From NCBI RefSeq assembly GCF_900167555.1, contig NZ_FUYF01000013.1:1-64000 (forward strand): a DNA stretch of 64,000 nucleotides, written 5' to 3'. The notes below the pieces were generated by a model. That model did not search any database, was not told where the DNA came from, and was given only the letters and a program-made list of their open reading frames with translations. Made by a program: the position numbers and the translations under genes. This DNA is from Gemmiger formicilis. Lineage in GTDB: Bacteria > Bacillota > Clostridia > Oscillospirales > Ruminococcaceae. Below are positions 1-64,000 of this stretch, in pieces (the first letter of the stretch is position 1; each line of letters begins with the position of its first letter).

Positions 1-35
1 CCGCCCTACAATCCCCGGAAAGTGCGTGCCGCCAT

Positions 36-163
36 GCGGGGCGTCGGGGACGCCGCCCCCTACAAAGTACGCCGCGCTGTAGGGGGCGGGCATGCCCGGC
101 CCGCGGCCTCCCGGAACCGCCCGTTCACGGTTGACCCGCAGGGGAGGGATTCATCCCTCCCGC
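36..163. repeat. Cluster of three palindromic GTAGGG/CCGC units
   Basis: Three units lie at 36-63 (reverse), 79-104 (forward, core GGGCATGCCC) and 138-163 (forward, core GGGAGGGA-TTCA-TCCCTCCC). The tail of a fourth, CCGCCCTACA, starts the window at base 1. Each unit has an outer GTAGGG (or CCCTAC when reversed), a palindromic core and an inner CCGC. No gene is seen in bases 1-183. The family recurs throughout the window and its core sequence changes from copy to copy while still pairing. Confidence 0.8.
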
Positions 164-183
164 ACCGTGTGCCGCTGCCGCCC

Positions 184-220
184 AAACAAAAACCGCGCAA
201 GGCTCCTCGCCCTGCGCGGT
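184..220 (-). terminator. Intrinsic terminator of mscL
   Basis: Read on the minus strand, a 10-bp G+C-rich stem (CCGCGCAGGG with CCTTGCGCGG) is followed by TTTTTGTTT. It lies about 20 bases after the mscL stop codon. Confidence 0.85.
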
Positions 221-241
221 CATTTTGCATACTAAAAAACG

Positions 242-679
242 TTACGCCGTTTTCTCGCCGTTCTGCTTTTTCAGCTCGACCAGAATCTCGGCCAGCAGCT
301 CCTCCTGCGTGGGGGCGGCGGGGGCAGCAGGCTCCTCCGCCGCAGACTCCTCCGCGGCGGGCTCCTCATGCTTGCCCATCTCCATCAGCTTGTTCATGGC
401 CTTGACGATGCAGAACAGCACGAACGCCATGATCAGGAAGTTGATGACGGCGGTGATGAACGCGCCGTACTTAAAGACCAGCTTGCCGTCGCCAAAGACA
501 TCCCACATCATGGCGTCAAAGTTGACCTTGCCCAGAATACCCAAAATCGGGCTGATGAGGTTGTCTGTCAGGGAGGTGACCAGCGTGGAGAACGCACCGC
601 CGATGATAACACCGATGGCCATGTCCATCATGTTGCCCTTCAGGGCAAAGGCTTTGAATTCCTCAAAGAACTTTTTCAT
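242..679 (-). CDS. mscL: Large-conductance mechanosensitive channel MscL
   Basis: A 145-residue protein of normal MscL length. It forms a homopentameric membrane pore that opens under high membrane tension and releases solutes during hypo-osmotic shock. The N-terminal amphipathic helix (MKKFFEEFKAFALKGN) and the first membrane helix with GVIIGGAFSTLV (about residues 23-34) are the family hallmark. A second membrane helix lies at about residues 72-95 (AFITAVINFLIMAFVLFCIVK). The tail has an Ala/Glu/Pro-rich linker and a C-terminal helical bundle segment (EELLAEILVELKKQ). An AGGAGGTTACTT ribosome binding site precedes the ATG. The gene stands alone with its own terminator. Confidence 0.96.
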   Translation of the reverse strand: MKKFFEEFKAFALKGNMMDMAIGVIIGGAFSTLVTSLTDNLISPILGILGKVNFDAMMWDVFGDGKLVFKYGAFITAVINFLIMAFVLFCIVKAMNKLMEMGKHEEPAAEESAAEEPAAPAAPTQEELLAEILVELKKQNGEKTA

Positions 680-718
680 AAGTAACCTCCTCAGAATTTA
701 AAATGCCGATGCAGCGTT

Positions 719-1543
719 TTACTTTTTCAGCAGCTTTGCCACGGTCTGGGCCGCATTGTCCAGATAGTCGCCCGCGAACATCTCGATCATGCCCGCATCG
801 GCCTCCTTGGCCAGTTCGGGGTCGATGGGCATCTTCGCCAGCACCGGCAGCTTGTATTTGTCGGCGATCTCGTCCACATGGCTGTCGCCAAAGACGTTGA
901 TGTGCTTGCCGCAGTCGGGGCAGACGGCGTAGCTCATGTTCTCGACCAGGCCGAGGATGGGCACATGCATCATCTGGGCCATCTGGACGGCCTTGCCGAC
1001 GATCATGCCGACCAGCTCCTGCGGGCTGGACACGATGACGATGCCGTCCACCGGCAGCGTCTGGAACACGGTCAGCGGCACGTCGCCGGTGCCCGGGGGC
1101 ATGTCAACGAACAGGAAATCAACGTCCCACACGACCTCCTGCCAGAACTGCTTGACCGCGCCCGCAATGACGGGGCCGCGCCAGACAACGGGGGCCTCGG
1201 GGTCGTCGAGCAGCAGGTTGATGCTCATGATTTCCACGCCGGTACGGCTGGAAACCGGGTTGATGCTCTCGCCGTCACCGGTGGCCGGGCCCTTCACGCC
1301 GAACAGGCGGGGGATGGACGGGCCGGTGATGTCGGCGTCCAGCACGCCGGCCTTAAAGCCAAGGCGGCGCATCGAGACAGCCAGCATGGCGCTGGTCATG
1401 CTTTTGCCGACGCCGCCCTTGCCGGAAACGACGCCGATGACTTTTTGGATACGGCTTCTTGCGTGCGGCGGCTCATGCTGCGGCGCGCGGTGATCGCAGT
1501 TGGACTTGCAGCTGCTGCAATCGTGGGTACAGGCTTCGCTCAT
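719..1543 (-). CDS. mrp: Mrp/NBP35-family P-loop ATPase (Fe-S cluster carrier)
   Basis: A 274-residue P-loop ATPase of the Mrp/ApbC/NBP35 family, which carries and transfers iron-sulfur clusters in the cytoplasm. The N-terminus is Cys-rich (CTHDCSSCKSNC, residues 5-16), as in the Nbp35-type extension. The deviant Walker A GKGGVGKS follows at about residue 40. DADITGPSIPRLFG and DMPPGTGDV are typical switch motifs. A CPDC motif near residue 205 is the usual bridging cluster site of the dimer. The AAAGGAGC ribosome site is well placed before the ATG. It is convergent with nothing and reads toward mscL. The family call is secure, but the client proteins are unknown. Confidence 0.93.
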   Translation of the reverse strand: MSEACTHDCSSCKSNCDHRAPQHEPPHARSRIQKVIGVVSGKGGVGKSMTSAMLAVSMRRLGFKAGVLDADITGPSIPRLFGVKGPATGDGESINPVSSRTGVEIMSINLLLDDPEAPVVWRGPVIAGAVKQFWQEVVWDVDFLFVDMPPGTGDVPLTVFQTLPVDGIVIVSSPQELVGMIVGKAVQMAQMMHVPILGLVENMSYAVCPDCGKHINVFGDSHVDEIADKYKLPVLAKMPIDPELAKEADAGMIEMFAGDYLDNAAQTVAKLLKK

Positions 1544-1727
1544 GGTATATTTGCTCCTTTAAAAATTGCTCTTTCTTCAGTTTACCAAAAATCGCGCCGG
1601 AATGCAAGACACCGGTCAATTTAAAAGCGCCCCAGCGGTGTCTCCATTTTACCGTGTGCATCCCTCTCCCGCAAGTCATACCGCGCCGCCTGCCCGCATA
1701 CCCATCAGCAGGGGAAGGGGGCGGCGT

Positions 1728-3044
1728 ATGAGCAAACGCAGAACGTACCTACACAATGCGGCGCTGCTCACCGGGTCGGGGCTGGTGCTGCGGGCGCTGG
1801 GCATGGGGTTCCGGGTCGTGCTGGCGGCGTATCTGGGCAGCGAGGGCATGGGTCTTTACCAGCTGATTCTGGCGCTGTACATGGTGTTTGTCTCGTTCGC
1901 CACGGCGGGCGTCAATGTGGCGTCGGCGCGGCTGGCGGCGCAGAGCCTGGCCCGCGGCAGCGGCATGGCCGAGACCCTGCGCGGGCTGTGCATCACGGCG
2001 CTGGGCTTCGGCACGGCGGCCATGCTGGTTCAAAGCGTATTGGCCGGGCCGTGCGCGCGGTATCTGCTGCACGACGTCCGGGCCGAGACCGCGCTGCTGA
2101 TTTTGGCCCCCAGTCTGCCGTTTATGGCGGTGTCCGGGGCGGTGCGGGGGTGCTTTTTGGCCGCGCGGCGGGTGCAGCCGAACATCACGGCGCAGCTCAT
2201 CGAACAGCTGGTGCGGATGGCCGTCGCCGCGGCGGGTCTGCGGGTGCTGGCGCAGTGGGGCGCGGGCTACGGCTGCGCCGCCGTGCTGCTGGGCAACACG
2301 GTCAGCGAGAGCGTCTCCTGCGGCATTATGCTGGCTTTTGCCGCACGCACGCCGGAATTTGCACCCCGGCCCGGTGCGCCGCTGCACCCCTACACCCGCA
2401 AGGAGCTGTACGACATCCTGTGGCCCGTCGAGGGCAGCCGCCTGCTGGCCAGCGCCCTGCAGGCGGCGGAAAGCAGCCTGATCCCCTACACACTGGCGAT
2501 TTACACGGGCAGCCGCGCCGAGGCCGTGGCCCAGTACGGCAGCTTAAAGGGTATGGCGCTGCCGCTGCTGTTTTTCCCGTTTTCGGTGCTGGGGGCGCTG
2601 TCCGGCCTGCTGATGCCCGAGATCACCCGCGCCCACACAAAGGGCGACACCGCCGCCATGCGCCGCCTGATTTTTACGATGCTGCGCATGACCGGCGCGT
2701 TCTCGCTGGCGGCGGGGGCCGGGTTTGTGCTGCTCGGTGCGCCGCTGGCCGGGTTCATCTACCGGGATGCCAAGGTTGGGCGGTATGTGCAGCTTTTGGG
2801 CTTCGTCGCGCCGTTCATGTATCTGGAGAGTATGGTGGACGGTGTGTTAAAGGGTCTGGGGGAGCAGCTTGCTACATTCCGATATTCGCTGTTTGACTCG
2901 GTGTTCCGCATTGCGGCGATTTGGCTTGTCGTGCCGCAGTACGGCATGATGGGGTTCCTGGGGGTCATGGCCGTGTCGAATCTGATGACCTGCGGGCTGA
3001 ATATGAGGAGGATGATGAAACAAATAAAAAAGCCTTCCCCCTAG
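1728..3044 (+). CDS. spoVB: SpoVB/MurJ-like polysaccharide flippase (MATE/MOP superfamily)
   Basis: A 438-residue polytopic membrane protein with about 12-14 hydrophobic segments. It matches stage V sporulation protein B and related lipid-linked oligosaccharide flippases of the MOP superfamily. The opening (NAALLTGSGLVLRALGMGFRVVLAAYLGSEGMGLYQL) is characteristic: a helix-1 Arg/Gly pattern followed by LGSEGMGLYQL. Such proteins flip peptidoglycan or spore-cortex precursors. The ATG at 1728 was chosen because a GGGGAAGGGGG ribosome site precedes it, and the upstream in-frame extension (from 1566) looks non-coding. The last codons and the TAG stop at 3042-3044 lie inside a 20-bp repeat palindrome, so the C-terminal residues KPSP are repeat-derived. 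A SpoVB-like protein alone does not prove sporulation. Confidence 0.85.
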   Translation: MSKRRTYLHNAALLTGSGLVLRALGMGFRVVLAAYLGSEGMGLYQLILALYMVFVSFATAGVNVASARLAAQSLARGSGMAETLRGLCITALGFGTAAMLVQSVLAGPCARYLLHDVRAETALLILAPSLPFMAVSGAVRGCFLAARRVQPNITAQLIEQLVRMAVAAAGLRVLAQWGAGYGCAAVLLGNTVSESVSCGIMLAFAARTPEFAPRPGAPLHPYTRKELYDILWPVEGSRLLASALQAAESSLIPYTLAIYTGSRAEAVAQYGSLKGMALPLLFFPFSVLGALSGLLMPEITRAHTKGDTAAMRRLIFTMLRMTGAFSLAAGAGFVLLGAPLAGFIYRDAKVGRYVQLLGFVAPFMYLESMVDGVLKGLGEQLATFRYSLFDSVFRIAAIWLVVPQYGMMGFLGVMAVSNLMTCGLNMRRMMKQIKKPSP

Positions 3045-3182
3045 GGGGAAGGTGGCCGAGGCCCCGTCCGAGGTCGGATGAGGGGGAAGGCTTGCGGGGG
3101 TATCCCGTGAACGGGAAGGTACGGCAGACGCTCCCCTCATCAGTCCGCTTCGCGGACAGCTTCTCCCTCGGGGGAGAAGCCT
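3033..3182. repeat. Second-family repeat element (CCTTCCCCC type), paired arms
   Basis: The left arm is a perfect 20-bp palindrome at 3033-3052, followed by GGTGGCC and GGATGAGGGG. The right arm carries CCCCTCATCAGTCCGC and ends in a second palindrome (CTTCTCCCTC-GGGGGAGAAG, about 3160-3180). The same left-arm/right-arm plan recurs at 28869-29064 and 38789-38920. The element separates the convergent spoVB-like and ABC exporter genes and overlaps the spoVB stop codon. Confidence 0.8.
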
Positions 3183-3192
3183 TTGGCGCGGG

Positions 3193-4965
3193 TTACAGCG
3201 TTTCCCCGCTCACCAGTCCGTTCCACAGCCGGTAATATACGCCCTGCTTCGCCAGCAGCTCGTCGTGGCTGCCCTCCTCCTCGATGCCGTCGCGGCCCAG
3301 CACCAGAATGCGGTCCGCATTTTTGATCGTCGTCAGGCGGTGGGCAATCGTCAGGGTCGTGCGGCCCTTTGCCAGCTTGTCAAGGCTCTGGCCCACCAAA
3401 ATCTCGCTCTCGTTGTCCAGGGCACTTGTGGCCTCGTCCAGCAGCAGGATGCGCGGGTTCTTCAAAAAGACGCGGGCAATCGCCAAACGCTGCTTCTGCC
3501 CGCCGGACAGCTTGACGCCGCGCTCACCGACGTAGGTGTCGTAGCCGTCCTTCAAAGCGCGGACAAAGGCATCGGCTCCGGCCAGGCGGGCAGCCTCCTC
3601 AATTTCGGCGCGGGTCGCGCCGGGGCGGCCATAGGCGATGTTCTCCGCCACCGTGCCGCTGAACAGGTAAACGTCCTGCTGCACGACGCCGATGGCCCCG
3701 CGCAGGCTGTGCAGCGTCACGCCGCGCACGTCCTGGCCGTCAATCAGGATCTTGCCGCCCGTCACATCATAGAAACGGGGGATCAGGTTGCACAGCGTCG
3801 TCTTGCCGCCGCCGGAAGGCCCGACGAGTGCGACATTCTCGCCCGGGCGGATATGCAGATCAACGTGGCGCAGGACCTTGTTGTGGTCGTCGGGGTACTC
3901 AAAGCTGACGTCGTCAAAGTCGATGCCGCCGTCCTTCACGATCAGCGGCTTCGCGTCGGGGGCATCGGCGATGGTGACGGGCGTATCCATGATCTCGGCA
4001 AAGCGCTCAATGCCGGTCATGCCGCGCTGGAACTGCTCGGCAAACTCGACGATGCGGCGAATCGTCGCAATCAGTGTCGAGACATACAGCACATACGCCA
4101 CAAGGTCGCCCGCGCTGATGGCCCCGTACACAAGGGACAATCCGCCCGCCAGAATGACGACAAAGTACATCAGACCGTCAAAAAGGCGCGTGGACGTGTT
4201 GAACGCCGCCATGGCGTGGTAGCTTAAGGTCTTGATCTCCTCAAAATCCCGGTTGCCCTGCGCGAACTTCTCGCGCTCCATGTCCTCGGCGGCAAACGCC
4301 TTGACGACGCGCTGCCCCAGCAGGCTGTCCTCGATCGTGGCGTTCAGCTCGCCGATCTGAAAGCGCTGCTGGCGGAACCGTTCCCGCAGCTTGTGGTTGA
4401 GCTTGACCGAGACCAGCCCCATCAGCGGCACGCAGGCAAAGACGATGAGCGTCAGCGGCACGCTGGCCTGGCAGAGGATAACAAACGATGCCGCGATCTT
4501 TATGCCCGCAATGAAGAACTCCTCCGGGCAGTGGTGGGCAAACTCGGTCACATCGAACAGGTCGTTGGTGATGCGGCCCATGATCTGACCGACCTTCGTG
4601 TTGTTGTAGTAGGTGTGGTCGAGCCGCAGCAGGTGGTCAAAGGCGTCGCGGCGCATGTCGGTCTCGATGTGTACGCCCATGATGTGCCCGATGCCGGACA
4701 TAAAGTAGCTTGCCGCGCCGTCGATGATGCGCAGCACAAAGTAGAGCGCGGCCAGCCGCAGCACGGTGTCCACGGTCAGCGCGGCGGCGGAGACGGTGTT
4801 CGTCAGCGTGCGCATGATGGCGGGCAGGGCGATGTCGCAGAGCGTCGTCAGCGCGGCGCAGAACAGGTCAAAGGCCAGCACGCCGCGGTACTTGGCCATA
4901 TACGGCAGAAAACGACGGATCAGGGTGCTGTTTTTGGGGCGCTGCGGAGTAGTGGTTTCGGACAT
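3193..4965 (-). CDS. ABC exporter, fused permease and ATPase (MsbA/LmrA type)
   Basis: A 590-residue half-transporter. It has an N-terminal six-helix exporter domain (residues about 20-320) and a C-terminal nucleotide-binding domain. Walker A (GPSGGGKTT, about residue 375), the Q-loop (QQDVYLFSGT), the signature LSGGQKQR and the Walker B LLLDEATSALD are all intact, as is the switch His (AHRLTT). All the catalytic residues are canonical, so it can act as a homodimer. The substrate (lipid, drug or peptide) cannot be read from sequence. It stands alone, convergent with the flippase gene, and its own upstream spacer is full of palindromic units. Confidence 0.93.
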   Translation of the reverse strand: MSETTTPQRPKNSTLIRRFLPYMAKYRGVLAFDLFCAALTTLCDIALPAIMRTLTNTVSAAALTVDTVLRLAALYFVLRIIDGAASYFMSGIGHIMGVHIETDMRRDAFDHLLRLDHTYYNNTKVGQIMGRITNDLFDVTEFAHHCPEEFFIAGIKIAASFVILCQASVPLTLIVFACVPLMGLVSVKLNHKLRERFRQQRFQIGELNATIEDSLLGQRVVKAFAAEDMEREKFAQGNRDFEEIKTLSYHAMAAFNTSTRLFDGLMYFVVILAGGLSLVYGAISAGDLVAYVLYVSTLIATIRRIVEFAEQFQRGMTGIERFAEIMDTPVTIADAPDAKPLIVKDGGIDFDDVSFEYPDDHNKVLRHVDLHIRPGENVALVGPSGGGKTTLCNLIPRFYDVTGGKILIDGQDVRGVTLHSLRGAIGVVQQDVYLFSGTVAENIAYGRPGATRAEIEEAARLAGADAFVRALKDGYDTYVGERGVKLSGGQKQRLAIARVFLKNPRILLLDEATSALDNESEILVGQSLDKLAKGRTTLTIAHRLTTIKNADRILVLGRDGIEEEGSHDELLAKQGVYYRLWNGLVSGETL

Positions 4966-5009
4966 GGGTACCTCTTTCGTTTGATGATTTTTGCATGGGA
5001 AATATCGCG

Positions 5010-5131
5010 GTAGGGGTCGGGCATGCCCGGCCCGCAGCCTTACGGAAAACGCCTGCCTGCGGGCGCATATAGAATGCGCCCCTACGTTGAAATCGACATT
5101 CTCCGTAGGGGCGGATTCTATATCCGCCCGC
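5010..5131. repeat. Three palindromic GTAGGG/CCGC units
   Basis: Units lie at 5010-5035 (forward, core GGGCATGCCC), 5059-5085 (reverse, core GGGCGCAT-ATAGA-ATGCGCCC) and 5105-5131 (forward, core GGGCGGAT-TCTAT-ATCCGCCC). The first two face each other with their CCGC ends inward. Their spacer contains CCTTACGGAAAACGCC, a sequence also seen in other pairs. The three cores are different but each pairs with itself. They fill the spacer between the divergently oriented ends of the ABC exporter and the SGNH lipoprotein. Confidence 0.85.
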
Positions 5132-5143
5132 GGCAGGTGTGGC

Positions 5144-6892
5144 TTATTCGGTAATTTCCGGGTCGCCGGTCGGCTCCGCGGCGGGGGCCGACTCCTCCGG
5201 CACAGTGGGCTCGGGTGCAGGCTCCGGCTCCGGGTCGGGCGCCGGCAGGGCCGGGAGGGTCTCGGTCATTGTCTGACCGCAGACCGAGCAGGTGTAAACA
5301 TTGCTGCCGTCCGCGCCGACCTGCGGGTCGGTGTGGCCGGTCAGCTGCCAGCTGTGGTTGCCGGTGGCGGGGGATGGGTCGGTCATCTGCTCACCGCAGC
5401 TGCACTGGTAGGTCTTTACGCCGTCCGCGGCGCAGGTCGCGGTATCGCTGACGAGCTGGAAATTGTGGACGTGCTGCTCGGGCGTGGCTGTCGGTGTCGG
5501 CACCGGCGAGGGCGACGGCGTCGGGGTCGCCTGCACGGCCTCGGTGCGGGTCTCGCCGCAGCCCTCGCGGCGGCAGGCAAAGGTGATGACGCCGTTGCTG
5601 ACGACCCCGCCGTCCCAGTCGTGGCCGAGGGCGGGCAGCTCCTTCTCGATGACTTCGCCGCAGATCGTGCACTTGTACTTGGCGGAGCCGTTGTTGGTGC
5701 AGGTCGGGTTCACCCGCGTATCCTCGATCTCCGCATAGTTGTGTTCGTGGGCGTCAGCCTTGAAATTTGCTGTCAGCACGACGCCGCCCGCGTCGGCGTT
5801 CTGGGGCATCGTGAAGCTGATCGTCGCGCTGCTGTAGCTGCCGCCGGAGCTGGCCGTCCAGCCCGCAAAGACAAAGCCCTCGTCAGGCACTGCGGTCACA
5901 GCTGCCGCCGTGCCGCCCTTTTTGACGAGCTGGCTCGTCGTGCCGGACAGCTTGCCGCCGTTCGTGGCGACAAATTCCAGCGGGACCTTCGCGCCGCGCA
6001 CGGCGATGGGGTCCTTGTTGATGAGGTTCGCGGGCACGCCGTCCGGCGTCGGGATCGTGCCCAGCGGCTGCGGGCGGCGGTCCTCGGTGACATAGGCATG
6101 GGTGCGCACGTAGGTAAAATACGCGGTAACGGCCTCTTTCGAGAGGTGCACGCCGTCTGACAGCGTGTAGTCCTTTTTGGCCCAGCCCGTGGCGCCGTCG
6201 CGCAGGACCTCGGCGCTGTTCAAAAACTTAAAGCCGTTTTCCTCGCACATCTGCACGAGCGCGGCGTTGTAGGCATCGACCTGGGTCATCGTCAGGTTCG
6301 TGTTCTCGCGCTGTTGGTCCAGCGGGGGAATGGCGCTGACGATGATGTCACAGTAGGGCCACGCGGTCTGGATGGCCTGTAACCCCTGCAGATAGGTCTT
6401 TATGTAGTTCGTCGCGTCCGTCGACGAGCCGGACAGGTTGTTGGTGCCGTAGCAGATGATGATGCGCCTGGGCTTGAGCATCGCCACGGCGTCCGGTACG
6501 GTGTACATCGCGGATGAACCCTTGAACTTTTCGCATTTCAGGGAGGTGATCGCCCCCACGCCCATGCTGACAACGCCGATGTTGTTGTCCAGACTTGTGA
6601 ACGCCGTGCCGGTCTCGTCGGCGTACAGCAGGTAGCGCGCCGTGTTTGAATCGCCGATGAACAGCGTCTCATCAACATAGCTGCGCCCTGCGTCGGCGGT
6701 CTCGGGCAGGGTGGTGCCGATCTCGGCAGAGACAGGCTCCGCCGACATGGCAGGCGTGGCCGCGGGCGTCGCTGTGGCGGCGGCCTTGGCAGTCTCGGCA
6801 GTGGCGGACGGCGTGGCGTCCGTCTGGGCATGGCTGCACCCGGTCAGGCAGACGGCCAGCGCCGCGGCGGCCAGCAGGACAGGTAATTTCAT
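5144..6892 (-). CDS. SGNH/GDSL-family hydrolase lipoprotein with Cys-rich C-terminal repeats
   Basis: A 582-residue secreted lipoprotein. The signal peptide ends in the lipobox LTGC (about residue 19), followed by a low-complexity Thr/Ala linker. An SGNH hydrolase domain (about residues 70-290) shows block I GDSNTAR, block III GTNN and the catalytic block V DGVHLS. This predicts an esterase or acetyl-hydrolase acting on cell-wall or host glycans. It continues with a bacterial Ig-like/InlB-type repeat (GGKLSGTTSQLVKKGG...FTMPQ...VLTANF), then three short modules with CxxC pairs (CTICGEV, CSCGEQ, CSVCGQT) joined by GHDW/NHSW, and a Pro/Glu-rich tail. The ATG at 6892 was preferred over an upstream GTG because TAAGGGG lies at the right distance. 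The substrate is unknown. Confidence 0.82.
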   Translation of the reverse strand: MKLPVLLAAAALAVCLTGCSHAQTDATPSATAETAKAAATATPAATPAMSAEPVSAEIGTTLPETADAGRSYVDETLFIGDSNTARYLLYADETGTAFTSLDNNIGVVSMGVGAITSLKCEKFKGSSAMYTVPDAVAMLKPRRIIICYGTNNLSGSSTDATNYIKTYLQGLQAIQTAWPYCDIIVSAIPPLDQQRENTNLTMTQVDAYNAALVQMCEENGFKFLNSAEVLRDGATGWAKKDYTLSDGVHLSKEAVTAYFTYVRTHAYVTEDRRPQPLGTIPTPDGVPANLINKDPIAVRGAKVPLEFVATNGGKLSGTTSQLVKKGGTAAAVTAVPDEGFVFAGWTASSGGSYSSATISFTMPQNADAGGVVLTANFKADAHEHNYAEIEDTRVNPTCTNNGSAKYKCTICGEVIEKELPALGHDWDGGVVSNGVITFACRREGCGETRTEAVQATPTPSPSPVPTPTATPEQHVHNFQLVSDTATCAADGVKTYQCSCGEQMTDPSPATGNHSWQLTGHTDPQVGADGSNVYTCSVCGQTMTETLPALPAPDPEPEPAPEPTVPEESAPAAEPTGDPEITE

Positions 6893-7005
6893 GCGGTACA
6901 CCCCTTACACTTGATGCTATACACTGCTATGATACACCATTTTGCGGCGCGGTGCAAATGTTTCCATCAGACTTTACAAAATTACCGAAAAACGATAAAA
7001 AATAC

Positions 7006-7034
7006 TTGCAAAACGATATGCGGCGTGGTATACT
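7006..7034 (+). promoter_or_regulatory. Sigma-A-type promoter for the DUF2975/XRE pair
   Basis: TTGCAA (7006-7011), a 17-base spacer and TATACT (7029-7034) precede a leader of about 125 nt. Most of that leader is the 49-bp repeat at 7069-7117. Confidence 0.7.
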
Positions 7035-7065
7035 GCAAGCATCACGAACCACGGGGGTGAGAATC

Positions 7066-7122
7066 CCCTGGCCCCCTCTGGGAGGGGGCTCCGCCCGCAG
7101 GCGGTGGGGGAGAGAGCCTTGC
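7066..7122. repeat. Second-family-like repeat (TGGCCCCCTCTGGGAGGGGG) in a 5' leader
   Basis: Bases 7069-7117 are identical over 49 bases to 21281-21329 inside the V-ATPase operon. A shortened relative lies at 19815-19838. The core is a GGCCCCCTC/GAGGGGGC hairpin, followed by CCGCCCGCAGGCGGTGGGGG. It lies between the promoter and the ribosome binding site of the DUF2975 gene, so it must be transcribed. Confidence 0.85.
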
Positions 7123-7165
7123 GGCGATCCGAAACCGTTCGGGCACGCAATCAGGAGGAATACAA

Positions 7166-7621
7166 ATGAAATTTACCTGGAGCGACCAGAAAAGCATCAT
7201 TCTGACCCGCGTCGTTGTGGCGGGGACAATAGCGGGCTGCGGCATCATGACGGTAAGCGGCCCGTGGCTGACCCGTTGGATGGTATCCGCCAACGCCCTG
7301 CCGCCCGCCAGCGGCCCGGTGCTGCTGGGCATGGGGTACGTCTGCGCGGTGCTGGCGTTCGTCATGCTGGTCAGTCTGTACAAATTCCTGCGCCGCATCG
7401 AGGCGGGCGCGGTCTTTGTGCCCGCCAACGTGACGGCCCTGCGGCGCATCAGCTGGTGCTGTGCGGGGGCGGCGGTGGTCTGCCTGGCTGCGGCGTACAT
7501 CTATCTGCCGTTTGCGTTTCTGGGCGTGGCCGCGGCGTTCATGGCGCTCATTGTCCGGGTGCTGAAAAACGCCTTTGCCCAGGCCGTCCACATGAAGGAC
7601 GAGCTTGACTACACGATTTAA
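7166..7621 (+). CDS. DUF2975-family membrane protein
   Basis: A 151-residue protein with four predicted membrane helices (about residues 12-35, 45-75, 95-115 and 120-140). It matches the DUF2975 family in size, in its central YKFLRRIEAGAVFVPANVTALRRISW motif and in its neighbour. DUF2975 genes are regularly followed by a small XRE regulator, as here 12 bases downstream. An AGGAGG ribosome site precedes the ATG. Function is unknown. The pairing suggests a membrane-linked regulatory module rather than a transporter, but that is inference. Confidence 0.75.
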   Translation: MKFTWSDQKSIILTRVVVAGTIAGCGIMTVSGPWLTRWMVSANALPPASGPVLLGMGYVCAVLAFVMLVSLYKFLRRIEAGAVFVPANVTALRRISWCCAGAAVVCLAAAYIYLPFAFLGVAAAFMALIVRVLKNAFAQAVHMKDELDYTI

Positions 7622-7633
7622 GGAGGCGGCACG

Positions 7634-7849
7634 ATGCCCATTGTGGTCAATCTGGATGTAATGATGGCGCGCCGCCACAAAGGCGCGGGCGAGTTGGCCG
7701 AGGAGATCGGCATCACGCCGGCAAATCTGTCCATCCTGAAAAATAACAAGGCCAAGGCTGTGCGGTTTTCGACGCTGGAGGCTCTCTGCCGGGCGCTGGA
7801 CTGCCAGCCGGGGGATATTCTGGAGTTTGTGCCGGACGAGAATCGGTAG
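7634..7849 (+). CDS. Small XRE/Cro-type HTH regulator (YozG-like)
   Basis: A 71-residue protein that is almost entirely a Cro/CI helix-turn-helix. It shows GELAEEIGITPANLSILKNNKAKAVRFSTLEALCRALDCQPGDILEF, the pattern of one-domain YozG/YdaS-like regulators that follow DUF2975 proteins. AAGGAGG lies just before the ATG, and the gene is cotranscribed with the DUF2975 gene. Its TAG stop (7847-7849) is part of the GTAGGGG of a palindromic repeat unit, so insertion of the repeat may have trimmed or fixed the C-terminus. Confidence 0.85.
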   Translation: MPIVVNLDVMMARRHKGAGELAEEIGITPANLSILKNNKAKAVRFSTLEALCRALDCQPGDILEFVPDENR

Positions 7850-7931
7850 GGGCCGGGCATGCCCGGCCCGCGGCCTTCCCGCAGGCAAACGTTTGTTATA
7901 CACTGCCGAGCCGGACTTGTCCGGCCCCTAC
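7846..7931. repeat. Opposed pair of palindromic units; first supplies a stop codon
   Basis: The forward unit at 7846-7871 (core GGGCATGCCC) and the reverse unit at 7905-7931 (core CCGGAC-TTG-TCCGG) face inward, with GGCAAACG in the spacer. The TAG in the first unit ends the XRE gene. Confidence 0.85.
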
Positions 7932-7945
7932 GTTGAGGTGATGGT

Positions 7946-9262
7946 ATGCTGTATGCTGTTTTAATGTACCCGCTGGCGTATTTTTATCTGCGCGGAGTGA
8001 TGTTTCCGCAGTCATATCCGGATTGGGGGATGCCGGTTTTTGCGGCGCTGTTCATTGTGTATGTGGACTGTGCCGCCCGTGCCGCGCACCGCACCGCCGC
8101 CAGGGAGACGCCGCTCTGGGCCGTATGCTGGATGGCGCTGGCTGCGGCGTATCCGTTGTACGGCTACCAGCCGGGGCCGCTGGGGGACTGGCAGTGGCCG
8201 GCATGGCATCTGTTCGCCGTCTGGTATGTGCTGGCACGGTGCGGGATGCTGGCGCAGGGGCAGAGCGGCAGCCTGGCCCCGCTGGACGCGCTGGCCGGAT
8301 TTGTCCTCCTGCCGTTCGGGAATTTCTTCCTGCGGGCGCGCACGGTCTTTGCTGCGCTGCGCACCCATCTGCAGGACCGCACGGGGATACGAAAAGTTCT
8401 GCGCCTCATCGTTACCGCAGCGGTGACGCTGGCGCTGTGCGGTGTGGCATGGGGGCTGCTGGCAGCAGCCGATGCCAACTTTGCCGCACTGGGGCAGCAG
8501 GTGTCCGACTGGTGGGGCAGGCTGCTGAACAATGTGAGATTCATTGACCAGCTGATGTATATCCTGCACTCACTCCCGGTGGGTGCGTGGCTGTACGGGC
8601 TGGTGGGTGGCTCCCTGCGCCGCAAAGCCCCGCCCACCACGGCGCAGCAGTGTGCCGCTGTGCTGGAAAACTGCCGCATTGTGCCGCGCACCACGGCGGT
8701 GGCGGCTGTAATGGCGCTGTGCGGCGTCTATGCGTTGTTCTTTGCCGTGCAGGCAGGGGAGTGGCTCGCCGCTGCGCCGCTGGGGCTGGACGCACCGGAC
8801 ACCGCCGCTTTTGCGGTGAACGGCTTCTGGGAGCTGCTGAAAATCCTGCTGCTCAATTTTGCGGTGCTGGCGGGCATACAGTTCTTTGGCCGTGCGCCGC
8901 TGCCCAAAGCGTTGGCCGCCGTGTTCTGCGGGTTCGGCGTGGCTTTTGCTGCGCTGGCAGCGGGCAAGCTGGCTGTCTATGTGACGCTCTGCGCCCTGAC
9001 GCCCCGGCGGTTCACGGCGGCATGGTGCCTGTTTGTTCTGGCCGTCTGTGCGGTGCTGGCGCTGGTGCGGGTGTTCAAGCCGATCCCGGCGGCGAAGCTC
9101 GCCATTTTTGCGGCAGCAGTCAGCTTTACACTGCTCTGCTGCGTGAATGTGAAGCAACGGGTCATTGATGTAAATCTGGCACGGTATGAAGCCGGGATAG
9201 ATGAGGAGCTGGATTGGGGCGTGCTGTGGGAGTGCGGGTATAAGGAGAACGCAGCGCGGTAG
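7946..9262 (+). CDS. Polytopic membrane protein of unknown function (DUF4153/DUF4173-like)
   Basis: A 438-residue protein with roughly ten hydrophobic segments and no enzymatic motif that I can recognise. The overall plan (several N-terminal helices, a Tyr/Trp-containing loop, C-terminal NLARYEAG...LDWGVLWECG) resembles the DUF4153/DUF4173 group of Firmicute membrane proteins, but this is a weak call. GAGGTG precedes the ATG at the right spacing. The TAG stop at 9260-9262 is, again, the TAG of a palindromic unit (9259-9284). Codon use matches the neighbours. Confidence 0.55.
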   Translation: MLYAVLMYPLAYFYLRGVMFPQSYPDWGMPVFAALFIVYVDCAARAAHRTAARETPLWAVCWMALAAAYPLYGYQPGPLGDWQWPAWHLFAVWYVLARCGMLAQGQSGSLAPLDALAGFVLLPFGNFFLRARTVFAALRTHLQDRTGIRKVLRLIVTAAVTLALCGVAWGLLAAADANFAALGQQVSDWWGRLLNNVRFIDQLMYILHSLPVGAWLYGLVGGSLRRKAPPTTAQQCAAVLENCRIVPRTTAVAAVMALCGVYALFFAVQAGEWLAAAPLGLDAPDTAAFAVNGFWELLKILLLNFAVLAGIQFFGRAPLPKALAAVFCGFGVAFAALAAGKLAVYVTLCALTPRRFTAAWCLFVLAVCAVLALVRVFKPIPAAKLAIFAAAVSFTLLCCVNVKQRVIDVNLARYEAGIDEELDWGVLWECGYKENAAR

Positions 9263-9458
9263 GGGCCGGGCATGCCCGGCCCGCGCGCGTAAGGCAAACA
9301 GGCGCTTGCGGGAAAGCCGCACGGAGGGGTCAAGACCCCTCCCTACAGGATGACGATAACGGGTGCTTTGTAGGGAGCGGTCTTGACCGCTCCGCGGGAT
9401 GTGTACGGCAAACGGCTGCCTCCCGGAAGGCCGCGGGCCGGGCATGCCCGGCCCCTAC
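9259..9458. repeat. Compound array: two opposed pairs of palindromic units
   Basis: Units lie at 9259-9284 (forward, core GGGCATGCCC), 9323-9346 (reverse, core GGAGGGGTC-AA-GACCCCTCC), 9370-9395 (forward, core GGAGCGGTC-TT-GACCGCTCC) and 9433-9458 (reverse, core GGGCATGCCC). The order is forward-reverse-forward-reverse. Both spacers contain GGCAAAC and CGGGAAAG/CCGGAAGG. Units two and three differ at paired positions (GGGG/CCCC versus GCGG/CCGC), so the stem is conserved. The array fills the spacer between convergent genes. Confidence 0.88.
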
Positions 9459-9465
9459 AAGGCAG

Positions 9466-9505
9466 CAAAAACAGGGACACCGGCCCTTGCGGGTCGGTGT
9501 CCCTG
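9466..9505 (-). terminator. Intrinsic terminator of galT
   Basis: On the minus strand a long stem (CAGGGACACCGACCC with GGGCCGGTGTCCCTG, TTGC-type loop) is followed by TTTTTGC. It lies directly after the galT stop. Confidence 0.9.
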
Positions 9506-9519
9506 CTTCTTATGCGATT

Positions 9520-11103
9520 TTACGCCTTCTTAAAGCCCACGCTCTGCATGAACCTGACAAAGGCGGCCTGACCGGCGGCGTCCTGCTTAAAGACACCGGC
9601 GTTCTCCAAAACATGGCTGAACACGGTGCCGATCTCGGCCTTGACGGCCTTGTTGGCGTCCTGCGGCTTCATGTGGGTGCCGTACTTTGCAATCAGCTCG
9701 TCGATCCAGTCGGCATGGACGGCCAGCGCGTCGCCCGCCTCGCGGCTGGTGTTCGGGCGCTGCCCGGCCAGAATTTCCGCGATCTGCGCGCCCTGATCCT
9801 TCAGGCGGGCGGGCAGGATGGCCAGACCCATGACCTCGATCAGGCCGATGTTTTCCTTTTTAATGTTGTGGTATTCCCTGTGCGGGTGGAAGATGCCGTC
9901 GGGGTACTCCTCACTCGTGCGGTTGTTGCGCAGGGCCAGGTCAAGGATGTAGCCCTCGGTCTCGTCGTAGTGCAGGATCGGCGTCACGGTGTTGTGGGGC
10001 GTGCCGTCGGTCTCGGCCAGGATGCCGACGCTCTCGTCGGTGTAGCTGCGCCAGGCGGACAGGATGTTGTTGGCAACATTCTGCATCTGCTGGCTGCTGC
10101 GGCCCACCAGACGCACGGCGGAGACAGGCCAGTTCAGGATGCCCGCCTTGACGCCGGGGTAGCGGATGTCGGTCATCGGCACGGCGATGTCAGCCTTCTG
10201 CATCGGGAAAACATACCGCCCGCCCTGGAAGTGGCTGTGGCTCAGGATGCTGCCGCCGACGATGGGCAGGTCGGCGTTGGAGCCGCAGGTGTAGTGGGGG
10301 AACTGTCCGACGAAGTCGAAAATTTCCGCCAGCGTCTGCTTGTTCATCTCCATCGGCTTGTGCTGCTCGTGCAGCATGATGCAGTGCTCATGGAAGTAGG
10401 CGTAGGGGCTGTACTGCAGATAGAACTGCTCACCCGCCAGCGTGATGGGCACAATGCGGTGGGTCTGGCGCGCCGGGAAGTTGATGCGGCCCGCGTAGCC
10501 GATGTTCTCCTTGCAGAGCATGCAGGCGGGGTAGCCGGATTTGGGCTGCAGGCGCTCAAGGGCAATCGTCTTGGGGTCCTTCTCGGGCTTCGTCAGGTTG
10601 ATGGTGATCTCCAGCTCGCCGTAGGGGGTGGCGGTGTTCCACTGGATGTTCTTGGCGATCTGCGCGGTGCGGATGTAGTTCGTGTCGACGCAGAGCTGAT
10701 AGAACCAGTCGGTAGCGGCCTTGGCGCCCTGCTTGACGTAGAGCTTGCGGAACTTCTTGCAGACCTCGCTCTCGCGGGGCATCAGGGCGCCCATCAGGCG
10801 GGTCTCAAAGTTGATGCGGTACTGGTTGACCGCGCCGTCGAACAGCTCCTTCTGCGCGGCCAGCTCGACCATCTCGTCCAGCAGGGCAGCGGGGGTCTCT
10901 GGGTCCTCCTTCGGGGGCTTGGCCTCGCTGGGGGCGGCCAGGGCCAGCAGATCCAGCAGGGTGTTGCGCGCCACCAGAATGTCCAGATCTTTGATGAGCT
11001 TGTGCTTGTGGCCAAAGCGCAGCAGACGCTCCACGTCCAACGCCAGGCGTGCGTCGCGCTGCTCCGGGGTCAGGGATGTGATGTCAAATTCATTCTTTGC
11101 CAT
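9520..11103 (-). CDS. galT: Galactose-1-phosphate uridylyltransferase, class II
   Basis: A 527-residue protein. It is much longer than the E. coli-type enzyme and typical of the Firmicute class II GalT. It exchanges UMP between UDP-glucose and galactose-1-phosphate in the Leloir pathway. The HIT-superfamily active site appears as HSHFQGG (family HxHxQ) after ADLPIVGGSILS. Motifs such as NADLPIVGGS and HPHREYHNIKKENIGLIEVMGLAILP are characteristic. The ATG at 11103 is preceded by ACAGGAGGG, so an upstream in-frame extension was rejected. A nucleotidyltransferase gene lies just upstream on the same strand, which fits a role in sugar-nucleotide metabolism. No galK or galE is seen in this window. 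Confidence 0.93.
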   Translation of the reverse strand: MAKNEFDITSLTPEQRDARLALDVERLLRFGHKHKLIKDLDILVARNTLLDLLALAAPSEAKPPKEDPETPAALLDEMVELAAQKELFDGAVNQYRINFETRLMGALMPRESEVCKKFRKLYVKQGAKAATDWFYQLCVDTNYIRTAQIAKNIQWNTATPYGELEITINLTKPEKDPKTIALERLQPKSGYPACMLCKENIGYAGRINFPARQTHRIVPITLAGEQFYLQYSPYAYFHEHCIMLHEQHKPMEMNKQTLAEIFDFVGQFPHYTCGSNADLPIVGGSILSHSHFQGGRYVFPMQKADIAVPMTDIRYPGVKAGILNWPVSAVRLVGRSSQQMQNVANNILSAWRSYTDESVGILAETDGTPHNTVTPILHYDETEGYILDLALRNNRTSEEYPDGIFHPHREYHNIKKENIGLIEVMGLAILPARLKDQGAQIAEILAGQRPNTSREAGDALAVHADWIDELIAKYGTHMKPQDANKAVKAEIGTVFSHVLENAGVFKQDAAGQAAFVRFMQSVGFKKA

Positions 11104-11220
11104 GATTGCCCTCCTGTAACGGTGTATGCGGTGTGATTCTGCTTCTGTTATAGTAACCATACCGCGTTTTGCCTCCGCTTTCCATAGCGTTGTGTGCCAG
11201 TCTTTTGCAATTTTCAACCA

Positions 11221-11270
11221 AAAGCGAAGCCCCGCTGTGCTGTCCGTCAGGACCTGCCGCAGCGGGGCGT
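11221..11270 (-). terminator. Terminator hairpin after the nucleotidyltransferase gene
   Basis: GCCCCGCTG (11229-11237) pairs with CAGCGGGGC (11260-11268). The minus-strand tail is TTCGCTTTT, which is weak. The plus-strand tail (GTTTTTGG) is better, so it may work in both directions. Confidence 0.6.
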
Positions 11271-11281
11271 TTTTGGCTGTT

Positions 11282-12211
11282 TTACTTCTTCAGATCGCTG
11301 AACAGATCCTTCTTGTACACGCCGTCGGCGACGAGCCGGGCAAAGCTGTCAATGACGGTCTGCTTGTCCTCAGCGTAGGTGACACCGAACCACTTGTCGT
11401 GGGTGGGCAGCACCTTGACGCTGACCTTGTCGGCGTGCAGCAGTTCATCAATGTAGATGGGCAGCAGGTACTCGGCCTTCAGCGGGTTGGCGGGGGCGGT
11501 CTTCTCGAAAAACTCCACAAAGCCGGATTCCAGCAGATCCACGAACTCGGGGGTCAGCGCCCACATGTTCATCGAAACAAGGCTGTCGATGTCGATGCTT
11601 TTGCCGCCTGCGGCTGCGCCGTCGGCGGTCTTTTCAATGCCGCCGGTCTCCAGCACGCCGGTCAGGTAGTGGGCGTCGTTCATCTGGCAGATGCCGCGGG
11701 TGACCGCGCCGTTGTCGCTCAGGGTGTTTTTCAGCACAAAGCCCGCCATGGCAAGGTCGCCCGGCTTGTCGGGTGTGTAGCCCTGCAGGAAGTCGTGCAG
11801 CCGGACGAACGCCTCCTTGCCGTAGTAGTCGTCGGCGTTGATGACGGCGAACGGCTCCTTAATAATGCCCTTGCAGGCCAGCACGGCCTGGCCGGTGCCC
11901 CAGGGCTTGGAGCGGCCCTCGGGCACGGAAAAGCCCTCCGGCACGTTCTCGAGCGCCTGGAACGCATAGTCGATCTCAACGCCCAGCCCGGCGCAGATCT
12001 TCTCAATGCGGTCACCGATGGCCTCTTTAAACGCCTCCTCAATGTCGTGGCGGATGATAAAGACGATCTTGTCAAAACCGGCCTCGATGGCGTCATGAAT
12101 GGAATAGTCCATGATGATCTCGCCGTTGGGACCGACGGCAGCCAGCTGTTTGATGCCGCCGCCGAAGCGGGAGCCGATACCGGCGGCCATAATCACCAGT
12201 GCAGTTTTCAT
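11282..12211 (-). CDS. Sugar-phosphate nucleotidyltransferase (NTP_transferase fold)
   Basis: A 309-residue cytoplasmic enzyme with the Rossmann-like nucleotidyltransferase fold. It has an N-terminal MAAGIGSRFGGGIKQL (the GxGxR...K signature for NTP and sugar phosphate binding), GTGQAVLAC and the metal-binding NADDYYG (about residue 112). It should couple an NTP to a sugar-1-phosphate. Which sugar is uncertain. Its position directly upstream of galT suggests galactose- or hexosamine-linked UDP-sugar chemistry (inference). AGGAGGAAACT precedes the ATG. A 46-base spacer with a small hairpin (ACACCC/GGGTGT) separates it from the upstream RING gene. Confidence 0.8.
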   Translation of the reverse strand: MKTALVIMAAGIGSRFGGGIKQLAAVGPNGEIIMDYSIHDAIEAGFDKIVFIIRHDIEEAFKEAIGDRIEKICAGLGVEIDYAFQALENVPEGFSVPEGRSKPWGTGQAVLACKGIIKEPFAVINADDYYGKEAFVRLHDFLQGYTPDKPGDLAMAGFVLKNTLSDNGAVTRGICQMNDAHYLTGVLETGGIEKTADGAAAGGKSIDIDSLVSMNMWALTPEFVDLLESGFVEFFEKTAPANPLKAEYLLPIYIDELLHADKVSVKVLPTHDKWFGVTYAEDKQTVIDSFARLVADGVYKKDLFSDLKK

Positions 12212-12257
12212 AGTTTCCTCCTAAATTAAACACCCTGCGTTGGGGTGTGGTAGCAAA

Positions 12258-13283
12258 TTAATATCCGGCCATGGCCATGGCGTACTGAACAAAGCCCGGC
12301 CCGGCCAGATTGATGACCAGCGAGGAGAGCAGCAGCACGATGCCAAAGTAGAGCAGCGCCGCCCAGATGCTGGTGCCGCCCTTTTGCAGCAGGGCATCGG
12401 TGCGGGCGTCGCCCTCGGGGTATTCGCTGTAGATTTTATCAATATTTTTCTTTGAGGTGTTGCGGTACAGCCAGACCGAGAAAAGCCCCAGCAAAATCCT
12501 GACGATCCAGTCCGCAATGGCACAGACGTCGGCGGCCACGGGCACCCAATGCAGCGGCATACTGCCGAACAGCGACGGGTTGAAGGTCGCCACAATGGCG
12601 ATGAGCGACGGCACGCTCAAAGCGAGGGACAGCAGGGCTGTCAGCAGACCCTCCTTCCACATCTTGCGGTAAAGCAGATAGGCAGGCCCGAACAGGAATG
12701 CCGACAGGCAGACTGCGACCTTCTGCTTCGTCATGCTCATGCGGAAAAACTGCATCAGGTAATACATCGGGCTGCGGCCCACGTAGGCGGCCCAGTCCTT
12801 GGCCTTGATGCCGTCGATGGTATCCTCGGGGCCGATCTCGCGGCGGCAGATGCCGCCGTTGTCGTCGTCGGTGTAGGTGTCGATGCGGGGGCCGGGGGTC
12901 GTGCGGCTGTTGTCGGGCTTATGCACGGTGGACGGGTCGCGGGCGTAGATCGGCACCTGCGCGTCCTCGTCCTTCGGGTCGGGTCGAGGGCCGTCGTCCT
13001 TCGGCAGGGGACAGCCGCAGTGGCTGCACTGCGCCGCGCCCGGCTGATTGTGGGTGCCGCAGTTCGGGCAGGTGGCCTCTTGCGCGGCTTTTTCGGCTTC
13101 GGGACCGAACTCGGGCTGCCATTCAAACCCGGCGGCGTGCTCCGACTTGTGCATACAGGCCCCGACCTTCTGCCAGCAGGCCCGGTGGTAGGGCGTGCCG
13201 CAGTCGGGGCAGACGACGATGTCATCCTCGTCGGTAAATGCCTGTTCACAGACAGGGCAATGGTTTCCTGTGTAACGTGTCAT
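12258..13283 (-). CDS. Prokaryotic RING-finger family 1 protein with zinc ribbon and DUF2628-like membrane domain
   Basis: A 341-residue protein. The N-terminus carries CPVCEQAF...VVCPDCGTPYHRACW (residues about 9-36), a Cys/His pattern of the prokaryotic RING family 1. A second zinc ribbon follows, TCPNCGTHNQPGAAQCSHCGCPLP (about residues 92-115), then a long acidic linker. The C-terminal third has four or five hydrophobic segments of the DUF2628 kind (KQKVAVCLSAFLFGPAYLLYRKMWKEG). Function is unknown. A role in protein interaction at the membrane is plausible, but ubiquitin-like ligase activity should not be assumed. It is the first gene of a minus-strand run leading to the nucleotidyltransferase and galT. 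Confidence 0.75.
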   Translation of the reverse strand: MTRYTGNHCPVCEQAFTDEDDIVVCPDCGTPYHRACWQKVGACMHKSEHAAGFEWQPEFGPEAEKAAQEATCPNCGTHNQPGAAQCSHCGCPLPKDDGPRPDPKDEDAQVPIYARDPSTVHKPDNSRTTPGPRIDTYTDDDNGGICRREIGPEDTIDGIKAKDWAAYVGRSPMYYLMQFFRMSMTKQKVAVCLSAFLFGPAYLLYRKMWKEGLLTALLSLALSVPSLIAIVATFNPSLFGSMPLHWVPVAADVCAIADWIVRILLGLFSVWLYRNTSKKNIDKIYSEYPEGDARTDALLQKGGTSIWAALLYFGIVLLLSSLVINLAGPGFVQYAMAMAGY

Positions 13284-13397
13284 GTGTGGTATCCTTTCCG
13301 TAACATAAGGCCATTATACCGCATCAAATGGATAAATGCAAAGAAAACATAAAAACTTTACAAGATAAACGGAAAAACGGGCTTTTACAGCGGAGTT

Positions 13398-13570
13398 GTA
13401 GGGAGGGGTCTTGACCCCTCCGCGGAACCTGACGGCTGTCGCAGACTGCCCCGGGACGCATATATGCGTCCCCTGCAAGCCTGCGGAAGGTCCGTAGGGG
13501 CGGCATATATACAGCCCGGAAACCTCGCCGCTGCCGATAACGGCCCGGAGGGGTCAAGACCCCTCCCTAC
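13398..13570. repeat. Four palindromic units in two opposed pairs
   Basis: Units: 13398-13423 (forward, core AGGGGTC-TT-GACCCCT), 13452-13476 (reverse, core GGGACGCATATATGCGTCCC), 13494-13518 (forward, decayed) and 13547-13570 (reverse, core AGGGGTC-AA-GACCCCT). They fill most of the 393-base spacer 13284-13676, which otherwise holds only the prfB promoter. Confidence 0.85.
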
Positions 13571-13598
13571 GAACCTTCATTATATATGATTTCCCCTC

Positions 13599-13627
13599 TT
13601 TACAACGCCCGCCAATTCGCTTATAAT
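13599..13627 (+). promoter_or_regulatory. Sigma-A-type promoter of prfB
   Basis: TTTACA (13599-13604), a 17-base spacer and TATAAT (13622-13627) lie about 50 bases before the prfB ATG. Confidence 0.75.
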
Positions 13628-13676
13628 GGTACTATGTAATTTTATGCCAACTTATGTGTGACGAGGGAAACGATAT

Positions 13677-14798
13677 ATGATTACGATTGACGAACTGAAA
13701 GCAAAGCTCGGCGGCATGAAGACCGCCGTGGATGACCTGCGCGACGCATTGTCCATCGAGGCCAGCGAAAAGCGCCTGGCCGAGCTGGAGCACCAGATGA
13801 CGATGCCCGGCTTCTACGATGACCAGGCCCGCAGCCAGAAGGTCATCAGCGAGATGGGCGAGGTCAAGAACAAGCTCGAGCGCTTCGGCAAGCTGTCCAC
13901 CCAGTATGAGGAGGCCGAGACGCTGCTGCTCATGATCGAGGAGGAGAACGACCCGTCCCTGGCCGCCGAGGGTGAGGAGGCCGTCAACGGCGTCGAGAAG
14001 TCCATCGACGAGCTGCAGCTCATGACGATGCTCAACGGCGAGTACGACCACAACAACGCCATCCTGACCTTCCACGCCGGTACCGGCGGCACCGAGGCCC
14101 AGGACTGGGCCGAGATGCTCTACCGCATGTACACCCGCTGGGCCGAGGCCCACGGCTACAGCGTCGAGGTGCTCGACGTGCTGGACGGCGACGAAGCCGG
14201 CATCAAGTCCGCGTCGATGATGGTCAAGGGCCCCAACGCCTACGGCATGCTCAAGAGCGAGCACGGCGTCCACCGTCTGGTGCGCATCAGCCCGTTTGAC
14301 GCCAACGCCCGCCGCCAGACCAGCTTCTCCAGCCTTGAGGTCATGCCCGAGCTGGACAACAACATCAACATTGAAATCAACCCCGCCGACATCGAGATGC
14401 AGGTCTACCGCTCCTCCGGCGCAGGCGGCCAGCACATCAACAAGACGTCCTCCGCCGTCCGCCTGATCCACAAGCCCACCGGCATCGTGACGACCTGCCA
14501 GACCCAGCGCAGCCAGCTGCAGAACCGCGAGTACGCCATGGAAATGATGAAGGCTAAGCTGTATCAGATCGCTTTGCAGCAGCACAAGGACAAGATCGAC
14601 GACATCAAGGGCGTGCAGAATGAGATCGCCTGGGGCCACCAGATCCGCAGCTACGTCTTTATGCCCTACACGCTGGTCAAGGACAACCGCACCGGCTACG
14701 AGAGCAGCAACGTACAGGCTGTCATGGACGGCGACCTGGACGGCTTCATCTTTGCCTACCTGAAGGCGGCCTCCCGCGGCGAACTGAAGGAAGATTGA
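13677..14798 (+). CDS. prfB: Peptide chain release factor 2
   Basis: A 373-residue class I release factor. It reads UGA and UAA codons and triggers peptide hydrolysis on the ribosome. The catalytic GGQ lies in SSGAGGQHINKTSSAVRL (about residue 250). The N-terminal helices (about residues 1-100) and the tail helix (YAMEMMKAKLYQ) are complete. The gene reads straight through the region around codons 20-30 with no in-frame TGA, so the programmed +1 frameshift that controls RF2 in E. coli and many bacteria is absent. GAGGG lies before the ATG. A MarR gene follows after one base and is presumably cotranscribed. Confidence 0.96.
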   Translation: MITIDELKAKLGGMKTAVDDLRDALSIEASEKRLAELEHQMTMPGFYDDQARSQKVISEMGEVKNKLERFGKLSTQYEEAETLLLMIEEENDPSLAAEGEEAVNGVEKSIDELQLMTMLNGEYDHNNAILTFHAGTGGTEAQDWAEMLYRMYTRWAEAHGYSVEVLDVLDGDEAGIKSASMMVKGPNAYGMLKSEHGVHRLVRISPFDANARRQTSFSSLEVMPELDNNINIEINPADIEMQVYRSSGAGGQHINKTSSAVRLIHKPTGIVTTCQTQRSQLQNREYAMEMMKAKLYQIALQQHKDKIDDIKGVQNEIAWGHQIRSYVFMPYTLVKDNRTGYESSNVQAVMDGDLDGFIFAYLKAASRGELKED

Positions 14799-14799
14799 T

Positions 14800-15270
14800 A
14801 TGAATGACCGTTTTATCCGGCTGTCCATCTCGCTGGCCCGGCTGCAAAAGGTCATCCAGCGCATCAAGGCGAGCGGCATGAGCCGCATTGAGCTGAAGGC
14901 CGGGCACACGCTGGTGCTCTGCCGGCTGGCCGCCGCGCCGGAGGGCCTGCGCTTCTCGGAGCTGACAGAACGGTGCGGTCTGGACCCGGCCATGATCTCC
15001 CGCGTGCTGGCAGAACTGGTGCGCAGCGGCCTGGTGGAAAAGCGCGCCGAGAGCGGCAAGTACAATGCCCTCTACCTGCTGACCAACGCAGGCCATGACC
15101 GCGCCGCCCGCGTGGGGGCTGTTGTGGCCGACGTAGAGCGCCGCGCCGACGAGGGAATAGACCCAGACGATTTAGCGACATTTTATAAGGTGCTCGACCA
15201 GCTGACGAGGAATCTTGAGGCTGTCGATGCCGACCCGGCGGAGGCGTTTGAGCCGCTGGAAATTCAATAA
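14800..15270 (+). CDS. MarR-family regulator
   Basis: A 156-residue protein with a winged helix-turn-helix (about residues 40-100: FSELTERCGLDPAMISRVLAELVRSGLVEKR, then the wing AESGKYNALYLLT). It starts one base after the prfB stop and ends in an acidic tail. MarR proteins usually repress an adjacent gene in response to a small ligand. Here the next gene downstream, a P-type ATPase, lies after a terminator and has its own ribosome site. Its target is not evident. Confidence 0.82.
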   Translation: MNDRFIRLSISLARLQKVIQRIKASGMSRIELKAGHTLVLCRLAAAPEGLRFSELTERCGLDPAMISRVLAELVRSGLVEKRAESGKYNALYLLTNAGHDRAARVGAVVADVERRADEGIDPDDLATFYKVLDQLTRNLEAVDADPAEAFEPLEIQ

Positions 15271-15281
15271 TGTACAAAACT

Positions 15282-15320
15282 GCCCGGCTGCCCCAAAACG
15301 CAGCCGGGCACTTGTTTTGT
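15282..15320 (+). terminator. Intrinsic terminator of prfB-marR
   Basis: GCCCGGCTGC (15282-15291) pairs with GCAGCCGGGC (15300-15309). It is followed by ACTTGTTTTGTT. Confidence 0.85.
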
Positions 15321-15394
15321 TCATATTTGGTGGGTATACTGAGGAAAATATAAGCGGCGGGCGTTATAATAGGCTGCCGTAAATCGTCTGTACT

Positions 15395-15579
15395 GTAGGG
15401 AGGGGTCTTGACCCCTCCGCGGCGCTGTGCGGTTGCCGCATAGTTGCGCGGAATGCATATATGCCGCCTGGTGCAGTTTCCGTCGCCCGTAACCTTCCCG
15501 GAGCGGTCAAGACCGCTCCCTACAAGCCGTTTTAAACAATTCCGCCGCCCTGTAGGGGCCGGGCATGTCCGGCCCCTGC
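15395..15579. repeat. Four palindromic units in a 347-base spacer
   Basis: Units: 15395-15420 (forward, AGGGGTC/GACCCCT), 15449-15466 (decayed, core GCATATATGC), 15500-15523 (reverse, AGCGGTC/GACCGCT) and 15552-15579 (forward, GGGCATGTCC). The spacer 15271-15617 holds only the terminator, these units and the ribosome site of the P-type ATPase. Confidence 0.82.
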
Positions 15580-15617
15580 CGCAATTTGATCCACCCCCGA
15601 AAGGAGCACCCCTTACT

Positions 15618-17984
15618 ATGCCATCCATCACCGGCCTGACCGCCGCCGAGGTCGAAGCGCGCCGCGCGGCGGGGCAGACGAACCAGCCGCCCAAATCACA
15701 GACCAAAACCACCGGCGAGATCGTGCGGGATAACGTCTGTACCTACTTCAACCTTGTGTTTCTGGTGCTGGCCGTTATGCTGGCGCTCGTGCATTCCTGG
15801 CTGAATATGGGATTTCTAGGCATCGTGTTCTGGAATACCCTCATCGGCATTGTGCAGCAGCTTCGCGCCAAGCGTACCATCGACAAGCTGACGCTTGTCT
15901 CAGCGCAGAAGCTCCGCTGCCTGCGCGACGGCCGGTGGTGCGAGGTGCTGTCCGACGACCTTGTGCAGGACGATGTTGTCGAGTTCGGCGCGGGTGACCA
16001 GATCGCAGCGGACGCCGTCGTGCTGGACGGCAGCGCCCAGGCGAACGAATCCCTCATCACGGGCGAGGCGCGGGCCATTCCCAAGGAGTGCGGCGCGGAG
16101 CTGAAATCCGGCAGCTTTCTGATGGCGGGCCGCTGCGTGGCGCGGCTGACCCGTGTCGGGGCCGAGAGCTACGCCAGCCGCCTGACTGCTGAGGCGCAGG
16201 CCGACGGTCACAGGGTCGCGCGCGGCGAGATGATGCGCAGCCTGGACAGGCTGATAAAATTCATCGGTGTGGCGCTGATCCCAATCGGCGCGGTGCTGAT
16301 CTGGAAGCAGCATTGGGTACTGGAGCTGTCCATGAAGGAGACTGTCGACGCCACGGTGGCAGCACTCATCGGTATGATCCCGGAGGGACTGTACCTGCTG
16401 ACGAGCGTTGCGCTGGCCGTGAGCATGATGCGGCTGGCCCGCCGCAAGGTGCTGACCCGCGACATGAACTGCATTGAAACGCTGGCCCGGGTGGACACTC
16501 TCTGCGTGGACAAGACCGGCACGATCACCGAGAGCACCATGCAGGCGGACGACCCGCTGCCGCTGGCGGAAAATACACCCATCACCGAAATTTTATCGGC
16601 GTTCTACGCGGGAGGGCAGCCAGATAACGACACGGCCCGCGCCCTGACAGCCCGCTTCGGGCAGGGCGGCACGGCATGGGCTGCCGTGCGCACCATCCCG
16701 TTCAACACGGCGTACAAGTACAGTGCCAAAGACTTTGGCGCGCAGGGGTGCTACGTCGTCGGTGCGCCCGACGTGCTGGCGGGCAGCAGGGCGGGGGAGC
16801 TTGCCGACAGGCTGAACCCGCTGCTGGCCCAGGGCCGCCGCGTGCTGCTGCTGTCAAAATATAACGGCACACTGCCGGATCCGCCCGCGGCGCTCGACCC
16901 CGCACAGCTGGAATTTTTGGCTCTGCTGCCGTTGCAGAACCGCATCCGCGAGAGTGCGCCCAAGACGTTCCGCTTCTTTGCGAAGCAGGGCGTGAAGATC
17001 AAGGTCATCTCGGGCGACGACCCACAGGCTGTCAGCCATGTGGCTGCCAACGCGGGCATTGCCGGGGCCGAGCACTGGGTCGATGCCGCCACGCTGCAAA
17101 GTGAGGCGGCGCTGGCCGAGGCTGCCGAAAAATGCACGGTCTTTGGCCGCGTCACGCCCGAGCAGAAGCGCCAGCTCGTCCATGCTTTGCAGGCAAAGGG
17201 CCACACGGTAGCCATGACCGGAGATGGTGTAAATGACGTACTTGCGTTAAAAGATGCCGACTGTGGCATCGCGATGGCGTCGGGCGCGCAGGCGGCCAGC
17301 CAGGTCGCGCAGCTTGTGCTGCTGGATTCGGACTTTGCCGCGCTGCCCGGCGTTGTGGCCGAGGGGCGGCGGGTCATCAACAACATCCAGCGCTCGGCGT
17401 CGCTGTTTCTGGTCAAGAACATCTTCTCGTTTTTGCTCAGCATCGTCGCGCTGGCCCTGCCGCTGGCCTACCCGTTCCAGCCGCTGCAGCTGTCGCTCGT
17501 TACGTTTGCCACCATCGGCGCACCGGCGTTCTTTCTGGCGCTTGAGCCGAACCACGAGCTTGTCCACGGTAAATTCATGCGGAACGTGCTGCGCAAGGCA
17601 CTGCCCGGCGGGCTGACGGATTTCCTGCTTGTGTTCTGCGCACAGGGGTTCGGCTATGCGTTCGACATCCCGTCCGACATGGTCGGTACGATCTGCACGT
17701 TGGTGATTTTGTGCGTGGGCTTGCAGATTTTGTGGGGTGTCTGCATCCCGTTCACGCCGCTGCACTGGACCATCTGGGGCAGTATGACCGTGGCGGGCGT
17801 CGGCGGGGTGTTCCTGCTGGCGCGCTGGCTGCCGCTGGTGCGGCTGGATCTGGGCAGCACGCTGGTGCTGGTCGTTCTGCTGGCCCTGAGCGCCCCGACT
17901 CTGGCCGGGCTTGTCTTTATGGGCGAGCGGCTGCACGGCATGGTCAACGATTGGAAAAATAAAAAAGCACGAAAACACGTATAA
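15618..17984 (+). CDS. P-type cation ATPase, CtpE-like
   Basis: A 788-residue P-type ATPase. It starts with TGLTAAEVEARRAAGQTN and the IVRDNVCTYFNLVFL first helix pair typical of the CtpE-like group, which has been linked to calcium or general divalent-cation transport. Actuator motif: TGEA. Membrane motif before the P-domain: IPEGLYLL. Phosphorylation site: DKTGT (about residue 297). Hinge: TGDGVND. All catalytic motifs are intact. About ten membrane helices are seen, four to six of them at the C-terminus. There are no N-terminal heavy-metal CxxC domains. The ATG at 15618 follows AAAGGAG, so the in-frame upstream reading from 15444 was rejected. The ion is not determined by sequence alone. 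Confidence 0.9.
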   Translation: MPSITGLTAAEVEARRAAGQTNQPPKSQTKTTGEIVRDNVCTYFNLVFLVLAVMLALVHSWLNMGFLGIVFWNTLIGIVQQLRAKRTIDKLTLVSAQKLRCLRDGRWCEVLSDDLVQDDVVEFGAGDQIAADAVVLDGSAQANESLITGEARAIPKECGAELKSGSFLMAGRCVARLTRVGAESYASRLTAEAQADGHRVARGEMMRSLDRLIKFIGVALIPIGAVLIWKQHWVLELSMKETVDATVAALIGMIPEGLYLLTSVALAVSMMRLARRKVLTRDMNCIETLARVDTLCVDKTGTITESTMQADDPLPLAENTPITEILSAFYAGGQPDNDTARALTARFGQGGTAWAAVRTIPFNTAYKYSAKDFGAQGCYVVGAPDVLAGSRAGELADRLNPLLAQGRRVLLLSKYNGTLPDPPAALDPAQLEFLALLPLQNRIRESAPKTFRFFAKQGVKIKVISGDDPQAVSHVAANAGIAGAEHWVDAATLQSEAALAEAAEKCTVFGRVTPEQKRQLVHALQAKGHTVAMTGDGVNDVLALKDADCGIAMASGAQAASQVAQLVLLDSDFAALPGVVAEGRRVINNIQRSASLFLVKNIFSFLLSIVALALPLAYPFQPLQLSLVTFATIGAPAFFLALEPNHELVHGKFMRNVLRKALPGGLTDFLLVFCAQGFGYAFDIPSDMVGTICTLVILCVGLQILWGVCIPFTPLHWTIWGSMTVAGVGGVFLLARWLPLVRLDLGSTLVLVVLLALSAPTLAGLVFMGERLHGMVNDWKNKKARKHV

Positions 17985-17985
17985 A

Positions 17986-18029
17986 ACGACAGCCCCGCCC
18001 GCAGAAAAACGGGTGGGGCTGTCGTTTTA
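17986..18029 (+). terminator. Strong intrinsic terminator after the P-type ATPase
   Basis: An almost perfect stem (AACGACAGCCCCGCCCG with CGGGTGGGGCTGTCGTT) is followed by TTTATC. It begins at the stop codon. The A-rich left side could also terminate minus-strand transcripts. Confidence 0.9.
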
Positions 18030-18073
18030 TCAAAATTATAATTGTAATAGGGGAATTATGAGAAATGGAAATC

Positions 18074-18150
18074 GCAGGGAGGGGTCTTGACCCCTCCGCG
18101 GGGCCTGGCGGCGGCCACGGTGTTCCGGGCCGGATATGTCCGGCCCCTAC
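18074..18150. repeat. Opposed pair of palindromic units
   Basis: Forward unit 18074-18099 (AGGGGTC-TT-GACCCCT) and reverse unit 18125-18150 (GGCCGGA-TAT-GTCCGGCC). They lie between the converging P-type ATPase and DUF1275 genes. Confidence 0.85.
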
Positions 18151-18174
18151 AGCCATTCCGGCAGGGAAGATGCG

Positions 18175-18879
18175 TTATTTTTTCAGCTCCTCCTCGATCT
18201 CCGGCAGATCCTCTTTGATAAACATAAAGCACAAGCTCACCAGCAGCAGCGCGCAGGAAAGCCAGATCGTCCTCTCGCCGAAGATGCCGACGCACTGTGT
18301 ACCGATGCCCGCACCCAGCGCAAAGATAAAGATAATGGCAAAGTACTGCAGGGACTTCCACAGCGCGTTTTTATCGTGGCTGTGTCCGAATGCGACCAGC
18401 GCGTCCATGCCGCTGCGCAGGTTGCCGATGCACATGGTACTGGCAAACGGGTAGCCATGCACCTTGCGGAACGCCTGCACCTGCATGGCGCAGGCAAACG
18501 AGACCAGCGCGTTTGCGCCAATATCCCACGCGGCAGGGAAGAAGCCCACCGCGAACAGCAGCACGATCTCGGCCAGCACGACGAGCTGACGCCAGTGGAT
18601 GCGGCGGGCCTGCCGCCAGTGCAGGCGGATGCACTCCGCCGCGGCCACACCCAGCGCAAAGGACAGAACGGGGATAAAATAGTGGGCAAACCGCGATAAA
18701 TCGCCATCAAACAGGCTCTGGCTCATCAGCACGATGTTGCCGGTCTGGGCGTTGGCAAACACCTTGCCGCGCCCAATGTAGGTGTAGGCGTCCTGCAGGC
18801 CGCCCGACGCCGACAAGAACATGACCGTGCGGAATGCCTCCGACATCTGGCCGCGGTGATGCGGGAATAATTTTGACAT
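18175..18879 (-). CDS. DUF1275 (YoaK-type) membrane protein
   Basis: A 234-residue protein with six or so membrane helices. It matches DUF1275/YoaK in length and in the diagnostic stretch SASGGLQDAYTYIGRGKVFANAQTGNIVLM near the N-terminus and MQVQAFRKVHGYPFASTMCIGNLRSGMDAL in the second half. The family is common in bacteria and its function is not established; a transporter role is usually guessed. It is a single gene. The start is at the ATG at 18879, with GAGAGGTCGG upstream. Confidence 0.87.
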   Translation of the reverse strand: MSKLFPHHRGQMSEAFRTVMFLSASGGLQDAYTYIGRGKVFANAQTGNIVLMSQSLFDGDLSRFAHYFIPVLSFALGVAAAECIRLHWRQARRIHWRQLVVLAEIVLLFAVGFFPAAWDIGANALVSFACAMQVQAFRKVHGYPFASTMCIGNLRSGMDALVAFGHSHDKNALWKSLQYFAIIFIFALGAGIGTQCVGIFGERTIWLSCALLLVSLCFMFIKEDLPEIEEELKK

Positions 18880-19040
18880 GACTTTCCGACCTCTCTATTA
18901 CGTTTAAACACCGCCATTATAGCGCGCCGCGCCGCCGCTGTAAAGTTTGCAGCAACACATGCGGCGTTTTGTACCAAAGTGACGCTGCAAAACGGAGAAA
19001 GATTTTATACAAAGTGCAGAAATTTGTGCAGGAGTATTAC

Positions 19041-19067
19041 ATGAGCGCAACTTTTGCGGTATACTGA
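19041..19067 (+). CDS. Possible 8-residue leader peptide MSATFAVY
   Basis: GGAG (19031-19034) lies seven bases before an ATG that opens an eight-codon frame ending in TGA. It is followed 26 bases later by a strong terminator hairpin, and then the DUF2798 gene. This is the layout of a translational attenuator. It competes with another reading: TATACT at 19060-19065 could be a -10 element, in which case this frame would not be transcribed from that promoter. Without expression data the peptide is only a candidate. Confidence 0.25.
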   Translation: MSATFAVY

Positions 19068-19092
19068 CTTCACTTTCCAACGCAGTGAGACA

Positions 19093-19147
19093 ACAGCCGC
19101 AGGGCGTCGCAACGAGTTGAGCGACACCCTGCGGCTGTTTTTGTTTT
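19093..19147 (+). terminator. Terminator hairpin 35 bases upstream of the DUF2798 gene
   Basis: An 18-base stem with a single mismatch (19093-19110 with 19121-19138, ending in CTGCGGCTGT) is followed by TTTTTGTTTT. No gene on this strand ends near it: the flanking DUF1275 gene is divergent. It should therefore stop a short leader transcript (attenuator or small RNA) rather than a coding transcript. The rest of 18880-19181 shows no gene. Confidence 0.75.
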
Positions 19148-19181
19148 GGAGAAAATAACGTATATATGAGGAGTAATTACA

Positions 19182-19655
19182 ATGCCGCAAACAAAGAAAC
19201 AGGAAATCGTCTACACCGTCATGATGGTCTGCGTCATGGTCTACGGAATGGTCTGCTACAATATCGCACTGGATGTGGGCGGGATGCAGAATTTCATCTT
19301 CGCCGCTGCCCTCAGTGAGCTGCCCATCATGGGCGTCATTGGCTTTTTGCTGGACACGTTCCTGGTCGGCCCCACGGCCATGCGCATCGCCACGGGCTGG
19401 TTCACCCCAGGCAAGGACAAGCAGGTGTTCCTGGTGGCCGCTATCTCCTGTCTGTCCGCGTGGATGATGTGCCCGTTGATGAGCTTTTTCGCCACGCTGT
19501 TCTTCAAGGACAGCCACAACGCGAACTTTTTCGCCATGTGGGTGCAGACCACGGCGATGAACTATCCCACGGCATTTTTGTGGCAGCTGTGCGGCGCGGG
19601 CCCGCTGGTGCGGTTCGTGTTTGGCAAGGGTCTGGCCGCTATGAAAAAGAAGTGA
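19182..19655 (+). CDS. DUF2798-family membrane protein
   Basis: A 157-residue protein with four predicted membrane helices. It matches the DUF2798 pattern: paired helices with PTAMRIATGW and a C-terminal YPTAFLWQLCGAGPLVRFVF. Function is unknown. GAGGAG lies a few bases before the ATG. The leader carries a strong terminator hairpin, so its expression may depend on anti-termination. The downstream 11-mer TTTTGTACCAA (19707-19717) also occurs upstream of the leader (18967-18977). Confidence 0.75.
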   Translation: MPQTKKQEIVYTVMMVCVMVYGMVCYNIALDVGGMQNFIFAAALSELPIMGVIGFLLDTFLVGPTAMRIATGWFTPGKDKQVFLVAAISCLSAWMMCPLMSFFATLFFKDSHNANFFAMWVQTTAMNYPTAFLWQLCGAGPLVRFVFGKGLAAMKKK

Positions 19656-19737
19656 TAACGATTTCATAATACATCTAATACATCGACAGAAAAAACACAA
19701 ACCCAATTTTGTACCAATAAAACTGCACAAAAACCAC

Positions 19738-19765
19738 TTGCTATATTTGGTAATAGTGCTATAAT
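19738..19765 (+). promoter_or_regulatory. Promoter of the V/A-ATPase operon
   Basis: TTGCTA (19738-19743), a 16-base spacer and TATAAT (19760-19765) precede a leader of about 110 nt. The leader contains a short copy of the TTGGCCCCCTC repeat (19815-19838). Confidence 0.75.
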
Positions 19766-19814
19766 ACGGCTGAACCTGAAAGTTGGGTGTACCTATTTAT
19801 ATAGAGAAAAGCCC

Positions 19815-19838
19815 CTTGGCCCCCTCGCAGAGGGAGGC
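19815..19838. repeat. Short second-family repeat in the V-ATPase leader
   Basis: CTTGGCCCCCTCGCAGAGGG is a truncated relative of the repeats at 7066 and 21278. It forms a small CCCTC/GAGGG hairpin in the operon leader. Confidence 0.6.
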
Positions 19839-19884
19839 AGGGAACCCAACCCAGGTAAAGCTCCCAAAGAGTGAGGTGCATTGC

Positions 19885-20217
19885 ATGAAAGATGTCAACG
19901 ACCTGATGCAGGCCATTTTGGAGATGGATGCCGCCCAGCGCCGCGAAAGCGAGAAGGCCCGGCTCGAGCGCTCTGCCCGGCTGGCTGCTCTGGACGAGCA
20001 GAAGCAGAAGATCATCGCGGAGTGTGACGCCCGCGAGAAGTCCGAGTCCGACGCCGCCGCAAGAGCTGCCGAGGAGGGCAACGCCGCCGCGCTGGCCGCG
20101 CTGGAGACCCAGCGCAGCCAGGCAGCCGAGGCCATGACCGCCGCCGCAAAGGCCCATGAGGCCGAATGGTGCGCTGCGCTTGTACAGCGTACCCTGGGCG
20201 AGGAGGCCGCACAATGA
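19885..20217 (+). CDS. V/A-type ATPase peripheral stalk subunit (G/H type)
   Basis: A 110-residue, Ala/Glu/Lys/Arg-rich protein predicted to be one long coiled coil. It is the size and composition of the small stalk subunit (NtpF/AhaH/subunit G) that pairs with subunit E to form the peripheral stalk of V/A-ATPases. It is the first gene of the operon. GAGGTG precedes the ATG at 19885, and the in-frame extension from 19783 was rejected because it runs through the repeat. Its stop overlaps the next gene by four bases (ATGA). Confidence 0.8.
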   Translation: MKDVNDLMQAILEMDAAQRRESEKARLERSARLAALDEQKQKIIAECDAREKSESDAAARAAEEGNAAALAALETQRSQAAEAMTAAAKAHEAEWCAALVQRTLGEEAAQ

Positions 20218-21272
20218 TGCCCACGGGCAAGGCAAGCGGCAACGCCGTGCTGGCCAAGGCCCGCGCCCTGTACGGCAGCCACCTGCGGGCCGACGATTAC
20301 CGCCGCCTGATGGCCTGCCGCACAATGACCGAGCTGGCCGCGGCCTTGAAAGAATACCCGCTGTACAGCGAAGCGCTGGCCGAGGTCAACCCCCAGTACG
20401 CCCGCCGCGTCCAGCTGGAAAACCTGCTGCGCCAGAGCCTGTACACCCGGTACGACAGCCTTTGCCGCTATGACCGCAGCGCGGGCAACAAAGTGTATGA
20501 GTATTTTACCCTCTGCTGTGAGGTCGATGAGCTGACTGCCGCCATGCGGTGCCTGGATGCAGGCCGCCCGGGCGATTACCTGTTCCGCCTGCCGGAGTTC
20601 TTGCAGCAGCGCTGCTGCATCGACCTCTACGCGCTGGCCAAGGCCACGAGTTTGGACGGTATCCTGGCCGCTGTGGCCGGTACGCGGTGGGAAAAGGTCC
20701 TGGCACCGCTGCAGAGCGCCAAGCCGGACCGCGGTCTGACCGCCCAGGCCGAGCCGCTTCTGCAGGACTTCCGCCACCGCGCACTGGTGGCGCTGGCCCC
20801 CGCTAAGGGCGGCACAAGCGCTGCGCCGAACCTGCGCGACCTCGTCGAGCTGGAATGCGACACCTCCGCTGTTTCCAACGCCGCGCGGCTCATCCGCATC
20901 GGCGCGCCGGACTCGGTGGTGCGCACCAACGCCCGCCGCGACTGCACGGCCCTGACGAACGACGAGTGGGAATACCTGCTCGCCGCCCGCGATCTGGACA
21001 CGTTCAAGGCGCGGTTCGCCGGGACGAAGTACGGCCCGCTGCTGGGACACCATGAGTACAGCGTTTTGAAGGAGGGCTTCTTCCACTACCGATGCGACTG
21101 GTGCCGCAAGTGGCTGCGGTTCTCCACCGACCCGACGCTGGTCATGCTGTGCTACGTCTGGCTGGCCCGGTGTGAGGTGCAGGATCTGGATCACATCATT
21201 GAGGGCGTGCATTACAAGCTGCCGCCCGAGGATGTCCAGCCGCTGCTGGTGGGGTTTGATGAGAAGGATTGA
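20214..21272 (+). CDS. atpC: V/A-type ATP synthase subunit C
   Basis: A 352-residue protein. It is the central-stalk connector (subunit C, homologous to eukaryotic subunit d) that docks the rotor shaft onto the K ring. It is helical and soluble, with the tripled helical-bundle pattern and the family ending CYVWLARCEVQDLDHIIEGVHYKLPPEDV, which resembles the ...EVRNLRLIIRGK...P.E.I motif of V-type C subunits. It overlaps the preceding gene by ATGA and uses GAGGAGG inside that gene's end as its ribosome site. A 49-bp-type repeat separates it from subunit I. Confidence 0.87.
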   Translation: MMPTGKASGNAVLAKARALYGSHLRADDYRRLMACRTMTELAAALKEYPLYSEALAEVNPQYARRVQLENLLRQSLYTRYDSLCRYDRSAGNKVYEYFTLCCEVDELTAAMRCLDAGRPGDYLFRLPEFLQQRCCIDLYALAKATSLDGILAAVAGTRWEKVLAPLQSAKPDRGLTAQAEPLLQDFRHRALVALAPAKGGTSAAPNLRDLVELECDTSAVSNAARLIRIGAPDSVVRTNARRDCTALTNDEWEYLLAARDLDTFKARFAGTKYGPLLGHHEYSVLKEGFFHYRCDWCRKWLRFSTDPTLVMLCYVWLARCEVQDLDHIIEGVHYKLPPEDVQPLLVGFDEKD

Positions 21273-21277
21273 GTGAC

Positions 21278-21462
21278 CCTTGGCCCCCTCTGGGAGGGGG
21301 CTCCGCCCGCAGGCGGTGGGGGAGAGAGCTTTGCGGCAGCCCGAAAAATTTCGGGTGATGGCAAGGTTCGCTCCCTCCGCCCCTGCGGGGCACCGTCCCC
21401 CTCTGGCGCAAGCGCCACCTTCCCCGTGTCGGGGGAGTCTGTCTCGCCGAGGGAGGCAAGCT
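21278..21462. repeat. Second-family repeat inserted between V-ATPase genes C and I
   Basis: Bases 21281-21329 are identical to 7069-7117. The right-hand part (CCTGCGGGGCACCGTCCCCC, CGCAAGCGCCACCTTCCCCG, CCGAGGGAGGCAAGC) resembles the right arms of the CCTTCCCCC elements. At 206 bases between genes, this is the longest spacer in the front half of the operon, and it is transcribed. Confidence 0.85.
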
Positions 21463-21483
21463 GAAACAAGGAGTGTGAACTGA

Positions 21484-23400
21484 TTGGTTGAAAAGATGAA
21501 ACTGGTGCGGGTGCAGGGCACGATGCCCCAGCTGAACGAGTTTATCGGCTCGTGCTGCATGGACGGACGCTTTGACCTTGAGCCCGCAACCAGATATATG
21601 TCGGAATCGCTGGGATACGGCGCTCTGAATGAGGAGAACCCCCACACCGCGATCCGCGACCAGATCGAGACGATGGCCAAAGAGGCCAATATGGAGCTGC
21701 ACGAGGGGCAGCAGCACAGCGACCCGGTGGATGCCGAGGGCCGCAGCTATCTGAGCGACCTGCTGGAAAAGATCGACGACCTCTGCGCCGAGCGCAAGGT
21801 CCTGCTGGACCAGAAGAAGCTCTGCGAGGACGGCATCGAGCAGTACAGCCACTTTACCGGCCTGAAGGTCAACGTGGACGACATTCTCGACTGCGCCCAC
21901 GTCAAGATCCGTTTCGGCTTCCTGCCGACGGAGGGCTACAACAAGCTGATGAACAACTACGGCGACGACCCGTACATCCTGTTCACCCCCTGCAACCAGA
22001 CGAAGGCCGGTTACTGGGGCGTCTACATGACCCCGCGGGAGCACGCGCTGGAGACCGACGGCATCTTCTCGATGCTCTACTTTGAGCCGGTGCATGTGCC
22101 CGGCGCGGCTGGCTCGCCCGCCGAGATCATCGAGCACTTTAAAGAGAACCTCGACGTTGTCAACAAGAGCGTCGAGGACGTCAACGCCCGCATTGCCGCC
22201 CTGTGGCAGCAAAACGCCGACAAGGTCCAGCTGCTGTACAACACAGCCTGCTACTACGCGGCGATCTACGACCTGCGCCGCATGGCCGCGGTCAAGGGCG
22301 AGCACTTCTTCTGCGTCGGCTGGGTCCCGGCGTCGGAGGTGGACGAGGTCGCGGGTAAGGCCCGCGGCATCCATGGGCTGCGCGTCACGGTGGACGGACC
22401 GGAATCCGCCGGTAAGATGACGCCCCCCACCAAGCTGAAAAACCCCTGGTGGAGCCGCCCTTTTGAGTTTTTCGTCGAAATGTACGGTCTGCCCGCCTAC
22501 GGCGAGACAGATGTCACCGGCTTTGTAGCGATCACATTCACCGTGCTGTTCGGCATGATGTTTGGCGACGTCGGGCAGGGTATCGTGCTGGCACTGTTCA
22601 GCACGTTCATGTGGAAGGTCAAGCACAATGACCTGTTCCATCTGATGATCCCCTGCGGCATTTCGAGCACGATCTTCGGCCTGGTCTACGGTTCTCTCTT
22701 TGGCTACGAGGAGGCCCTTGACCCGCTCTACCATGCGCTTGGCATGGCAGGCAAGCCCGTTTCCGTTATGGATTCCATCACCGGCATCCTGATGGTGGCT
22801 GTCTACATCGGCATTGTGCTGGTGCTGGCCGCCATGGCACTGAATATGTACACCCACGCCCGCCACAGCGAGTGGGGCGAGTTCATCTTCTCGCCCAACG
22901 GCCTTGTCGGCATGGTGACCTACCTGTGCGGCGTTGATCTGGCGTCCGCTTATATGGGTGCTGTCACGTTTATGCCGCAGGTGCTGGCGGTGGTCGGCAT
23001 GGTCGTCGGTCTGGTGTTGCTGCTCTTTGCGGAGCTGCTGGCCCCGATGGTCGAGGGCAAGCCCTGGAAGCCTGCGGGCGGTATGGGCAACTACCTGATG
23101 CAGAGCGTATTTGAGCTGCTGGAAACGGTGCTGAGCTACCTGTCCAACACGATCTCGTTCTTGCGTGTCGGTGCGTTCGTCATCGTCCACGCCAGTATGA
23201 TGATGGTCGTCTTTACGCTGGCCGGTACGCCGAACAACATTGTTGTGGTCATCCTGGGCAACCTCGTGGTCATCTGCCTCGAAGCACTGCTCTCCGCCAT
23301 TCAGGGCATCCGTCTGGAGTTCTACGAGATGTTCAGCCGCTGCTACAAGGGCGGCGGCCGCAAGTTCGTAGCCTTTGATTTGAAGAAAGCAAAAGCATAA
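21484..23400 (+). CDS. atpI: V/A-type ATP synthase subunit I (membrane stator, a-subunit)
   Basis: A 638-residue protein with an N-terminal cytoplasmic half (residues about 1-330) and a C-terminal half of seven or eight membrane helices. It provides the ion half-channels next to the K ring. GMMFGDVGQG (about residue 357) and SFLRVGAFVIVHA, which carries the essential stator Arg, are hallmarks. The start is probably the TTG at 21484: AAGGAG (21468-21473) is ten bases away, whereas the next ATG (21496) is 22 bases away. VEKMKLVRV also matches the usual family N-terminus. Confidence 0.93.
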   Translation: MVEKMKLVRVQGTMPQLNEFIGSCCMDGRFDLEPATRYMSESLGYGALNEENPHTAIRDQIETMAKEANMELHEGQQHSDPVDAEGRSYLSDLLEKIDDLCAERKVLLDQKKLCEDGIEQYSHFTGLKVNVDDILDCAHVKIRFGFLPTEGYNKLMNNYGDDPYILFTPCNQTKAGYWGVYMTPREHALETDGIFSMLYFEPVHVPGAAGSPAEIIEHFKENLDVVNKSVEDVNARIAALWQQNADKVQLLYNTACYYAAIYDLRRMAAVKGEHFFCVGWVPASEVDEVAGKARGIHGLRVTVDGPESAGKMTPPTKLKNPWWSRPFEFFVEMYGLPAYGETDVTGFVAITFTVLFGMMFGDVGQGIVLALFSTFMWKVKHNDLFHLMIPCGISSTIFGLVYGSLFGYEEALDPLYHALGMAGKPVSVMDSITGILMVAVYIGIVLVLAAMALNMYTHARHSEWGEFIFSPNGLVGMVTYLCGVDLASAYMGAVTFMPQVLAVVGMVVGLVLLLFAELLAPMVEGKPWKPAGGMGNYLMQSVFELLETVLSYLSNTISFLRVGAFVIVHASMMMVVFTLAGTPNNIVVVILGNLVVICLEALLSAIQGIRLEFYEMFSRCYKGGGRKFVAFDLKKAKA

Positions 23401-23408
23401 GATGCGCC

Positions 23409-23494
23409 GTAGAGGCCGGACATATCCGGCCCGCAACCATTCCACAATCGGACGATAGAATCGAAGCCGCGGGCCGGGCATGCCCGGCCCTTGC
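23409..23494. repeat. Opposed pair of palindromic units inside the V-ATPase operon
   Basis: Forward unit 23409-23434 (GGCCGGA-CAT-ATCCGGCC) and reverse unit 23469-23494 (GGGCATGCCC), CCGC ends inward. The pair sits between subunits I and K. Confidence 0.85.
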
Positions 23495-23551
23495 AAAAGC
23501 GCCTTGACAGAGGGGCGCGGAATAAAACAAAAAATTACGGAGGGTTCCATT

Positions 23552-23929
23552 ATGAAAACCAAGTTCAGCAAACTGTTCGTTACCATCCTGATCGTGGCCG
23601 CTGTGACCTGCTGCGGCGCACTGGGCGTCTTTGCCGCGGATGATGCCAATGCCGACACCACCGCTGCCACCACCGCTTCCGAGACCGTCAACACCGACAA
23701 TGACCACAACAGCTCTTTGAGCATCGGTCTGGTCGCTGCCGCTCTGGCTACGGGTCTTGCCGGTATCGGCGGCGGCATGGCCGTCGCTTCCGCTGCGCCT
23801 GCCGCTATCGCAGCCAACAGCGAGAATGAAAAGACCTTCGGCAAGAGCCTGATCTTCGTCGCCCTGGGCGAGTCCATCGCTCTGTACGGCCTGGTCATCT
23901 CCATCATGATCCTGTCCAAGCTGGTGTAA
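23552..23929 (+). CDS. atpK: V/A-type ATP synthase subunit K (rotor ring) with N-terminal signal-like extension
   Basis: A 125-residue rotor subunit. The functional core is a single hairpin: helix 1 at about residues 56-88 (LAGIGGGMAVASAAP) and helix 2 at about 97-124 (KSLIFVALGESIALYGLVISIMIL). The ion-carrying Glu is E107, followed by S108 and Y112, positions that bind sodium in Na+ c-rings. The Gln usual on helix 1 is replaced by a small hydrophobic residue (about V78). Unlike Enterococcus NtpK (four helices), only one hairpin is present. Residues 1-29 look like a signal peptide (KLFVTILIVAAVTCCGALGVFAAD) followed by a polar Asp/Thr-rich linker, so a cleaved or three-helix form is possible. 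ACGGAGGG precedes the ATG. Confidence 0.9.
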   Translation: MKTKFSKLFVTILIVAAVTCCGALGVFAADDANADTTAATTASETVNTDNDHNSSLSIGLVAAALATGLAGIGGGMAVASAAPAAIAANSENEKTFGKSLIFVALGESIALYGLVISIMILSKLV

Positions 23930-23933
23930 CGCC

Positions 23934-24239
23934 ATGCGGTTCTTTCTCATCAGCGACAACTCCGACGCCATGAACGGTCTGCGCCTTGCGGGTATTGAGG
24001 GCACCGTCGCCCGCAGCGAAGCCGACCTGCGCAACGCGCTGGAAATGGCAGCCCAGCAGCCCGACATCGCCGTGCTGCTCGTGACCGAGAAGATCGCCGA
24101 GACCTACACGGCCACGCTGGACAGCGCCCGCGCTGCCGGTGGGCCGCTGCTCATCACGGTGCCCTCCACCGGCGGCGGTGCTGCCGGTAAGGACCGCCTG
24201 ACCCGCTATATCCGCGAGGCCATCGGCGTCAAGATTTAA
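23934..24239 (+). CDS. atpF: V/A-type ATP synthase subunit F
   Basis: A 101-residue alpha/beta protein. It is the central-shaft subunit F that contacts D and regulates ATP hydrolysis. It shows the family opening MRFFLISDNSDAMNGLRLAGIEG and central DIAVLLVTEKIAE, then a Gly-rich stretch PSTGGGAAGKDRLTRYIREAIGVKI. It starts four bases after the K stop. Confidence 0.9.
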   Translation: MRFFLISDNSDAMNGLRLAGIEGTVARSEADLRNALEMAAQQPDIAVLLVTEKIAETYTATLDSARAAGGPLLITVPSTGGGAAGKDRLTRYIREAIGVKI

Positions 24240-24250
24240 GAGGTGTGACC

Positions 24251-24841
24251 ATGAACGAATTAGATACCCGCGCCGAGCGATTCCTCGAGTCCATCCGCGC
24301 CGAGGGCGAGGCTGCCTGCGCCGCCATCCGTGAGGAGACGGAGCGCGCGATCAACACCCAGCTGGACGAGACGCGCAAGACCGAGAACGCCCGCGTGGAG
24401 CGCACCCTGCGCTTTGAGACCGAGCGCGCCAAGACCCGCGCCAACCGCGATTTGAGCGCGGCCCGCATGGCCGCCCGCGCCACGCTGGCTGCCCAGCGCC
24501 AGAAAATCGCCGACGAGACCTTCTCGAAGGCCCGTGAGCAGCTGGCTGCCTTTGTGGCCGGCAAGGACTACGCCGCCTGGCTGCAGAAAGAGGCAGCTTC
24601 TCTGGCGGAGACCTTAGGCGAGAACGCCAAGATCACGGCCCGCGCCGCCGACCTGCCGCTGCTGAAAAACGTCGAACTGCCCGCAGGCACCGTTCTGGAG
24701 GCCGACGACAGCATCACGCTGGGCGGCCTGAAGGGCGCAAACCCCGCGAAGGGCGTGGCTGCCGACGATACGCTGGAGGCCCGTCTGGAGGCCCAGCACG
24801 ACTGGTTCCTGGAAAACGCCGGTCTGGAAATTAACATTTGA
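24251..24841 (+). CDS. atpE: V/A-type ATP synthase subunit E (peripheral stalk)
   Basis: A 196-residue protein. A long N-terminal coiled coil (residues about 5-105, Arg/Glu/Ala rich) is followed by a small globular C-terminal domain with GGLKGANPAKGVAADDTLEARLE, the usual subunit E ending (GGV...D.TLE.RL). It pairs with the small stalk subunit to brace the catalytic head. GAGGTG lies five bases before the ATG at 24251. Confidence 0.9.
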   Translation: MNELDTRAERFLESIRAEGEAACAAIREETERAINTQLDETRKTENARVERTLRFETERAKTRANRDLSAARMAARATLAAQRQKIADETFSKAREQLAAFVAGKDYAAWLQKEAASLAETLGENAKITARAADLPLLKNVELPAGTVLEADDSITLGGLKGANPAKGVAADDTLEARLEAQHDWFLENAGLEINI

Positions 24842-24852
24842 GGGGCAAAGCT

Positions 24853-26607
24853 ATGAAAAATACAATTTACAGCATCAACGGCCCCGTTGTCACCATCAAG
24901 GGCAAGACCGATCTGGAAATGATGGAGATGGTCTATGTCGGCAAGGCACGCCTTGTCGGCGAGGTCATCCGCATGAACGACAAGGAAACCACCATCCAGG
25001 TCTATGAGGAGACCGGCGGCCTGAAGGCAGGCGAGCCTGTCGAGAGCACGGGCGGTCCGCTGTCCGTGACCCTCGGCCCCGGCATCCTGCGCAATATCTA
25101 TGACGGCATCCAGCGTCCGCTGCCCGCCATCGAGCAGCACATGGGCAGCTTCATCGAGCGCGGTGCGCATGAGCCGTCTCTGGACGAGGCCGCCAAGTGG
25201 GACGTGACCGTGACCGTACGGCAGGGGGACACCCTGACCGCGGGCCAGATCTACGCCACCTGCCCCGAGACCCCGGCCATCGAGCACCGCTGCATGGTGC
25301 CGCCGACGGTCTCCGGTACGGTCACCTGGGTGGCCGACAACGGCAGCTACACCGTCAACGAGCCTATCGTCAAGCTGACCGATGCCAAGGGTAAGGAGCA
25401 CACGCTGACCCTCTGCCAGAAGTGGCCTATCCGCACCCCGCGCCCGTCTGCCGAGCGCATGACCTCGCCCCGCCCGCTGATCACGGGTCAGCGTGTCATC
25501 GATACGATGTTCCCGCTGGCCAAGGGCGGCGCTGCGGCCATCCCCGGCGGCTTCGGTACCGGCAAGACGATGACCCAGCACCAGATCGCAAAATGGTGCG
25601 ACGCCGACATCATCATCTACGTCGGCTGCGGCGAACGCGGCAACGAGATGACGCAGGCTTTGCAGGAGTTCAGCGAGCTGGTCGACCCCCGCACGGGCAA
25701 GAGCCTGATGGACCGTACCGTCCTGATCGCGAACACGTCCAACATGCCTGTCGCCGCCCGTGAGGCTTCTATCTACACCGGCATCACGCTGGCCGAGTAT
25801 TACCGCGACATGGGCTACCACGCCGCCATGATGGCCGACTCCACCTCCCGCTGGGCCGAGGCTCTGCGTGAGATCAGCGGACGTCTGGAGGAGATGCCCG
25901 CCGACGAGGGCTACCCCGCGTACCTGCCCAGCCGTCTGGCCGAGTTCTACGAGCGCGCCGGTTACGTCAAGACGCTGAACGGCGCGGAAGGCTCTGTCTC
26001 CGTCATCGGCGCTGTCAGCCCGCAGGGCAACGACTTCTCCGAGCCTGTCACCCAGAACACGAAGCGCTTCACCCGCTGCTTCTGGGCGCTGGATAAGTCG
26101 CTGGCCTACGCCCGCCACTATCCCGCCATCAACTGGAACGACTCCTACAGCGAGTATCTGGGTGACCTCGGCGGCTGGTACTACGACAACGTCGGCCACG
26201 ACTTCATGTCCTGCCGTGAGCGCATCGCCAACCTGCTGCTGCAGGAGAACAATCTGATGCAGATCGTCAAGCTGATCGGCTCTGACGTGCTGCCCGACGA
26301 CCAGAAGCTGACGATTGAGATCGCCCGCGTCATCCGCGTCGGATTTTTGCAGCAGAACGCCTTCCACGCGGTTGACACCTACGTCCCGCTGGAAAAGCAG
26401 CTGAAAATGATGGAAACCATTCTGTACCTGTACGACAAGTGCGCCGCACTCGTCGCCAAGCAGGTGCCTGTCAGCCGTCTGCTGGCCACCGGCCTGTTTG
26501 ACGAGCTGGTCCAGATGAAGTATACCGTGCCCAACGACGATTTGAGCAAGCTGGACGAGCTGCAAAAAGCAATCGACACCAAGCTGGCCGCCGTGGCCCA
26601 GGGCTGA
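24853..26607 (+). CDS. atpA: V/A-type ATP synthase catalytic subunit A
   Basis: A 584-residue catalytic subunit of normal length. It has the N-terminal beta-barrel ([24 protein letters not shown]), the A-subunit-specific insertion (about residues 90-190), Walker A GGFGTGKT (about residue 235), the GERGNEM loop with the catalytic Glu, and [14 protein letters not shown]. This is the site of ATP hydrolysis or synthesis. GAGGGG precedes the ATG at 24853. Confidence 0.97.
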
Positions 26608-26622
26608 TGAGGAGGGAACAAC

Positions 26623-28020
26623 ATGATTCTGGAACATATCGGACTTTCCCAAATCAACGGCAGTCTGGTCGTGCTGGACGGCGTCAAGGGCGTCCAGTAT
26701 GACGAAATGGCAGAGCTGCACCTCGACGACGGCTCGACCCGCGTGGGCCGTGTTGTCCGTGTCGATGGTGACCGCTGCGTCATTCAGGTGTTTGAGGGCA
26801 CCCGCGGGCTGAGCCTTGTCAACAACCGCACGGTGCTGACCGGCCACCCGATGATGATGGATTTAAGCCCCGAGCTGCTGGGCCGCGTGCTGGACGGTCT
26901 GGGCCGCCCCATTGACGGCCTCGGTGACATTTACCCCGTCGCCCGCCGCGATGTCAACGGCGCGCCCATCAACCCCGTCAGCCGTGTCTACCCCCGCAAC
27001 TACATCCACACCGGCATTTCTTCGATTGACTGCCTGGCCACGCTGATCCGCGGCCAGAAACTGCCGATCTTCTCCGGCTCCGGCATGAAGCACAACGAGC
27101 TGGCCGTCCAGATCGTCCGTCAGGCCAGCGTGGCCGACGGGTCGGACTTCGCCATCGTGTTCGCCGCTATGGGCGTCAAGAATGACGTTGCGTCGTATTT
27201 CCGCGAGAGCTTCGAGAGCTGCGGCGCGATGGAGCGCGTTGTCATGCTGCTGAACCTCGCCAACGACCCCATCATCGAGCGTATCATCACCCCGCGCGCC
27301 GCGCTGACGGTGGCCGAGTATCTGGCCTTTGACCTGAACAAGAACGTGCTGGTCATCCTGACCGATATGACAAGCTACTGCGAGGCCCTGCGTGAATTCT
27401 CGTCCTCCAAGGGCGAGATCCCGGGCCGCAAAGGCTTCCCCGGCTACCTGTATTCCGATCTGGCCAGCCTGTACGAGCGCGCCGGTATCATCAAGGGCAG
27501 CAAGGGCTCTGTGACCCAGATCCCGATCCTGACCATGCCCGGCGACGACATTACCCACCCCATCCCCGACCTGACGGGCTACATCACCGAGGGGCAGATC
27601 GTGCTGGACCGCGGCATGGATGCCACCGGCCTGTATCCGCCTGTGTCCGTGCTGCCCAGCCTGTCCCGTCTGATGAAGGACGGCATCGGCGCAGGCTACA
27701 CCCGCGAGGATCACGTCACACTGTCCAACCAGCTGTTCGCCTGCTACGCCAAGGTGCAGGACGCCAAGGCGCTGGCCAGCGTCATCGGCGAGGAGGAATT
27801 GTCCCAGAGCGATAAGCAGCTGATGGCCTTTGGCCGCGCGTTTGAGCAGGAGTTCATCGGCCAGGGCAACACCGACCGCACGATGGAGCAGACCCTCGAC
27901 CTCGGCTGGGAGCTGCTGGCGACCCTGCCCCGCAACGCTCTGGACCGCTGCGACGCCGCGACGCTGGATAAGTATTACGAACCGGCGAAGGCGAGAATCA
28001 GTAAAGCAAATAATAAATAA
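26623..28020 (+). CDS. atpB: V/A-type ATP synthase subunit B
   Basis: A 465-residue non-catalytic nucleotide-binding-fold subunit that alternates with A in the head. Diagnostic features are [67 protein letters not shown] and the lack of a functional Walker A (SGSGMKHNE). It starts 15 bases after subunit A with GAGGAGGG. Its last codons and stop (AATAATAAATAA) merge into an A+T-rich inverted-repeat arm. Confidence 0.97.
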
Positions 28021-28224
28021 AAAATAATAAATAATAAATGTGGATGCGCGGCAGCACCCCCGGCAGGGGGAGGTAGGGGCGAACATTGTTCGCCCGCCCG
28101 TTTGCCGCTATTGCACGATTTTCGGGTTTACCGTAGGGGCGGATTCCATATCCGCCCGCACTTTGAGCCGCGCAGCGGCGATCCACTTTCTTTTTTATTT
28201 ATTATTTATTCTTTATTATTTATC
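28008..28224. repeat. A+T-rich inverted repeat enclosing two palindromic units, between atpB and atpD
   Basis: The left arm (28008-28039) is built of AATAATAAAT motifs, and the right arm (28192-28224) of ATTTATTATTTATT motifs. They are nearly complementary over about 27 bases. The enclosed 150 bases hold forward units at 28073-28097 (GGGCGAACA-T-TGTTCGCCC) and 28133-28159 (GGGCGGAT-TCCAT-ATCCGCCC). The left arm includes the atpB stop; the right arm ends just before the atpD ribosome site. It looks like an insertion with terminal inverted repeats, and in RNA it would form a large stem. Confidence 0.75.
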
Positions 28225-28237
28225 AAAGGAGTACCCA

Positions 28238-28861
28238 ATGGCACAGCAGGTTTTTCCCACAAAATCAAACCTGATGGCGACAAAGCGCAGTCTGGCGCTG
28301 GCGACCCAGGGCTATGACCTGATGGACCGCAAGCGCAACATCCTTGTGCGCGAGATGATGCAGCTGATTGACCGCGCCGCAGGCATTCAGGACCGCATCA
28401 GCGCGGCCTACGCCGAGGCGTATGAGGCGCTGAAAAAGGCCAACATCATGCTGGGTTCTGTCGGCGGCTATGCTGCCGGTGTGCCGGTGGAGCGCGGCGT
28501 GCAGATGTCCACCCGCAGCGTCATGGGCGTTGAGCTGCCCACGCTGCGCCTGAACACCACCTCGCCCATGGGGCTGTACTATGACTTGGAATCCACCAAC
28601 GGCACGCTGGATGTGGCCTACCTCAAGTTCAATGAGGTCAAGACGCTGACCGTCGAGCTGGCCGAGGTCGAGACCAGCGTCATCCGTCTGGCCGAGGCCA
28701 TCCAAAAGACCCAGAAGCGCGCCAACGCCCTGGGCAACGTGCAGATCCCCCAGATGCAAAAGACCATCAAGTCCATCGACGAGGTCCTGAGCGAGCGTGA
28801 GCGCGAGGAATTCAGCCGTCTGAAGGTCATCAAGGCACAAAAAGAGAAAGAAGAAGCGTGA
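28238..28861 (+). CDS. atpD: V/A-type ATP synthase subunit D (central rotor shaft)
   Basis: A 207-residue, mostly helical protein with the family N-terminus FPTKSNLMATKRSLALATQGYDLMDRKRNILVREMM and a matching long C-terminal helix (TQKRANALGNVQIPQMQKTIKSIDEVLSEREREEFSRLKVIKAQK). These two antiparallel helices form the shaft that turns inside the A3B3 head. AAAGGAG precedes the ATG at 28238. It is the last gene of the operon. Confidence 0.95.
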   Translation: MAQQVFPTKSNLMATKRSLALATQGYDLMDRKRNILVREMMQLIDRAAGIQDRISAAYAEAYEALKKANIMLGSVGGYAAGVPVERGVQMSTRSVMGVELPTLRLNTTSPMGLYYDLESTNGTLDVAYLKFNEVKTLTVELAEVETSVIRLAEAIQKTQKRANALGNVQIPQMQKTIKSIDEVLSEREREEFSRLKVIKAQKEKEEA

Positions 28862-28868
28862 CCTTCAA

Positions 28869-29064
28869 GCCTTCTCCCTCTGGGGGAGAAGGTGGCCCCG
28901 CAGGGCCGGATGAGGGGAGAGCTTATGGCGGTTGCCCGTCTGTGGGGGCACCGTAGGGGCGGATTCTATATCCGCCCGTGGAGATTTGCCCGTTTAAGGG
29001 CTGCAATGACAGACTTTGCCCGCATCAGTCACCTTCGATGACAGCTTCCCCCGAGGGGGAAGCT
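28869..29064. repeat. Second-family element with a first-family unit between its arms
   Basis: Left arm: CTTCTCCCTCTGGGGGAGAAGG (28869-28892) with GGTGGCC...GGATGAGGGG. Right arm: CATCAGTCACCTTCGATGACAGCTTCC..., ending in the palindrome at 29043-29064. A forward GTAGGGG unit (28953-28978) lies between the two arms, so one family is nested in the other. The 337-base spacer 28862-29198 otherwise holds only a -10-like TATAAT (29134-29139). Confidence 0.82.
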
Positions 29065-29070
29065 TTTTTT
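29043..29070 (+). terminator. Repeat-derived intrinsic terminator of the V-ATPase operon
   Basis: AGCTTCCCCC-GA-GGGGGAAGCT followed by TTTTTT is a textbook intrinsic terminator, and it is also the right-hand palindrome of the repeat element. Confidence 0.8.
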
Positions 29071-29198
29071 GTTTGTGGAATTTTCCCAAACACCCCGCCA
29101 CTTTTCTAAATGGCGCTGTCAAAAAAATAACGGTATAATAAAGGCAGAACATGGGAATCATCGGCAAACAGCCGATACAATAAAAGGAGAGAATTTCT

Positions 29199-30347
29199 AT
29201 GGCAAGTCGTATTGTACTGAACACTATTTCCTACCACGGCCACGGCGCAATCGAGAACATCGTTCCCGAGCTGACCGCCCGCGGCTACAAGAAGGCTTTC
29301 GTCTGCTCTGACCCCGATCTGATCAAGTTCGGCGTCACCAAGAAGGTCACCGACCTGCTGGACGCCGCCGGCTTTGCCTACAGCGTTTACAGCGAGATCA
29401 AGCCCAACCCCACCATCCAGAACGTTCAGGACGGCGTTGCCGCCTTTAAGGCTGCCGAGGCTGACTGCATCGTCACCATCGGCGGCGGCTCCTCCATGGA
29501 TACCGCCAAGGCCATCGGCATCATCATCAACAACCCCGAGTTCGCGGATGTCCGCAGCCTGGAGGGCGTTGCCCCCACCAAGAAGCACGCCGTGTTCACC
29601 ATTGCGGTGCCCACCACCGCCGGCACCGCTGCCGAGGTCACGATCAACTACGTCATCACCGATGTCGAGAAGAAGCGCAAGTTCGTCTGCGTGGACACCA
29701 ACGACATCCCCGAGATCGCCGTTGTCGATCCCGATATGATGTCCAGCATGCCCAAGGGTCTGACCGCCGCTACCGGCATGGACGCCCTGACCCACGCCAT
29801 CGAGGGCTACATCACCAAGGGCCACTGCACCATCTCCGATATGTTCCATCTCGAGGCCATCAAGTTGATTTCCGAGAACCTGCGCGGCGCTGTGCAGAAC
29901 ACCCCGGAGGGCCGCGAGGGCATGGCTCTGGGCCAGTACATTGCCGGTATGGGCTTCTCCAACGTCGGCCTGGGCATCGTCCACAGCATGGCCCACGGCC
30001 TGTCCGCCCTGTATGACACCCCCCACGGCGTTGCCTGTGCCATCATCCTGCCCACCGGTCTGGAGTACAACAAGACCGCGGCCGGCGAGCGTTACCGTGC
30101 CGTCGGCAAGGCGATGGGCGTGACCGGCATTGATGAGATGAACGACGTCGAGGCCGCCGATGCCACGATTGCAGCCGTCAAGAAGCTGAGCGCCGACGTG
30201 GGCATCCCCGCCGACCTGAAGGGCATCCTGAAGGAGGAGGACGTTCAGTTCCTGGCCGAGTCCGCCTTTGCCGACGCCTGCTGCCCGGGCAACCCCCGCG
30301 ACACCAGCGTTGAGGAGATCAAGGAGCTGTACCGCAGCCTGATGTAA
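29199..30347 (+). CDS. fucO: Iron-containing alcohol dehydrogenase, lactaldehyde reductase type
   Basis: A 382-residue group III alcohol dehydrogenase. It is very close in pattern to E. coli FucO: NPTIQNVQDG, GGGSSMDTAKAIG (NAD binding), NNPEFADVRSLEGVAPT, PTTAGTAAEVTINYVITD, and the metal ligands in DALTHAIEGY and HSMAHGLSALYDTPHG. It likely reduces lactaldehyde to 1,2-propanediol during fucose or rhamnose breakdown, or acts on a similar aldehyde. No fucose genes are adjacent, so the substrate is inferred from similarity only. AAAGGAGAG precedes the ATG. TATAAT at 29134-29139 is a candidate -10. Confidence 0.9.
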   Translation: MASRIVLNTISYHGHGAIENIVPELTARGYKKAFVCSDPDLIKFGVTKKVTDLLDAAGFAYSVYSEIKPNPTIQNVQDGVAAFKAAEADCIVTIGGGSSMDTAKAIGIIINNPEFADVRSLEGVAPTKKHAVFTIAVPTTAGTAAEVTINYVITDVEKKRKFVCVDTNDIPEIAVVDPDMMSSMPKGLTAATGMDALTHAIEGYITKGHCTISDMFHLEAIKLISENLRGAVQNTPEGREGMALGQYIAGMGFSNVGLGIVHSMAHGLSALYDTPHGVACAIILPTGLEYNKTAAGERYRAVGKAMGVTGIDEMNDVEAADATIAAVKKLSADVGIPADLKGILKEEDVQFLAESAFADACCPGNPRDTSVEEIKELYRSLM

Positions 30348-30367
30348 TTTAGTATTACATAATGTAA

Positions 30368-30404
30368 GAGGGTATCTGCTGAAATGGCAGGTACCCTCTT
30401 TTTT
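30368..30404 (+). terminator. Intrinsic terminator of fucO
   Basis: GAGGGTATCTGC and GGCAGGTACCCTC form a stem followed by TTTTTTG. Confidence 0.88.
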
Positions 30405-30430
30405 GCTGTTATGTCGTTTATGGGTAGTTC

Positions 30431-30600
30431 GTAGGGAGCGGTCTTGACCGCTCCGGGAACGTGACGATGGCCGCAAACAGCCCGGAGGGGTCAAGACCCC
30501 TCCCTACAAGCAGGGTAGGGGCCGCACATGTGCGGCCCGCAACCTTACGGCAAAAGCAATTTTACCGGAAAGCCGCGGGCCGGGCGTGCCCGGCCCCTAC
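30431..30600. repeat. Four palindromic units in two opposed pairs
   Basis: Units: 30431-30455 (forward, AGCGGTC/GACCGCT), 30484-30507 (reverse, AGGGGTC/GACCCCT), 30515-30540 (forward, core GCCGCACATGTGCGGC) and 30575-30600 (reverse, core GGGCGTGCCC). The second spacer contains CCTTACGGCAAAAGC, as in other pairs. They lie between the convergent fucO and lepA genes. Confidence 0.87.
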
Positions 30601-30664
30601 CAATATTGTGATTTTGTTTGGAATTTCTTCGGTTCCTTCTTTGCAAAGAAGGAACAAACCCCCG

Positions 30665-32473
30665 TTAAGAATCCGAATCCAGCTTCAGCACCGCAGTAAA
30701 CGCCTCGCTCGGCAGGGTCACGCTGCCCAGCTGGCGCATCTTCTTTTTGCCTTCCTTCTGCTTTTCCAGCAGCTTCTTCTTACGGGTGATGTCACCGCCG
30801 TAGCACTTGGCCAACACGTCCTTGCGCATGGCCTTGACCGTCTCGCGGGCAATGACCTTGCCGCCCACAGCCGCCTGCACCGGGATCTCAAACAGCGCGC
30901 GGGGGATATTCTCCTTCAGCTTCTCGCAGATGCGGCGGCCCTTCGCGTAGGCGTTGTCTGCAAAGACGATCATCGACAGGGCATCGACGACCTCGCCGTT
31001 GAGCAAAAAGTCCAGACGGACGAGCTTGCTCTCGTGCCAGCCCTCCCACTCGTAGTCGTAGCTGGCATAGCCGCGGCTGCGGGACTTGATGGCATCAAAG
31101 AAGTCGTAGACGATCTCGCCCAGCGGGATCAGGTAATGCAGGTCAACGCGCGTTTCGTCCATATACTTCATATCGACCAGCACGCCGCGCTTCGTCTGGC
31201 ACAGGTCCATCAGCGGGCCGACGTAATCGTTCGGTGTGTAGATGTGCGCGTTGACGAACGGCTCCTCCTGCTTGACGATGCGGGTCGGGTCGGGGTAGGC
31301 GGAGGGGTTGTCAATGACCTCCACCGTGCCGTCGGTCAGCGTCAGGCGGTACTGGACGCCCGGCGTCGTCGTGATAAGGTCAAGGTCAAACTCGCGCTCA
31401 AGACGCTCGGTGATGATCTCCATGTGGAGCAGGCCCAGGAAACCGCAGCGGAAGCCGAAGCCCAGCGCGGCACTCGTCTCCGGCTCAAAGATCAGGCTCG
31501 CGTCGTTGAGCTGCAATTTCTCCAGCGCGTCCTTCAGGTCGGGATAGTCCGCGCCGTCGGCGGGGTAAATGCCGCAGAACACCATCGGCGTGACCGTGCG
31601 GAAGCCGGGCATCGGCTCCGGTGTGGGGTTCGCGGCCAGCGTGACGGTATCGCCGACGCGGGTGTCGCGCACGGTCTTGATGCTGGCCGTCAGGTAGCCG
31701 ACCTCGCCGGCCTCGAGCTTGTCACAGGGGGTCAGGCTCGTTGCGCCCATGTGGCCGACCTCCACCAGCTGGAACTCCGCGCCGGTGCTCATCAGGCGGA
31801 TGGTGTCGCCGGGCTTGACCGTGCCCTCAAAGATGCGGACGTAGACGATGACGCCCTTGTAGCTGTCGTAGATGGAGTCGAAGATCAGCGCCTTCAGCGG
31901 TGCGTCGGGGTCGCCGGTGGGGGCGGGAATATCCCGCGCAACGCTTTCCAGCACCTCTTTGACGCCGATGCCCAGCTTGGCCGAGACGCGCGGTGCCTCC
32001 ATGCAGGGCAGGCCGATGACGTCCTCGACCTCCTTTGCCACGGCGTCAGGGTCGGCACTGGGCAGGTCGATCTTGTTCAAAATCGGCACGACCTCCAGAT
32101 TGTGGTCCAGCGCCAGATAGCAGTTCGCCAGCGTCTGCGCCTCAACGCCCTGGCTGGCGTCGACGACGAGGACTGCGCCCTCGCAGGCGGCCAGACTGCG
32201 GCTGACCTCGTACTGGAAGTCCACATGGCCCGGGGTGTCGATGAGGTTGAACTCATAGGTCTCGCCGTCGTCGGCCTTGTAGCGCATCGTGACGGCGCGG
32301 GCCTTGATGGTGATGCCGCGCTCCTTCTCGATGTCCATGTCGTCCAGCACCTGGTCGGTCATGGTGCGCTTGTCGACGCTGTCGGTCAGCTCCAGCATAC
32401 GGTCCGACAGGGTGGACTTGCCGTGGTCGATGTGGGCAATAATGCAAAAGTTGCGGATGTTCTTGCGGGCCAT
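30665..32473 (-). CDS. lepA: Elongation factor 4 (LepA), translational GTPase
   Basis: A 602-residue protein of standard length. G-domain motifs are [13 protein letters not shown] (P-loop), DTPGHVDF and NKID. The domains then follow the EF-G-like order II, III, V and end with the LepA-specific C-terminal domain ([27 protein letters not shown]). It back-translocates or rescues ribosomes. Its start codon overlaps the stop of the upstream alanine racemase gene by one base (TGATG), so the two are translationally coupled. Confidence 0.97.
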
Positions 32474-33660
32474 CAGGTTTCCTCCAAATTGTTCCAGATC
32501 TCGCAGATCTTGCCGTTTTCCTTATATACGCGGGGCACGCGGCGGGCAAGGCCGCACACGACTTCGTAGTTGATGGTCTGTGTCTTGGCGGCAATCGTGT
32601 CAGCCGTGTCGCCGCCGTCCGGGCCAAAGACCGTGACCTCGTCGCCCATCTTCACGCCGGGAATGTCCGTCACATCGACCATTGTCTGGTCCATGCAGAC
32701 GCGCCCGACCACGGGGGCCCGCTGGCCGCGGATGACCATGACGCCCCGGTCCGGCCCGCCGGACAGCATCCGCGGGTAGCCGTCAGCGTAGCCCACACAG
32801 ACTGTGGCGACGCGCATCGGCCTATCGGCGGTAAAGGTGCGCCCGTAGCTGACGCTCTGACCGGGCTGCAGCTCCTTGACAAAGGTCACGACGGATTTCA
32901 GCGACATGACGGGCTGCAGGGCGGGGAAGTGTACCTCATTGCTGGGGTCGAGCCCGTACAGGATGATGCCCGCGCGGGTCATGTCGTGTCGCCACTCGGG
33001 GTGGCGCAGCTGTGCGGCAGAGTTGGCGCAGTGTACCGTGCCGACAGGGCAGCCGTCCGCACGCAGCCGCTCTACGACCTGCGCGAACAGCGCGTGCTGC
33101 TCGTCGGTGTAGCGCTCGTCGTCGGGCTCGACGCTGTCCGCCACCGCAAAGTGCTGAAAGACGCCGCAGATGTCCAGCCCGGGCAGGGCGTAGAGAGCCT
33201 CCAGCTCGCGGATGGTCTCCGCAAAGCCGGAACGCACCGCAAAGCCGATGCGGCCCATGCCGGTGTCGATCTTCAGGTGGACCTTAACCTTGACGCCCGC
33301 CTTGACGGCAGCAGCGGAGAGCGCCTGTGCGTATTCGGTCGAATAGCAGGTGGTGATCAGGTCGTTGGCAGCCAGCACAGCCGCATAGGTGGGGTCGGCG
33401 TAGCCCAGAATCAGGATGGGTGTTGTGATGCCGCCGCGGCGCAGGTGCCGCCCCTCGCCAAGGGAACTGACCGCGAAGCCCGCAGCACCGGCCTCCTGCA
33501 GAACGCGGGCGATGACGTTATCGCCGTGGCCGTAGGCGTCCGCCTTGACGACGGCACAGACCGGCCCGCCTACGGTGCGGCGGATATATTCATAATTTTC
33601 ACGCAGGGCCGTCAAATCGATCTCGGCCCAGCAGTGCTTTTCCAAGGTAAGTGTATTCAT
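32473..33660 (-). CDS. alr: Alanine racemase
   Basis: A 395-residue PLP enzyme that makes D-alanine for peptidoglycan. The PLP lysine is K39 in [11 protein letters not shown]. The barrel ([17 protein letters not shown]) and the C-terminal beta domain with the second catalytic Tyr region ([26 protein letters not shown]) are intact. The start was set at the ATG at 33660, after ACGGAGGAAAT. It heads an alr-lepA operon with a clear promoter. Confidence 0.95.
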
Positions 33661-33687
33661 AGTGCGCCATTTCCTCCGTAACAGTTT

Positions 33688-33716
33688 ATTATAGCATGAA
33701 AACAGCGTTCCTGCAA
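33688..33716 (-). promoter_or_regulatory. Promoter of alr-lepA
   Basis: On the minus strand: TTGCAG (33716-33711), a 17-base spacer and TATAAT (33693-33688). Confidence 0.8.
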
Positions 33717-33740
33717 CCAATTTTCAGGTTTTCTGATTTT

Positions 33741-35051
33741 CTAATTTTCGCCGTCGTCGTTTGTGGTCAGGTGTGCGGCGTCCGTCTCGGACCAGTGGCC
33801 GTGTACCCGTTGCACGCCGACGATGCGCAGCTTGGAATGTAGGAAGTGCTGCTCGCGGTAAAGGCTGAAATAGCTCGACAGCATGTAGGAAACCGCGCAT
33901 GCCAGCGCAAACAGCGAGACGCACTGCCCGCCGAATACCTCGATGGCAAGGCAGATGGACGCCAGCGGGCTGTTGGTGCAGCCGCAGAACAGCGCAACCA
34001 TGCCCAGCGCCGCGCCCAGCTGCGGCGGCAGACCCAGCAGCGGCGCGGCCACACAGCCGAACGTCGCGCCGGTGAAGAAGATCGGCACGATCTCGCCGCC
34101 CTTGAAGCCTGCGCCCAGGGTCAGTGCGGTGAACAGCATCTTTAAAAGGAAGGCGTAGGGAACGGCCTCGCCGTCGATGGCGGCCTCGATGACCGCCGCG
34201 CCCGCGCCGTTGTAGTCGGTGGTGCCCAGCAGTTTTGTCAAGGCGATAATGAGCACGCCGCCCGCGGCGACGCGCAGGTAGATGTTCGGGAAGAATTTCC
34301 GGTACAGTTTCGGCGTGACGTGGAGCAGCTCACAGAAGAAGATGCTCAACGCGGCCAGCAGCGCACCCAGGATGATAACGCGGACGAGATTGTCCGGCGT
34401 GGGGGCAGCCTCGGCCTGTAAGACGAACGCCTCGGGAGCCAGCCCCATTTTGCCGCTGATGAAAACGCCCAGCAGCGCCGACACCAGACAGGGAAGCAGT
34501 GCCGCGTACTGCATGGAGCCGACATCGACGACCTCCAGCGTGAAGATCGTTGCGGCCAGCGGCGTGCCGAAGATGGCCGAGAATGCGCCCGCCATGCCGC
34601 ACATCGTCATTAAGCGGCAGTCGCGGTTTTCTAAGCGCAGCGCCCTGCCGAGCTGCCCGGATACGCTGCCGCCCAGCAGCAGAGCCGCGCCCTCGCGTCC
34701 GCTGGACCCGCCGAACAGATGCGTGGCGACGGTGGAAACAAAGATGAGCGGCGCGGTGCGCAGTGTCAGCGGCTTGTGCTCCCGCACGGATACGAAGATT
34801 TGGTTCGTAGAGCCGCCGCCATCCGGGTCAAAGCGGTGATACAAAAATACGATAACAAGACCGGCAACGGGCAGCAGGTAAAGCAGCCACGGGTGCGCGC
34901 CGCGGGTGGCGTTGGCCCAGTTGAGCGCCAGCCCGAATGCGCCGCCCAACGGGCCTACCACGCAGCCCACCAGCGCCGCCAGCACCAGCCACTTGGCGCA
35001 CACCGCCTGATACCCCGCCGCGCTGCGCAGATACCGTTTGATTCGCTCCAA
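33741..35051 (-). CDS. CLC-family anion transporter, probably the CLC-F fluoride type
   Basis: A 436-residue CLC protein with about ten membrane helices. GGSSGREGAALLLGG carries the gating Glu, and GAGFKGGEIVPIFFTGATFG resembles the CLC-F clade (GFKGGE.TP.FF.GA) rather than the chloride type (GGIFAP). That would make it a fluoride/proton antiporter that expels toxic fluoride; the assignment is by motif memory and needs a tree. The start was set at the TTG (35051): AGGAGGGG lies five bases upstream. The only upstream ATG (35075) would put that ribosome site inside the gene and lie only about 12 bases from the -10 element. No fluoride riboswitch fits in the short leader. Confidence 0.75.
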   Translation of the reverse strand: MERIKRYLRSAAGYQAVCAKWLVLAALVGCVVGPLGGAFGLALNWANATRGAHPWLLYLLPVAGLVIVFLYHRFDPDGGGSTNQIFVSVREHKPLTLRTAPLIFVSTVATHLFGGSSGREGAALLLGGSVSGQLGRALRLENRDCRLMTMCGMAGAFSAIFGTPLAATIFTLEVVDVGSMQYAALLPCLVSALLGVFISGKMGLAPEAFVLQAEAAPTPDNLVRVIILGALLAALSIFFCELLHVTPKLYRKFFPNIYLRVAAGGVLIIALTKLLGTTDYNGAGAAVIEAAIDGEAVPYAFLLKMLFTALTLGAGFKGGEIVPIFFTGATFGCVAAPLLGLPPQLGAALGMVALFCGCTNSPLASICLAIEVFGGQCVSLFALACAVSYMLSSYFSLYREQHFLHSKLRIVGVQRVHGHWSETDAAHLTTNDDGEN

Positions 35052-35086
35052 GGCGACCCCTCCTATGCTATGCAAAATTTGAGATT

Positions 35087-35115
35087 ATTATAGCCTTTTT
35101 GTGGGGAAAAGACAA
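35087..35115 (-). promoter_or_regulatory. Promoter of the CLC-type gene
   Basis: On the minus strand: TTGTCT (35115-35110), a 17-base spacer and TATAAT (35092-35087). The leader is only about 30 nt. Confidence 0.75.
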
Positions 35116-35180
35116 CAGAAAAATGAACCGCGGCAGCGCCTTTTGGCAGAGAAAGCCGAAGAACATTCCTACATGTGTAC

Positions 35181-35222
35181 CGAATAACAGAAGCGCCGCA
35201 GATTTCAATGAATCTGCGGCGC
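35181..35222 (-). terminator. Terminator of tRNA-Pro
   Basis: A 12-bp stem, GCGCCGCAGATT with AATCTGCGGCGC, is followed on the minus strand by TTCTGTTATT. It begins eight bases after the tRNA. Confidence 0.75.
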
Positions 35223-35229
35223 ATTCCGA

Positions 35230-35305
35230 TGGTCGAGGTGACAGGACTCGAACCTGCGGCCTCGTGGTCCCAAACCACGCGCGCTACCAACTGCGCAACA
35301 CCTCG
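35230..35305 (-). tRNA. tRNA-Pro (anticodon TGG)
   Basis: 76 bases including an encoded CCA. The acceptor stem CGAGGTG/CACCTCG is complete, the anticodon arm is CGTGG-TTTGGGA-CCACG (anticodon TGG) and the T-arm contains GGTTCGAGTCC. It has its own promoter and terminator. Confidence 0.96.
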
Positions 35306-35321
35306 TTCTTATAACTTATCC

Positions 35322-35351
35322 ATTATAATACACAAGCGGTGCGGGCGTCAA
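35322..35351 (-). promoter_or_regulatory. Promoter of tRNA-Pro
   Basis: On the minus strand: TTGACG (35351-35346), an 18-base spacer and TATAAT (35327-35322). Confidence 0.8.
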
Positions 35352-35369
35352 GTCCCGGCGCGGCAAAAA

Positions 35370-36065
35370 TCATACAGCCAGGCGGAGCAGCCCCAGCACC
35401 AGCAGGTGCGCGGGGTAGAAGGCATAGAAGAACCACTTGTAAAACGTGCGCCCGCGGGCGGCGCGCCGGCCATTGTACAGGTACAGGATCACAAACGCGG
35501 AGACAAGGATCGGCACAGCGCAGCCGACGGCCTCCCACACCTGCCCGCTGCCCAGCCCGGCCATGCCGCCGTAGAGCAGCGCCGCCGCGCCGAACGCGGC
35601 TTTCTGCCGTGTGCGATTTTCCCCGGCCCAGGCAAACAGCAGCGTGAACACCGGGGCCAGCAGCGCCCAGTCACAGAACAGCGATGCGCAGATCAGCAGC
35701 ACGATGCAGACGCCGCGCAGCACGCGGTCCTGAATTTTCTCCTGCACCAGCAGCACCAGAAAGCAGAGCAGCAGCGTGAACAGCATGTTGAACTGCACAA
35801 ACCCGGCGATGCCGTTTGCCGGAAAGGCCAGCTGATACGGCAGCTGCGCCAGCACGGCAAACCCCAGCAGCCGCCCGGCGTAGCGGCGTTTGGAGCGGGT
35901 GCAGCCGTAGCCTTCGACGAGAAAAAAGCACATCGTCACGGCGGTAAAGTAGCCGATGCAGAGGCATAGATTTGTCAGCGGCTGCCCGGCGGGCAGAAAG
36001 ACGTTCGCAATGTGGTTGATAAGCATGGTGAGCATGGCAACCATCTTGATGGAATCACGGGACAT
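35370..36065 (-). CDS. TraX-family membrane protein
   Basis: A 231-residue polytopic protein (about eight helices) of the TraX family, named after the F-pilin N-acetylase but widespread in Firmicutes as a chromosomal gene. The N-terminus DSIKMVAMLTMLINHIANVFL and the ending FFYAFYPAHLLVLGLLRL (HLL near the end) are typical. It is probably an acyltransferase-like membrane enzyme with an unknown acceptor. The ATG at 36065 was chosen; another in-frame ATG at 36089 is also possible. It has no conjugation genes around it. Confidence 0.85.
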   Translation of the reverse strand: MSRDSIKMVAMLTMLINHIANVFLPAGQPLTNLCLCIGYFTAVTMCFFLVEGYGCTRSKRRYAGRLLGFAVLAQLPYQLAFPANGIAGFVQFNMLFTLLLCFLVLLVQEKIQDRVLRGVCIVLLICASLFCDWALLAPVFTLLFAWAGENRTRQKAAFGAAALLYGGMAGLGSGQVWEAVGCAVPILVSAFVILYLYNGRRAARGRTFYKWFFYAFYPAHLLVLGLLRLAV

Positions 36066-36302
36066 GGTAAAAACCCCTTTCGTATTCATTGTAAAGTACG
36101 AGGGAGCGGGCGTCAAGATTGCAGCGGCACGGCAACATTTTTGCGGCCCGCCCTTTCTTTTGCCCTGTGCCTGCGCTATAATGAAGTACAGGGAAGCTAT
36201 AGGGCTGCTGCAAGGTGTTCTGCGCGGGATGCAGGACTTTTCCCTGTGCCGGTCATTTGCTGTGTGCTGGTGTTTGTGATCGAGCTGTTTGTGTGAGGTA
36301 CT

Positions 36303-38777
36303 ATGATTGACGCAATAAAAATCCGCGGTGCGCGGGTACACAACCTGAAAAACATCGACGTCGATGTCCCTTTAAACAAAATCGTCGGCATTGCGGGCGT
36401 GTCCGGGTCGGGCAAATCGTCGCTGGCACTCGGCGTGCTGTATGCCGAGGGCTCGCGCCGCTACCTTGACGCGCTGTCCACCTACACCCGCCGCCGCATG
36501 ACCCAGGCCGCCAAGGCACAGGTGGATGAGGTGCTTTACGTCCCCGCCGCGCTGGCGCTGCACCAGCGGCCCGGTGTGCCGGGCATCCGCAGTACCTTCG
36601 GCACGGGTACCGAGCTGCTGAACAGTCTGCGGCTCATGTTCTCCCGCCTGGCCAGCCACCGCTGCCCCAACGGCCATTACGTGCCGCCAACGCTGAACGT
36701 CGCCGCCGAGCAGCCGATTTATTGCCAGGAATGCGGCGCACTTGTGCGTGCGCCGTCGGCGGAGGAGCTGGCCTTCAACAGCCAGGGCGCCTGCCGCACC
36801 TGCGATGGTACGGGCCTGGTCCGCACCGTGGACCGTGCCACGCTTGTGCCTGACGAGAGCATCAGCATTGACGACGGGGCCGTCGCGCCGTGGAACAGCC
36901 TGATGTGGTCGCTCATGACCGACGTCTGCCGCGCCATGGGCGTGCGCACCAATGTGCCGTTCCGTGAACTGACCGACAGGGAAAGAGACATCGTTTTCAA
37001 CGGCCCGGCGGAGAAAAAGCATATCTTCTACAAAGCCAAAAGCACGCCCGAGGCCGGGGAACTGGACTTTACCTATTACAATGCGGTCTACACGGTGGAG
37101 AACGCCCTGGCCAAGGTCAAGGACGAGAAGGGCATGAAGCGGGTGGAAAAATTCCTGCGCGTGGATACCTGCCCGGACTGCCGCGGCTCGCGCCTGTCAG
37201 AGGCCGCCCGTGCGCCGCGGCTGCGGGGCATCGGGCTGGATGAGGCGTGCAGGATGACGCTGACAGCACTCTGCGGCTGGGTGGACGGCGTGCCCGCCAG
37301 CCTGCCGCCCGAGATGCGCCCCATGGCCGAGAGCATCTGCGCCTCGTTCCGCGAGACCGCACGTCGGCTGCTGGATCTGGGGCTCGGCTACCTGACGCTG
37401 GACCGCGCGTCGTCAACGCTTTCCACCGGTGAGCGGCAGCGGATGCAGCTGGCCCGCGCCGTGCGCAACCGCACCACGGGTGTTTTGTACGTGCTGGACG
37501 AGCCGTCCATCGGGCTGCACCCCTCCAACATCGTCGGCCTGAACGGCGTCATGCACGACCTGATCGCCGACGGCAACTCGGTGGTGCTCGTTGATCACGA
37601 CACACAGGTGCTGGCGGAGTCGGACTGGCTCATCGAGATGGGCCCCGAGGCCGGTGCGGGCGGCGGGCACGTCATTGCCGAGGGTACGGTGGCCGACCTG
37701 GCCGGGAACCCGGCGTCCCAAATCGGTCCGTTTCTGGGTGGGCAGGGGAGTGCTGCGCCCCGGAACCGCTCGGCGGCGGAGCTGTTTGCCGAGGGGCGCA
37801 TCCATCTTTCGACGGACGCCATCCATACGGTCAAGCCGCTGGAGGTGGACATTCCCAAGGGGCGGCTGACCGTTGTCACGGGTGTGTCCGGCTCCGGCAA
37901 GACGACGCTGATTCTGGAAAGCCTTGTCCCGGCGCTGGCGGCGCAGACGGCGGGCAAGCCGCTGCCGCCCCACGTAAGGGCTATCGAGGCCGACGGCATC
38001 GCGCAGGTAAAGCTCATCGATGCAACGCCGATTGGCATTAACGTGCGCTCCACCGTGGCGACCTACGCCAATGTACACGACGAGCTGCGCAAGGTTTTTG
38101 CCCGCACGCCCGATGCCAAACGGCTGGGCTACAAGGCGGGCGACTTCTCCTACAACACAGGCAAACTGCGCTGCCCGGTCTGTGACGGCACCGGCGTCAT
38201 CAGTCTGGACGTGCAGTTTTTGCCCGATGTGGAAATTCCCTGTACCGGGTGCCATGGCTCCCGCTACAGCCGCGACGCCGACGCCGTGCGGCACGAGAAC
38301 AGGCACGGCGGGACCTGCACGCTGCCGCAGCTCATGGACATGGACATCAACACGGCGCTGACCGTCTGTACAGACTTGAAATTGGTGACACAGCGCTTAA
38401 AAGTGCTGCAGGATCTGGGCCTTGGCTACCTGACGCTGGGCGAGGAAACGCCGAGCCTGTCCGGCGGCGAGGCACAGCGGCTGAAGCTGGCCAGCGAGAT
38501 GGGCAGGGCCCAGCATGACACAGTGTTTGTCTTTGACGAGCCGACCATCGGTCTGCACCCGCTGGACGTGCGCACACTGCTGGGCGTATTCCGAACCCTG
38601 ATCGAAAACGGCGCGACGGTCATCGTCATTGAGCATGACCTCGACGTCATCCGCAGCGCGGACTACCTCATCGACATGGGACCCGGCGGCGGTGAGGAGG
38701 GCGGACGTGTCGTCGCCTGCGGAACCCCCGCCGAGGTGAAGCGGAACCCGGAGAGCAGGACGGGGAAATTTATTTGA
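36303..38777 (+). CDS. uvrA2: Class II UvrA-like ABC ATPase (UvrA2)
   Basis: An 824-residue UvrA paralog, over 100 residues shorter than the repair enzyme. It keeps two ABC ATPase modules: Walker A GVSGSGKSS (about residue 32) with signature LSTGERQRMQLA, and Walker A GVSGSGKTT (about residue 525) with LSGGEAQRLKLA. Zinc-finger pairs are present (CQECGALV...CRTCDGTG, CPDCRG, CPVCDGTG...CTGCHG). The region between the first Walker A and first zinc module is shortened, consistent with loss of the UvrB-binding domain, as in UvrA2 proteins linked to drug or DNA-damage tolerance. TATAAT at 36177-36182 is a possible -10. It stands alone and ends in a repeat-derived terminator. Confidence 0.85.
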   Translation: MIDAIKIRGARVHNLKNIDVDVPLNKIVGIAGVSGSGKSSLALGVLYAEGSRRYLDALSTYTRRRMTQAAKAQVDEVLYVPAALALHQRPGVPGIRSTFGTGTELLNSLRLMFSRLASHRCPNGHYVPPTLNVAAEQPIYCQECGALVRAPSAEELAFNSQGACRTCDGTGLVRTVDRATLVPDESISIDDGAVAPWNSLMWSLMTDVCRAMGVRTNVPFRELTDRERDIVFNGPAEKKHIFYKAKSTPEAGELDFTYYNAVYTVENALAKVKDEKGMKRVEKFLRVDTCPDCRGSRLSEAARAPRLRGIGLDEACRMTLTALCGWVDGVPASLPPEMRPMAESICASFRETARRLLDLGLGYLTLDRASSTLSTGERQRMQLARAVRNRTTGVLYVLDEPSIGLHPSNIVGLNGVMHDLIADGNSVVLVDHDTQVLAESDWLIEMGPEAGAGGGHVIAEGTVADLAGNPASQIGPFLGGQGSAAPRNRSAAELFAEGRIHLSTDAIHTVKPLEVDIPKGRLTVVTGVSGSGKTTLILESLVPALAAQTAGKPLPPHVRAIEADGIAQVKLIDATPIGINVRSTVATYANVHDELRKVFARTPDAKRLGYKAGDFSYNTGKLRCPVCDGTGVISLDVQFLPDVEIPCTGCHGSRYSRDADAVRHENRHGGTCTLPQLMDMDINTALTVCTDLKLVTQRLKVLQDLGLGYLTLGEETPSLSGGEAQRLKLASEMGRAQHDTVFVFDEPTIGLHPLDVRTLLGVFRTLIENGATVIVIEHDLDVIRSADYLIDMGPGGGEEGGRVVACGTPAEVKRNPESRTGKFI

Positions 38778-38788
38778 AACGTATCATG

Positions 38789-38920
38789 CCTTCCCCCTTG
38801 GGGAAGGTGGCCGTAGGCCGGATGAGGGGCGAGCTTGCCGTGATTGCCCGTAAAAGGGTTGCTGCGCAAACTCGCCCCTCATCAGTCACCTTCGGTGACA
38901 GCTTCCCCCGAGGGGGAAGC
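38789..38920. repeat. Second-family repeat element (CCTTCCCCC type)
   Basis: Left arm CCTTCCCCCTTGGGGAAGG plus GGTGGCCGTAGGCCGGATGA. Right arm CCCCTCATCAGTCACCTTCG plus the terminal palindrome (38901-38920). The plan is the same as at 3033 and 28869; the two right arms share the run ACAGCTTCCCCCGAGGGGG. Confidence 0.85.
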
Positions 38921-38927
38921 CTTTTTT
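38901..38927 (+). terminator. Repeat-derived terminator after uvrA2
   Basis: GCTTCCCCC-GA-GGGGGAAGC followed by CTTTTTTG. It is the right-hand palindrome of the repeat element. Confidence 0.8.
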
Positions 38928-38977
38928 GTTTTGTACATCCTGCACAAAAACCACCCTTCATTTTTGGTGAGTGAAAA

Positions 38978-39065
38978 TGACCGAAACTGATTGATTTTGA
39001 CGGATAATCTGCTATAATAAAGCTACAGTCAATCAGAAATATCCATAAAACACCAAAATCGGTCA
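38978..39065 (+). promoter_or_regulatory. Promoter and candidate FruR operators of the fructose operon
   Basis: TTGATT (38991-38996), a 16-base spacer and TATAAT (39013-39018) form the likely promoter. It is bracketed by two nested inverted pairs: CTGATTGA (38987-38994) with TCAATCAG (39029-39036), and TGACCGA (38978-38984) with TCGGTCA (39059-39065). Symmetric flanking sites fit a DeoR-type repressor binding on both sides of the promoter. The assignment to FruR is inference from the adjacent gene. Confidence 0.65.
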
Positions 39066-39094
39066 AACAAAGACCGGGAAAGGAGCAAACCCCT

Positions 39095-39850
39095 ATGTTA
39101 GCCGAGGAACGCTTTGCCCTGATTCTGAACCTGCTGGCGGAAAAACGCACCGCCACCGTGCAGGAGCTGTGCGAGGCACTTAACGCCAGTGAATCCACGA
39201 TCCGCCGCGACCTGACCGAGCTGGCGCGGCAGGGCCGTTTGAATAAGGTCCACGGCGGTGCGACCCTGCCGGACGGCCAGTTTTTGGCCGATGAGCCGAC
39301 GATGGCCGCCAAGGAGGCGCTTGCCGTCGGGCAGAAGCGCAGCATCGCGCAGGCCGCGGCAGACCTGATCCGGGCGGAGGATTTCATCTACATCGACGCC
39401 GGTACAACCACGCTGGCCATGGTCCGGGCGCTGAGCGGCCCCGCGCTGGAGGCCCACTACGTCACCAACGGCATCGCCCACGCGCGGCTGCTGGCACAAA
39501 AAAGCTGCCACGTCTGCGTGCCGGGCGGTCTGCTGCGTCCCCAGACGGAGGCCATCATCGGGGCGGCGGCCATCACGGCGCTGCAGCAGTTCAATTTCAC
39601 CAAGGCGTTCATCGGGGCCAACGGCGTGGCGCTGAACGCCGGGTTCACAACGCCCGACCCGGAGGAGGCCGCCGTCAAGGCCGCTGCCGTCCACCGCGCG
39701 CGGGAGACCTGGTATCTGGTGGATGACAGCAAATTCGGCCGGGTCTATCCGGCCGTCATCGGGGAGATCTACAGCGGCGCGATCCTGACGAACCGCTGCC
39801 CTGACCCAAAATACAGACAGCTGACACTGGTAAAGGAGACAGAGCAATGA
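39095..39850 (+). CDS. fruR: DeoR-family regulator of the fructose operon
   Basis: A 251-residue DeoR/GlpR protein. The N-terminal helix-turn-helix is at residues about 6-57 (EERFALILNLLAEKRTATVQELCEALNASESTIRRDLTELARQGRL, then KVHGGA). The C-terminal sugar-phosphate sensor has DAGTTTLAM and GANGV. It should repress the operon and release DNA when fructose 1-phosphate is present. AAAGGAG precedes the ATG. The stop overlaps fruK by four bases (ATGA), so regulator and kinase are coupled. Candidate operators flank the promoter. Confidence 0.9.
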   Translation: MLAEERFALILNLLAEKRTATVQELCEALNASESTIRRDLTELARQGRLNKVHGGATLPDGQFLADEPTMAAKEALAVGQKRSIAQAAADLIRAEDFIYIDAGTTTLAMVRALSGPALEAHYVTNGIAHARLLAQKSCHVCVPGGLLRPQTEAIIGAAAITALQQFNFTKAFIGANGVALNAGFTTPDPEEAAVKAAAVHRARETWYLVDDSKFGRVYPAVIGEIYSGAILTNRCPDPKYRQLTLVKETEQ

Positions 39851-40755
39851 TCTACACAGTGACATTCAACCCGGCCATCGACTATGTCGTGCGGCTGGAC
39901 CGTGAACTGAGCGTGGGCGATGTCAACCGCGCCAAAGGCGAGGACTGCGTGCTGGGCGGCAAGGGCATCAATGTGTCCGGCGTGCTGGCCCAGCTCGGGT
40001 GCGAGAGCGTCGCCCTTGGCTTTGTGGCGGGCGAGACCGGCGCCTGGCTGGAGCGCGGCCTGGCTGCGCAGGGCCTGAAAACCGATTTTGTCCACCTCGA
40101 CCACGGCATGACCCGCATCAACGTCAAGATCAAGGCCGGGCAGGAGACAGAGCTCAACGGCGCGGGCCCCGACATCCCGGAAGCCGCCATGAAGGCGCTT
40201 GAGAAAAAGCTCGACGCCCTGCAAAAGGATGACATTCTGGTGCTGGCGGGCAGCATTCCGGCCAGCCTGGCCCAGACGACCTATGAGCGGCTGCTGGCCC
40301 GGCTGGAGGGCCGCGGCATCCGCGCCGTGGTCGATGCCACGCGCGATTTGCTCGTGAACGTGCTGCCCTACAAGCCGTTCCTCATCAAGCCGAACAACCA
40401 CGAGCTGAGCGAGATCACGGGCGTCAGGCTGACGAATGATAAGGAAATTGCCGCTGCTGCCCACATGATGCAGGACAAGGGCGCGCGCAATGTGCTGGTC
40501 AGCATGGCGGGCGACGGTGCGCTGCTGCTGGATGAGCACGGCACGGTCTACCGCATCGGCTGCCCCAGGGGCAAGGTCGTCAACAGTGTCGGCGCGGGCG
40601 ACAGCATGGTGGCCGGTTTTGTGGCCGGTTACCAGCAGAGCGGCGGCGATTATGAGGCTGCCCTCCGCCTGGGCACCGCCTGCGGCAGCGCCACCGCGTT
40701 CAGCCTGGGTCTGGCGACGAAGGCGGATATTGATGCACTGCTGGCAACGATGTGA
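39847..40755 (+). CDS. fruK: 1-Phosphofructokinase
   Basis: A 302-residue PfkB-family kinase that converts fructose 1-phosphate to fructose 1,6-bisphosphate. The N-terminus IYTVTFNPAIDYVVRLD, the substrate-binding GGKGINVSGVLAQLG and the PfkB signature VNSVGAGDSMVAGFVAGY (catalytic Asp) are intact. It lies between its regulator and the fructose PTS permease, which confirms the role. GGAGAC is inside the end of fruR. Confidence 0.95.
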   Translation: MIYTVTFNPAIDYVVRLDRELSVGDVNRAKGEDCVLGGKGINVSGVLAQLGCESVALGFVAGETGAWLERGLAAQGLKTDFVHLDHGMTRINVKIKAGQETELNGAGPDIPEAAMKALEKKLDALQKDDILVLAGSIPASLAQTTYERLLARLEGRGIRAVVDATRDLLVNVLPYKPFLIKPNNHELSEITGVRLTNDKEIAAAAHMMQDKGARNVLVSMAGDGALLLDEHGTVYRIGCPRGKVVNSVGAGDSMVAGFVAGYQQSGGDYEAALRLGTACGSATAFSLGLATKADIDALLATM

Positions 40756-40850
40756 CGCGGCGCTGTAACGGAGGATGCCTGCATCGACCCCTGCAAAAAA
40801 ACGGCAGCCGCCCCTCAGCCTTCCCAACAGCACCCATTTACCGTAAAGCA

Positions 40851-40876
40851 GCGGGCCGGGCATGCCCGGCCCCTAC
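40851..40876 (-). repeat. Single palindromic unit between fruK and fruA
   Basis: A reverse unit with core GGGCCGGGCATGCCCGGCCC. TTTACCGTAAAGC upstream resembles the spacer side of other pairs, so its forward partner may have been lost. It sits within the operon transcript, about 38 bases before fruA. Confidence 0.85.
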
Positions 40877-40913
40877 AAAGATATTATTTAAAAAGAAGAA
40901 GGAGAACTGTCCT

Positions 40914-42839
40914 ATGCGTATCACGGAACTGTTCACTGCGCAGTCCATCGCGCTGGATGTCGCTGCCTCGGATCAGGCCGCCATCCTTGACAAGCTCGTT
41001 GATCTGCAGGCGACCCACGGCAATATCACCGATAAGGGCGCCTACAAAAAGGCCCTCTACGCCCGCGAGGCCGAGGCATCCACCTACGTGGACAACGGCA
41101 TCACGGTGCCCCACGCCCGCACAGCCTGCGTGACCCGCCCCAGCCTGGCGGCGCTGCGGCTGAGCACCCCGGTCCAGTACAACGCCGATGACGACGGCAA
41201 AACCGACCTGCTGTTTGCGATTGCCGCGCCGGAGAATGGCAGCCTGCACATTGACATGCTGGCCCGTATGATGCAGATGCTGATGAACGACGACTTCGTC
41301 GAAAAGCTGCGCGCCGCCAAGACGCCCGCCGAATTTCTCGACGCCATCGACGCCCAGGAGGATGCCCAATTTGGCGAGGAGAGCTTCACCCAACAGGAGA
41401 TCCCCCGGAACGGCTACCGTGTGTTGGCCGTCACGGCCTGCCCCAACGGCATTGCCCACACCTACATGGCTGCTGAGGCCCTGACCAAGATGGGCGACAA
41501 GCTCGGTCTGCCAACCAAGGTCGAGACGAACGGCTCCGACGGAGCCAAGAATGTGCTGACCCCCGAGGAGATCGCCGCCTGTGACGGCATCATCATTGCG
41601 GCGGACAAGAACGTCGAGACCGCCCGCTTCGACGGCAAGCCGGTGCTGTTTGCCCGCGTGGACGATGGCATCCACAAGCCGGAGGAGCTGATCAAGAAAA
41701 TTGCCCACGGTGAAACTCCCATCTACCACGCTGAGGCCGGGGCCAAGACCCGGCAGGCCGCGGGCGGCGCAAACGACAGCTTTGGCCACAGCCTGTACAA
41801 GCACCTGATGAACGGTGTATCGCACATGCTGCCCTTCGTCGTGGGCGGCGGCATCATGATCGCGCTGGCCTTCCTGCTGGACGATTACACGATTGACCCG
41901 TCCAACTTCGGCATGAACACGCCGGTGGCGGCGTTCTTCAAGACCGTCGGCAGTGCGGCGTTCGGTTATATGCTGCCGATCCTCGCAGGCTTTATCGCCA
42001 TGTCTATTGCGGACCGTCCGGGTCTGGCCGTCGGCTTTGCGGGCGGCGTGCTGGCCATGAACGGTACGAACTTTGCCGCCCTTGCCCACGGTGAGACCAC
42101 CGGCATCTCCGGCGGCTTCCTGGCGGCGCTGCTGGCGGGCTTTGCCGCGGGCTACATCGTACAGTTCCTCAAGAAGATCACCGAGAAGCTGCCTGCCAGC
42201 CTCAACGGCATCCGCCCGATGCTGATCTATCCGCTGGGCGGCATCCTCATTATTGGTGCGGTCATGTGCGGCATCAACCCGGTTATGGGCATCATCAACA
42301 CGGCAATGACCGACTGGCTGAACGCCATGGGCGGCACGTCCAAGATCCTGCTGGGCGCAATCGTTGCCGGCATGATGAGCATTGATATGGGCGGCCCCTT
42401 CAACAAGGCAGCCTACGTCTTTGGCACGGCGGCGCTGGCCTCCGGCAACTACGGGGTTATGGCCGCGGTCATGGTCGGCGGCATGGTGCCCCCGATTGCG
42501 ATTGCCCTGTCTACGACCTTTTGCCCCAAAAAGTGGAGCCCCGACGAGCGCCGCAACGGCATCGTGAACTACGTTATGGGCCTCTGCTTTGTCACCGAGG
42601 GCGCGATCCCGTATGCTGCCGCTGACCCGCTGCGCGTCCTGCCCAGCTGCATCATCGGCTCCGCGCTGGCCGGTTCGCTCTCCATGGTGTTCGGCTGCGC
42701 CCTGCGCGCACCCCACGGCGGTATCTTCGTATTCCCGGTGGTTGACCACGCACTGCTCTACGTAGTTGCTCTGATCGTCGGCAGCGTCGTCGGCGCTGTG
42801 ATCCTGAGCCTGCTCAAGAAGGAATACGTCGAGGAATAA
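40914..42839 (+). CDS. fruA: Fructose PTS permease, fused EIIA-EIIB-EIIC
   Basis: A 641-residue fused phosphotransferase. The EIIA domain (1-150) has the phospho-His H67 in TVPHAR. The EIIB domain (about 160-265) has the phospho-Cys C176 in VTACPNGIAHTYMAAEAL. The EIIC domain (about 290-640) has eight or more membrane helices and the loop PLGGILIIG. It imports fructose as fructose 1-phosphate, the substrate of the neighbouring kinase. AAGGAGAACT precedes the ATG at 40914; the upstream in-frame extension runs through a repeat unit and was rejected. Confidence 0.95.
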   Translation: MRITELFTAQSIALDVAASDQAAILDKLVDLQATHGNITDKGAYKKALYAREAEASTYVDNGITVPHARTACVTRPSLAALRLSTPVQYNADDDGKTDLLFAIAAPENGSLHIDMLARMMQMLMNDDFVEKLRAAKTPAEFLDAIDAQEDAQFGEESFTQQEIPRNGYRVLAVTACPNGIAHTYMAAEALTKMGDKLGLPTKVETNGSDGAKNVLTPEEIAACDGIIIAADKNVETARFDGKPVLFARVDDGIHKPEELIKKIAHGETPIYHAEAGAKTRQAAGGANDSFGHSLYKHLMNGVSHMLPFVVGGGIMIALAFLLDDYTIDPSNFGMNTPVAAFFKTVGSAAFGYMLPILAGFIAMSIADRPGLAVGFAGGVLAMNGTNFAALAHGETTGISGGFLAALLAGFAAGYIVQFLKKITEKLPASLNGIRPMLIYPLGGILIIGAVMCGINPVMGIINTAMTDWLNAMGGTSKILLGAIVAGMMSIDMGGPFNKAAYVFGTAALASGNYGVMAAVMVGGMVPPIAIALSTTFCPKKWSPDERRNGIVNYVMGLCFVTEGAIPYAAADPLRVLPSCIIGSALAGSLSMVFGCALRAPHGGIFVFPVVDHALLYVVALIVGSVVGAVILSLLKKEYVEE

Positions 42840-42854
42840 ATAAGAAAACGGTAC

Positions 42855-42885
42855 AAGGCCGCTCCCGTGCGATGGGGGCGGCCTT
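42855..42885 (+). terminator. Hairpin after the fructose operon
   Basis: AAGGCCGCTCCC pairs with GGGGGCGGCCTT. The following bases (GCCGTCTGTTT) are a poor T-run, and the right side overlaps the -35 region of the phosphatase promoter. Confidence 0.55.
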
Positions 42886-42912
42886 GCCGTCTGTTTGGAA
42901 CCATGGTATAAT
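42884..42912 (+). promoter_or_regulatory. Promoter of the tyrosine phosphatase gene
   Basis: TTGCCG (42884-42889), a 17-base spacer and TATAAT (42907-42912). Confidence 0.75.
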
Positions 42913-42939
42913 GACAAAAAACACAAAAGGAGACGTTTC

Positions 42940-43743
42940 ATGCAGGTCGTGTTTTCCCCGGGTGCTGAGATAAAATTTGAGGGCGCAAATAACTTTCGTG
43001 AGCTGGGCGGCTACCGCGCGGCGGATGGGCGGCAGGTAAAATACGGTCTGCTCTACCGCGGCGGCAACCTTGATCTGCTGAAAAGCGAGGCCGACCACGC
43101 ACGGCTGGCGTCGCTGGGCCTGCGGGAAATATTGGACCTGCGCAGTGCAGGGGAGAGCGCTGCGCACCCCGATCCGGCGGTCCCGGGGGCGCACTACCAG
43201 CGTGTCTGCGGTATGCGCAACGCCGATGGCACCGAGATGGACTTTTCCGGTCAGGGCATCGAGCGCCTGCGGCAGGAAAAGGAAGCCTTTGAGCGCAGTG
43301 TGGGCCGCCCGGTGCACGATTTTGAGTGGTTCAGCGCTCTGTACCGGGAGATGCCGTTCCGCAATCCGGCCTACCACGCGCTGTTTGCCCTGTTGGAGGG
43401 CCGCCGCGTGCCGGTGCTGTTCCACTGCTCCTGCGGCAAGGACCGCACAGGTATCGGGGCCATGCTGATCCTGCTGGCGCTGGGCGTCTCCCGCGCGGAC
43501 GCGCTGGCCGATTACATGCTGACCAATGTCTACCGCCGCGAAATCATTGAGCGCTTCCTGGCGGATAAGCCCGCCGCCGAGCGCGATCTGCTGCTGCCCG
43601 TCGAGGGCGTCAGCGAGCCGATGGGCGCAGGAGCCATCGACGAAATTTTGCGGCGCTACCCGAGCTATGAGGCGTACTTTGCCGATGAATTCGGCCTTGA
43701 CGCCGCAAGGCTGAAGGCGCTGCGGGATTTTTATCTGGAATAA
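42940..43743 (+). CDS. Protein tyrosine phosphatase (LipA/Y_phosphatase3 type)
   Basis: A 267-residue dual-specificity-like phosphatase. The catalytic P-loop HCSCGKDRTG gives nucleophile C163 and R169. NFRELGGYRAADGRQVKYGLLYRGG near the N-terminus is typical of the LipA/Siw14-like group, which acts on phosphotyrosine, phosphoinositides or inositol phosphates. There is no signal peptide or membrane segment, so it is cytoplasmic. It has its own promoter, AAAGGAGACG ribosome site and ATG at 42940. The physiological substrate is unknown. Confidence 0.87.
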   Translation: MQVVFSPGAEIKFEGANNFRELGGYRAADGRQVKYGLLYRGGNLDLLKSEADHARLASLGLREILDLRSAGESAAHPDPAVPGAHYQRVCGMRNADGTEMDFSGQGIERLRQEKEAFERSVGRPVHDFEWFSALYREMPFRNPAYHALFALLEGRRVPVLFHCSCGKDRTGIGAMLILLALGVSRADALADYMLTNVYRREIIERFLADKPAAERDLLLPVEGVSEPMGAGAIDEILRRYPSYEAYFADEFGLDAARLKALRDFYLE

Positions 43744-43749
43744 CTGGAA

Positions 43750-43796
43750 TAAAAAACAACCGCTCCCTTGCCGGAAAATGGCAGGGGAGCGGTTGT
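43750..43796 (-). terminator. Terminator of pfkA (possibly shared with the phosphatase gene)
   Basis: ACAACCGCTCCC pairs with GGGAGCGGTTGT around 43756-43796. The minus-strand side continues into TTTTTT, which suits pfkA. The plus-strand side lacks a T-run. Confidence 0.85.
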
Positions 43797-43811
43797 GATT
43801 TGCAGGGAAAA

Positions 43812-44888
43812 TCAGCCCAGGCTGATGCCCATGGCGCGGGCGACGTTCAGCATGTCGCAGTCGCCGGGCACGCCGCGGGTCTTGCCGGCGATGTCGGCCA
43901 GCGGGTTGGCGGTCACATGGCGGTTGACCATGGCGACGGTCACGCCGTAGTGCTCGTCCGCCACGAGACCGGCAGCGTAGGAGCCGAACTGGGTGGCCAG
44001 CACGCGGTCATAGGCGCTGGGGCTGCCGCCGCGCTGCATGTGGCCGGGCACGCAGATGCGGGTCTCGGCGCCGGTCATCTCCTCGATCTGCTTCGCAATG
44101 CGGGCTGTGGCGGTGGTGTAACCGGCCTCGGCGCGCTTGGCGGTCCACTCCTTGCGCTTCATCTTGGCCTCCTCGGTGGAGAAGGCACCCTCGGCCACGG
44201 CCAAAATCGAGAAGTTCTTGCCTGCCTTGGCGCGGTTCTCGACAGCAGCGGCGACCTTCTTGATGTCGTAGGGCAGCTCCGGCAGCAGGATGATGTCCGC
44301 GCCGCCCGCAATGCCGGAGTACAGCGTCAGCCAGCCGGCTTTGTTGCCCATGATCTCAATGCACATGACGCGGCTGTGGCTGCCCGCGGTGGTGTGGATG
44401 CGGTCAATGACCTCGGTGGCGATGTCCACAGCAGTGTGGAAGCCGAACGTCACGTCGGTGCCGTAGATGTCGTTGTCGATGGTCTTGGGCAGACCGATGA
44501 TGTTCAGGCCTTCCTGGCTGAGCAGGTTCGCGGTCTTGTGGGTGCCGTTGCCGCCCAGGCAGAGCAGGCAGTCCAGTTTGGCGGCGCGGTAGTTTTTCTT
44601 CATCGCGGCAACCTTGTCCACCTTGTCCTCCTCGACCACGCGCATTTTTTTGAACGGGGTGCGTTTGGTGCCCAGAATGGTGCCGCCCACGGTCAGAATG
44701 CCGGAGAACTCGTCCGGAGACATCTCCCGGAAGTTGCCGTTGATCAGGCCGTCGTAGCCGTTCATGATGCCGACGATCTCGACCTTATCGCCCATGCGGT
44801 GGTACAACGCCTTGGCCACGCCGCGCAGGGTAGCGTTCAGGCCGGGGCAGTCGCCGCCGGAAGTCAGGATACCAACACGAATCGCCAT
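43812..44888 (-). CDS. pfkA: 6-Phosphofructokinase, group III-like active site
   Basis: A 358-residue PFK of glycolysis. The N-terminus GILTSGGDCPGLNATLRG and PKTIDNDI (about residues 134-141) are clear. The nucleotide-binding loop reads GGNGTHKTA (N114-G115) instead of GGDGS (ATP type) or GGDDT (PPi type), while K135 in PKTIDND is the residue found in PPi-using enzymes (ATP enzymes have Gly). This mix is seen in group III or mixed-substrate PFKs, so the phosphate donor cannot be called from sequence. GGGAGGTTTTT precedes the ATG. The product of FruK bypasses this enzyme. Confidence 0.92.
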   Translation of the reverse strand: MAIRVGILTSGGDCPGLNATLRGVAKALYHRMGDKVEIVGIMNGYDGLINGNFREMSPDEFSGILTVGGTILGTKRTPFKKMRVVEEDKVDKVAAMKKNYRAAKLDCLLCLGGNGTHKTANLLSQEGLNIIGLPKTIDNDIYGTDVTFGFHTAVDIATEVIDRIHTTAGSHSRVMCIEIMGNKAGWLTLYSGIAGGADIILLPELPYDIKKVAAAVENRAKAGKNFSILAVAEGAFSTEEAKMKRKEWTAKRAEAGYTTATARIAKQIEEMTGAETRICVPGHMQRGGSPSAYDRVLATQFGSYAAGLVADEHYGVTVAMVNRHVTANPLADIAGKTRGVPGDCDMLNVARAMGISLG

Positions 44889-44928
44889 TGTAAAAACCTC
44901 CCGTTGCTTATATATTCTACTATATATA

Positions 44929-44957
44929 AATGTACGCTAACCGCAAAAGGATGTCAA
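44929..44957 (-). promoter_or_regulatory. Promoter of pfkA
   Basis: On the minus strand: TTGACA (44957-44952), a 17-base spacer and TACATT (44934-44929). Confidence 0.7.
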
Positions 44958-45030
44958 GTATAGTTTTTGCACGATGCTGCGAGCAGAACAAACTTTTTTG
45001 AAAAAATCTCAAAAAAATTCAAAAAAAGGC

Positions 45031-45059
45031 TTGCAATTTGGAAACACCTTTGCTATAAT
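45031..45059 (+). promoter_or_regulatory. Promoter of tRNA-Tyr
   Basis: TTGCAA (45031-45036), a 17-base spacer and TATAAT (45054-45059). Confidence 0.85.
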
Positions 45060-45102
45060 AACATACGTCGCCGGGTGACACGGCAGACACAAAACAAAAT
45101 AT

Positions 45103-45187
45103 GGGAGCTTTCCCGAGTGGCCAATGGGGACAGACTGTAAATCTGCTGCTTAATGCTTCGGTGGTTCGAATCCACCAGCTCCCACCA
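45103..45187 (+). tRNA. tRNA-Tyr (anticodon GTA)
   Basis: 85 bases including encoded CCA, with the long variable arm expected of a class II tRNA (CTGCTTAATGCTTCGG). Acceptor GGGAGCT/AGCTCCC. The anticodon loop CTGTAAA gives GTA. T-arm GGTTCGAATCC. Confidence 0.96.
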
Positions 45188-45190
45188 AAA

Positions 45191-45224
45191 AGGACCCGCA
45201 ACTTAGGTTGCGGGTTCTTTTTTG
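45191..45224 (+). terminator. Terminator of tRNA-Tyr
   Basis: ACCCGCAAC-TTAG-GTTGCGGGT followed by TCTTTTTTG. Confidence 0.88.
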
Positions 45225-45336
45225 TGCTGGAGCTGGTAGGATTCGAACAGGTCGGCCGTCCGCAGACGGCAAAAAACAGTCCTGCGGACTGTTTTTTAGA
45301 CCGCGGCTTGCGAATCCACCAGCTCCCACCAAAAAG
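45224..45336. repeat. Inverted and direct remnants of the tRNA-Tyr 3' end
   Basis: Bases 45311-45336 repeat the tRNA-Tyr 3' end and first downstream bases (45167-45192) exactly over 26 bases. A degenerate inverted copy (GGAGCTGGTAGGATTCGAAC) lies at about 45227-45250. Between them is an ACAGTCC-TGC-GGACTGT hairpin with TTTTTT. After the direct copy comes another terminator (AGCTGTGGCAA/TTGCCGCAGCT, 45335-45361). The layout suggests a small insertion at the tRNA 3' end that duplicated the target. Confidence 0.7.
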
Positions 45337-45371
45337 CTGTGGCAAAGATGTTGCCGCAGCTTCTTTTCTTT
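45335..45371 (+). terminator. Second terminator downstream of tRNA-Tyr
   Basis: AGCTGTGGCAA-AGATG-TTGCCGCAGCT followed by TCTTTTCTT. It is probably the original terminator of tRNA-Tyr before the 144-base duplication or insertion. Confidence 0.7.
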
Positions 45372-45432
45372 GCTGTATCGCACAAAACCGGCAAAGGCGA
45401 TGACCGATTTTCAAAGTGCGTTTTATAGAGAT

Positions 45433-45466
45433 GTCCAACTGCTTCCGGGCGGTTGGACTTTTTTTG
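45433..45466 (+). terminator. Free-standing terminator hairpin
   Basis: GTCCAAC (45433-45439) pairs with GTTGGAC (45452-45458), followed by TTTTTTT. No gene precedes it on this strand after tRNA-Tyr. Nothing else recognisable lies in 45372-45652. Confidence 0.65.
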
Positions 45467-45652
45467 TTGCCAACCTTTATAATTCTAAGTGCCGATACGG
45501 CGAGCGAGGTGCCGCAGCCGCCGGAGCGGTGCTTGAGCCGTAAGGTGGGAATTGTGCGGTATTGCCTTAAATTTCCCCGCAGCCGGAGACCGTGGAGTGG
45601 TTCATGCCCATCCTGTAAAATCAGAAACCGGGCACAGAATTACAGCGGGCAC

Positions 45653-45681
45653 TTGCAATCCGGGCGGAAAACAGGTATAAT
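45653..45681 (+). promoter_or_regulatory. Promoter of tRNA-Arg
   Basis: TTGCAA (45653-45658), a 17-base spacer and TATAAT (45676-45681). Confidence 0.85.
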
Positions 45682-45695
45682 AGCAACTGTTACCT

Positions 45696-45772
45696 GTCTC
45701 AGTAGCTCAGCTGGATAGAGCACACGCCTCCTAAGCGTGGGGCCGGAGGTTCAAATCCTCTCTGGGACGCCA
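45696..45772 (+). tRNA. tRNA-Arg (anticodon CCT), integration target
   Basis: 77 bases including CCA. Acceptor GTCTCAG/CTGGGAC, anticodon arm CACGC-CTCCTAA-GCGTG (anticodon CCT), T-arm GGTTCAAATCC. The 3' half from the anticodon loop onward (45728-45772) is repeated at 50003-50047, so the island at 45.8-50.0 kb entered here and left the tRNA intact. Confidence 0.96.
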
Positions 45773-45875
45773 GGAAGCACCGCTGCAAGCCTTTTTTCGG
45801 GGCTTGCAGCGTTTTTTTATTCCTCCTTTTCCCGGTAATTTCGCTTCTGTTACCGAGAGATTTTTATACGCCGCA
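45728..45875 (+). repeat. Left attachment repeat (attL) with tRNA-Arg 3' half
   Basis: The first 46 bases (45728-45773) are identical to 50003-50048. Homology then continues with a handful of substitutions through the terminator to 45875. A core beginning in the anticodon loop is typical of tyrosine-recombinase targets. Confidence 0.85.
45781..45818 (+). terminator. Terminator of tRNA-Arg
   Basis: CGCTGCAAGCC and GGCTTGCAGCG form a stem followed by TTTTTTT. An almost identical copy lies at 50056-50091 in the right repeat. Confidence 0.9.
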
Positions 45876-45884
45876 TGATGTATA

Positions 45885-45946
45885 TTTGCTAATTGGACTC
45901 GAACGCTTTTCAGAAATTTGCTAAGAAAATTCTGCGTTTTGCTAAT
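45885..45946 (+). repeat. Three TTTGCTAA motifs at the left island end
   Basis: TTTGCTAAT (45885-45893), TTTGCTAAG (45917-45925) and TTTGCTAAT (45938-45946), all in the same orientation. Two matching motifs lie at the right end (49847-49866). Such short repeats near both ends resemble arm-type recombinase binding sites. The function is inferred. Confidence 0.55.
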
Positions 45947-45959
45947 TCGATTTTTCGGA

Positions 45960-46199
45960 TCACTTTGCCGGGGCTTGCGCCGCTATCAGGGCTGCGAGCG
46001 CACTTGCCAGCTCCGGCGACTTATGAAGCTGCTCCACAAGGCTTTCAAGGTCCAGGGTCGCAGGCTCCGATTTTGCCGATTCTTCCGGCGGACGGACATT
46101 GCGGAGATCAGGCTTGGCATAGAAGGCTGTCTCAAATTTCTGACCCAACTTGTCTCTTTCATCAAAATTACCCCGTAACTTGATGTTTCTTTGATACAT
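45960..46199 (-). CDS. Possible C-terminal fragment, 79 residues, unknown
   Basis: An open frame overlapping the 3' end of the ABC permease gene by 32 bases. Its middle and end (LGQKFETAFYAKPDLRNV...LESLVEQLHKSPELASALAALIAAQAPAK) look protein-like and are more G+C-rich than the ABC genes beside it. No ribosome site is evident, and the first residues lie within another gene. It may be the surviving C-terminal end of a larger gene of the element. I do not recognise the family. Confidence 0.35.
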   Translation of the reverse strand: MYQRNIKLRGNFDERDKLGQKFETAFYAKPDLRNVRPPEESAKSEPATLDLESLVEQLHKSPELASALAALIAAQAPAK

Positions 46200-47274
46200 T
46201 TTTTGTTAGTCTATAAAATACGAATATCAATCCAACATTAAGGATGATCATAAAGACCGGCTGGCTCATACCGAAATATGTTTTCATATCAGAAAATATA
46301 CCGTTTGTATGAAGCATAAAAATCGGGCAAATTTCCTGCATTTTTTGTAAAACAGGAAGGCTATCATTAAAATCAAACACAACTGGCAAGAAGCAGATGA
46401 CGCAAGAAGTAATAAGCGCTGTAACAGGAGAACTCATTTGAGCACTTAAAAACAATGTAATAGTTGTCAAGGCTACAATCCCAAAAATATTCAATATTAC
46501 AGAGATAAAGAACATTTGCAAAAAGGTCAAATTATATATTGAAGAAGCATAATGTAATGAAGATTGAATGCTTACATTCCACCCCTGTAACCCATAGGTA
46601 CAGCCATACAGAACTAAATTTAGCAGTAAATACAAGAGGTATGTGCCAATTACAACTTCCAAGGCCGCTATAATTTTTGAAGTTGTGAGTTTGGTTCGGC
46701 CATACCGAGCCGAATAAATAATGCTATCTGTATGAAGTGCATACTCTTCTGAGAAAACAGGAGATAGAGTGATTACAACAATTAAACATATCATTATGGA
46801 CAAGATGCTCCCCATTCCAGATAATAGCTTATCCCAGCCATCACAATATCCTAAAGTCACAGTTGGACTATTTGGATATGCTGTTTCGAGTGACTTAAAA
46901 CTACCATCAGAATTTGTCAAATATTCCAGAATCGCCGCTTGGTCACGATAAACATGAACAGCAGAAAAAGCAGAATTTTCATCTTGTCCAACAGTTGCTT
47001 GTTTTGCTTGGTCGATTTTTTCTTGCATAGTAAGTAATGTATTTTGAGAGAGTTTTCCTTCAAATATTTCTGCTACTTCCTTCCGTTGTTCAATGGCTGT
47101 AAAACCGCTTGCTAATGCCATTTTTTCAAGGTCATAATCATAGAAAACATTTTGATAATTAAATTGAAAAAAGAAAAAATAGGCAACGATAAGAACCACA
47201 CCAGCTAAAAACAACATTCGTGTTTGCTTTCTCGAACATATTTTATTTCGTTCTGCTTTTATCATTTCATTCAT
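46168..47274 (-). CDS. ABC-2-type permease in the island
   Basis: A 368-residue membrane protein. One helix lies near the N-terminus (MLFLAGVVLIVAYFFFF, after a basic stretch), then a large extracytoplasmic region (about residues 40-135), then five more helices. This is the ABC-2 export permease plan. The ATG at 47274 overlaps the end of the ATPase gene, so the two are coupled. With the ATPase it likely exports, or protects against, a peptide, antibiotic or lipid, as BcrAB/LanFEG-type systems do. The substrate is not known. It is A+T-rich. Confidence 0.75.
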   Translation of the reverse strand: MNEMIKAERNKICSRKQTRMLFLAGVVLIVAYFFFFQFNYQNVFYDYDLEKMALASGFTAIEQRKEVAEIFEGKLSQNTLLTMQEKIDQAKQATVGQDENSAFSAVHVYRDQAAILEYLTNSDGSFKSLETAYPNSPTVTLGYCDGWDKLLSGMGSILSIMICLIVVITLSPVFSEEYALHTDSIIYSARYGRTKLTTSKIIAALEVVIGTYLLYLLLNLVLYGCTYGLQGWNVSIQSSLHYASSIYNLTFLQMFFISVILNIFGIVALTTITLFLSAQMSSPVTALITSCVICFLPVVFDFNDSLPVLQKMQEICPIFMLHTNGIFSDMKTYFGMSQPVFMIILNVGLIFVFYRLTKNVSKKHQVTG

Positions 47275-48142
47275 GCTCGGATACCTCCGTAAAATAGTAT
47301 AAATACAAATCTTCCAATGTTGGATCAACATTCCAAGCGGTTCTGCATGGTGCTTCTTGAGAAATAATCCTCAGCCGTTCTGCACCATTATTATGTTTCA
47401 GATTTGCTGTTACATAGTTCAATTCTAATTCTTCGGCCTCTTTTCGAGATACATCACATTCCCAAACACATTTTTCAATCGGCTTCAAAATTTCTTCTGG
47501 AGAACCATGTTGAATTAACTCGCCATTATTCATAATCAGAATCTCATTTGCGATATATTCAACATCAGAAACAATGTGAGTGGACAAAATTACAATTCTA
47601 TTTTCTGCCAAAGAACTAATCAGATTCCTAAACCGCACCCGCTCTTTCGGGTCAAGTCCAGCTGTAGGTTCATCCAAAATCAAAATACGGGGATCGTTTA
47701 GTAATGCTTGAGCAATTCCCAAGCGTTGTTTCATACCGCCGGAAAAAGTTTTGATTTTTTCGTTTTTCTGTGTGAGCAGATCAACAACCTGCAACAGCTC
47801 CATTGTGCGATTATGGGCTTTTTTAGGCGGCAGCCCCTTTATTGCAGAGATATACATCAAAAATTTATACGCTGTAAAGTTAGGATAATAGCCAAAATTT
47901 TGTGGCAGGTAGCCTAAGATATTACGATATTTCTCGCCCAAATCATGAATGTTTTTCCCGTTAAAAAAAATGGCTCCTTTCGTTTCAGTTTGGACATCGC
48001 AAATAATTCGCATCAAAGTTGTCTTGCCCGCACCATTTGCCCCGAGTAGACCATAAACACCATTTGTTAATTTTGCGCTGAAATGATTTACAGCTTTTTT
48101 TCTTCCATATTCTTTTGAAAGATCATTTATTGTAAGTTCCAT
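47267..48142 (-). CDS. ABC transporter ATPase (BcrA-like) in the island
   Basis: A 291-residue ATPase. It shows Walker A GANGAGKTT (about residue 36), a Q-loop (YLPQNFG), signature FSGGMKQRLGIA, Walker B ILILDEPTAGLD and the switch His (LSTHIVSD). The C-terminal extension (about residues 215-291) is typical of single-domain ABC-2 ATPases. The start at 48142 overlaps the preceding membrane-protein gene by 16 bases, and the downstream permease overlaps its end. All four genes of the run are therefore translationally coupled. Confidence 0.9.
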   Translation of the reverse strand: MELTINDLSKEYGRKKAVNHFSAKLTNGVYGLLGANGAGKTTLMRIICDVQTETKGAIFFNGKNIHDLGEKYRNILGYLPQNFGYYPNFTAYKFLMYISAIKGLPPKKAHNRTMELLQVVDLLTQKNEKIKTFSGGMKQRLGIAQALLNDPRILILDEPTAGLDPKERVRFRNLISSLAENRIVILSTHIVSDVEYIANEILIMNNGELIQHGSPEEILKPIEKCVWECDVSRKEAEELELNYVTANLKHNNGAERLRIISQEAPCRTAWNVDPTLEDLYLYYFTEVSEHE

Positions 48143-48900
48143 ATCAATTCTCCAATCATTTTTTCTTTTTTCAAGTACAGTTGAAGTGTTTTCCCTAATA
48201 GGATAATAGATAACACATAAAATCCAATCCATCCCCAGAACATAGACGCTTCAAATATAAATCGCTGATGGAGTACAAGAGAAAATGTTCCAGAAAGAAA
48301 AATCATACAAGCGATTAAATGATACAAGCTATCGTTTGTCCTGCTTTTCGCACATATAAAAAGATAACAAGTGCAAGAAATATTAAACGGAATCAAACCA
48401 TACAACACCATTTCAATCATTGATTTCTGGTAAATATATGCCATTGAAATTAAAATGACTGTTATTAGGAAAAGGTTGATTACTCCAATAATCAGCATAC
48501 GACCTGCTACAATTTTTACCAGCGTTGTTCTACTAGACTGTTCAATTTCCCACATACCATAGATGTTGCTTTTAGATATTTCTATTGCACCTAATAACGC
48601 AAGGAATGGAACCATAACTGCAAGGATTGTCAATGGATAATAAAATGGAACCCTCCATTGGCCCAGGATACATGCTAATAATACTGCACATATAGTGAGT
48701 ATTATTTGAACAATCCAGAAAGAAAGCGGCAGAAATTGAAGTTGGTTCAATATAATATCTCGCATTGAATTTTTATTGAATTCAGAACTATTCATGTAAC
48801 TTTTTCCAGCTACGATTACTGCTTTAATTTTAGGTTCAGATGGAGCAGGCGTTTCACAACTCTGCAACCATTCTAATACACCATTTTGTTTTTGGGTCAT
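48127..48900 (-). CDS. Membrane protein linked to the ECF sigma factor and ABC transporter
   Basis: A 257-residue protein with a 60-residue N-terminal cytoplasmic segment and six predicted membrane helices. Its start overlaps the sigma-factor stop (ATGA), so the two are coupled. In position it could be a membrane anti-sigma factor. In topology it resembles a second ABC-2 permease half. I cannot separate these; no anti-sigma zinc motif (HxxxCxxC) is seen. Codon use is as A+T-rich as the rest of the island. Confidence 0.6.
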   Translation of the reverse strand: MTQKQNGVLEWLQSCETPAPSEPKIKAVIVAGKSYMNSSEFNKNSMRDIILNQLQFLPLSFWIVQIILTICAVLLACILGQWRVPFYYPLTILAVMVPFLALLGAIEISKSNIYGMWEIEQSSRTTLVKIVAGRMLIIGVINLFLITVILISMAYIYQKSMIEMVLYGLIPFNISCTCYLFICAKSRTNDSLYHLIACMIFLSGTFSLVLHQRFIFEASMFWGWIGFYVLSIILLGKTLQLYLKKEKMIGELIWNLQ

Positions 48901-49445
48901 ACATTATCGCCTCCTCTAAAATCAGCCAAATATCGTTCCAGTTTTTTAATCCCCTGTTGGAGCCTAGATTTTACAGTAGAAACACTAGCTTTTGTAATGG
49001 TTGCAATCTCTCGGATTTTCAAATCATAATAAAATCGTAAAATGATGACCTCTTTTTGATAGTCCGGTAATGTGTTGATTGCATATTGAATTTGCGCTTT
49101 AAGTTCGTTAAGCTCAATTTTTTCAAAGGCATTATCAGTATCTTCTATATCTTCAAGAGTTTCTAAATCCATATACAGGGGTTTTGCTTTCTTAGTATAA
49201 TTGTTACAGGTATTAACAGCAATCGTTAGCAGGTAGTTTTGAAATTTCCCGATCTTTCGTACTGATTGAATATTCTCCAACAATTTCAAGAAAACATCTT
49301 GTGTAATATCTGCGGCGGTATCTGGATCGCCGTTCAATCGCCGACAACAAAATAGATAAATTGACTGATAATATTTTCGGACAATTATCTCAAATGCATC
49401 TGTGTCACCCGACTGGATTTTTTTAATTAGTATGAAATCTTCGAT
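48897..49445 (-). CDS. ECF-type RNA polymerase sigma factor, start codon apparently ATC
   Basis: Sigma region 2 (IQSGDTDAFEIIVRKYYQSIYLFC...DITQDVFLKLLENI) and region 4 (INTLPDYQKEVIILRFYYDLKIREIATITKASVSTVKSRLQQGIKKLERYL) are complete. The reading frame extends upstream of the first usable start (TTG at 49337) with clear region 2 sequence, up to ATC GAA GAT TTC at 49445. A GGAAGGCGG ribosome site lies upstream of that ATC. This looks like an ancestral ATG changed to ATC. Starting at the TTG would remove about 36 residues of region 2. The factor likely drives its own island operon. Confidence 0.75.
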   Translation of the reverse strand: MEDFILIKKIQSGDTDAFEIIVRKYYQSIYLFCCRRLNGDPDTAADITQDVFLKLLENIQSVRKIGKFQNYLLTIAVNTCNNYTKKAKPLYMDLETLEDIEDTDNAFEKIELNELKAQIQYAINTLPDYQKEVIILRFYYDLKIREIATITKASVSTVKSRLQQGIKKLERYLADFRGGDNV

Positions 49446-49653
49446 ACCGTGTCACCGCCTTCCATGTGTAAAACGCCTTACACTTAATATACAACTGAGT
49501 AACCCAAAAGGATTTAACTTTAGAAATTTTTCTTTTACTTTTTTCATTTCCCTTCTATTGTAATTCCTGCTCTTGAAAAATATAAGATGTAATATATGAA
49601 TTATAAACTTCAATCAACCTGCATATAGCAACATTCCACGGGCAAAGTATGAA

Positions 49654-49764
49654 TTATACAATGTAATAGGGTGATGCTATATGGCAAATGTTTAGCATGG
49701 CCGCAATTTGTTCCACGGTATATGTGCGCGGTTCCGGCAACGACTTTTTCTCTTTCTTGTCCAT
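49654..49764 (-). pseudogene. Truncated excisionase-like DNA-binding protein (N-terminal 36 residues)
   Basis: GGAGGTTACT lies at ideal spacing before an ATG that reads MDKKEKKSLPEPRTYTVEQI, then AAMLNICHIAS, and stops. TYTVEQIAAMLNI is the start of the helix-turn-helix found in small excisionase-like proteins of integrative elements (usually continued as ...S..TAY.L). The reading ends before the second helix, so the gene is broken. It would explain the absence of self-mobility. Confidence 0.5.
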
Positions 49765-49846
49765 AGTAACCTCCATATATTTGCCTTGTCATTTTGACTA
49801 AGGGAGTGGAGAATGGCAGTAGCAATCGGCTTTGGCTGGGTGTCCT

Positions 49847-49866
49847 CTTGCTAAGAATTTGCTAAT
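49847..49866 (+). repeat. Two TTGCTAA motifs at the right island end
   Basis: CTTGCTAAG (49847-49855) and TTTGCTAAT (49858-49866), in the same orientation as the three at the left end. Confidence 0.5.
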
Positions 49867-50002
49867 AGGACCACCCAACAGACACATAAAACTGCGTCAG
49901 AATAGGTGTTTTGCACCATAAAGTTCGTTTACTACAAGTCATTCTGCGTAAGGGATGATATTGGAAGTTACATCCGAACCGTGTATCACATGGTAAGCCA
50001 TA

Positions 50003-50149
50003 CTCCTAAGCGTGGGGCCGGAGGTTCAAATCCTCTCTGGGACGCCAGAAAGCACCGCTGCAAGCCTTTTTTCGGGGCTTGCAGCGTTTTTGTTTTCTCC
50101 TTCTCCCGGTAATTTCACTTCTGTTACCGGGAGATTTTTATACGCCGCA
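50003..50149 (+). repeat. Right attachment repeat (attR): copy of tRNA-Arg 3' half and terminator
   Basis: It repeats 45728-45875 with a small number of differences; the first 46 bases are identical. The second hairpin is intact here (CCCGGTAA/TTACCGGG then AGATTTTT) but mismatched in the left copy. It is not a functional tRNA, because the D-arm and 5' acceptor are missing. Confidence 0.85.
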
Positions 50150-50254
50150 AGCTTTTTTGTGACGGCGTTGGATTCGGCAAGGACGCATTGTTTACAATTT
50201 GGCGGTGGATTATCCCGCGCAGGGTGTGGTACAATATAAACTACACTGAAAATG

Positions 50255-50333
50255 CAGGGGCCGATGCTCACCATCGACCCGTGAACCTTGCGGCGGCCGC
50301 TATGTGCCGCGGGCGAACCATGTCCGCCCTTAC
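50255..50333. repeat. Opposed pair of palindromic units upstream of bsh
   Basis: A forward-like unit at 50255-50280 (GGCCGATG-CTCAC-CATCG, decayed) and a reverse unit at 50309-50333 (GGGCGAAC-CAT-GTCCGCCC, one mismatch). Confidence 0.65.
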
Positions 50334-50388
50334 ATTCTCGACGCAGGAAAGCCGCGCTGCATCTATTATAATTAAAGGGGTGTTTACC

Positions 50389-51363
50389 ATGTGTACAGCT
50401 GCAACCTATACAACCGACAGTTTCTACTTTGGCCGCAATCTCGATTATGAATTTTCCTACGGTGACGAGGTCACCGTCACGCCGCGGGCCTACCCGTTTA
50501 GCCTGCGCTGCATGGGGGACTTCCGCACAAAATATGCGATGATCGGCATGGCCTACGTGGCGGGGGAGTACCCCCTCTACTATGACGCCGTCAATGAGAA
50601 GGGCCTGGGCATCGCAGGGCTGAACTTTGTCGGCAATGCAATCTACCACCCGGCGCAGGATGGCAAAAGCAACGTCGCCCAGTTTGAGCTGATCCCCTGG
50701 CTGCTGGGCAGCTGTGCGACGCTGGCCGAGGCGCGCACGCTGCTTGCAAAAACCAACATCGTCAATATCCCGTTCAGTGAGCAGCTGCCCCTCGCGCAGC
50801 TGCACTGGCTCATTGCCGACAAAACGGGGAGCATCGTGGTGGAGTCCACCGCCGACGGCCTGCACATCTACGATAACCCCGTCGGTGTACTGACGAACAA
50901 TCCGCCGTTCCCGCAGCAGCTTTTCGCACTGAACAACTACCGCGCACTCTCGCCGCGCACGCCTGCGGTTGCGTTTGCGGACGGCCTTGACCTGCCCGTC
51001 TACAGCCGCGGCCTCGGCGCACTGGGCCTGCCGGGCGATCTGTCCAGCCAGTCCCGCTTTGTGCGCGCGGCCTTTGTGCGGATGAACGCGAAATCCGGCA
51101 GCAGCGAGGCCGAGAGCGTCGGGCAGTTCTTCCACATCCTGCACGCTGTCGAGCAGCAGCGCGGCTGCTGTGAGCTGGACGGCGGCAAGTACGAGATCAC
51201 GCTCTACACAAGCTGCTGCAACGCTGACAAGGGCATTTACTACTATACGACCTACGGCAACCACCAGATCACTGCCGTCGATATGCACCGGGAAAACCTT
51301 GACGGGGACAGGCTGGTCCGCTATCCGCTGGTGCAGGGCGAACAAATTGCGCTGCAAAACTGA
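50389..51363 (+). CDS. bsh: Bile salt hydrolase (choloylglycine hydrolase, Ntn family)
   Basis: A 324-residue linear amide hydrolase. It deconjugates glycine- or taurine-linked bile acids. The catalytic nucleophile is C2, exposed after Met removal (MCTAATY). Also present are R16 and D19 (FGRNLDYE), NEKGLGIAGLNF, LTNNPPF (substrate Asn) and SQSRFVRAAF (catalytic Arg). There is no signal peptide, so it is cytoplasmic as usual for BSH. AAAGGGG lies before the ATG at 50389; the in-frame upstream extension runs through repeat units and was rejected. The nearest relative could instead be a penicillin V acylase, but the NNPPF and N-terminal pattern fit BSH. It implies exposure to bile, i.e. an intestinal habitat. 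Confidence 0.9.
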   Translation: MCTAATYTTDSFYFGRNLDYEFSYGDEVTVTPRAYPFSLRCMGDFRTKYAMIGMAYVAGEYPLYYDAVNEKGLGIAGLNFVGNAIYHPAQDGKSNVAQFELIPWLLGSCATLAEARTLLAKTNIVNIPFSEQLPLAQLHWLIADKTGSIVVESTADGLHIYDNPVGVLTNNPPFPQQLFALNNYRALSPRTPAVAFADGLDLPVYSRGLGALGLPGDLSSQSRFVRAAFVRMNAKSGSSEAESVGQFFHILHAVEQQRGCCELDGGKYEITLYTSCCNADKGIYYYTTYGNHQITAVDMHRENLDGDRLVRYPLVQGEQIALQN

Positions 51364-51391
51364 TTTTACACCCAAAACGTGAAAAAAGCGC

Positions 51392-51420
51392 TTGCAACGT
51401 GCGGCAAACTATGCTATACT
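51392..51420 (+). promoter_or_regulatory. Promoter of secG
   Basis: TTGCAA (51392-51397), a 17-base spacer and TATACT (51415-51420). Confidence 0.8.
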
Positions 51421-51484
51421 GTACGGTGCATGAGACTTTTCACGTCACGACGGCGTGGATAGAAATAGAAGGAGTGCTAATCTA

Positions 51485-51733
51485 ATGAACTGGTATGAGA
51501 TCGTTCTCGGCGTCGTCCTCATCGCCGTGTCCGTGTTGATCGTTGTTTTCACCCTCGCGCAGGAGCAGAAGGGCCAGGGCCTGTCCGGCGCGATCATGGG
51601 CGAAAGCTCCGCCACGATGGCAGCAGGCCGTGAGCGCGGCGTGGACGCCAAGCTGGCCAAGCTGACCAAGATCTGCGGCGTCGTTTTCTTTGTCGTCACG
51701 CTGGTCGTCTGCGTTTTGAGCGCGCGCCTGTGA
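51485..51733 (+). CDS. secG: Preprotein translocase subunit SecG
   Basis: An 82-residue protein with two membrane helices (about residues 4-24 and 58-78) and the conserved loop QEQKGQGLSGAIMGESSATMAAGRERGVDAKLAKLT between them. It assists SecYE-SecA protein export. AGAAGGAG precedes the ATG at 51485. It is followed by a terminator and then rnr, a gene order common in Firmicutes. Confidence 0.93.
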   Translation: MNWYEIVLGVVLIAVSVLIVVFTLAQEQKGQGLSGAIMGESSATMAAGRERGVDAKLAKLTKICGVVFFVVTLVVCVLSARL

Positions 51734-51759
51734 TTTTGGCAGGGTAACAAAGATGAAAA

Positions 51760-51811
51760 GGGTCCGCCAAGCGCTTTGGCTTTGTAAGCAGCGCCCCGGC
51801 GGACCGTTTTT
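51760..51811 (+). terminator. Terminator between secG and rnr
   Basis: GGTCCGCC (51760-51767) pairs with GGCGGACC (51797-51804), with an inner AGCGC stem, followed by GTTTTTTG. Confidence 0.85.
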
Positions 51812-51875
51812 TGTGGATGTATATAAGGGTAGGGCACCGTCGGATGGCGGTGCGACGTAAATTAAAGGAGCAACT

Positions 51876-54011
51876 ATGACACCGTTACAGAAATCTATTT
51901 TAAACGCAGTCAAGCGCCGTCCCATGACGCTGCGCGAACTGCAGAACAACCTGCAGGTGGACAACTCCCGCCTGCGCACCACCGTTTCCGCGATGGTCGC
52001 CACCGGCGAGCTGTCGATGCGCAACGGCACCTATGTGCCCGGCTTTGCGACCTATGAGAATGCTGCGGCCCCCAACACGATTCCCTGCACGCTCGTCAAG
52101 CTGGCCGCGCGCTTCGGCTTTGCCAGCCGCGACGACGGCGAGGGCGACATCTTCATCCCGGGCCGCGCGCTGCACGGCGCAATGCCCAACGATAAGATCA
52201 ACGTCAAGCTGTTCGACCACCCGCGCGTGGAGGGTTCCTCCGAGGGCGAGGTCGTCGAGGTCACGGTCCCGAACAACCGCTTTGCGGGCACGGTCTGCCT
52301 GTCCGAGGATGGCCGCATGGCCGTGGAACCGGACGGCTGCCGCGACGTGAAGTTCCTGCTGGCCAAGCAGGGGAGCGAGGGCGTGCACCTGGGCGACAAG
52401 GTCGGCTTCCTCATCACCCACCGCGGCAACCGCCACAGCGACCACCGCGCCGCCGTTGTCGAGAAATTCGGTTCCTCCGACTATGCGTCCGAGTGTGCCA
52501 AGGCCATCCTGTATGGCCGCAGCGTCCGCCAGGAGTTCCCGCCGGAGGTGCTGGCGGAGGCCCACGCCTACGACAACGCCACGATTGACCCCACCGAGGC
52601 CGCGAAGCGCCTGGACCTGCGCGGCATTCCAATCTTCACGATTGACTCCGCCGAGACGAAGGACATCGACGACGCCATCAGCCTGCAGAAGCTGGACGAC
52701 GGCTACGAGTTGGGCGTTCACATTGCCGACGTCAGCCACTATGTCCGCCCCGGCTCCGCGCTGAATGAGGAAGCGTTCGAGCGCGCGACGAGCATTTACT
52801 ACGCCGACAAGGTCATCCCGATGCTGCCGACCCAGCTGTCCAACGGCATCTGCTCGCTGAACGAGGGCGAGGACCGCCTGGCGTTCTCCTGTCTGATGCG
52901 ACTGGACGAGAACGGCGAGATCCGCAGCTACAAGTTCGTCAAGAGCGTCATCTGCAGCCGCGTCAAGGGCGTGTACAAGGAGATCAACGCCCTGCTGGAG
53001 CCCCCGGAATCTGAAACAGACGCCGACCTGACCGACCTCAAGACGAAATATGAGGCCGTGCTTGACCAGCTGCCCACGATGGACGAGCTGTACCGCAAGC
53101 GTCTGGTCCTGCGCAAGGCCCGCGGCGCCATGGATATTGAGTCCAACGAGGCTAAGCTCGTCATGGACGAGAACGGACGCTGCATCGACATTGTCAAGCG
53201 TGACCGCGGCACGTCCGAGTGCATGATCGAGGAGTTCATGCTGCTGGCGAACCAGTGCGCCGCCAACGCGGGCCGCACGAACAAGGCCCCGTTCGTCTAC
53301 CGCGTGCACGAGGCCCCCGACGCCGAGAAGATGGAGAAGCTGTCCGCCACGCTGTTGGCCTGCGGTCTGAACGCCAAGTTCAAGAACCCCATCCCGACGC
53401 AGCTCGAGCTGGCGGCCCTGCTGGACGAGACCCGCGGCCAGCCCATCCAGATCCCCGTCCACACCGGCATTCTGCGCAGTATGCAGAAGGCCCGCTACGC
53501 CCCGCAGCCTCTGGGCCACTACGGTCTGGTGCTGGCGGACTACGCCCACTTCACCAGCCCCATCCGCCGCTACCCCGATTTGGCGATTCATCGTATTTTG
53601 ACCGAGATGCTGAACGGTGTCTCCGCCAGCCAGCTGCAGCGCGACTTCAACGAGTTTGCCCAGCAGGCCAGCGAGAAGTCCAGCAAGCAGGAGGTCGCCG
53701 CCGTGCGCATTGAGCGCGATGTCGAGGACCTGTACAAGGCCGAGTACATGCACAATCATCTCGGTGAGGTCTACACCGGCACGGTGGCCGGCATCACGCC
53801 ACGCGGCGTCTTTGTCGAGCTGGACAACACGGTGGAGGGCTTTGTCCCCGCCGCGCAGCTCTGCAAGGGTGAACCGCAGGTCATCGACGGCGTCAGCATG
53901 CTGGACCCGCTGACCGGCAAGAGCTGGATGCTGGGTTCTTCCATGAAGATCCAGGTCGCCGCCGCCGATGTGGCGCTGGGCCGTATTGATTTTGAATATA
54001 TGGTGGAGTAA
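51876..54011 (+). CDS. rnr: Ribonuclease R
   Basis: A 711-residue 3'-to-5' exoribonuclease of the RNB family. An N-terminal winged helix (TLRELQNNLQVDNSRLRTTVSAMVATGEL) and two cold-shock domains precede the RNB catalytic core. The core shows IDSAETKDIDDAISLQKLDDGYELGVHIADVSHYV (metal-binding Asp cluster) and HFTSPIRRYPDLAIHRIL. The C-terminal S1 domain is VYTGTVAGITPRGVFVELDNTVEGFV. It degrades structured RNA and takes part in trans-translation quality control. TAAAGGAG precedes the ATG. No smpB follows. Confidence 0.96.
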   Translation: MTPLQKSILNAVKRRPMTLRELQNNLQVDNSRLRTTVSAMVATGELSMRNGTYVPGFATYENAAAPNTIPCTLVKLAARFGFASRDDGEGDIFIPGRALHGAMPNDKINVKLFDHPRVEGSSEGEVVEVTVPNNRFAGTVCLSEDGRMAVEPDGCRDVKFLLAKQGSEGVHLGDKVGFLITHRGNRHSDHRAAVVEKFGSSDYASECAKAILYGRSVRQEFPPEVLAEAHAYDNATIDPTEAAKRLDLRGIPIFTIDSAETKDIDDAISLQKLDDGYELGVHIADVSHYVRPGSALNEEAFERATSIYYADKVIPMLPTQLSNGICSLNEGEDRLAFSCLMRLDENGEIRSYKFVKSVICSRVKGVYKEINALLEPPESETDADLTDLKTKYEAVLDQLPTMDELYRKRLVLRKARGAMDIESNEAKLVMDENGRCIDIVKRDRGTSECMIEEFMLLANQCAANAGRTNKAPFVYRVHEAPDAEKMEKLSATLLACGLNAKFKNPIPTQLELAALLDETRGQPIQIPVHTGILRSMQKARYAPQPLGHYGLVLADYAHFTSPIRRYPDLAIHRILTEMLNGVSASQLQRDFNEFAQQASEKSSKQEVAAVRIERDVEDLYKAEYMHNHLGEVYTGTVAGITPRGVFVELDNTVEGFVPAAQLCKGEPQVIDGVSMLDPLTGKSWMLGSSMKIQVAAADVALGRIDFEYMVE

Positions 54012-54031
54012 TTTCCCACGCCATACAATAG

Positions 54032-54066
54032 AAAACTCCCTGTCCGCACCGGGCAGGGAGTTTTTT
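54032..54066 (+). terminator. Terminator of rnr
   Basis: AAACTCCCTG and CAGGGAGTTT form a stem ending in TTTTTT. It also stands just after the end of the converging MATE gene. Confidence 0.88.
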
Positions 54067-54071
54067 GCGTC

Positions 54072-55427
54072 TTATATCACCTTATGCTCCATCCATTTTC
54101 CACGGGCAAACCGCACAAGGAAACACAGGCTGCGGCAGATCCAGTCGATGAACATACCGAACCAGACGCCGGTCAGTCCTAAGTGGAACTGCAGAACGAA
54201 GATATAGCTCAGAATCACGCGGAACAGCCACATGCTGACGATGCTGACCGACATCGTAAACTTGGCGTCGCCGCCCGCGCGCAGGGCGTTGGGCAGGGTA
54301 AAGCTCGTCGCCCAGAAGAAGATGCTGAACAGGTTGAACCAGTGGACCACGTGGGTACACATGGCGGATGCCTCCGCCGAGAGGTTGAACCAAGTCACGA
54401 CCTCGGGCATCAGGAAGAACAGTGCCGCGTTCGTGACGGCCAGCCCTGTGATGGCGATGCCCAGCAGCGTGACGGAATAACGCTGCGCCTGCTTTTTCTC
54501 GCCTGCGCCAAGGCACTGCCCGATGACCGGGATCGTGGCAAGGCTCATCGTGTTGCCGGGGATGTTCGCCAGCGTCGAGACCGAGTTTGCCACGGCATTA
54601 GCCGCGATGGCCGTGGTGCCTAAGGTAGACGTCAGGCTGCTGACACACAGCTTGCCGATCTGGAACATGCCGTTTTCCAGACCCGACGGGATGCCGATGG
54701 ACAAAATCTGCATGATGGGCCTGCGCCGGGGCCGCAGGTCAGCGAAGCGCTGCACGCGCAGGGGATTGTGCAGGTCCTGGTTCTGCCACAGGATGAACAC
54801 CGCGGCGAACACACGCCCAATCAGCGTGGCCAGCGCCGCGCCGATAACGCCCATGCCGAAACCGTAGATCAGCAGCGCGTTGCCCGCAATGTTGATGACG
54901 TTCATGACAAGGCTGGCCAGCATACTGATGCGGCTGTTGCCCTGCGCACGGAACAGTGCCGCGCCGCCGTTGTACAGGCCGATGAAGGGGTAGGACACCG
55001 CACTGATAAGGAAGTACTGCTGCGCAAACCGCATGACATCCTCATCAATGCTGCCGAACACCATCCGAAGGATCGGGCGGGAGAGCAGCATACAGACAAC
55101 ACCCACCGCAACCGTAGAGATGCCCAGCACGCTGTACAGCTGGGCGGCGCTGCGGCTGGCGTTTTCCTCATCCCGGCGGCCCAGATACTGGCTGGCAATG
55201 ACCGCACCGCCGGTAGCCAGCGCGGACAAAATCTGAATAATCAAAATATTCAGGCTGTCCACCAGCGATACGCTGGAGACAGCGGCCTCACCCACACCGG
55301 CGACCATCAGCGTGTCGGCCATGCCCATCGTGACGCTTAATGTCTGCTCCAGCAGCAGGGGCCAGATCAGGGTGAACAGCGCCCGCTTGGTAAACAGGGG
55401 ACCTTGTGATTTTGCAGTGGCTGTCAT
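54072..55427 (-). CDS. MATE-family multidrug efflux transporter
   Basis: A 451-residue protein with twelve membrane helices in two similar halves. The N-terminus (RALFTLIWPLLLEQTLSVTMGMADTLMVAGVGEAAVSSVSLVDSL) and the repeat at the start of the second half (LSIGIPSGLENGMFQIGKL) are typical of MATE antiporters, which expel cationic drugs using sodium or protons. Convergent with rnr. The start has no overlapping gene, and the substrate is not determined. Confidence 0.9.
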   Translation of the reverse strand: MTATAKSQGPLFTKRALFTLIWPLLLEQTLSVTMGMADTLMVAGVGEAAVSSVSLVDSLNILIIQILSALATGGAVIASQYLGRRDEENASRSAAQLYSVLGISTVAVGVVCMLLSRPILRMVFGSIDEDVMRFAQQYFLISAVSYPFIGLYNGGAALFRAQGNSRISMLASLVMNVINIAGNALLIYGFGMGVIGAALATLIGRVFAAVFILWQNQDLHNPLRVQRFADLRPRRRPIMQILSIGIPSGLENGMFQIGKLCVSSLTSTLGTTAIAANAVANSVSTLANIPGNTMSLATIPVIGQCLGAGEKKQAQRYSVTLLGIAITGLAVTNAALFFLMPEVVTWFNLSAEASAMCTHVVHWFNLFSIFFWATSFTLPNALRAGGDAKFTMSVSIVSMWLFRVILSYIFVLQFHLGLTGVWFGMFIDWICRSLCFLVRFARGKWMEHKVI

Positions 55428-55602
55428 GGTAAACTCCCATCCTCTTTTACTTGGATTTTACCATTAGTATACAGCAAAATCTATGCGAAATCAAGGATTT
55501 GACACTTGTACAAAAAATGCCAGCGGACGCTGTAACTGCGCCCTGTACAGCAAAAATCCGCAAAAATCAAATCGCAAGGATTTTGCCCACTTTTGCGGCG
55601 GC

Positions 55603-55637
55603 AAAAAGCCCCGGCCACAAAAGCTGGTGGCCGGGGC
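55603..55637 (-). terminator. Terminator of the alcohol dehydrogenase gene
   Basis: On the minus strand GCCCCGGCCA and TGGCCGGGGC form a perfect 10-bp stem followed by TTTTTGCC. Confidence 0.9.
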
Positions 55638-55678
55638 GGATCATGCGGCGGCTTGCAGGAGCCGCAGAGGGGCGGTGG

Positions 55679-56896
55679 TTAGAAGTCGACCTCGGTGTCG
55701 TAGTAGCAGCACTTCAGCAGCTTTTCCATCTCCTCCTGGGTCGGCTGGCGCGGGTTGGAGCCGGTGCAGGCATCGGCAATCGCGTTCTTTGCAATCTCGG
55801 GCAGTCTCTCGAGGAATACGTTCTCGGGGACAAAGCCCTGCTCGGCGGGGTAGGAGTCGGGGCCGTAGTGGCCGATGCAGTGCGGAATGTTCAGATCGTC
55901 GTTCATGCCGCGCAGATACTGGATGAGCAGCGCGACCTTCTCGTCGTCGTTCCCGCCGCCCAGGTGCATCTTGTCGGCAATGACGCCGTAGCGTGCCTTG
56001 GCGGTGGGATCCTTCGCGTTGTAGGCGATGACCTTGGGCAGGTACATGGCGTTGGCTGCGCCGTGGATGATGTGTGCGCCGTAATCGGCAAACGCCGCGC
56101 CGGTCTTGTGGGCCATGCTGTGTACGATGCCGAGCAGCGCGTTCGAGAACGCCATACCGGCCAGGCACTGGGCATTGTGCATCGCGTCGCGCTTATCCAT
56201 ATCGCCGTTGTAGCTGCCGACCAGATCCGCCTGGATCATCTCGATGGCGTGCAGGGCCAACGGGTCGGTAAAGTCGCAGTTCGCGGTGGAAACGTAGGCC
56301 TCGATGGCGTGGGTCATGGCGTCCATGCCGGTGTGGGCGACGAGCTTCTTGGGCATCGTGTGGGCCAGCTCGGGGTCAACGATGGCGACATCGGGCGTGA
56401 TCTCAAAGTCGGCGATGGGGTACTTGATGCCCTTCTGGTAATCGGTGATGATCGAGAAGGCCGTGACCTCGGTGGCCGTACCGGAGGTGGAGGAGATGGC
56501 GCAGAAGTGGGCCTTGCGGCGCAGCGGCGGGATGCCGAACACCTTGCACATATCCTCAAACGTGATGTCGGGGTACTCGTACTTGATCCACATGGCCTTG
56601 GCTGCGTCGATGGGGGAGCCGCCGCCGATTGCGACGATCCAGTCGGGCTGGAACTTTTCCATGGCGGCAGCACCCTTCATGACCGTCTCCACGGACGGGT
56701 CGGGCTCGATGCCTTCAAACAGCTCTACCTCCATGCCGGCCTCTTTTAAGTAGGCCTCGGCGCGGTCCAGGAAGCCGAAGCGCTTCATCGAGCCGCCGCC
56801 GACGCAGATCATGGCGCGCTTGCCGGGCAGCGTTTTCAACGCTTCCAGCGCGTGGGGGCCGTGGTAAAGGTCACGGGGTAAAGTAAATCTAGCCAT
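55679..56896 (-). CDS. Iron-containing alcohol dehydrogenase (AdhE C-terminal-domain-like)
   Basis: A 405-residue group III alcohol dehydrogenase resembling the stand-alone form of the AdhE C-terminal domain: FTLPRDLYHG, GGGSMKRFGFLDRAEAYLKEAGMEVELFEGIEPDPSVETVMKG, AIGGGSPIDAAKAMW, SSTSGTATEVTAFSIITD. Metal ligands lie in GMDAMTHAIEAY and HSMAHKTGAAF...HGAANA. It probably reduces acetaldehyde or butyraldehyde to the alcohol with NAD(P)H at the end of fermentation. AAAGGAGGCAAA precedes the ATG at 56896. Two palindromes sit just after the promoter, which suggests redox- or metabolite-controlled repression. Confidence 0.9.
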   Translation of the reverse strand: MARFTLPRDLYHGPHALEALKTLPGKRAMICVGGGSMKRFGFLDRAEAYLKEAGMEVELFEGIEPDPSVETVMKGAAAMEKFQPDWIVAIGGGSPIDAAKAMWIKYEYPDITFEDMCKVFGIPPLRRKAHFCAISSTSGTATEVTAFSIITDYQKGIKYPIADFEITPDVAIVDPELAHTMPKKLVAHTGMDAMTHAIEAYVSTANCDFTDPLALHAIEMIQADLVGSYNGDMDKRDAMHNAQCLAGMAFSNALLGIVHSMAHKTGAAFADYGAHIIHGAANAMYLPKVIAYNAKDPTAKARYGVIADKMHLGGGNDDEKVALLIQYLRGMNDDLNIPHCIGHYGPDSYPAEQGFVPENVFLERLPEIAKNAIADACTGSNPRQPTQEEMEKLLKCCYYDTEVDF

Positions 56897-56932
56897 AGGG
56901 TTTGCCTCCTTTAAAAATAGCTCTCTCGGACA

Positions 56933-56994
56933 TTGACAATTAAATGTCAAAATCTGTTATTAACAGTATACACCTTATGTGTCTAAACGGTCAA
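56933..56994 (-). promoter_or_regulatory. Promoter with two operator-like palindromes upstream of the alcohol dehydrogenase
   Basis: On the minus strand: TTGACC (56994-56989), an 18-base spacer and TATACT (56970-56965). Immediately downstream lie CTGTTA-T-TAACAG (56966-56954) and TTGACAATTAAATGTCAA (56950-56933, read on the plus strand). Palindromes covering the start site suggest repressor binding. They resemble but do not match the Rex consensus (TTGTTAA-N4-TTAACAA). Confidence 0.65.
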
Positions 56995-57083
56995 TCGACA
57001 ATACAGAGAATTTTCCGGCGATAATTCAGCATTTTGCCAGTGGAACACTCATAGGCTGTTCTATGGGGAAGGGGGCAGGAGCT

Positions 57084-58889
57084 ATGCGTCCGATCACGCC
57101 GCAGCAGAATACAAAAATGCGCCTGCGCATGCGGCTTTTGGCGGCGGTGCTGGCGGTGGGGTGCCTGGGCGGGCTGACGGTGCGGCTGTTTGTGCTGATG
57201 CTGCGCGACCCCGGCGGCTACGCGGCACGCGCCGCCGACCAGCAGCTGCGCGGGGCCACGCTGCCCGCCGCCCGCGGGGAGATCTATTCCGCCGACGGTA
57301 CGCTGCTGGCCGCCAGCGAGACCTGCTGGACCATCCGCGCCGCCCCGCGGGAGATGGCCGACGACGCCGTAGAACCGGCTGCGCGGGCGTTGAGCGAAAT
57401 TTTAGAGCTGGACTACGCCGATACGCTGGCCAAATTCAGCCAGCGAACCTCCAACGACTGCCTGCTGCGCCGCCGCGTGGATAAGACGATGGCCGACGCT
57501 GTGCGGGACTGGTGCCGGGCGAACGGTGTGGACGGCATACAAATTCGGCAGGATACCCGCCGCGTCTACCCACAGGGGGATTTTATGGGCGGCATTTTAG
57601 GCTTTACCGACGTGGACAACGCGGGCCTGTGGGGGCTGGAGCTGCGTTACAACGACGAATTGACCGGGCAGAACGGGCGCATCCTGACCGCCAAGAACGC
57701 CTGGGGCTACGATATGCCGACGCACTACCAGACGCTGGTGGACGCCGTGCCCGGCAGCACGCTGACGCTGACCATCGACGCGAACATTCAGCACTGGCTC
57801 GAAAGCGCACTGTCCGCCGCCGTGACGGAGCATCATGTGGCCGAGCGCGGCGTCGGCATCGTGATGGATGTCCACACCGGGGCCGTGCTGGCGATGTCCT
57901 GCCAGCCCGACTACGACCCGAACGCGCCGCGGACTCTTATAAATAAGGAAGTCCGTGACGCTGTGAATGCCCTGACCGGCGAGGAGCGCAGCGCCGCGCT
58001 GCAAAAGGCCCAGCAGGCACAGTGGCGCAACAAGGCCATCAGTGACCTGTATGAGCCGGGCAGCGTGTTCAAGCTCATCACGGCGTCGGCGGCGCTGGAC
58101 TCCGGGGCGTGTAAGGCCACGGACTATTTCACCTGCGCGGGTAAAATAACCGTCGCAGGCACGCGGTTCCGCTGTGCAAACGGGCATATCCACGGCACCG
58201 AGACCTTCGCCCGGGGGCTGGCTGTCAGCTGCAACCCCTGCTTTATCCAGATCGGTGCGCGGCTTGGAAAAGAACGCTTCTGCGATTACTTTGCGGCCTT
58301 CGGCCTGCGGGAGGCCACGGGCATCGACCTGCCGGGCGAGGTCAGGCGCAGCGAATACTACACGGCGGACCGGATGGGCCCGGTGGAGCTGGCGAGCTGC
58401 TCGTTCGGGCAGAGCAGCAAGGTCAGCTACCTGCAGATGCTCACGGCGGTCTGTGCGGTGGTAAACGGCGGCGAGCTGATGCAGCCCTACGTTGTGGCGA
58501 AAATCACGGCGCCTGACGGCACTGTTGTGAAGGAAGTGCAGCCGACGGTGAAGCGCCGCGTCATCAGCGCGGAGACCTCCGCCACGATGTGCCGCCTGAT
58601 GGAGGGTGTCGTTACAGGCGGCACGGGTAAGCAGGCCGCGCTGGCGGGCTACCGCATCGGCGGCAAGAGCGGCACGAGCCAGAAGCTGGACAGTGCCAAC
58701 GAGGGCGCGCGCATTGCGAGCTTTGTCTCCGTTGCGCCCATCGACGACCCCAAGGTCGCTGTGCTGGTCTGCCTGGATGAGCCCCACAGCTGGACGACGA
58801 GCGGCGGCGCGCTCTCCGGGCCGGTGTGCGCCGAGGTACTGGGAAAGGTGCTGCCGTATCTGGGGGTGGAGAGGGAAAGCGGCGAATAA
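57084..58889 (+). CDS. Class B penicillin-binding protein (FtsI/SpoVD-like transpeptidase)
   Basis: A 601-residue protein. It has an N-terminal membrane anchor (about residues 13-38), the class B dimerisation domain (residues about 50-240, starting RGEIYSADGTLLAAS) and a transpeptidase domain. The transpeptidase domain carries S327-x-x-K330 (EPGSVFKLI), S382-C-N384 and K528-S-G530 (GGKSGTS). It cross-links peptidoglycan, probably at the septum. There are no PASTA domains, which SpoVD usually has, so FtsI-like is the safer name. GGCAGGAGCT precedes the ATG at 57084. It is not in a dcw cluster here, so it may be a second copy with a specialised role. Confidence 0.88.
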   Translation: MRPITPQQNTKMRLRMRLLAAVLAVGCLGGLTVRLFVLMLRDPGGYAARAADQQLRGATLPAARGEIYSADGTLLAASETCWTIRAAPREMADDAVEPAARALSEILELDYADTLAKFSQRTSNDCLLRRRVDKTMADAVRDWCRANGVDGIQIRQDTRRVYPQGDFMGGILGFTDVDNAGLWGLELRYNDELTGQNGRILTAKNAWGYDMPTHYQTLVDAVPGSTLTLTIDANIQHWLESALSAAVTEHHVAERGVGIVMDVHTGAVLAMSCQPDYDPNAPRTLINKEVRDAVNALTGEERSAALQKAQQAQWRNKAISDLYEPGSVFKLITASAALDSGACKATDYFTCAGKITVAGTRFRCANGHIHGTETFARGLAVSCNPCFIQIGARLGKERFCDYFAAFGLREATGIDLPGEVRRSEYYTADRMGPVELASCSFGQSSKVSYLQMLTAVCAVVNGGELMQPYVVAKITAPDGTVVKEVQPTVKRRVISAETSATMCRLMEGVVTGGTGKQAALAGYRIGGKSGTSQKLDSANEGARIASFVSVAPIDDPKVAVLVCLDEPHSWTTSGGALSGPVCAEVLGKVLPYLGVERESGE

Positions 58890-58902
58890 AGACAGCCGGG
58901 CA

Positions 58903-58927
58903 CGGGCGGATATGGAATCCGCCCCTA
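58903..58927 (-). repeat. Single palindromic unit
   Basis: A reverse unit with core GGGCGGAT-ATGGA-ATCCGCCC followed by CCTAC. It lies between the PBP gene and the MarR promoter. Confidence 0.8.
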
Positions 58928-59007
58928 CGTTGAATCGGGAAAGCGCAGGGTGACGGGGCTCTGCCCGTTTGCCACTGCACTATACAAAAAACTCTGCGCC
59001 GTCCCTC

Positions 59008-59074
59008 TTGACATTCCCCGATCCGGTGTTATACTGGTAAAGTACGCAAACGAACAGTTAGACAACGAACAATT
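59008..59074 (+). promoter_or_regulatory. Promoter and possible MarR operator of the ABC exporter operon
   Basis: TTGACA (59008-59013), a 16-base spacer and TATACT (59030-59035). Downstream lie two direct repeats, CGAACAGTT (59051-59059) and CGAACAATT (59066-59074), 15 bases apart. They are candidate binding sites for the MarR protein encoded next. The second repeat includes AATTCG, which gives it partial dyad symmetry. Confidence 0.65.
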
Positions 59075-59119
59075 CGAAATCTAATTTTTTGGACCCAAAA
59101 ATCGTAAAGGAGGGAAGAA

Positions 59120-59641
59120 ATGCACGAATCATCGTATGATGACTGCGGCTGCTGCGCGGATGTCCACTTCGGCGCACTGCTGAACCAGACCTCGCGGCTC
59201 ATCCGCCGTGCGCTGGATGCTCGCATCAACGCCGAGGTCAGCTCGGAGCTGTCGGGCGTGCGCGGCATGGTGCTGGGCGACATCGTCCGTGCCGAGCGCC
59301 AGGGCCGCGACGTCTACCAGCGCGACATTGAGCAGTGGTTCAACATTCGCCGCTCCAGCGTCACCGCCATGCTGCAGGGCATGGAGCAGGATGGCTTCAT
59401 CACCCGCAGCGCCGTGGCGAAAGACGCCCGCTTAAAGCGCCTTATCGCCACAGAGAAGGGCCGCGCCTGTCACAAGCAGATCGAGGCAAGCATTGCGCGG
59501 TTTGAGGATGACCTGCAAAGCGGCATTGACCCGCAGCAGGCCGCCGCGGCCCGCGCTGTGCTGGAGCAGACCCTGCGCAACGCACAGCACATCCTGCAAG
59601 AGGAAAATACCAACCAAGAGAGGGGAAATACCAATTGTTAA
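59120..59641 (+). CDS. MarR-family regulator of the heterodimeric ABC exporter
   Basis: A 173-residue winged-helix protein. The HTH region is at about residues 70-115 (YQRDIEQWFNIRRSSVTAMLQGMEQDGFITRSAVAKDARLKRLIAT). An N-terminal CGCC motif could sense oxidation or metal, but this is speculation. Its end overlaps the first ABC gene by seven bases. This regulator-exporter-exporter layout is common for drug-inducible ABC pumps. Confidence 0.9.
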   Translation: MHESSYDDCGCCADVHFGALLNQTSRLIRRALDARINAEVSSELSGVRGMVLGDIVRAERQGRDVYQRDIEQWFNIRRSSVTAMLQGMEQDGFITRSAVAKDARLKRLIATEKGRACHKQIEASIARFEDDLQSGIDPQQAAAARAVLEQTLRNAQHILQEENTNQERGNTNC

Positions 59642-61392
59642 AAACACTCGGACGTGAAACCAAGGGCTTCCGCCTGGTCTCCGTGCTGACGCCGATCTTT
59701 ATGATCGCGGAGGTCATCATGGAAATGATCATCCCGAAGCTGATGGCCTCCATCATTGACAACGGCGTCACGCCGGGCAATATGCAGGTCATCTACACCG
59801 TCGGCGCACAGATGGTCGTCGCGGCGCTGTTCGGCCTGCTGTTCGGCATTCTGGGCGCGGTGGCCGGCTCCCACGCGGCCACGGGCTTTGCCCGCAACCT
59901 GCGCCGCGGCATGTTCCGCAACATCCAGACCTTCAGCTTTGCCAACATTGACAAGTACTCCACCGCGGGCCTGGTCACCCGCATGACCACCGATGTCACC
60001 AACATCCAGAACGCCTACCAGATGCTGCTGCGCATGTCGGTGCGTGCGCCCGCCAGCATGATCGTGGCGCTGATCATGTCCTACACGATCAACCGTCGGC
60101 TGGCAAACATCTATTTGATCGCCGTCATCCTGCTGGGCTGCGCGCTCGCCTTTATTATGAGCCGCGCCACCAAGTACTTCGGCGAGGCATTCCGCAAGTA
60201 CGACGACCTGAACGAGAGCGTGCAGGAGAATGTCTCCGCCATCCGCGTTGTCAAGGCCTATGTGCGCGAGAAGTTTGAGGGCGAGAAGTTCCGCAAGGCC
60301 AGCGAGAATGTGCGCAATCTGCTGATGCGTGCCGAGCTGATCCTGGCCTGGAACGCCCCGCTCATGCAGCTGACCGTCTACAGCTGCATCCTGCTCATCT
60401 CCTGGATCGGTGCCCAGCTCATCGTCAGCTCCGGCGCAACGACCTTCACCACCGGCGACCTGATGAGCATGCTGAGCTACTGCATGAACATCCTTATGAG
60501 CCTGATGATGCTGTCCACGGTGTTCGTCATGATCACGATGTCTGCAGCCTCCGCCAAGCGCGTGGCCGAGGTGCTGGACGAGCAGTCCGACCTGACGAAC
60601 GGTGAGAATCCCGTTATGGAGGTCAGGGATGGCTCCGTCAAGTTCGACCACGTCAGCTTTGCCTATAAAAAGGATGGCGAGAAGGCCCTCGAGGACATTG
60701 ACCTCGACATCAAGTCCGGCGAGACCATCGGCATCATTGGCGGCACCGGTTCGGCTAAGTCCAGCCTTGTGCAGCTGCTGCCGCGTCTGTACGACGTGAC
60801 CGAGGGCAGCGTGACCATCGGCGGCGTTGATGTGCGCAGATATGACCTCGACACCCTGCGCAACAACGTCGCCATGGTGCTGCAGAAGAACGAGCTGTTC
60901 AGTGGCACGATTGCCGAGAACCTGCGCTGGGGCAACCCCGACGCCACCGACGCCGAGATCGAGGACGCCTGCAAGCAGGCCTGCGCCGATGAATTTGTCG
61001 AGCGCTTCCCCGACAAGTACCAGACCCACATCGAGCAGGGCGGCAACAACGTCTCCGGCGGCCAGAAGCAGCGCCTCTGCATTGCCCGCGCACTGCTGAA
61101 AAAGCCCCGCATCCTGATCCTGGACGACTCCACCTCCGCCGTCGATACCGCGACGGACGCAAAGATCCGCCATTCGTTTGCGGAAAAAATCCCCGGCACG
61201 ACGGTGTTCATCATCGCCCAGCGCATTTCCTCCGTGGAAAATGCGGACAAGGTCCTCGTGCTCGACAACGGCAGGGTCAGCGGCTTTGACACCCCGGCCA
61301 ACCTGCTGAAAACAAATGCCATCTACCAGGATGTCTACAACAGCCAGACCAAAGGTTCCGGCGACTTTGATGAGAAGGGAGGGGAGGCATAA
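59635..61392 (+). CDS. Heterodimeric ABC exporter, subunit with degenerate catalytic site
   Basis: A 585-residue half-exporter: six membrane helices (about 15-310) then an ATPase domain. Walker A GGTGSAKSS, signature VSGGQKQRLC (canonical), Walker B LILDDSTSAVD. The catalytic Glu is replaced by Asp (DD rather than DE), and the switch residue is Gln (IIAQRISS) rather than His. Both changes are the mark of the degenerate partner in TM287/288-type heterodimers. It starts at TTG 59635 with AGAGGGG upstream, overlapping the MarR end. Its own stop overlaps the next gene's start (TAATG). Confidence 0.92.
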   Translation: MLKTLGRETKGFRLVSVLTPIFMIAEVIMEMIIPKLMASIIDNGVTPGNMQVIYTVGAQMVVAALFGLLFGILGAVAGSHAATGFARNLRRGMFRNIQTFSFANIDKYSTAGLVTRMTTDVTNIQNAYQMLLRMSVRAPASMIVALIMSYTINRRLANIYLIAVILLGCALAFIMSRATKYFGEAFRKYDDLNESVQENVSAIRVVKAYVREKFEGEKFRKASENVRNLLMRAELILAWNAPLMQLTVYSCILLISWIGAQLIVSSGATTFTTGDLMSMLSYCMNILMSLMMLSTVFVMITMSAASAKRVAEVLDEQSDLTNGENPVMEVRDGSVKFDHVSFAYKKDGEKALEDIDLDIKSGETIGIIGGTGSAKSSLVQLLPRLYDVTEGSVTIGGVDVRRYDLDTLRNNVAMVLQKNELFSGTIAENLRWGNPDATDAEIEDACKQACADEFVERFPDKYQTHIEQGGNNVSGGQKQRLCIARALLKKPRILILDDSTSAVDTATDAKIRHSFAEKIPGTTVFIIAQRISSVENADKVLVLDNGRVSGFDTPANLLKTNAIYQDVYNSQTKGSGDFDEKGGEA

Positions 61393-63320
61393 TGGCACAG
61401 CAGCCTAAAGTCGTAAAGGTCGGCCCCGGCGGGCGCAGCAATGGCCCCCGCCCCAAGGTCGAAAACCCCGGCAAGGTGTTCAAGCGCATCCTCGCCTATG
61501 TCATGAGCCGCTATAAGGCACAGGTCATTGTGGTGCTCTGCTGCATTCTGCTGGCCGTGTTCGCCCAGCTGCAGGGCGTCATGTTCTCCCAGACGCTGAT
61601 CGACAGCTACATTCTGCCGCTGCTCAAGGCGGGCAGCACGGACTTCAGCGGTCTGGCCGTGGCTATCCTGCGCGTGGCAGTCATCTACTGCGTCGGCATC
61701 GCTGCTGTCTTTGTGCAGAACCGCCTGATGGCAAGGATCACCCAGGGCACGCTGAAGGACCTGCGTGACGAGATGTTCACCCACATGCAGACGCTGCCCA
61801 TCAAATACTTTGACACCCACGCCCACGGCGACATTATGTCGGTCTACACGAACGACATTGACACGCTGCGCCAGATGATCAGCCAGAGCCTGCCGCAGCT
61901 CGTCAACACGGTTGTGACCCTTGTCGGCGTGCTGGCCTCGATGCTCTATCTGAGCATCCCTCTGACGGTGCTGGCCCTCGCGATGGTCGGCGTCATGCTG
62001 CTGGCGACGAAGTACCTGACCGGCAACTCCGGCAAATACTTCATCAAGCAGCAGCAGGAGCTGGGCAAGGTCAACGGCTACATTGAGGAAATGATGAACG
62101 GCCAGAAGGTCATCAAGGTCTTTTGCCATGAGGAAATTGCCATTGAGGAGTTCGACAGGCTCAACGATGAGCTGTTCCACAGCGCCGACAAGGCAAACTC
62201 CTATTCGCTGGTAGCAATGCCCGTCAACGGCCAGCTGGGCAACCTGTCCTACGTGTTCTGCGCCATCCTCGGCGGTGCGCTGGCTATCAACGGCTTCGGC
62301 GGCTTTACGCTGGGCGGCCTCGCCAGCTTCCTTGTGCTGACCCGCCAGTTCAACCAGCCCATCAGCCAGATCTCCATGCAGCTGAACTCCGTCGTTATGG
62401 CGCTGGCCGGCGGTGCGCGTATCTTTGCGCTGCTGGATGAAAAGCCTGAGGTCAACGAGGGCGACATCACCCTGGTCCACGCCAAGTACGAAGCGGACGA
62501 TACTGTCACCGAGACGAACGAGTCCACCGGCATGTGGGCGTGGAAACGCATGGATGCCGACGGCAAGCCCCGGTACACCAAGCTGGAGGGCGACATCGTC
62601 TTTAAGGATGTGGACTTCGGCTACGACGAGAAGAAGATCGTCCTGCATGACATCAATCTGTATGGCCGTCCGGGGCAGAAGATCGCCTTTGTCGGCTCCA
62701 CCGGCGCGGGCAAGACGACGATCACGAACCTTATCAACCGCTTCTACGACATCCAGAAGGGCCGGATCCTGTACGACGGCCACGACATCAAGTCCATTGA
62801 GAAGGACGCGCTGCGCTCCTCTCTGGGCATCGTCCTGCAGGATACCCACCTGTTCACCGGCACGGTCATGGAGAACATCCGTTATGGCCGCCTGACCGCC
62901 ACCGATGAGGAGTGCATGGCCGCCGCGAAGCTCGCGAATGCGGATACCTTCATCAAGCATCTGCCCGACGGCTACAACACGATGCTGACCGGCGACGGCA
63001 CGAACCTGAGCCAGGGCCAGCGCCAGCTGCTGGCGATTGCCCGCGCGGCTGTCGCAGACCCGCCGGTGCTGATCCTGGATGAGGCAACGTCCTCCATCGA
63101 CACTCGCACCGAGAAACTTGTGCAGGACGGCATGGACGGCCTGATGTATGGCCGCACGACCTTCGTCATTGCCCACCGTCTGTCCACCGTGCGCAACTCG
63201 GACTGCATCATGGTGCTGGAACAGGGCCGTATCATTGAGCGCGGCACCCACGACGAGCTGATCGCCCAGAAGGGCCGCTATTACCGCCTGTACACCGGCA
63301 ACTTTGCCGAGAACTCTTAA
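61392..63320 (+). CDS. Heterodimeric ABC exporter, catalytically competent subunit
   Basis: A 642-residue partner of the preceding protein. It has an N-terminal basic tail, six helices (about 35-340), an unusually long acidic insertion before the ATPase domain (about residues 355-395), then Walker A GSTGAGKTT, signature LSQGQRQLLAIA (non-canonical, as expected for this partner), Walker B LILDEATSSID and switch His (AHRLS). The consensus site therefore combines this Walker B with the partner's signature. Drug or lipid export is likely. Translationally coupled to its partner by TAATG. Confidence 0.93.
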   Translation: MAQQPKVVKVGPGGRSNGPRPKVENPGKVFKRILAYVMSRYKAQVIVVLCCILLAVFAQLQGVMFSQTLIDSYILPLLKAGSTDFSGLAVAILRVAVIYCVGIAAVFVQNRLMARITQGTLKDLRDEMFTHMQTLPIKYFDTHAHGDIMSVYTNDIDTLRQMISQSLPQLVNTVVTLVGVLASMLYLSIPLTVLALAMVGVMLLATKYLTGNSGKYFIKQQQELGKVNGYIEEMMNGQKVIKVFCHEEIAIEEFDRLNDELFHSADKANSYSLVAMPVNGQLGNLSYVFCAILGGALAINGFGGFTLGGLASFLVLTRQFNQPISQISMQLNSVVMALAGGARIFALLDEKPEVNEGDITLVHAKYEADDTVTETNESTGMWAWKRMDADGKPRYTKLEGDIVFKDVDFGYDEKKIVLHDINLYGRPGQKIAFVGSTGAGKTTITNLINRFYDIQKGRILYDGHDIKSIEKDALRSSLGIVLQDTHLFTGTVMENIRYGRLTATDEECMAAAKLANADTFIKHLPDGYNTMLTGDGTNLSQGQRQLLAIARAAVADPPVLILDEATSSIDTRTEKLVQDGMDGLMYGRTTFVIAHRLSTVRNSDCIMVLEQGRIIERGTHDELIAQKGRYYRLYTGNFAENS

Positions 63321-63365
63321 GCGCAGAGATGTCGAAAAAAGCCGCAAAACGGCATAAAATCAATC

Positions 63366-63406
63366 AAAACTGCCGGGATAGCATCTGCCGTCCCGGCGGT
63401 TTTTGT
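63366..63406 (+). terminator. Terminator of the ABC exporter operon
   Basis: CTGCCGGGA and TCCCGGCGG form a stem followed by TTTTTGTG. Confidence 0.85.
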
Positions 63407-63433
63407 GCAAAATGCCGCAACAGCGCCAAAAAG

Positions 63434-63462
63434 TTGACGGGAAGGTAAAAAGTGGTTATAAT
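63434..63462 (+). promoter_or_regulatory. Promoter of the lectin-domain gene
   Basis: TTGACG (63434-63439), a 17-base spacer and TATAAT (63457-63462), about 100 bases before the ATG. Confidence 0.8.
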
Positions 63463-63569
63463 AGGATACGTAGACACGCAAAAAGCGGTGTTTGACCACG
63501 CGGCATGAGGGAAACTACAAACAAGATTTGCCGCATAATATACATGATATACCTATAGGAGGAACAAAT

Positions 63570-64000
63570 ATGGCACCGAAGAAGATTGCACAGACCGTAC
63601 TTACCGAGGGTAAGTTCTATACCATCAGCGCCGCCAACGGCAAGGTCGTTGAGGTCGCTGACTATAACATTGACAATGGCGCGAAGATCCAGCTGATGGA
63701 CAACGCCAACTTTGAGTGGCAGCAGTGGAACTTCGTCGCAGCAGGCGACGGCGTTTACCGCATCCAGAACCGCTTCACCGGCAAGATGATGGATCTGGAC
63801 ATGGGCGGCGTCAGCGACGGCACCCGCGTCCACCAGTGGGAGGGTGCCCAGGCATCCAGCCAGCTGTGGGTCGTGGAGCCTACCAACGATGGCCGCGTCA
63901 AGATCAAGTCCAACCTGGCCGGCAAGCTGCTGGACCCCGGCATGGCTACCGAGAACGGCACCGTGCTGCAGATCTGGGCTGACGTCAACGGTGACAACCA
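63570..64000 (+). CDS. Ricin-B-type lectin (RICIN/CBM13) protein, 3' end outside the window
   Basis: 143 codons are visible and the frame is open at the window end. It starts MAPKKIAQTVLTEGKFYTIS with AGGAGG at ideal spacing. The sequence is a beta-trefoil lectin domain, with repeats of the form G..Y.I...NGK.V.V, then NRFTGKMMDLDMGGVSDGTRVHQWEG...QLWVVEP, then IKSNLAGKLLDPGMATENGTVLQIW. RICIN domains bind sugars such as galactose or xylan. No signal peptide is seen at the N-terminus, which is odd for a lectin expected outside the cell. Catalytic domains may follow beyond base 64000. Confidence 0.85.
   Translation, partial: MAPKKIAQTVLTEGKFYTISAANGKVVEVADYNIDNGAKIQLMDNANFEWQQWNFVAAGDGVYRIQNRFTGKMMDLDMGGVSDGTRVHQWEGAQASSQLWVVEPTNDGRVKIKSNLAGKLLDPGMATENGTVLQIWADVNGDN

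Follow-up and report, generated by a model that had tools for sequence, protein, structure and literature searches.

The closest described system is the GTAG-tagged REP superfamily (REP/REPIN/BIME), which shares with the palindromes analysed here the GTAG foot, a stem of 8-10 bp with a short loop, high copy number, inverted dimers and subfamilies with complementary stem changes, referred to there as 'alternative complementary stem residues' (PMC3733652). The sections of that report that bear on distribution place GTAG repeats in Proteobacteria, Cyanobacteria, Chloroflexi and the PVC group, whereas the present host belongs to Bacillota (the Gemmiger formicilis genus in GTDB). Rickettsia palindromic elements likewise lie in frame within coding genes, but are described in the same report with a CGTC tag and no dedicated transposase, whereas a GTAG tag and a RAYT are found here; given the GTAG foot, Rickettsia-type repeats were rejected. 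Among the enzymes, TnpAREP subclass 2.4 (RAYT group 4) is alike in its HUH-Y core, in the G-C rich stem foot of its REPs and in carrying these REPs in frame inside the tnpAREP gene, as reported in 2018 (PMC6006769). It is common in Cyanobacteria and Bacteroidetes, with scattered occurrences in other groups. Its inserts are said there to lie 'generally' between HuH and Y, after HUH, and the relevant sections mention neither a pair nor a copy ahead of HuH, whereas here two inverted copies bracket HUH. The E. coli TnpAREP (PDB 4er8) has the same fold and HUH-Y core, but its REPs are arranged as inverted pairs flanking the gene (PMC6006769), unlike the in-gene pair described below. In the REP orthoswitch, orthologous RAYTs are associated with different REPs and a new variant spreads in the genome; those REPs flank the gene, whereas ours lie inside the coding sequence and switch at four sites together. 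Concerning how a REP family changes sequence while the enzyme still recognises it, the authors say of the orthoswitch mechanism that they 'can only speculate' (PMC3686654). The titles and abstracts listed in literature searches on in-gene pairs or Bacillota RAYTs contained no pair bracketing HUH, and relative to the in-frame REPs of 2018 the two-copy bracket and the concerted switch look new.

The 64-kb window (the whole stretch of DNA analysed) was scanned for hairpins preceded by an exact GTAG, which returned 32 places. Five of these (6404, 18784, 38246, 51829 and 53277) were not REP-like and were set aside, leaving 27 palindromes. One further GTAG unit with a decayed stem (13494) and five units with a changed or missing foot (138, 13453, 18074, 23471 and 50254) bring the total to 33, the count given in an earlier sequence-only reading of this DNA (Table). 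All palindromes quoted in that reading are present in the window, although the 13453 unit lies on the minus strand and its foot reads GCAG. The literal frame that it proposed, GTAGGG-N(15-22)-CCGC, matched 18 times in the window (1.16 expected; maximum of 4 among 100 shuffles), and 17 of the 18 matches were hairpins, the exception being 2463-2489. What held of this frame was the GTAG foot and a stem that starts with GG and ends with CC, whereas the last GC is merely common: other units continue with GT or GG, and unit 15552 with CT. Many cores have three consecutive G-C pairs at the stem foot, but several, GGAGGGGTC among them, have A-T as the third. An unpaired GTAG lies directly 5' of a short-loop hairpin with a stem of 6-13 bp. 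In the genome as a whole the palindromes number in the hundreds, forming dispersed, high-copy, species-specific subfamilies, and among 160 neighbour pairs within 250 bp the feet point outward in 77, inward in 35 and in tandem in 48, the outward inverted dimers corresponding to REPINs. Since the units thus match GTAG-tagged REPs, an already described class (PMC3733652), the earlier statement that no described family has this architecture was wrong. At the gathering score, Rfam matches in the whole window were three tRNAs and nothing else, and a known RNA family was rejected as the identity of the palindromes.

Table. REP units in the 64-kb window.
Unit	Position	Strand	Basis
GTAG REP, 26-nt class with G.A mismatch, core GGGGCGGCG TCCC CGACGCCCC	38..63	-	scan; RAYT gene of G016 has this core except at one loop base
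GTAG REP, core GGGGCGGGCA TGCCCGGCCC, one mismatch	79..102	+	scan
decayed REP, foot GCAG	138..161	+	changed-foot check
GTAG REP, one-sided variant of core GGGCCGGGCA TGCCCGGCCC	5010..5033	+	scan
GTAG REP, core GGGCGCAT TCTAT ATGCGCCC	5061..5085	-	scan
GTAG REP, core GGGCGGAT TCTAT ATCCGCCC, = 5' hairpin in RAYT gene of G003	5105..5129	+	scan
GTAG REP, core GGGCCGGGCA TGCCCGGCCC, pairs with 7908	7846..7869	+	scan
GTAG REP, partner of 7846, stem one mismatch	7908..7931	-	scan
GTAG REP, core GGGCCGGGCA TGCCCGGCCC	9259..9282	+	scan
GTAG REP, core GGAGGGGTC TT GACCCCTCC, = both hairpins in own gyrB-gyrA RAYT gene	9323..9346	-	scan
GTAG REP, core GGAGCGGTC TT GACCGCTCC, compensated variant	9370..9393	+	scan
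GTAG REP, core GGGCCGGGCA TGCCCGGCCC	9435..9458	-	scan
GTAG REP, core GGAGGGGTC TT GACCCCTCC	13398..13421	+	scan
REP, foot GCAG, core GGGACGCATA TATGCGTCCC	13453..13476	-	changed-foot check
GTAG REP, decayed stem, GGGCGGCATA TATACAGCCC	13494..13517	+	genome sample, locus check
GTAG REP, core GGAGGGGTC TT GACCCCTCC	13547..13570	-	scan
GTAG REP, core GGAGGGGTC TT GACCCCTCC	15395..15418	+	scan
GTAG REP, core GGAGCGGTC TT GACCGCTCC	15500..15523	-	scan
GTAG REP, core GGGCCGGGCA TGTCCGGCCC, rare one-sided intermediate	15552..15575	+	scan
REP, foot GCAG, core GGAGGGGTC TT GACCCCTCC	18074..18097	+	changed-foot check
GTAG REP, core GGGCCGGA CATA TCCGGCCC	18127..18150	-	scan
GTAG REP, core AGGCCGGA CATA TCCGGCCC, first pair lost	23409..23432	+	scan
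REP stem without GTAG foot, GGGCCGGGCA TGCCCGGCCC	23471..23490	+	changed-foot check
GTAG REP, core GGGCGAACA T TGTTCGCCC, 23-nt class as in genome's second RAYT gene	28073..28095	+	scan
GTAG REP, core GGGCGGAT TCCAT ATCCGCCC	28133..28157	+	scan
GTAG REP, core GGGCGGAT TCTAT ATCCGCCC	28953..28977	+	scan
GTAG REP, core GGAGCGGTC TT GACCGCTCC	30431..30454	+	scan
GTAG REP, core GGAGGGGTC TT GACCCCTCC	30484..30507	-	scan
GTAG REP, core GGGCCGCACA TGTGCGGCCC	30515..30538	+	scan
GTAG REP, core GGGCCGGGC AC GCCCGGCCC	30577..30600	-	scan
GTAG REP, core GGGCCGGGCA TGCCCGGCCC	40853..40876	-	scan
decayed REP, foot GCAG, GGGCCGATG CTCAC CATCGACCC	50254..50280	+	changed-foot check
GTAG REP, core GGGCGGAT TCCAT ATCCGCCC	58904..58928	-	scan

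Excess over chance and pairing of the arms were assessed in a genome sample of 979,991 bases (52 pieces of the same genome, window included). A hairpin followed 337 of 1,511 GTAGG feet (22%), as compared with 2.2-3.6% for 12 other feet, and by these foot controls and the shuffles chance palindromes were rejected. When units were picked by their ends alone, pairing was bimodal at lengths 23 to 26, but not at 27. Arms were then re-dealt 1,000 times among distinct sequences chosen by ends only. At length 24, 465 of the 1,036 inner pairs were formed, whereas the deals averaged 309 (sd 14.8, max 358), and lengths 23 and 26 were likewise above every deal. In four smaller samples, length 24 exceeded every deal in each, length 26 did so once (G016) and length 23 never. 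Nine pairs of abundant cores that differ by a single base pair have 18 one-sided intermediates, which together reach 3 copies in 0.98 Mb; one-sided variants do exist, such as GGAGGGGGC TT GACCCCTCC with 2 copies in the sample. The re-deals and the near-absence of intermediates bear out the earlier claim that a change in one arm is matched by a change in the other.

The Y1/RAYT transposase that the sequence-only reading suggested looking for is present and carries the same hairpin as some window units. A 165-aa RAYT ORF sits between gyrB and gyrA in the genome of the window (G000), a place that it shares across 10 genomes of the genus. Assignment to RAYT/TnpAREP was based on the HUH motif, the downstream W-Q and YI..NP motifs and the TnpAREP fold. 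REP_Tyr_transpos was the sole NCBIfam match of each of the six proteins submitted; against the NF047646 cut-off of 80 bits, one protein scored 82.9 and the other five 55-69. The best PDB sequence match was 4er8 (E 9e-12), and in a structure comparison 4er8 had the lowest rmsd (2.6) and the top query TM-score (0.65) of 30 chains with E up to 0.001, ranking 13th by E-value. Among the matches listed in a DNA search with the gyrB-gyrA gene, G000 and G037 each had one of full length; an IS200/IS605 insertion sequence was rejected for this gene on the grounds of its fixed place and the lack of near-identical copies among those matches. The same genome has a second RAYT gene, whose in-gene hairpins are of the 23-nt class. 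A Y1 protein of 290 aa (G000:C53) looks like a member of another Y1 group.

The gyrB-gyrA RAYT contains an inverted pair of a window REP in its reading frame, flanking the HUH motif. Both hairpins were found in 37 of 47 RAYT genes in a first set and in 42 of 78 in a named-genome set (at most 2 mismatches, with cut-offs slightly different between the two sets), giving 78 of 124 distinct full-length genes after removal of one duplicate. The 3' copy occurs in 93 of the 124 (78 with both, 15 alone), in line with the in-frame REPs of subclass 2.4. Synonymous codon shuffles never produced both hairpins (0/940 and 0/1,560; 0/2,500 overall) and produced any hairpin in 13 of 940 and 22 of 1,560. When feet were picked in the 47 genes with no demand for pairing, at least 7 of 8 pairs formed at 38/40 five-prime and 39/43 three-prime GTAGG feet, as compared with 0/4 feet elsewhere in the same genes. 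The 5' and 3' copies agree in unit length in 77 of the 78 genes and are identical in 36, the mean distance at equal length being 1.25 within a gene versus 7.22 between genes. Across the 78 genes the 5' copy encodes fifty-two different peptides, which points to conservation of the DNA hairpin and not of a particular peptide. By phylum, the pair was found in 42 of 64 Bacillota genes and in none of the remaining 14 (no phylum is assigned to three of these), a contrast biased by its source, the 80 top matches to a Bacillota profile (78 full-length). Two Bacillota genes (L183 and L212) with the pair in reversed orientation were scored 'none', and one from Chloroflexota (L191) with two hairpins elsewhere in the gene was scored '3only'. 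On a RAYT tree built with the REP-encoded residues removed, REP class required 17 changes against 42.8 when shuffled (0/200 as low), on a tree with many unresolved forks and near-copies that inflate such clustering.

Six of the 10 gyrB-rayt-gyrA genes were compared as orthologs; G031, in which the gene is expanded and gives no single full-length match, and G013, G032 and G016, whose gene has no in-gene hairpins, were left out. Invariant columns made up 44 of 48 within the hairpins versus 153 of 414 elsewhere. The four variable hairpin columns correspond to one base pair that is either A-T or C-G and has switched in each of the two hairpins, which lie ~180 bp apart.

Dispersed copies largely follow the switched in-gene core (genome counts include the in-gene copies). 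The A-T core has 77 and 16 copies in the carriers G000 and G037, 3 in G016 and 0 in 32 other genomes. The C-G core is frequent in four genomes that are not carriers, too (G013 44, G032 23, G043 12, G004 10). A prediction on core copies that was fixed beforehand held, with 28 and 8 copies in two carriers, 1 in G037 and 0 in 32 others; it was not blind for G000, where 9 copies were already known from the genome sample. The match between gene and genome is partial. The mismatch core, with 21 copies in the carrier G016, has 53 in G046, 48 in G000 and 33 in G045, where no RAYT bearing it was found; the TCNAT core has 65 copies in the carrier G003 versus 69 in G000, again with no RAYT bearing it found. 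The commonest window core, GGGCCGGGCA TGCCCGGCCC, occurs in no RAYT gene collected, the nearest (L118) differing at one loop base. An associated RAYT gene, as expected of GTAG-tagged REPs, is present though orphan cores remain, and lost RAYTs or gaps in draft genomes could lie behind these. Median pattern matches were 99 in genomes with a RAYT match and 48 in others (p=4.5e-4), in counts that include chance matches (in G000 the reversed pattern gives 76 and 74). In a DNA search of six genomes with the RAYT gene, the off-gene matches listed for G000 comprised one hairpin and at most ~25 nt, one of them spanning 72 nt at 76% identity. No copy of the HUH spacer was among the matches listed, and the idea that dispersed REPINs arose by copying of the in-gene segment, spacer included, was rejected. 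Inspection by eye of the flanks of 35 dispersed copies found no common target site.

We consider it highly probable that the palindromes, which are GTAG-tagged REPs, are spread by RAYTs; many RAYTs of this lineage carry an in-frame REP pair flanking the HUH codons. By analogy with known TnpAREP biochemistry, these HUH enzymes would recognise the foot and folded hairpin in single-stranded DNA, cut at a site near the recognised REP and mobilise it. A unit that does not fold would be expected to be a poor substrate, so that a changed arm would survive and spread mainly with a change in its partner, and a compensated variant could found a new subfamily. Selection on the folded hairpin, which the sequence-only reading had suggested, is the best-fitting reading of the covarying arms. 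Its other suggestion, repair between arms, is disfavoured. Correction of imperfect palindromes by template switching would match the arms without selection and would also leave few one-sided intermediates; however, it would erase the purine-purine mismatch that the 26-nt class keeps at its seventh pair, both inside 19 genes and in dispersed copies of the mismatch core. It also fits poorly with a switch in two separate hairpins together with dispersed copies, and with the presence of decayed copies with mismatches or a changed foot, and we regard it as improbable. Much the same doubt applies to the hairpins being kept as RNA elements after genes, as terminators or mRNA stabilisers. Of 25 scanned window units, 17 lay outside a crude longest-ORF set (11 between same-direction ORFs, 5 convergent, 1 divergent) and 8 overlapped it (one, 18784, not a REP), and known REPs are placed likewise (PMC3733652), but such a role accounts neither for the GTAG foot being unpaired, nor for in-gene pairs lying on both strands, nor for the match of REP classes to RAYT clades.

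With the pair inside the RAYT gene, the enzyme is carried along with its presumed substrate, and a shift in the preferred core may be accompanied by changes in both in-gene hairpins and in the dispersed copies. We tentatively propose a built-in specificity cassette: the RAYT gene would hold the master version of the substrate, with selection on the coding DNA maintaining its fold, such that a core change would re-programme which palindrome is spread and re-seed the dispersed population. It is also possible, if doubtful, that the hairpins are passive, having inserted into RAYT genes through action of the enzyme close to its own gene and been kept without a role in tolerant in-frame loops, the core match reflecting recent insertion. 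REPs are known inside many unrelated genes (PMC3733652), the variable region may have little effect on activity (PMC6006769), and by scan 26 of the 124 RAYTs have neither hairpin, which shows that a RAYT can exist in the absence of the pair. In a predicted structure (L158), the 3' copy (~residues 89-97) overlaps a stretch (93-99) modelled at pLDDT <50; the 5' copy, however, forms a well-modelled turn between two short strands, no floppy linker. Passive hairpins are also at odds with the near-invariance of hairpin columns in orthologs that differ at 35% of their other sites, and with the fixed places (at a median of 97 nt upstream and 27 nt downstream of the HUH motif) and orientation (5' foot in frame 0 in 76 of 78 genes), a regularity partly built in because the genes scanned were required to have hairpins in broad windows.

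If the specificity cassette is real, Clostridial RAYTs would tag themselves, encoding their target within their own reading frame. A single genome here yields the sequences of the enzyme and of its presumed substrate, both in-gene and dispersed. The in-gene palindrome suggests a simple means of assigning REP families to enzymes in Clostridia, and the single base pair switched at four coding sites and in dispersed copies is a ready-made allele pair for cleavage assays.

The dispersed population also differs between relatives. In a comparison of 13 clusters, which include the chance hairpin 18784, relatives have sites without an intact REP where the window has one, an 'empty' site being one with no GTAGG hairpin passing the scan and not necessarily a precise gap. 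For G044 and G004, 11 and 12 of the 13 clusters had no alignable flanks because each genome was represented by one 20-kb piece, and the G016 match for 28953, with an orientation unlike that of its neighbours, is doubtful. The pair 7846/7908 is absent at the syntenic G037 site, where the interval is 8 bp. At 9259-9458, G037 has no intact REP and G016 has three REPs with other cores.

The window belongs to contig 48 of a 3.24-Mb draft genome (G000), and the palindromes quoted in the sequence-only reading are present in its sequence. Each unit, a REP, consists of GTAG followed by a stem of mostly 8-10 bp that starts with GG, ends with CC and encloses a 0-5 nt loop; unit lengths are 23, 24, 25 and 26 nt. 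The scan for an exact foot hit 32 places in the window, of which 27 are REPs and five are not; in addition, the window has roughly six decayed units. The frame GTAGGG-N(15-22)-CCGC had 685 matches in the genome, against 150 for the pattern read backwards. That reading knew of no described family with this architecture, which was wrong: PMC3733652, in the portion available, already covers GTAG REPs, the dimers that they form and stems whose alternative residues are complementary. Compensatory changes are also known in the spacers of REPINs, which are inverted REP pairs (available portion of PMC3116915).

Arm covariation was assessed in units picked by their ends alone (GTAGG...CC, fixed length), whose inner bases were then checked for pairing. 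In 0.98 Mb of G000, the inner pairing of 23- to 26-nt units was bimodally distributed, and 1,000 deals in which arms were re-dealt among distinct sequences never reached the observed pairing at lengths 23, 24 and 26. In four smaller samples, the observed pairing beat re-dealt arms at length 24, mostly not at other lengths. Intermediates give a sharper test. Among the abundant cores (arms plus loop) of the 0.98 Mb, nine pairs lay one compensated base pair apart; their parent cores had 3 to 53 copies each, and the 18 one-sided intermediates had 3 copies in total. The bimodal pairing, the re-dealt arms and the near-missing intermediates bear out the earlier claim that the arms change together, and copying with drift would not produce the near-absence of one-sided intermediates between abundant compensated cores. 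One-sided variants do occur among other cores in the G000 sample.

We compared the window's 12 genuine REP clusters with syntenic sites at which both flanks were alignable in two other genomes of the genus. In G037, eight of nine alignable clusters lacked an intact REP and one had a different REP. In G016, four of six carried REPs, some of them with other cores; the remaining two lacked an intact REP, and one of these two is a doubtful match. Where the genomes differ, REPs were gained or lost between flanking genes that kept their place.

The search for a Y1/RAYT transposase suggested in the earlier reading did find genes. PF01797 gave two weak Y1 matches in G000, one of which is a 165-codon ORF between gyrB and gyrA. 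For six proteins, the sole NCBIfam match was REP-associated tyrosine transposase (RAYT), with a score under the cut-off in five of the six. The closest solved structure by sequence was E. coli TnpAREP 4er8, on which L158, a homologue from Flavonifractor modelled with AlphaFold2 (mean pLDDT 88), also superposed best (rmsd 2.6, query TM 0.65); by Foldseek E-value, the ISDra2 and IS608 transposases ranked ahead of 4er8. A profile built from five RAYT proteins matched in 19/35 genus genomes and 61/245 order genomes, a few of these matches being weak or fragmentary. The median number of frame matches was 99 in RAYT-positive genomes versus 48 in the others (Mann-Whitney p=4.5e-4), with the exception of G039, a 71% complete genome that has 196 matches and no RAYT match.

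The G000 RAYT itself carries the REP. Its peptide VGRGLDPS is the translation of GTAGGGAGGGGTCTTGACCCCTCC, a REP of the window, and AEGSRPLPT is the reading of a second, inverted copy of the same REP. Among 47 distinct full-length RAYTs of anonymous genomes, 37 contained both hairpins, one 5' and one 3' of the HUH motif, 4 contained one and 6 neither; the 78 full-length RAYTs of named genomes comprised 42 with both, 13 with the 3' copy only, 3 with the 5' copy only and 20 with neither. When synonymous codons were permuted within each gene, preserving protein and codon usage, both hairpins appeared in 0/940 trials and any in 13/940 for the 47 genes, and in 0/1,560 and 22/1,560, respectively, for the 78. 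Pooled, with one duplicate removed (n=124), 78 genes had both, 15 the 3' copy only, 5 the 5' copy only and 26 none. The median distance was 97 nt from the 5' hairpin end to HUH and 27 nt from HUH to the 3' hairpin start. In the named-genome list, which is biased, the pair occurred in 42/64 Bacillota genes and 0/14 others.

What is conserved in the in-gene copies is the DNA, not the peptide: across 78 genes, 52 distinct peptides are read from the 5' copy. The two copies within a gene were of equal length in 77/78 and identical in 36/78. Where the copies differ, 21 pair positions were altered on both sides with pairing retained, against 22 altered on a single side and 5 altered in another way; by eye, just 4 of the 22 single-sided changes lie within positions 1 to 8, and the other 18 fall at position 9 or 10, at or in the loop. 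In one 26-nt class (19 genes) the seventh pair stays a purine-purine mismatch, recalling REPs whose irregularity is itself recognised (available portion of PMC8266576).

A RAYT lies between gyrB and gyrA in ten genus genomes, six of which have it full-length with both hairpins. In these six orthologs, 44/48 hairpin columns were invariant versus 153/414 outside, and pairwise identity was 0.956 in hairpins and 0.654 outside. The four variable columns together make up the third base pair of each hairpin, which is A-T in G000 and G037 and C-G in the remaining four; a tree grouped the two A-T genes (SH-aLRT 95). The dispersed copies largely mirror this split. Counting in-gene copies, the A-T core occurred 77 times in G000, 16 in G037, 3 in G016 and 0 in 32 others, and the C-G core 50, 37, 21, 19 and 7 times in its five carriers, once in G000 and 0 times in G037; four non-carriers also had the C-G core (44, 23, 12 and 10 copies). 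The 5' core of a second RAYT had 28 and 8 copies in its two carriers, 1 in G037 and 0 in the other 32 genomes, matching a prediction set down in advance, which for G000 was not blind. Two other cores were equally or more abundant in genomes where no RAYT with that core was found, and the window's commonest core was absent from every RAYT gene collected. Such REPs may have outlived a lost enzyme, a course of events suggested for Pseudomonas (available portion of PMC3686654) that would explain these cores.

In the portion of PMC8266576 available, REPs and TnpAREP proteins are described as co-evolving, with the foot, the loop and irregularities of the REP used by the protein. By analogy with the TnpAREP enzymes studied, the RAYT would bind single-stranded DNA in its folded form and cut close by, and we propose that dispersed REPs show compensated changes because selection favours a foldable substrate. 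The in-gene copies might be insertions that the gene tolerates and that the enzyme keeps renewing as it acts; the within-gene copy comparison, the conservation among the six orthologs, and the peptide diversity with fixed placement lean instead to use. We therefore favour their use as substrate, seed or regulator, which fits conservation inside a fast-evolving gene. In-gene REPs, like the REP family itself, are not new: the available portion of PMC6006769 places in-frame REPs within tnpAREP genes of subclass 2.4, 'generally' in the HuH-Y interval. The portions of the literature searched showed no inverted pair flanking HUH, no fixed location of such a pair in Clostridia and no concerted switch.

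Coordinates of individual features in the window and in other loci
Sequence	Position	Feature
Window	7846-7931	86 bp here vs 8 bp in G037
Window	44001-52000	GC 46% vs about 62% in surroundings; possibly an integrated element
Window	45103	tRNA gene, inside the low-GC segment
Window	45696	tRNA gene, inside the low-GC segment
L014 (G000)	12462-12892	Repeated BIME-like mosaic of different-core REPs in set order: 24-nt core GGGCCGGGCA..., GGAG..GTC, inverted mismatch core (26-nt class), additional inverted GGCGGCCTG core
L016 (G000:C40)	10959-11268	Repeated BIME-like mosaic, same order to the inverted mismatch core
L018 (G000:C53)	8135-9007	Y1 protein of another kind (290 aa) with long C-terminal part; preceding gene helicase-like by eye
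L075 (G017)	about 1980-2260	Tandem array of nine REPs (GGCGGGATG, CCCN-type loops) immediately 3' of RAYT gene

In several RAYTs that lack in-gene copies, REPs lie outside the gene, and in some RAYTs one REP is upstream and one is inside; outside, mixed and in-gene arrangements may form a series. In two RAYT genes (L183 and L212), the internal pair is in the opposite orientation, with GTAG or GTGG feet pointing inward. Single in-gene palindromes whose two ends each bear a GTAG or GTGG foot were seen in Algoriphagus (L213) and Melainabacteria (L228), and resemble the 'double foot' REPs in the available portion of PMC6006769. The gyrB-gyrA RAYT of G031 (L083/L092) appears expanded by tandem units of about 120 bp, each including a REP, all within a single 351-codon open frame.
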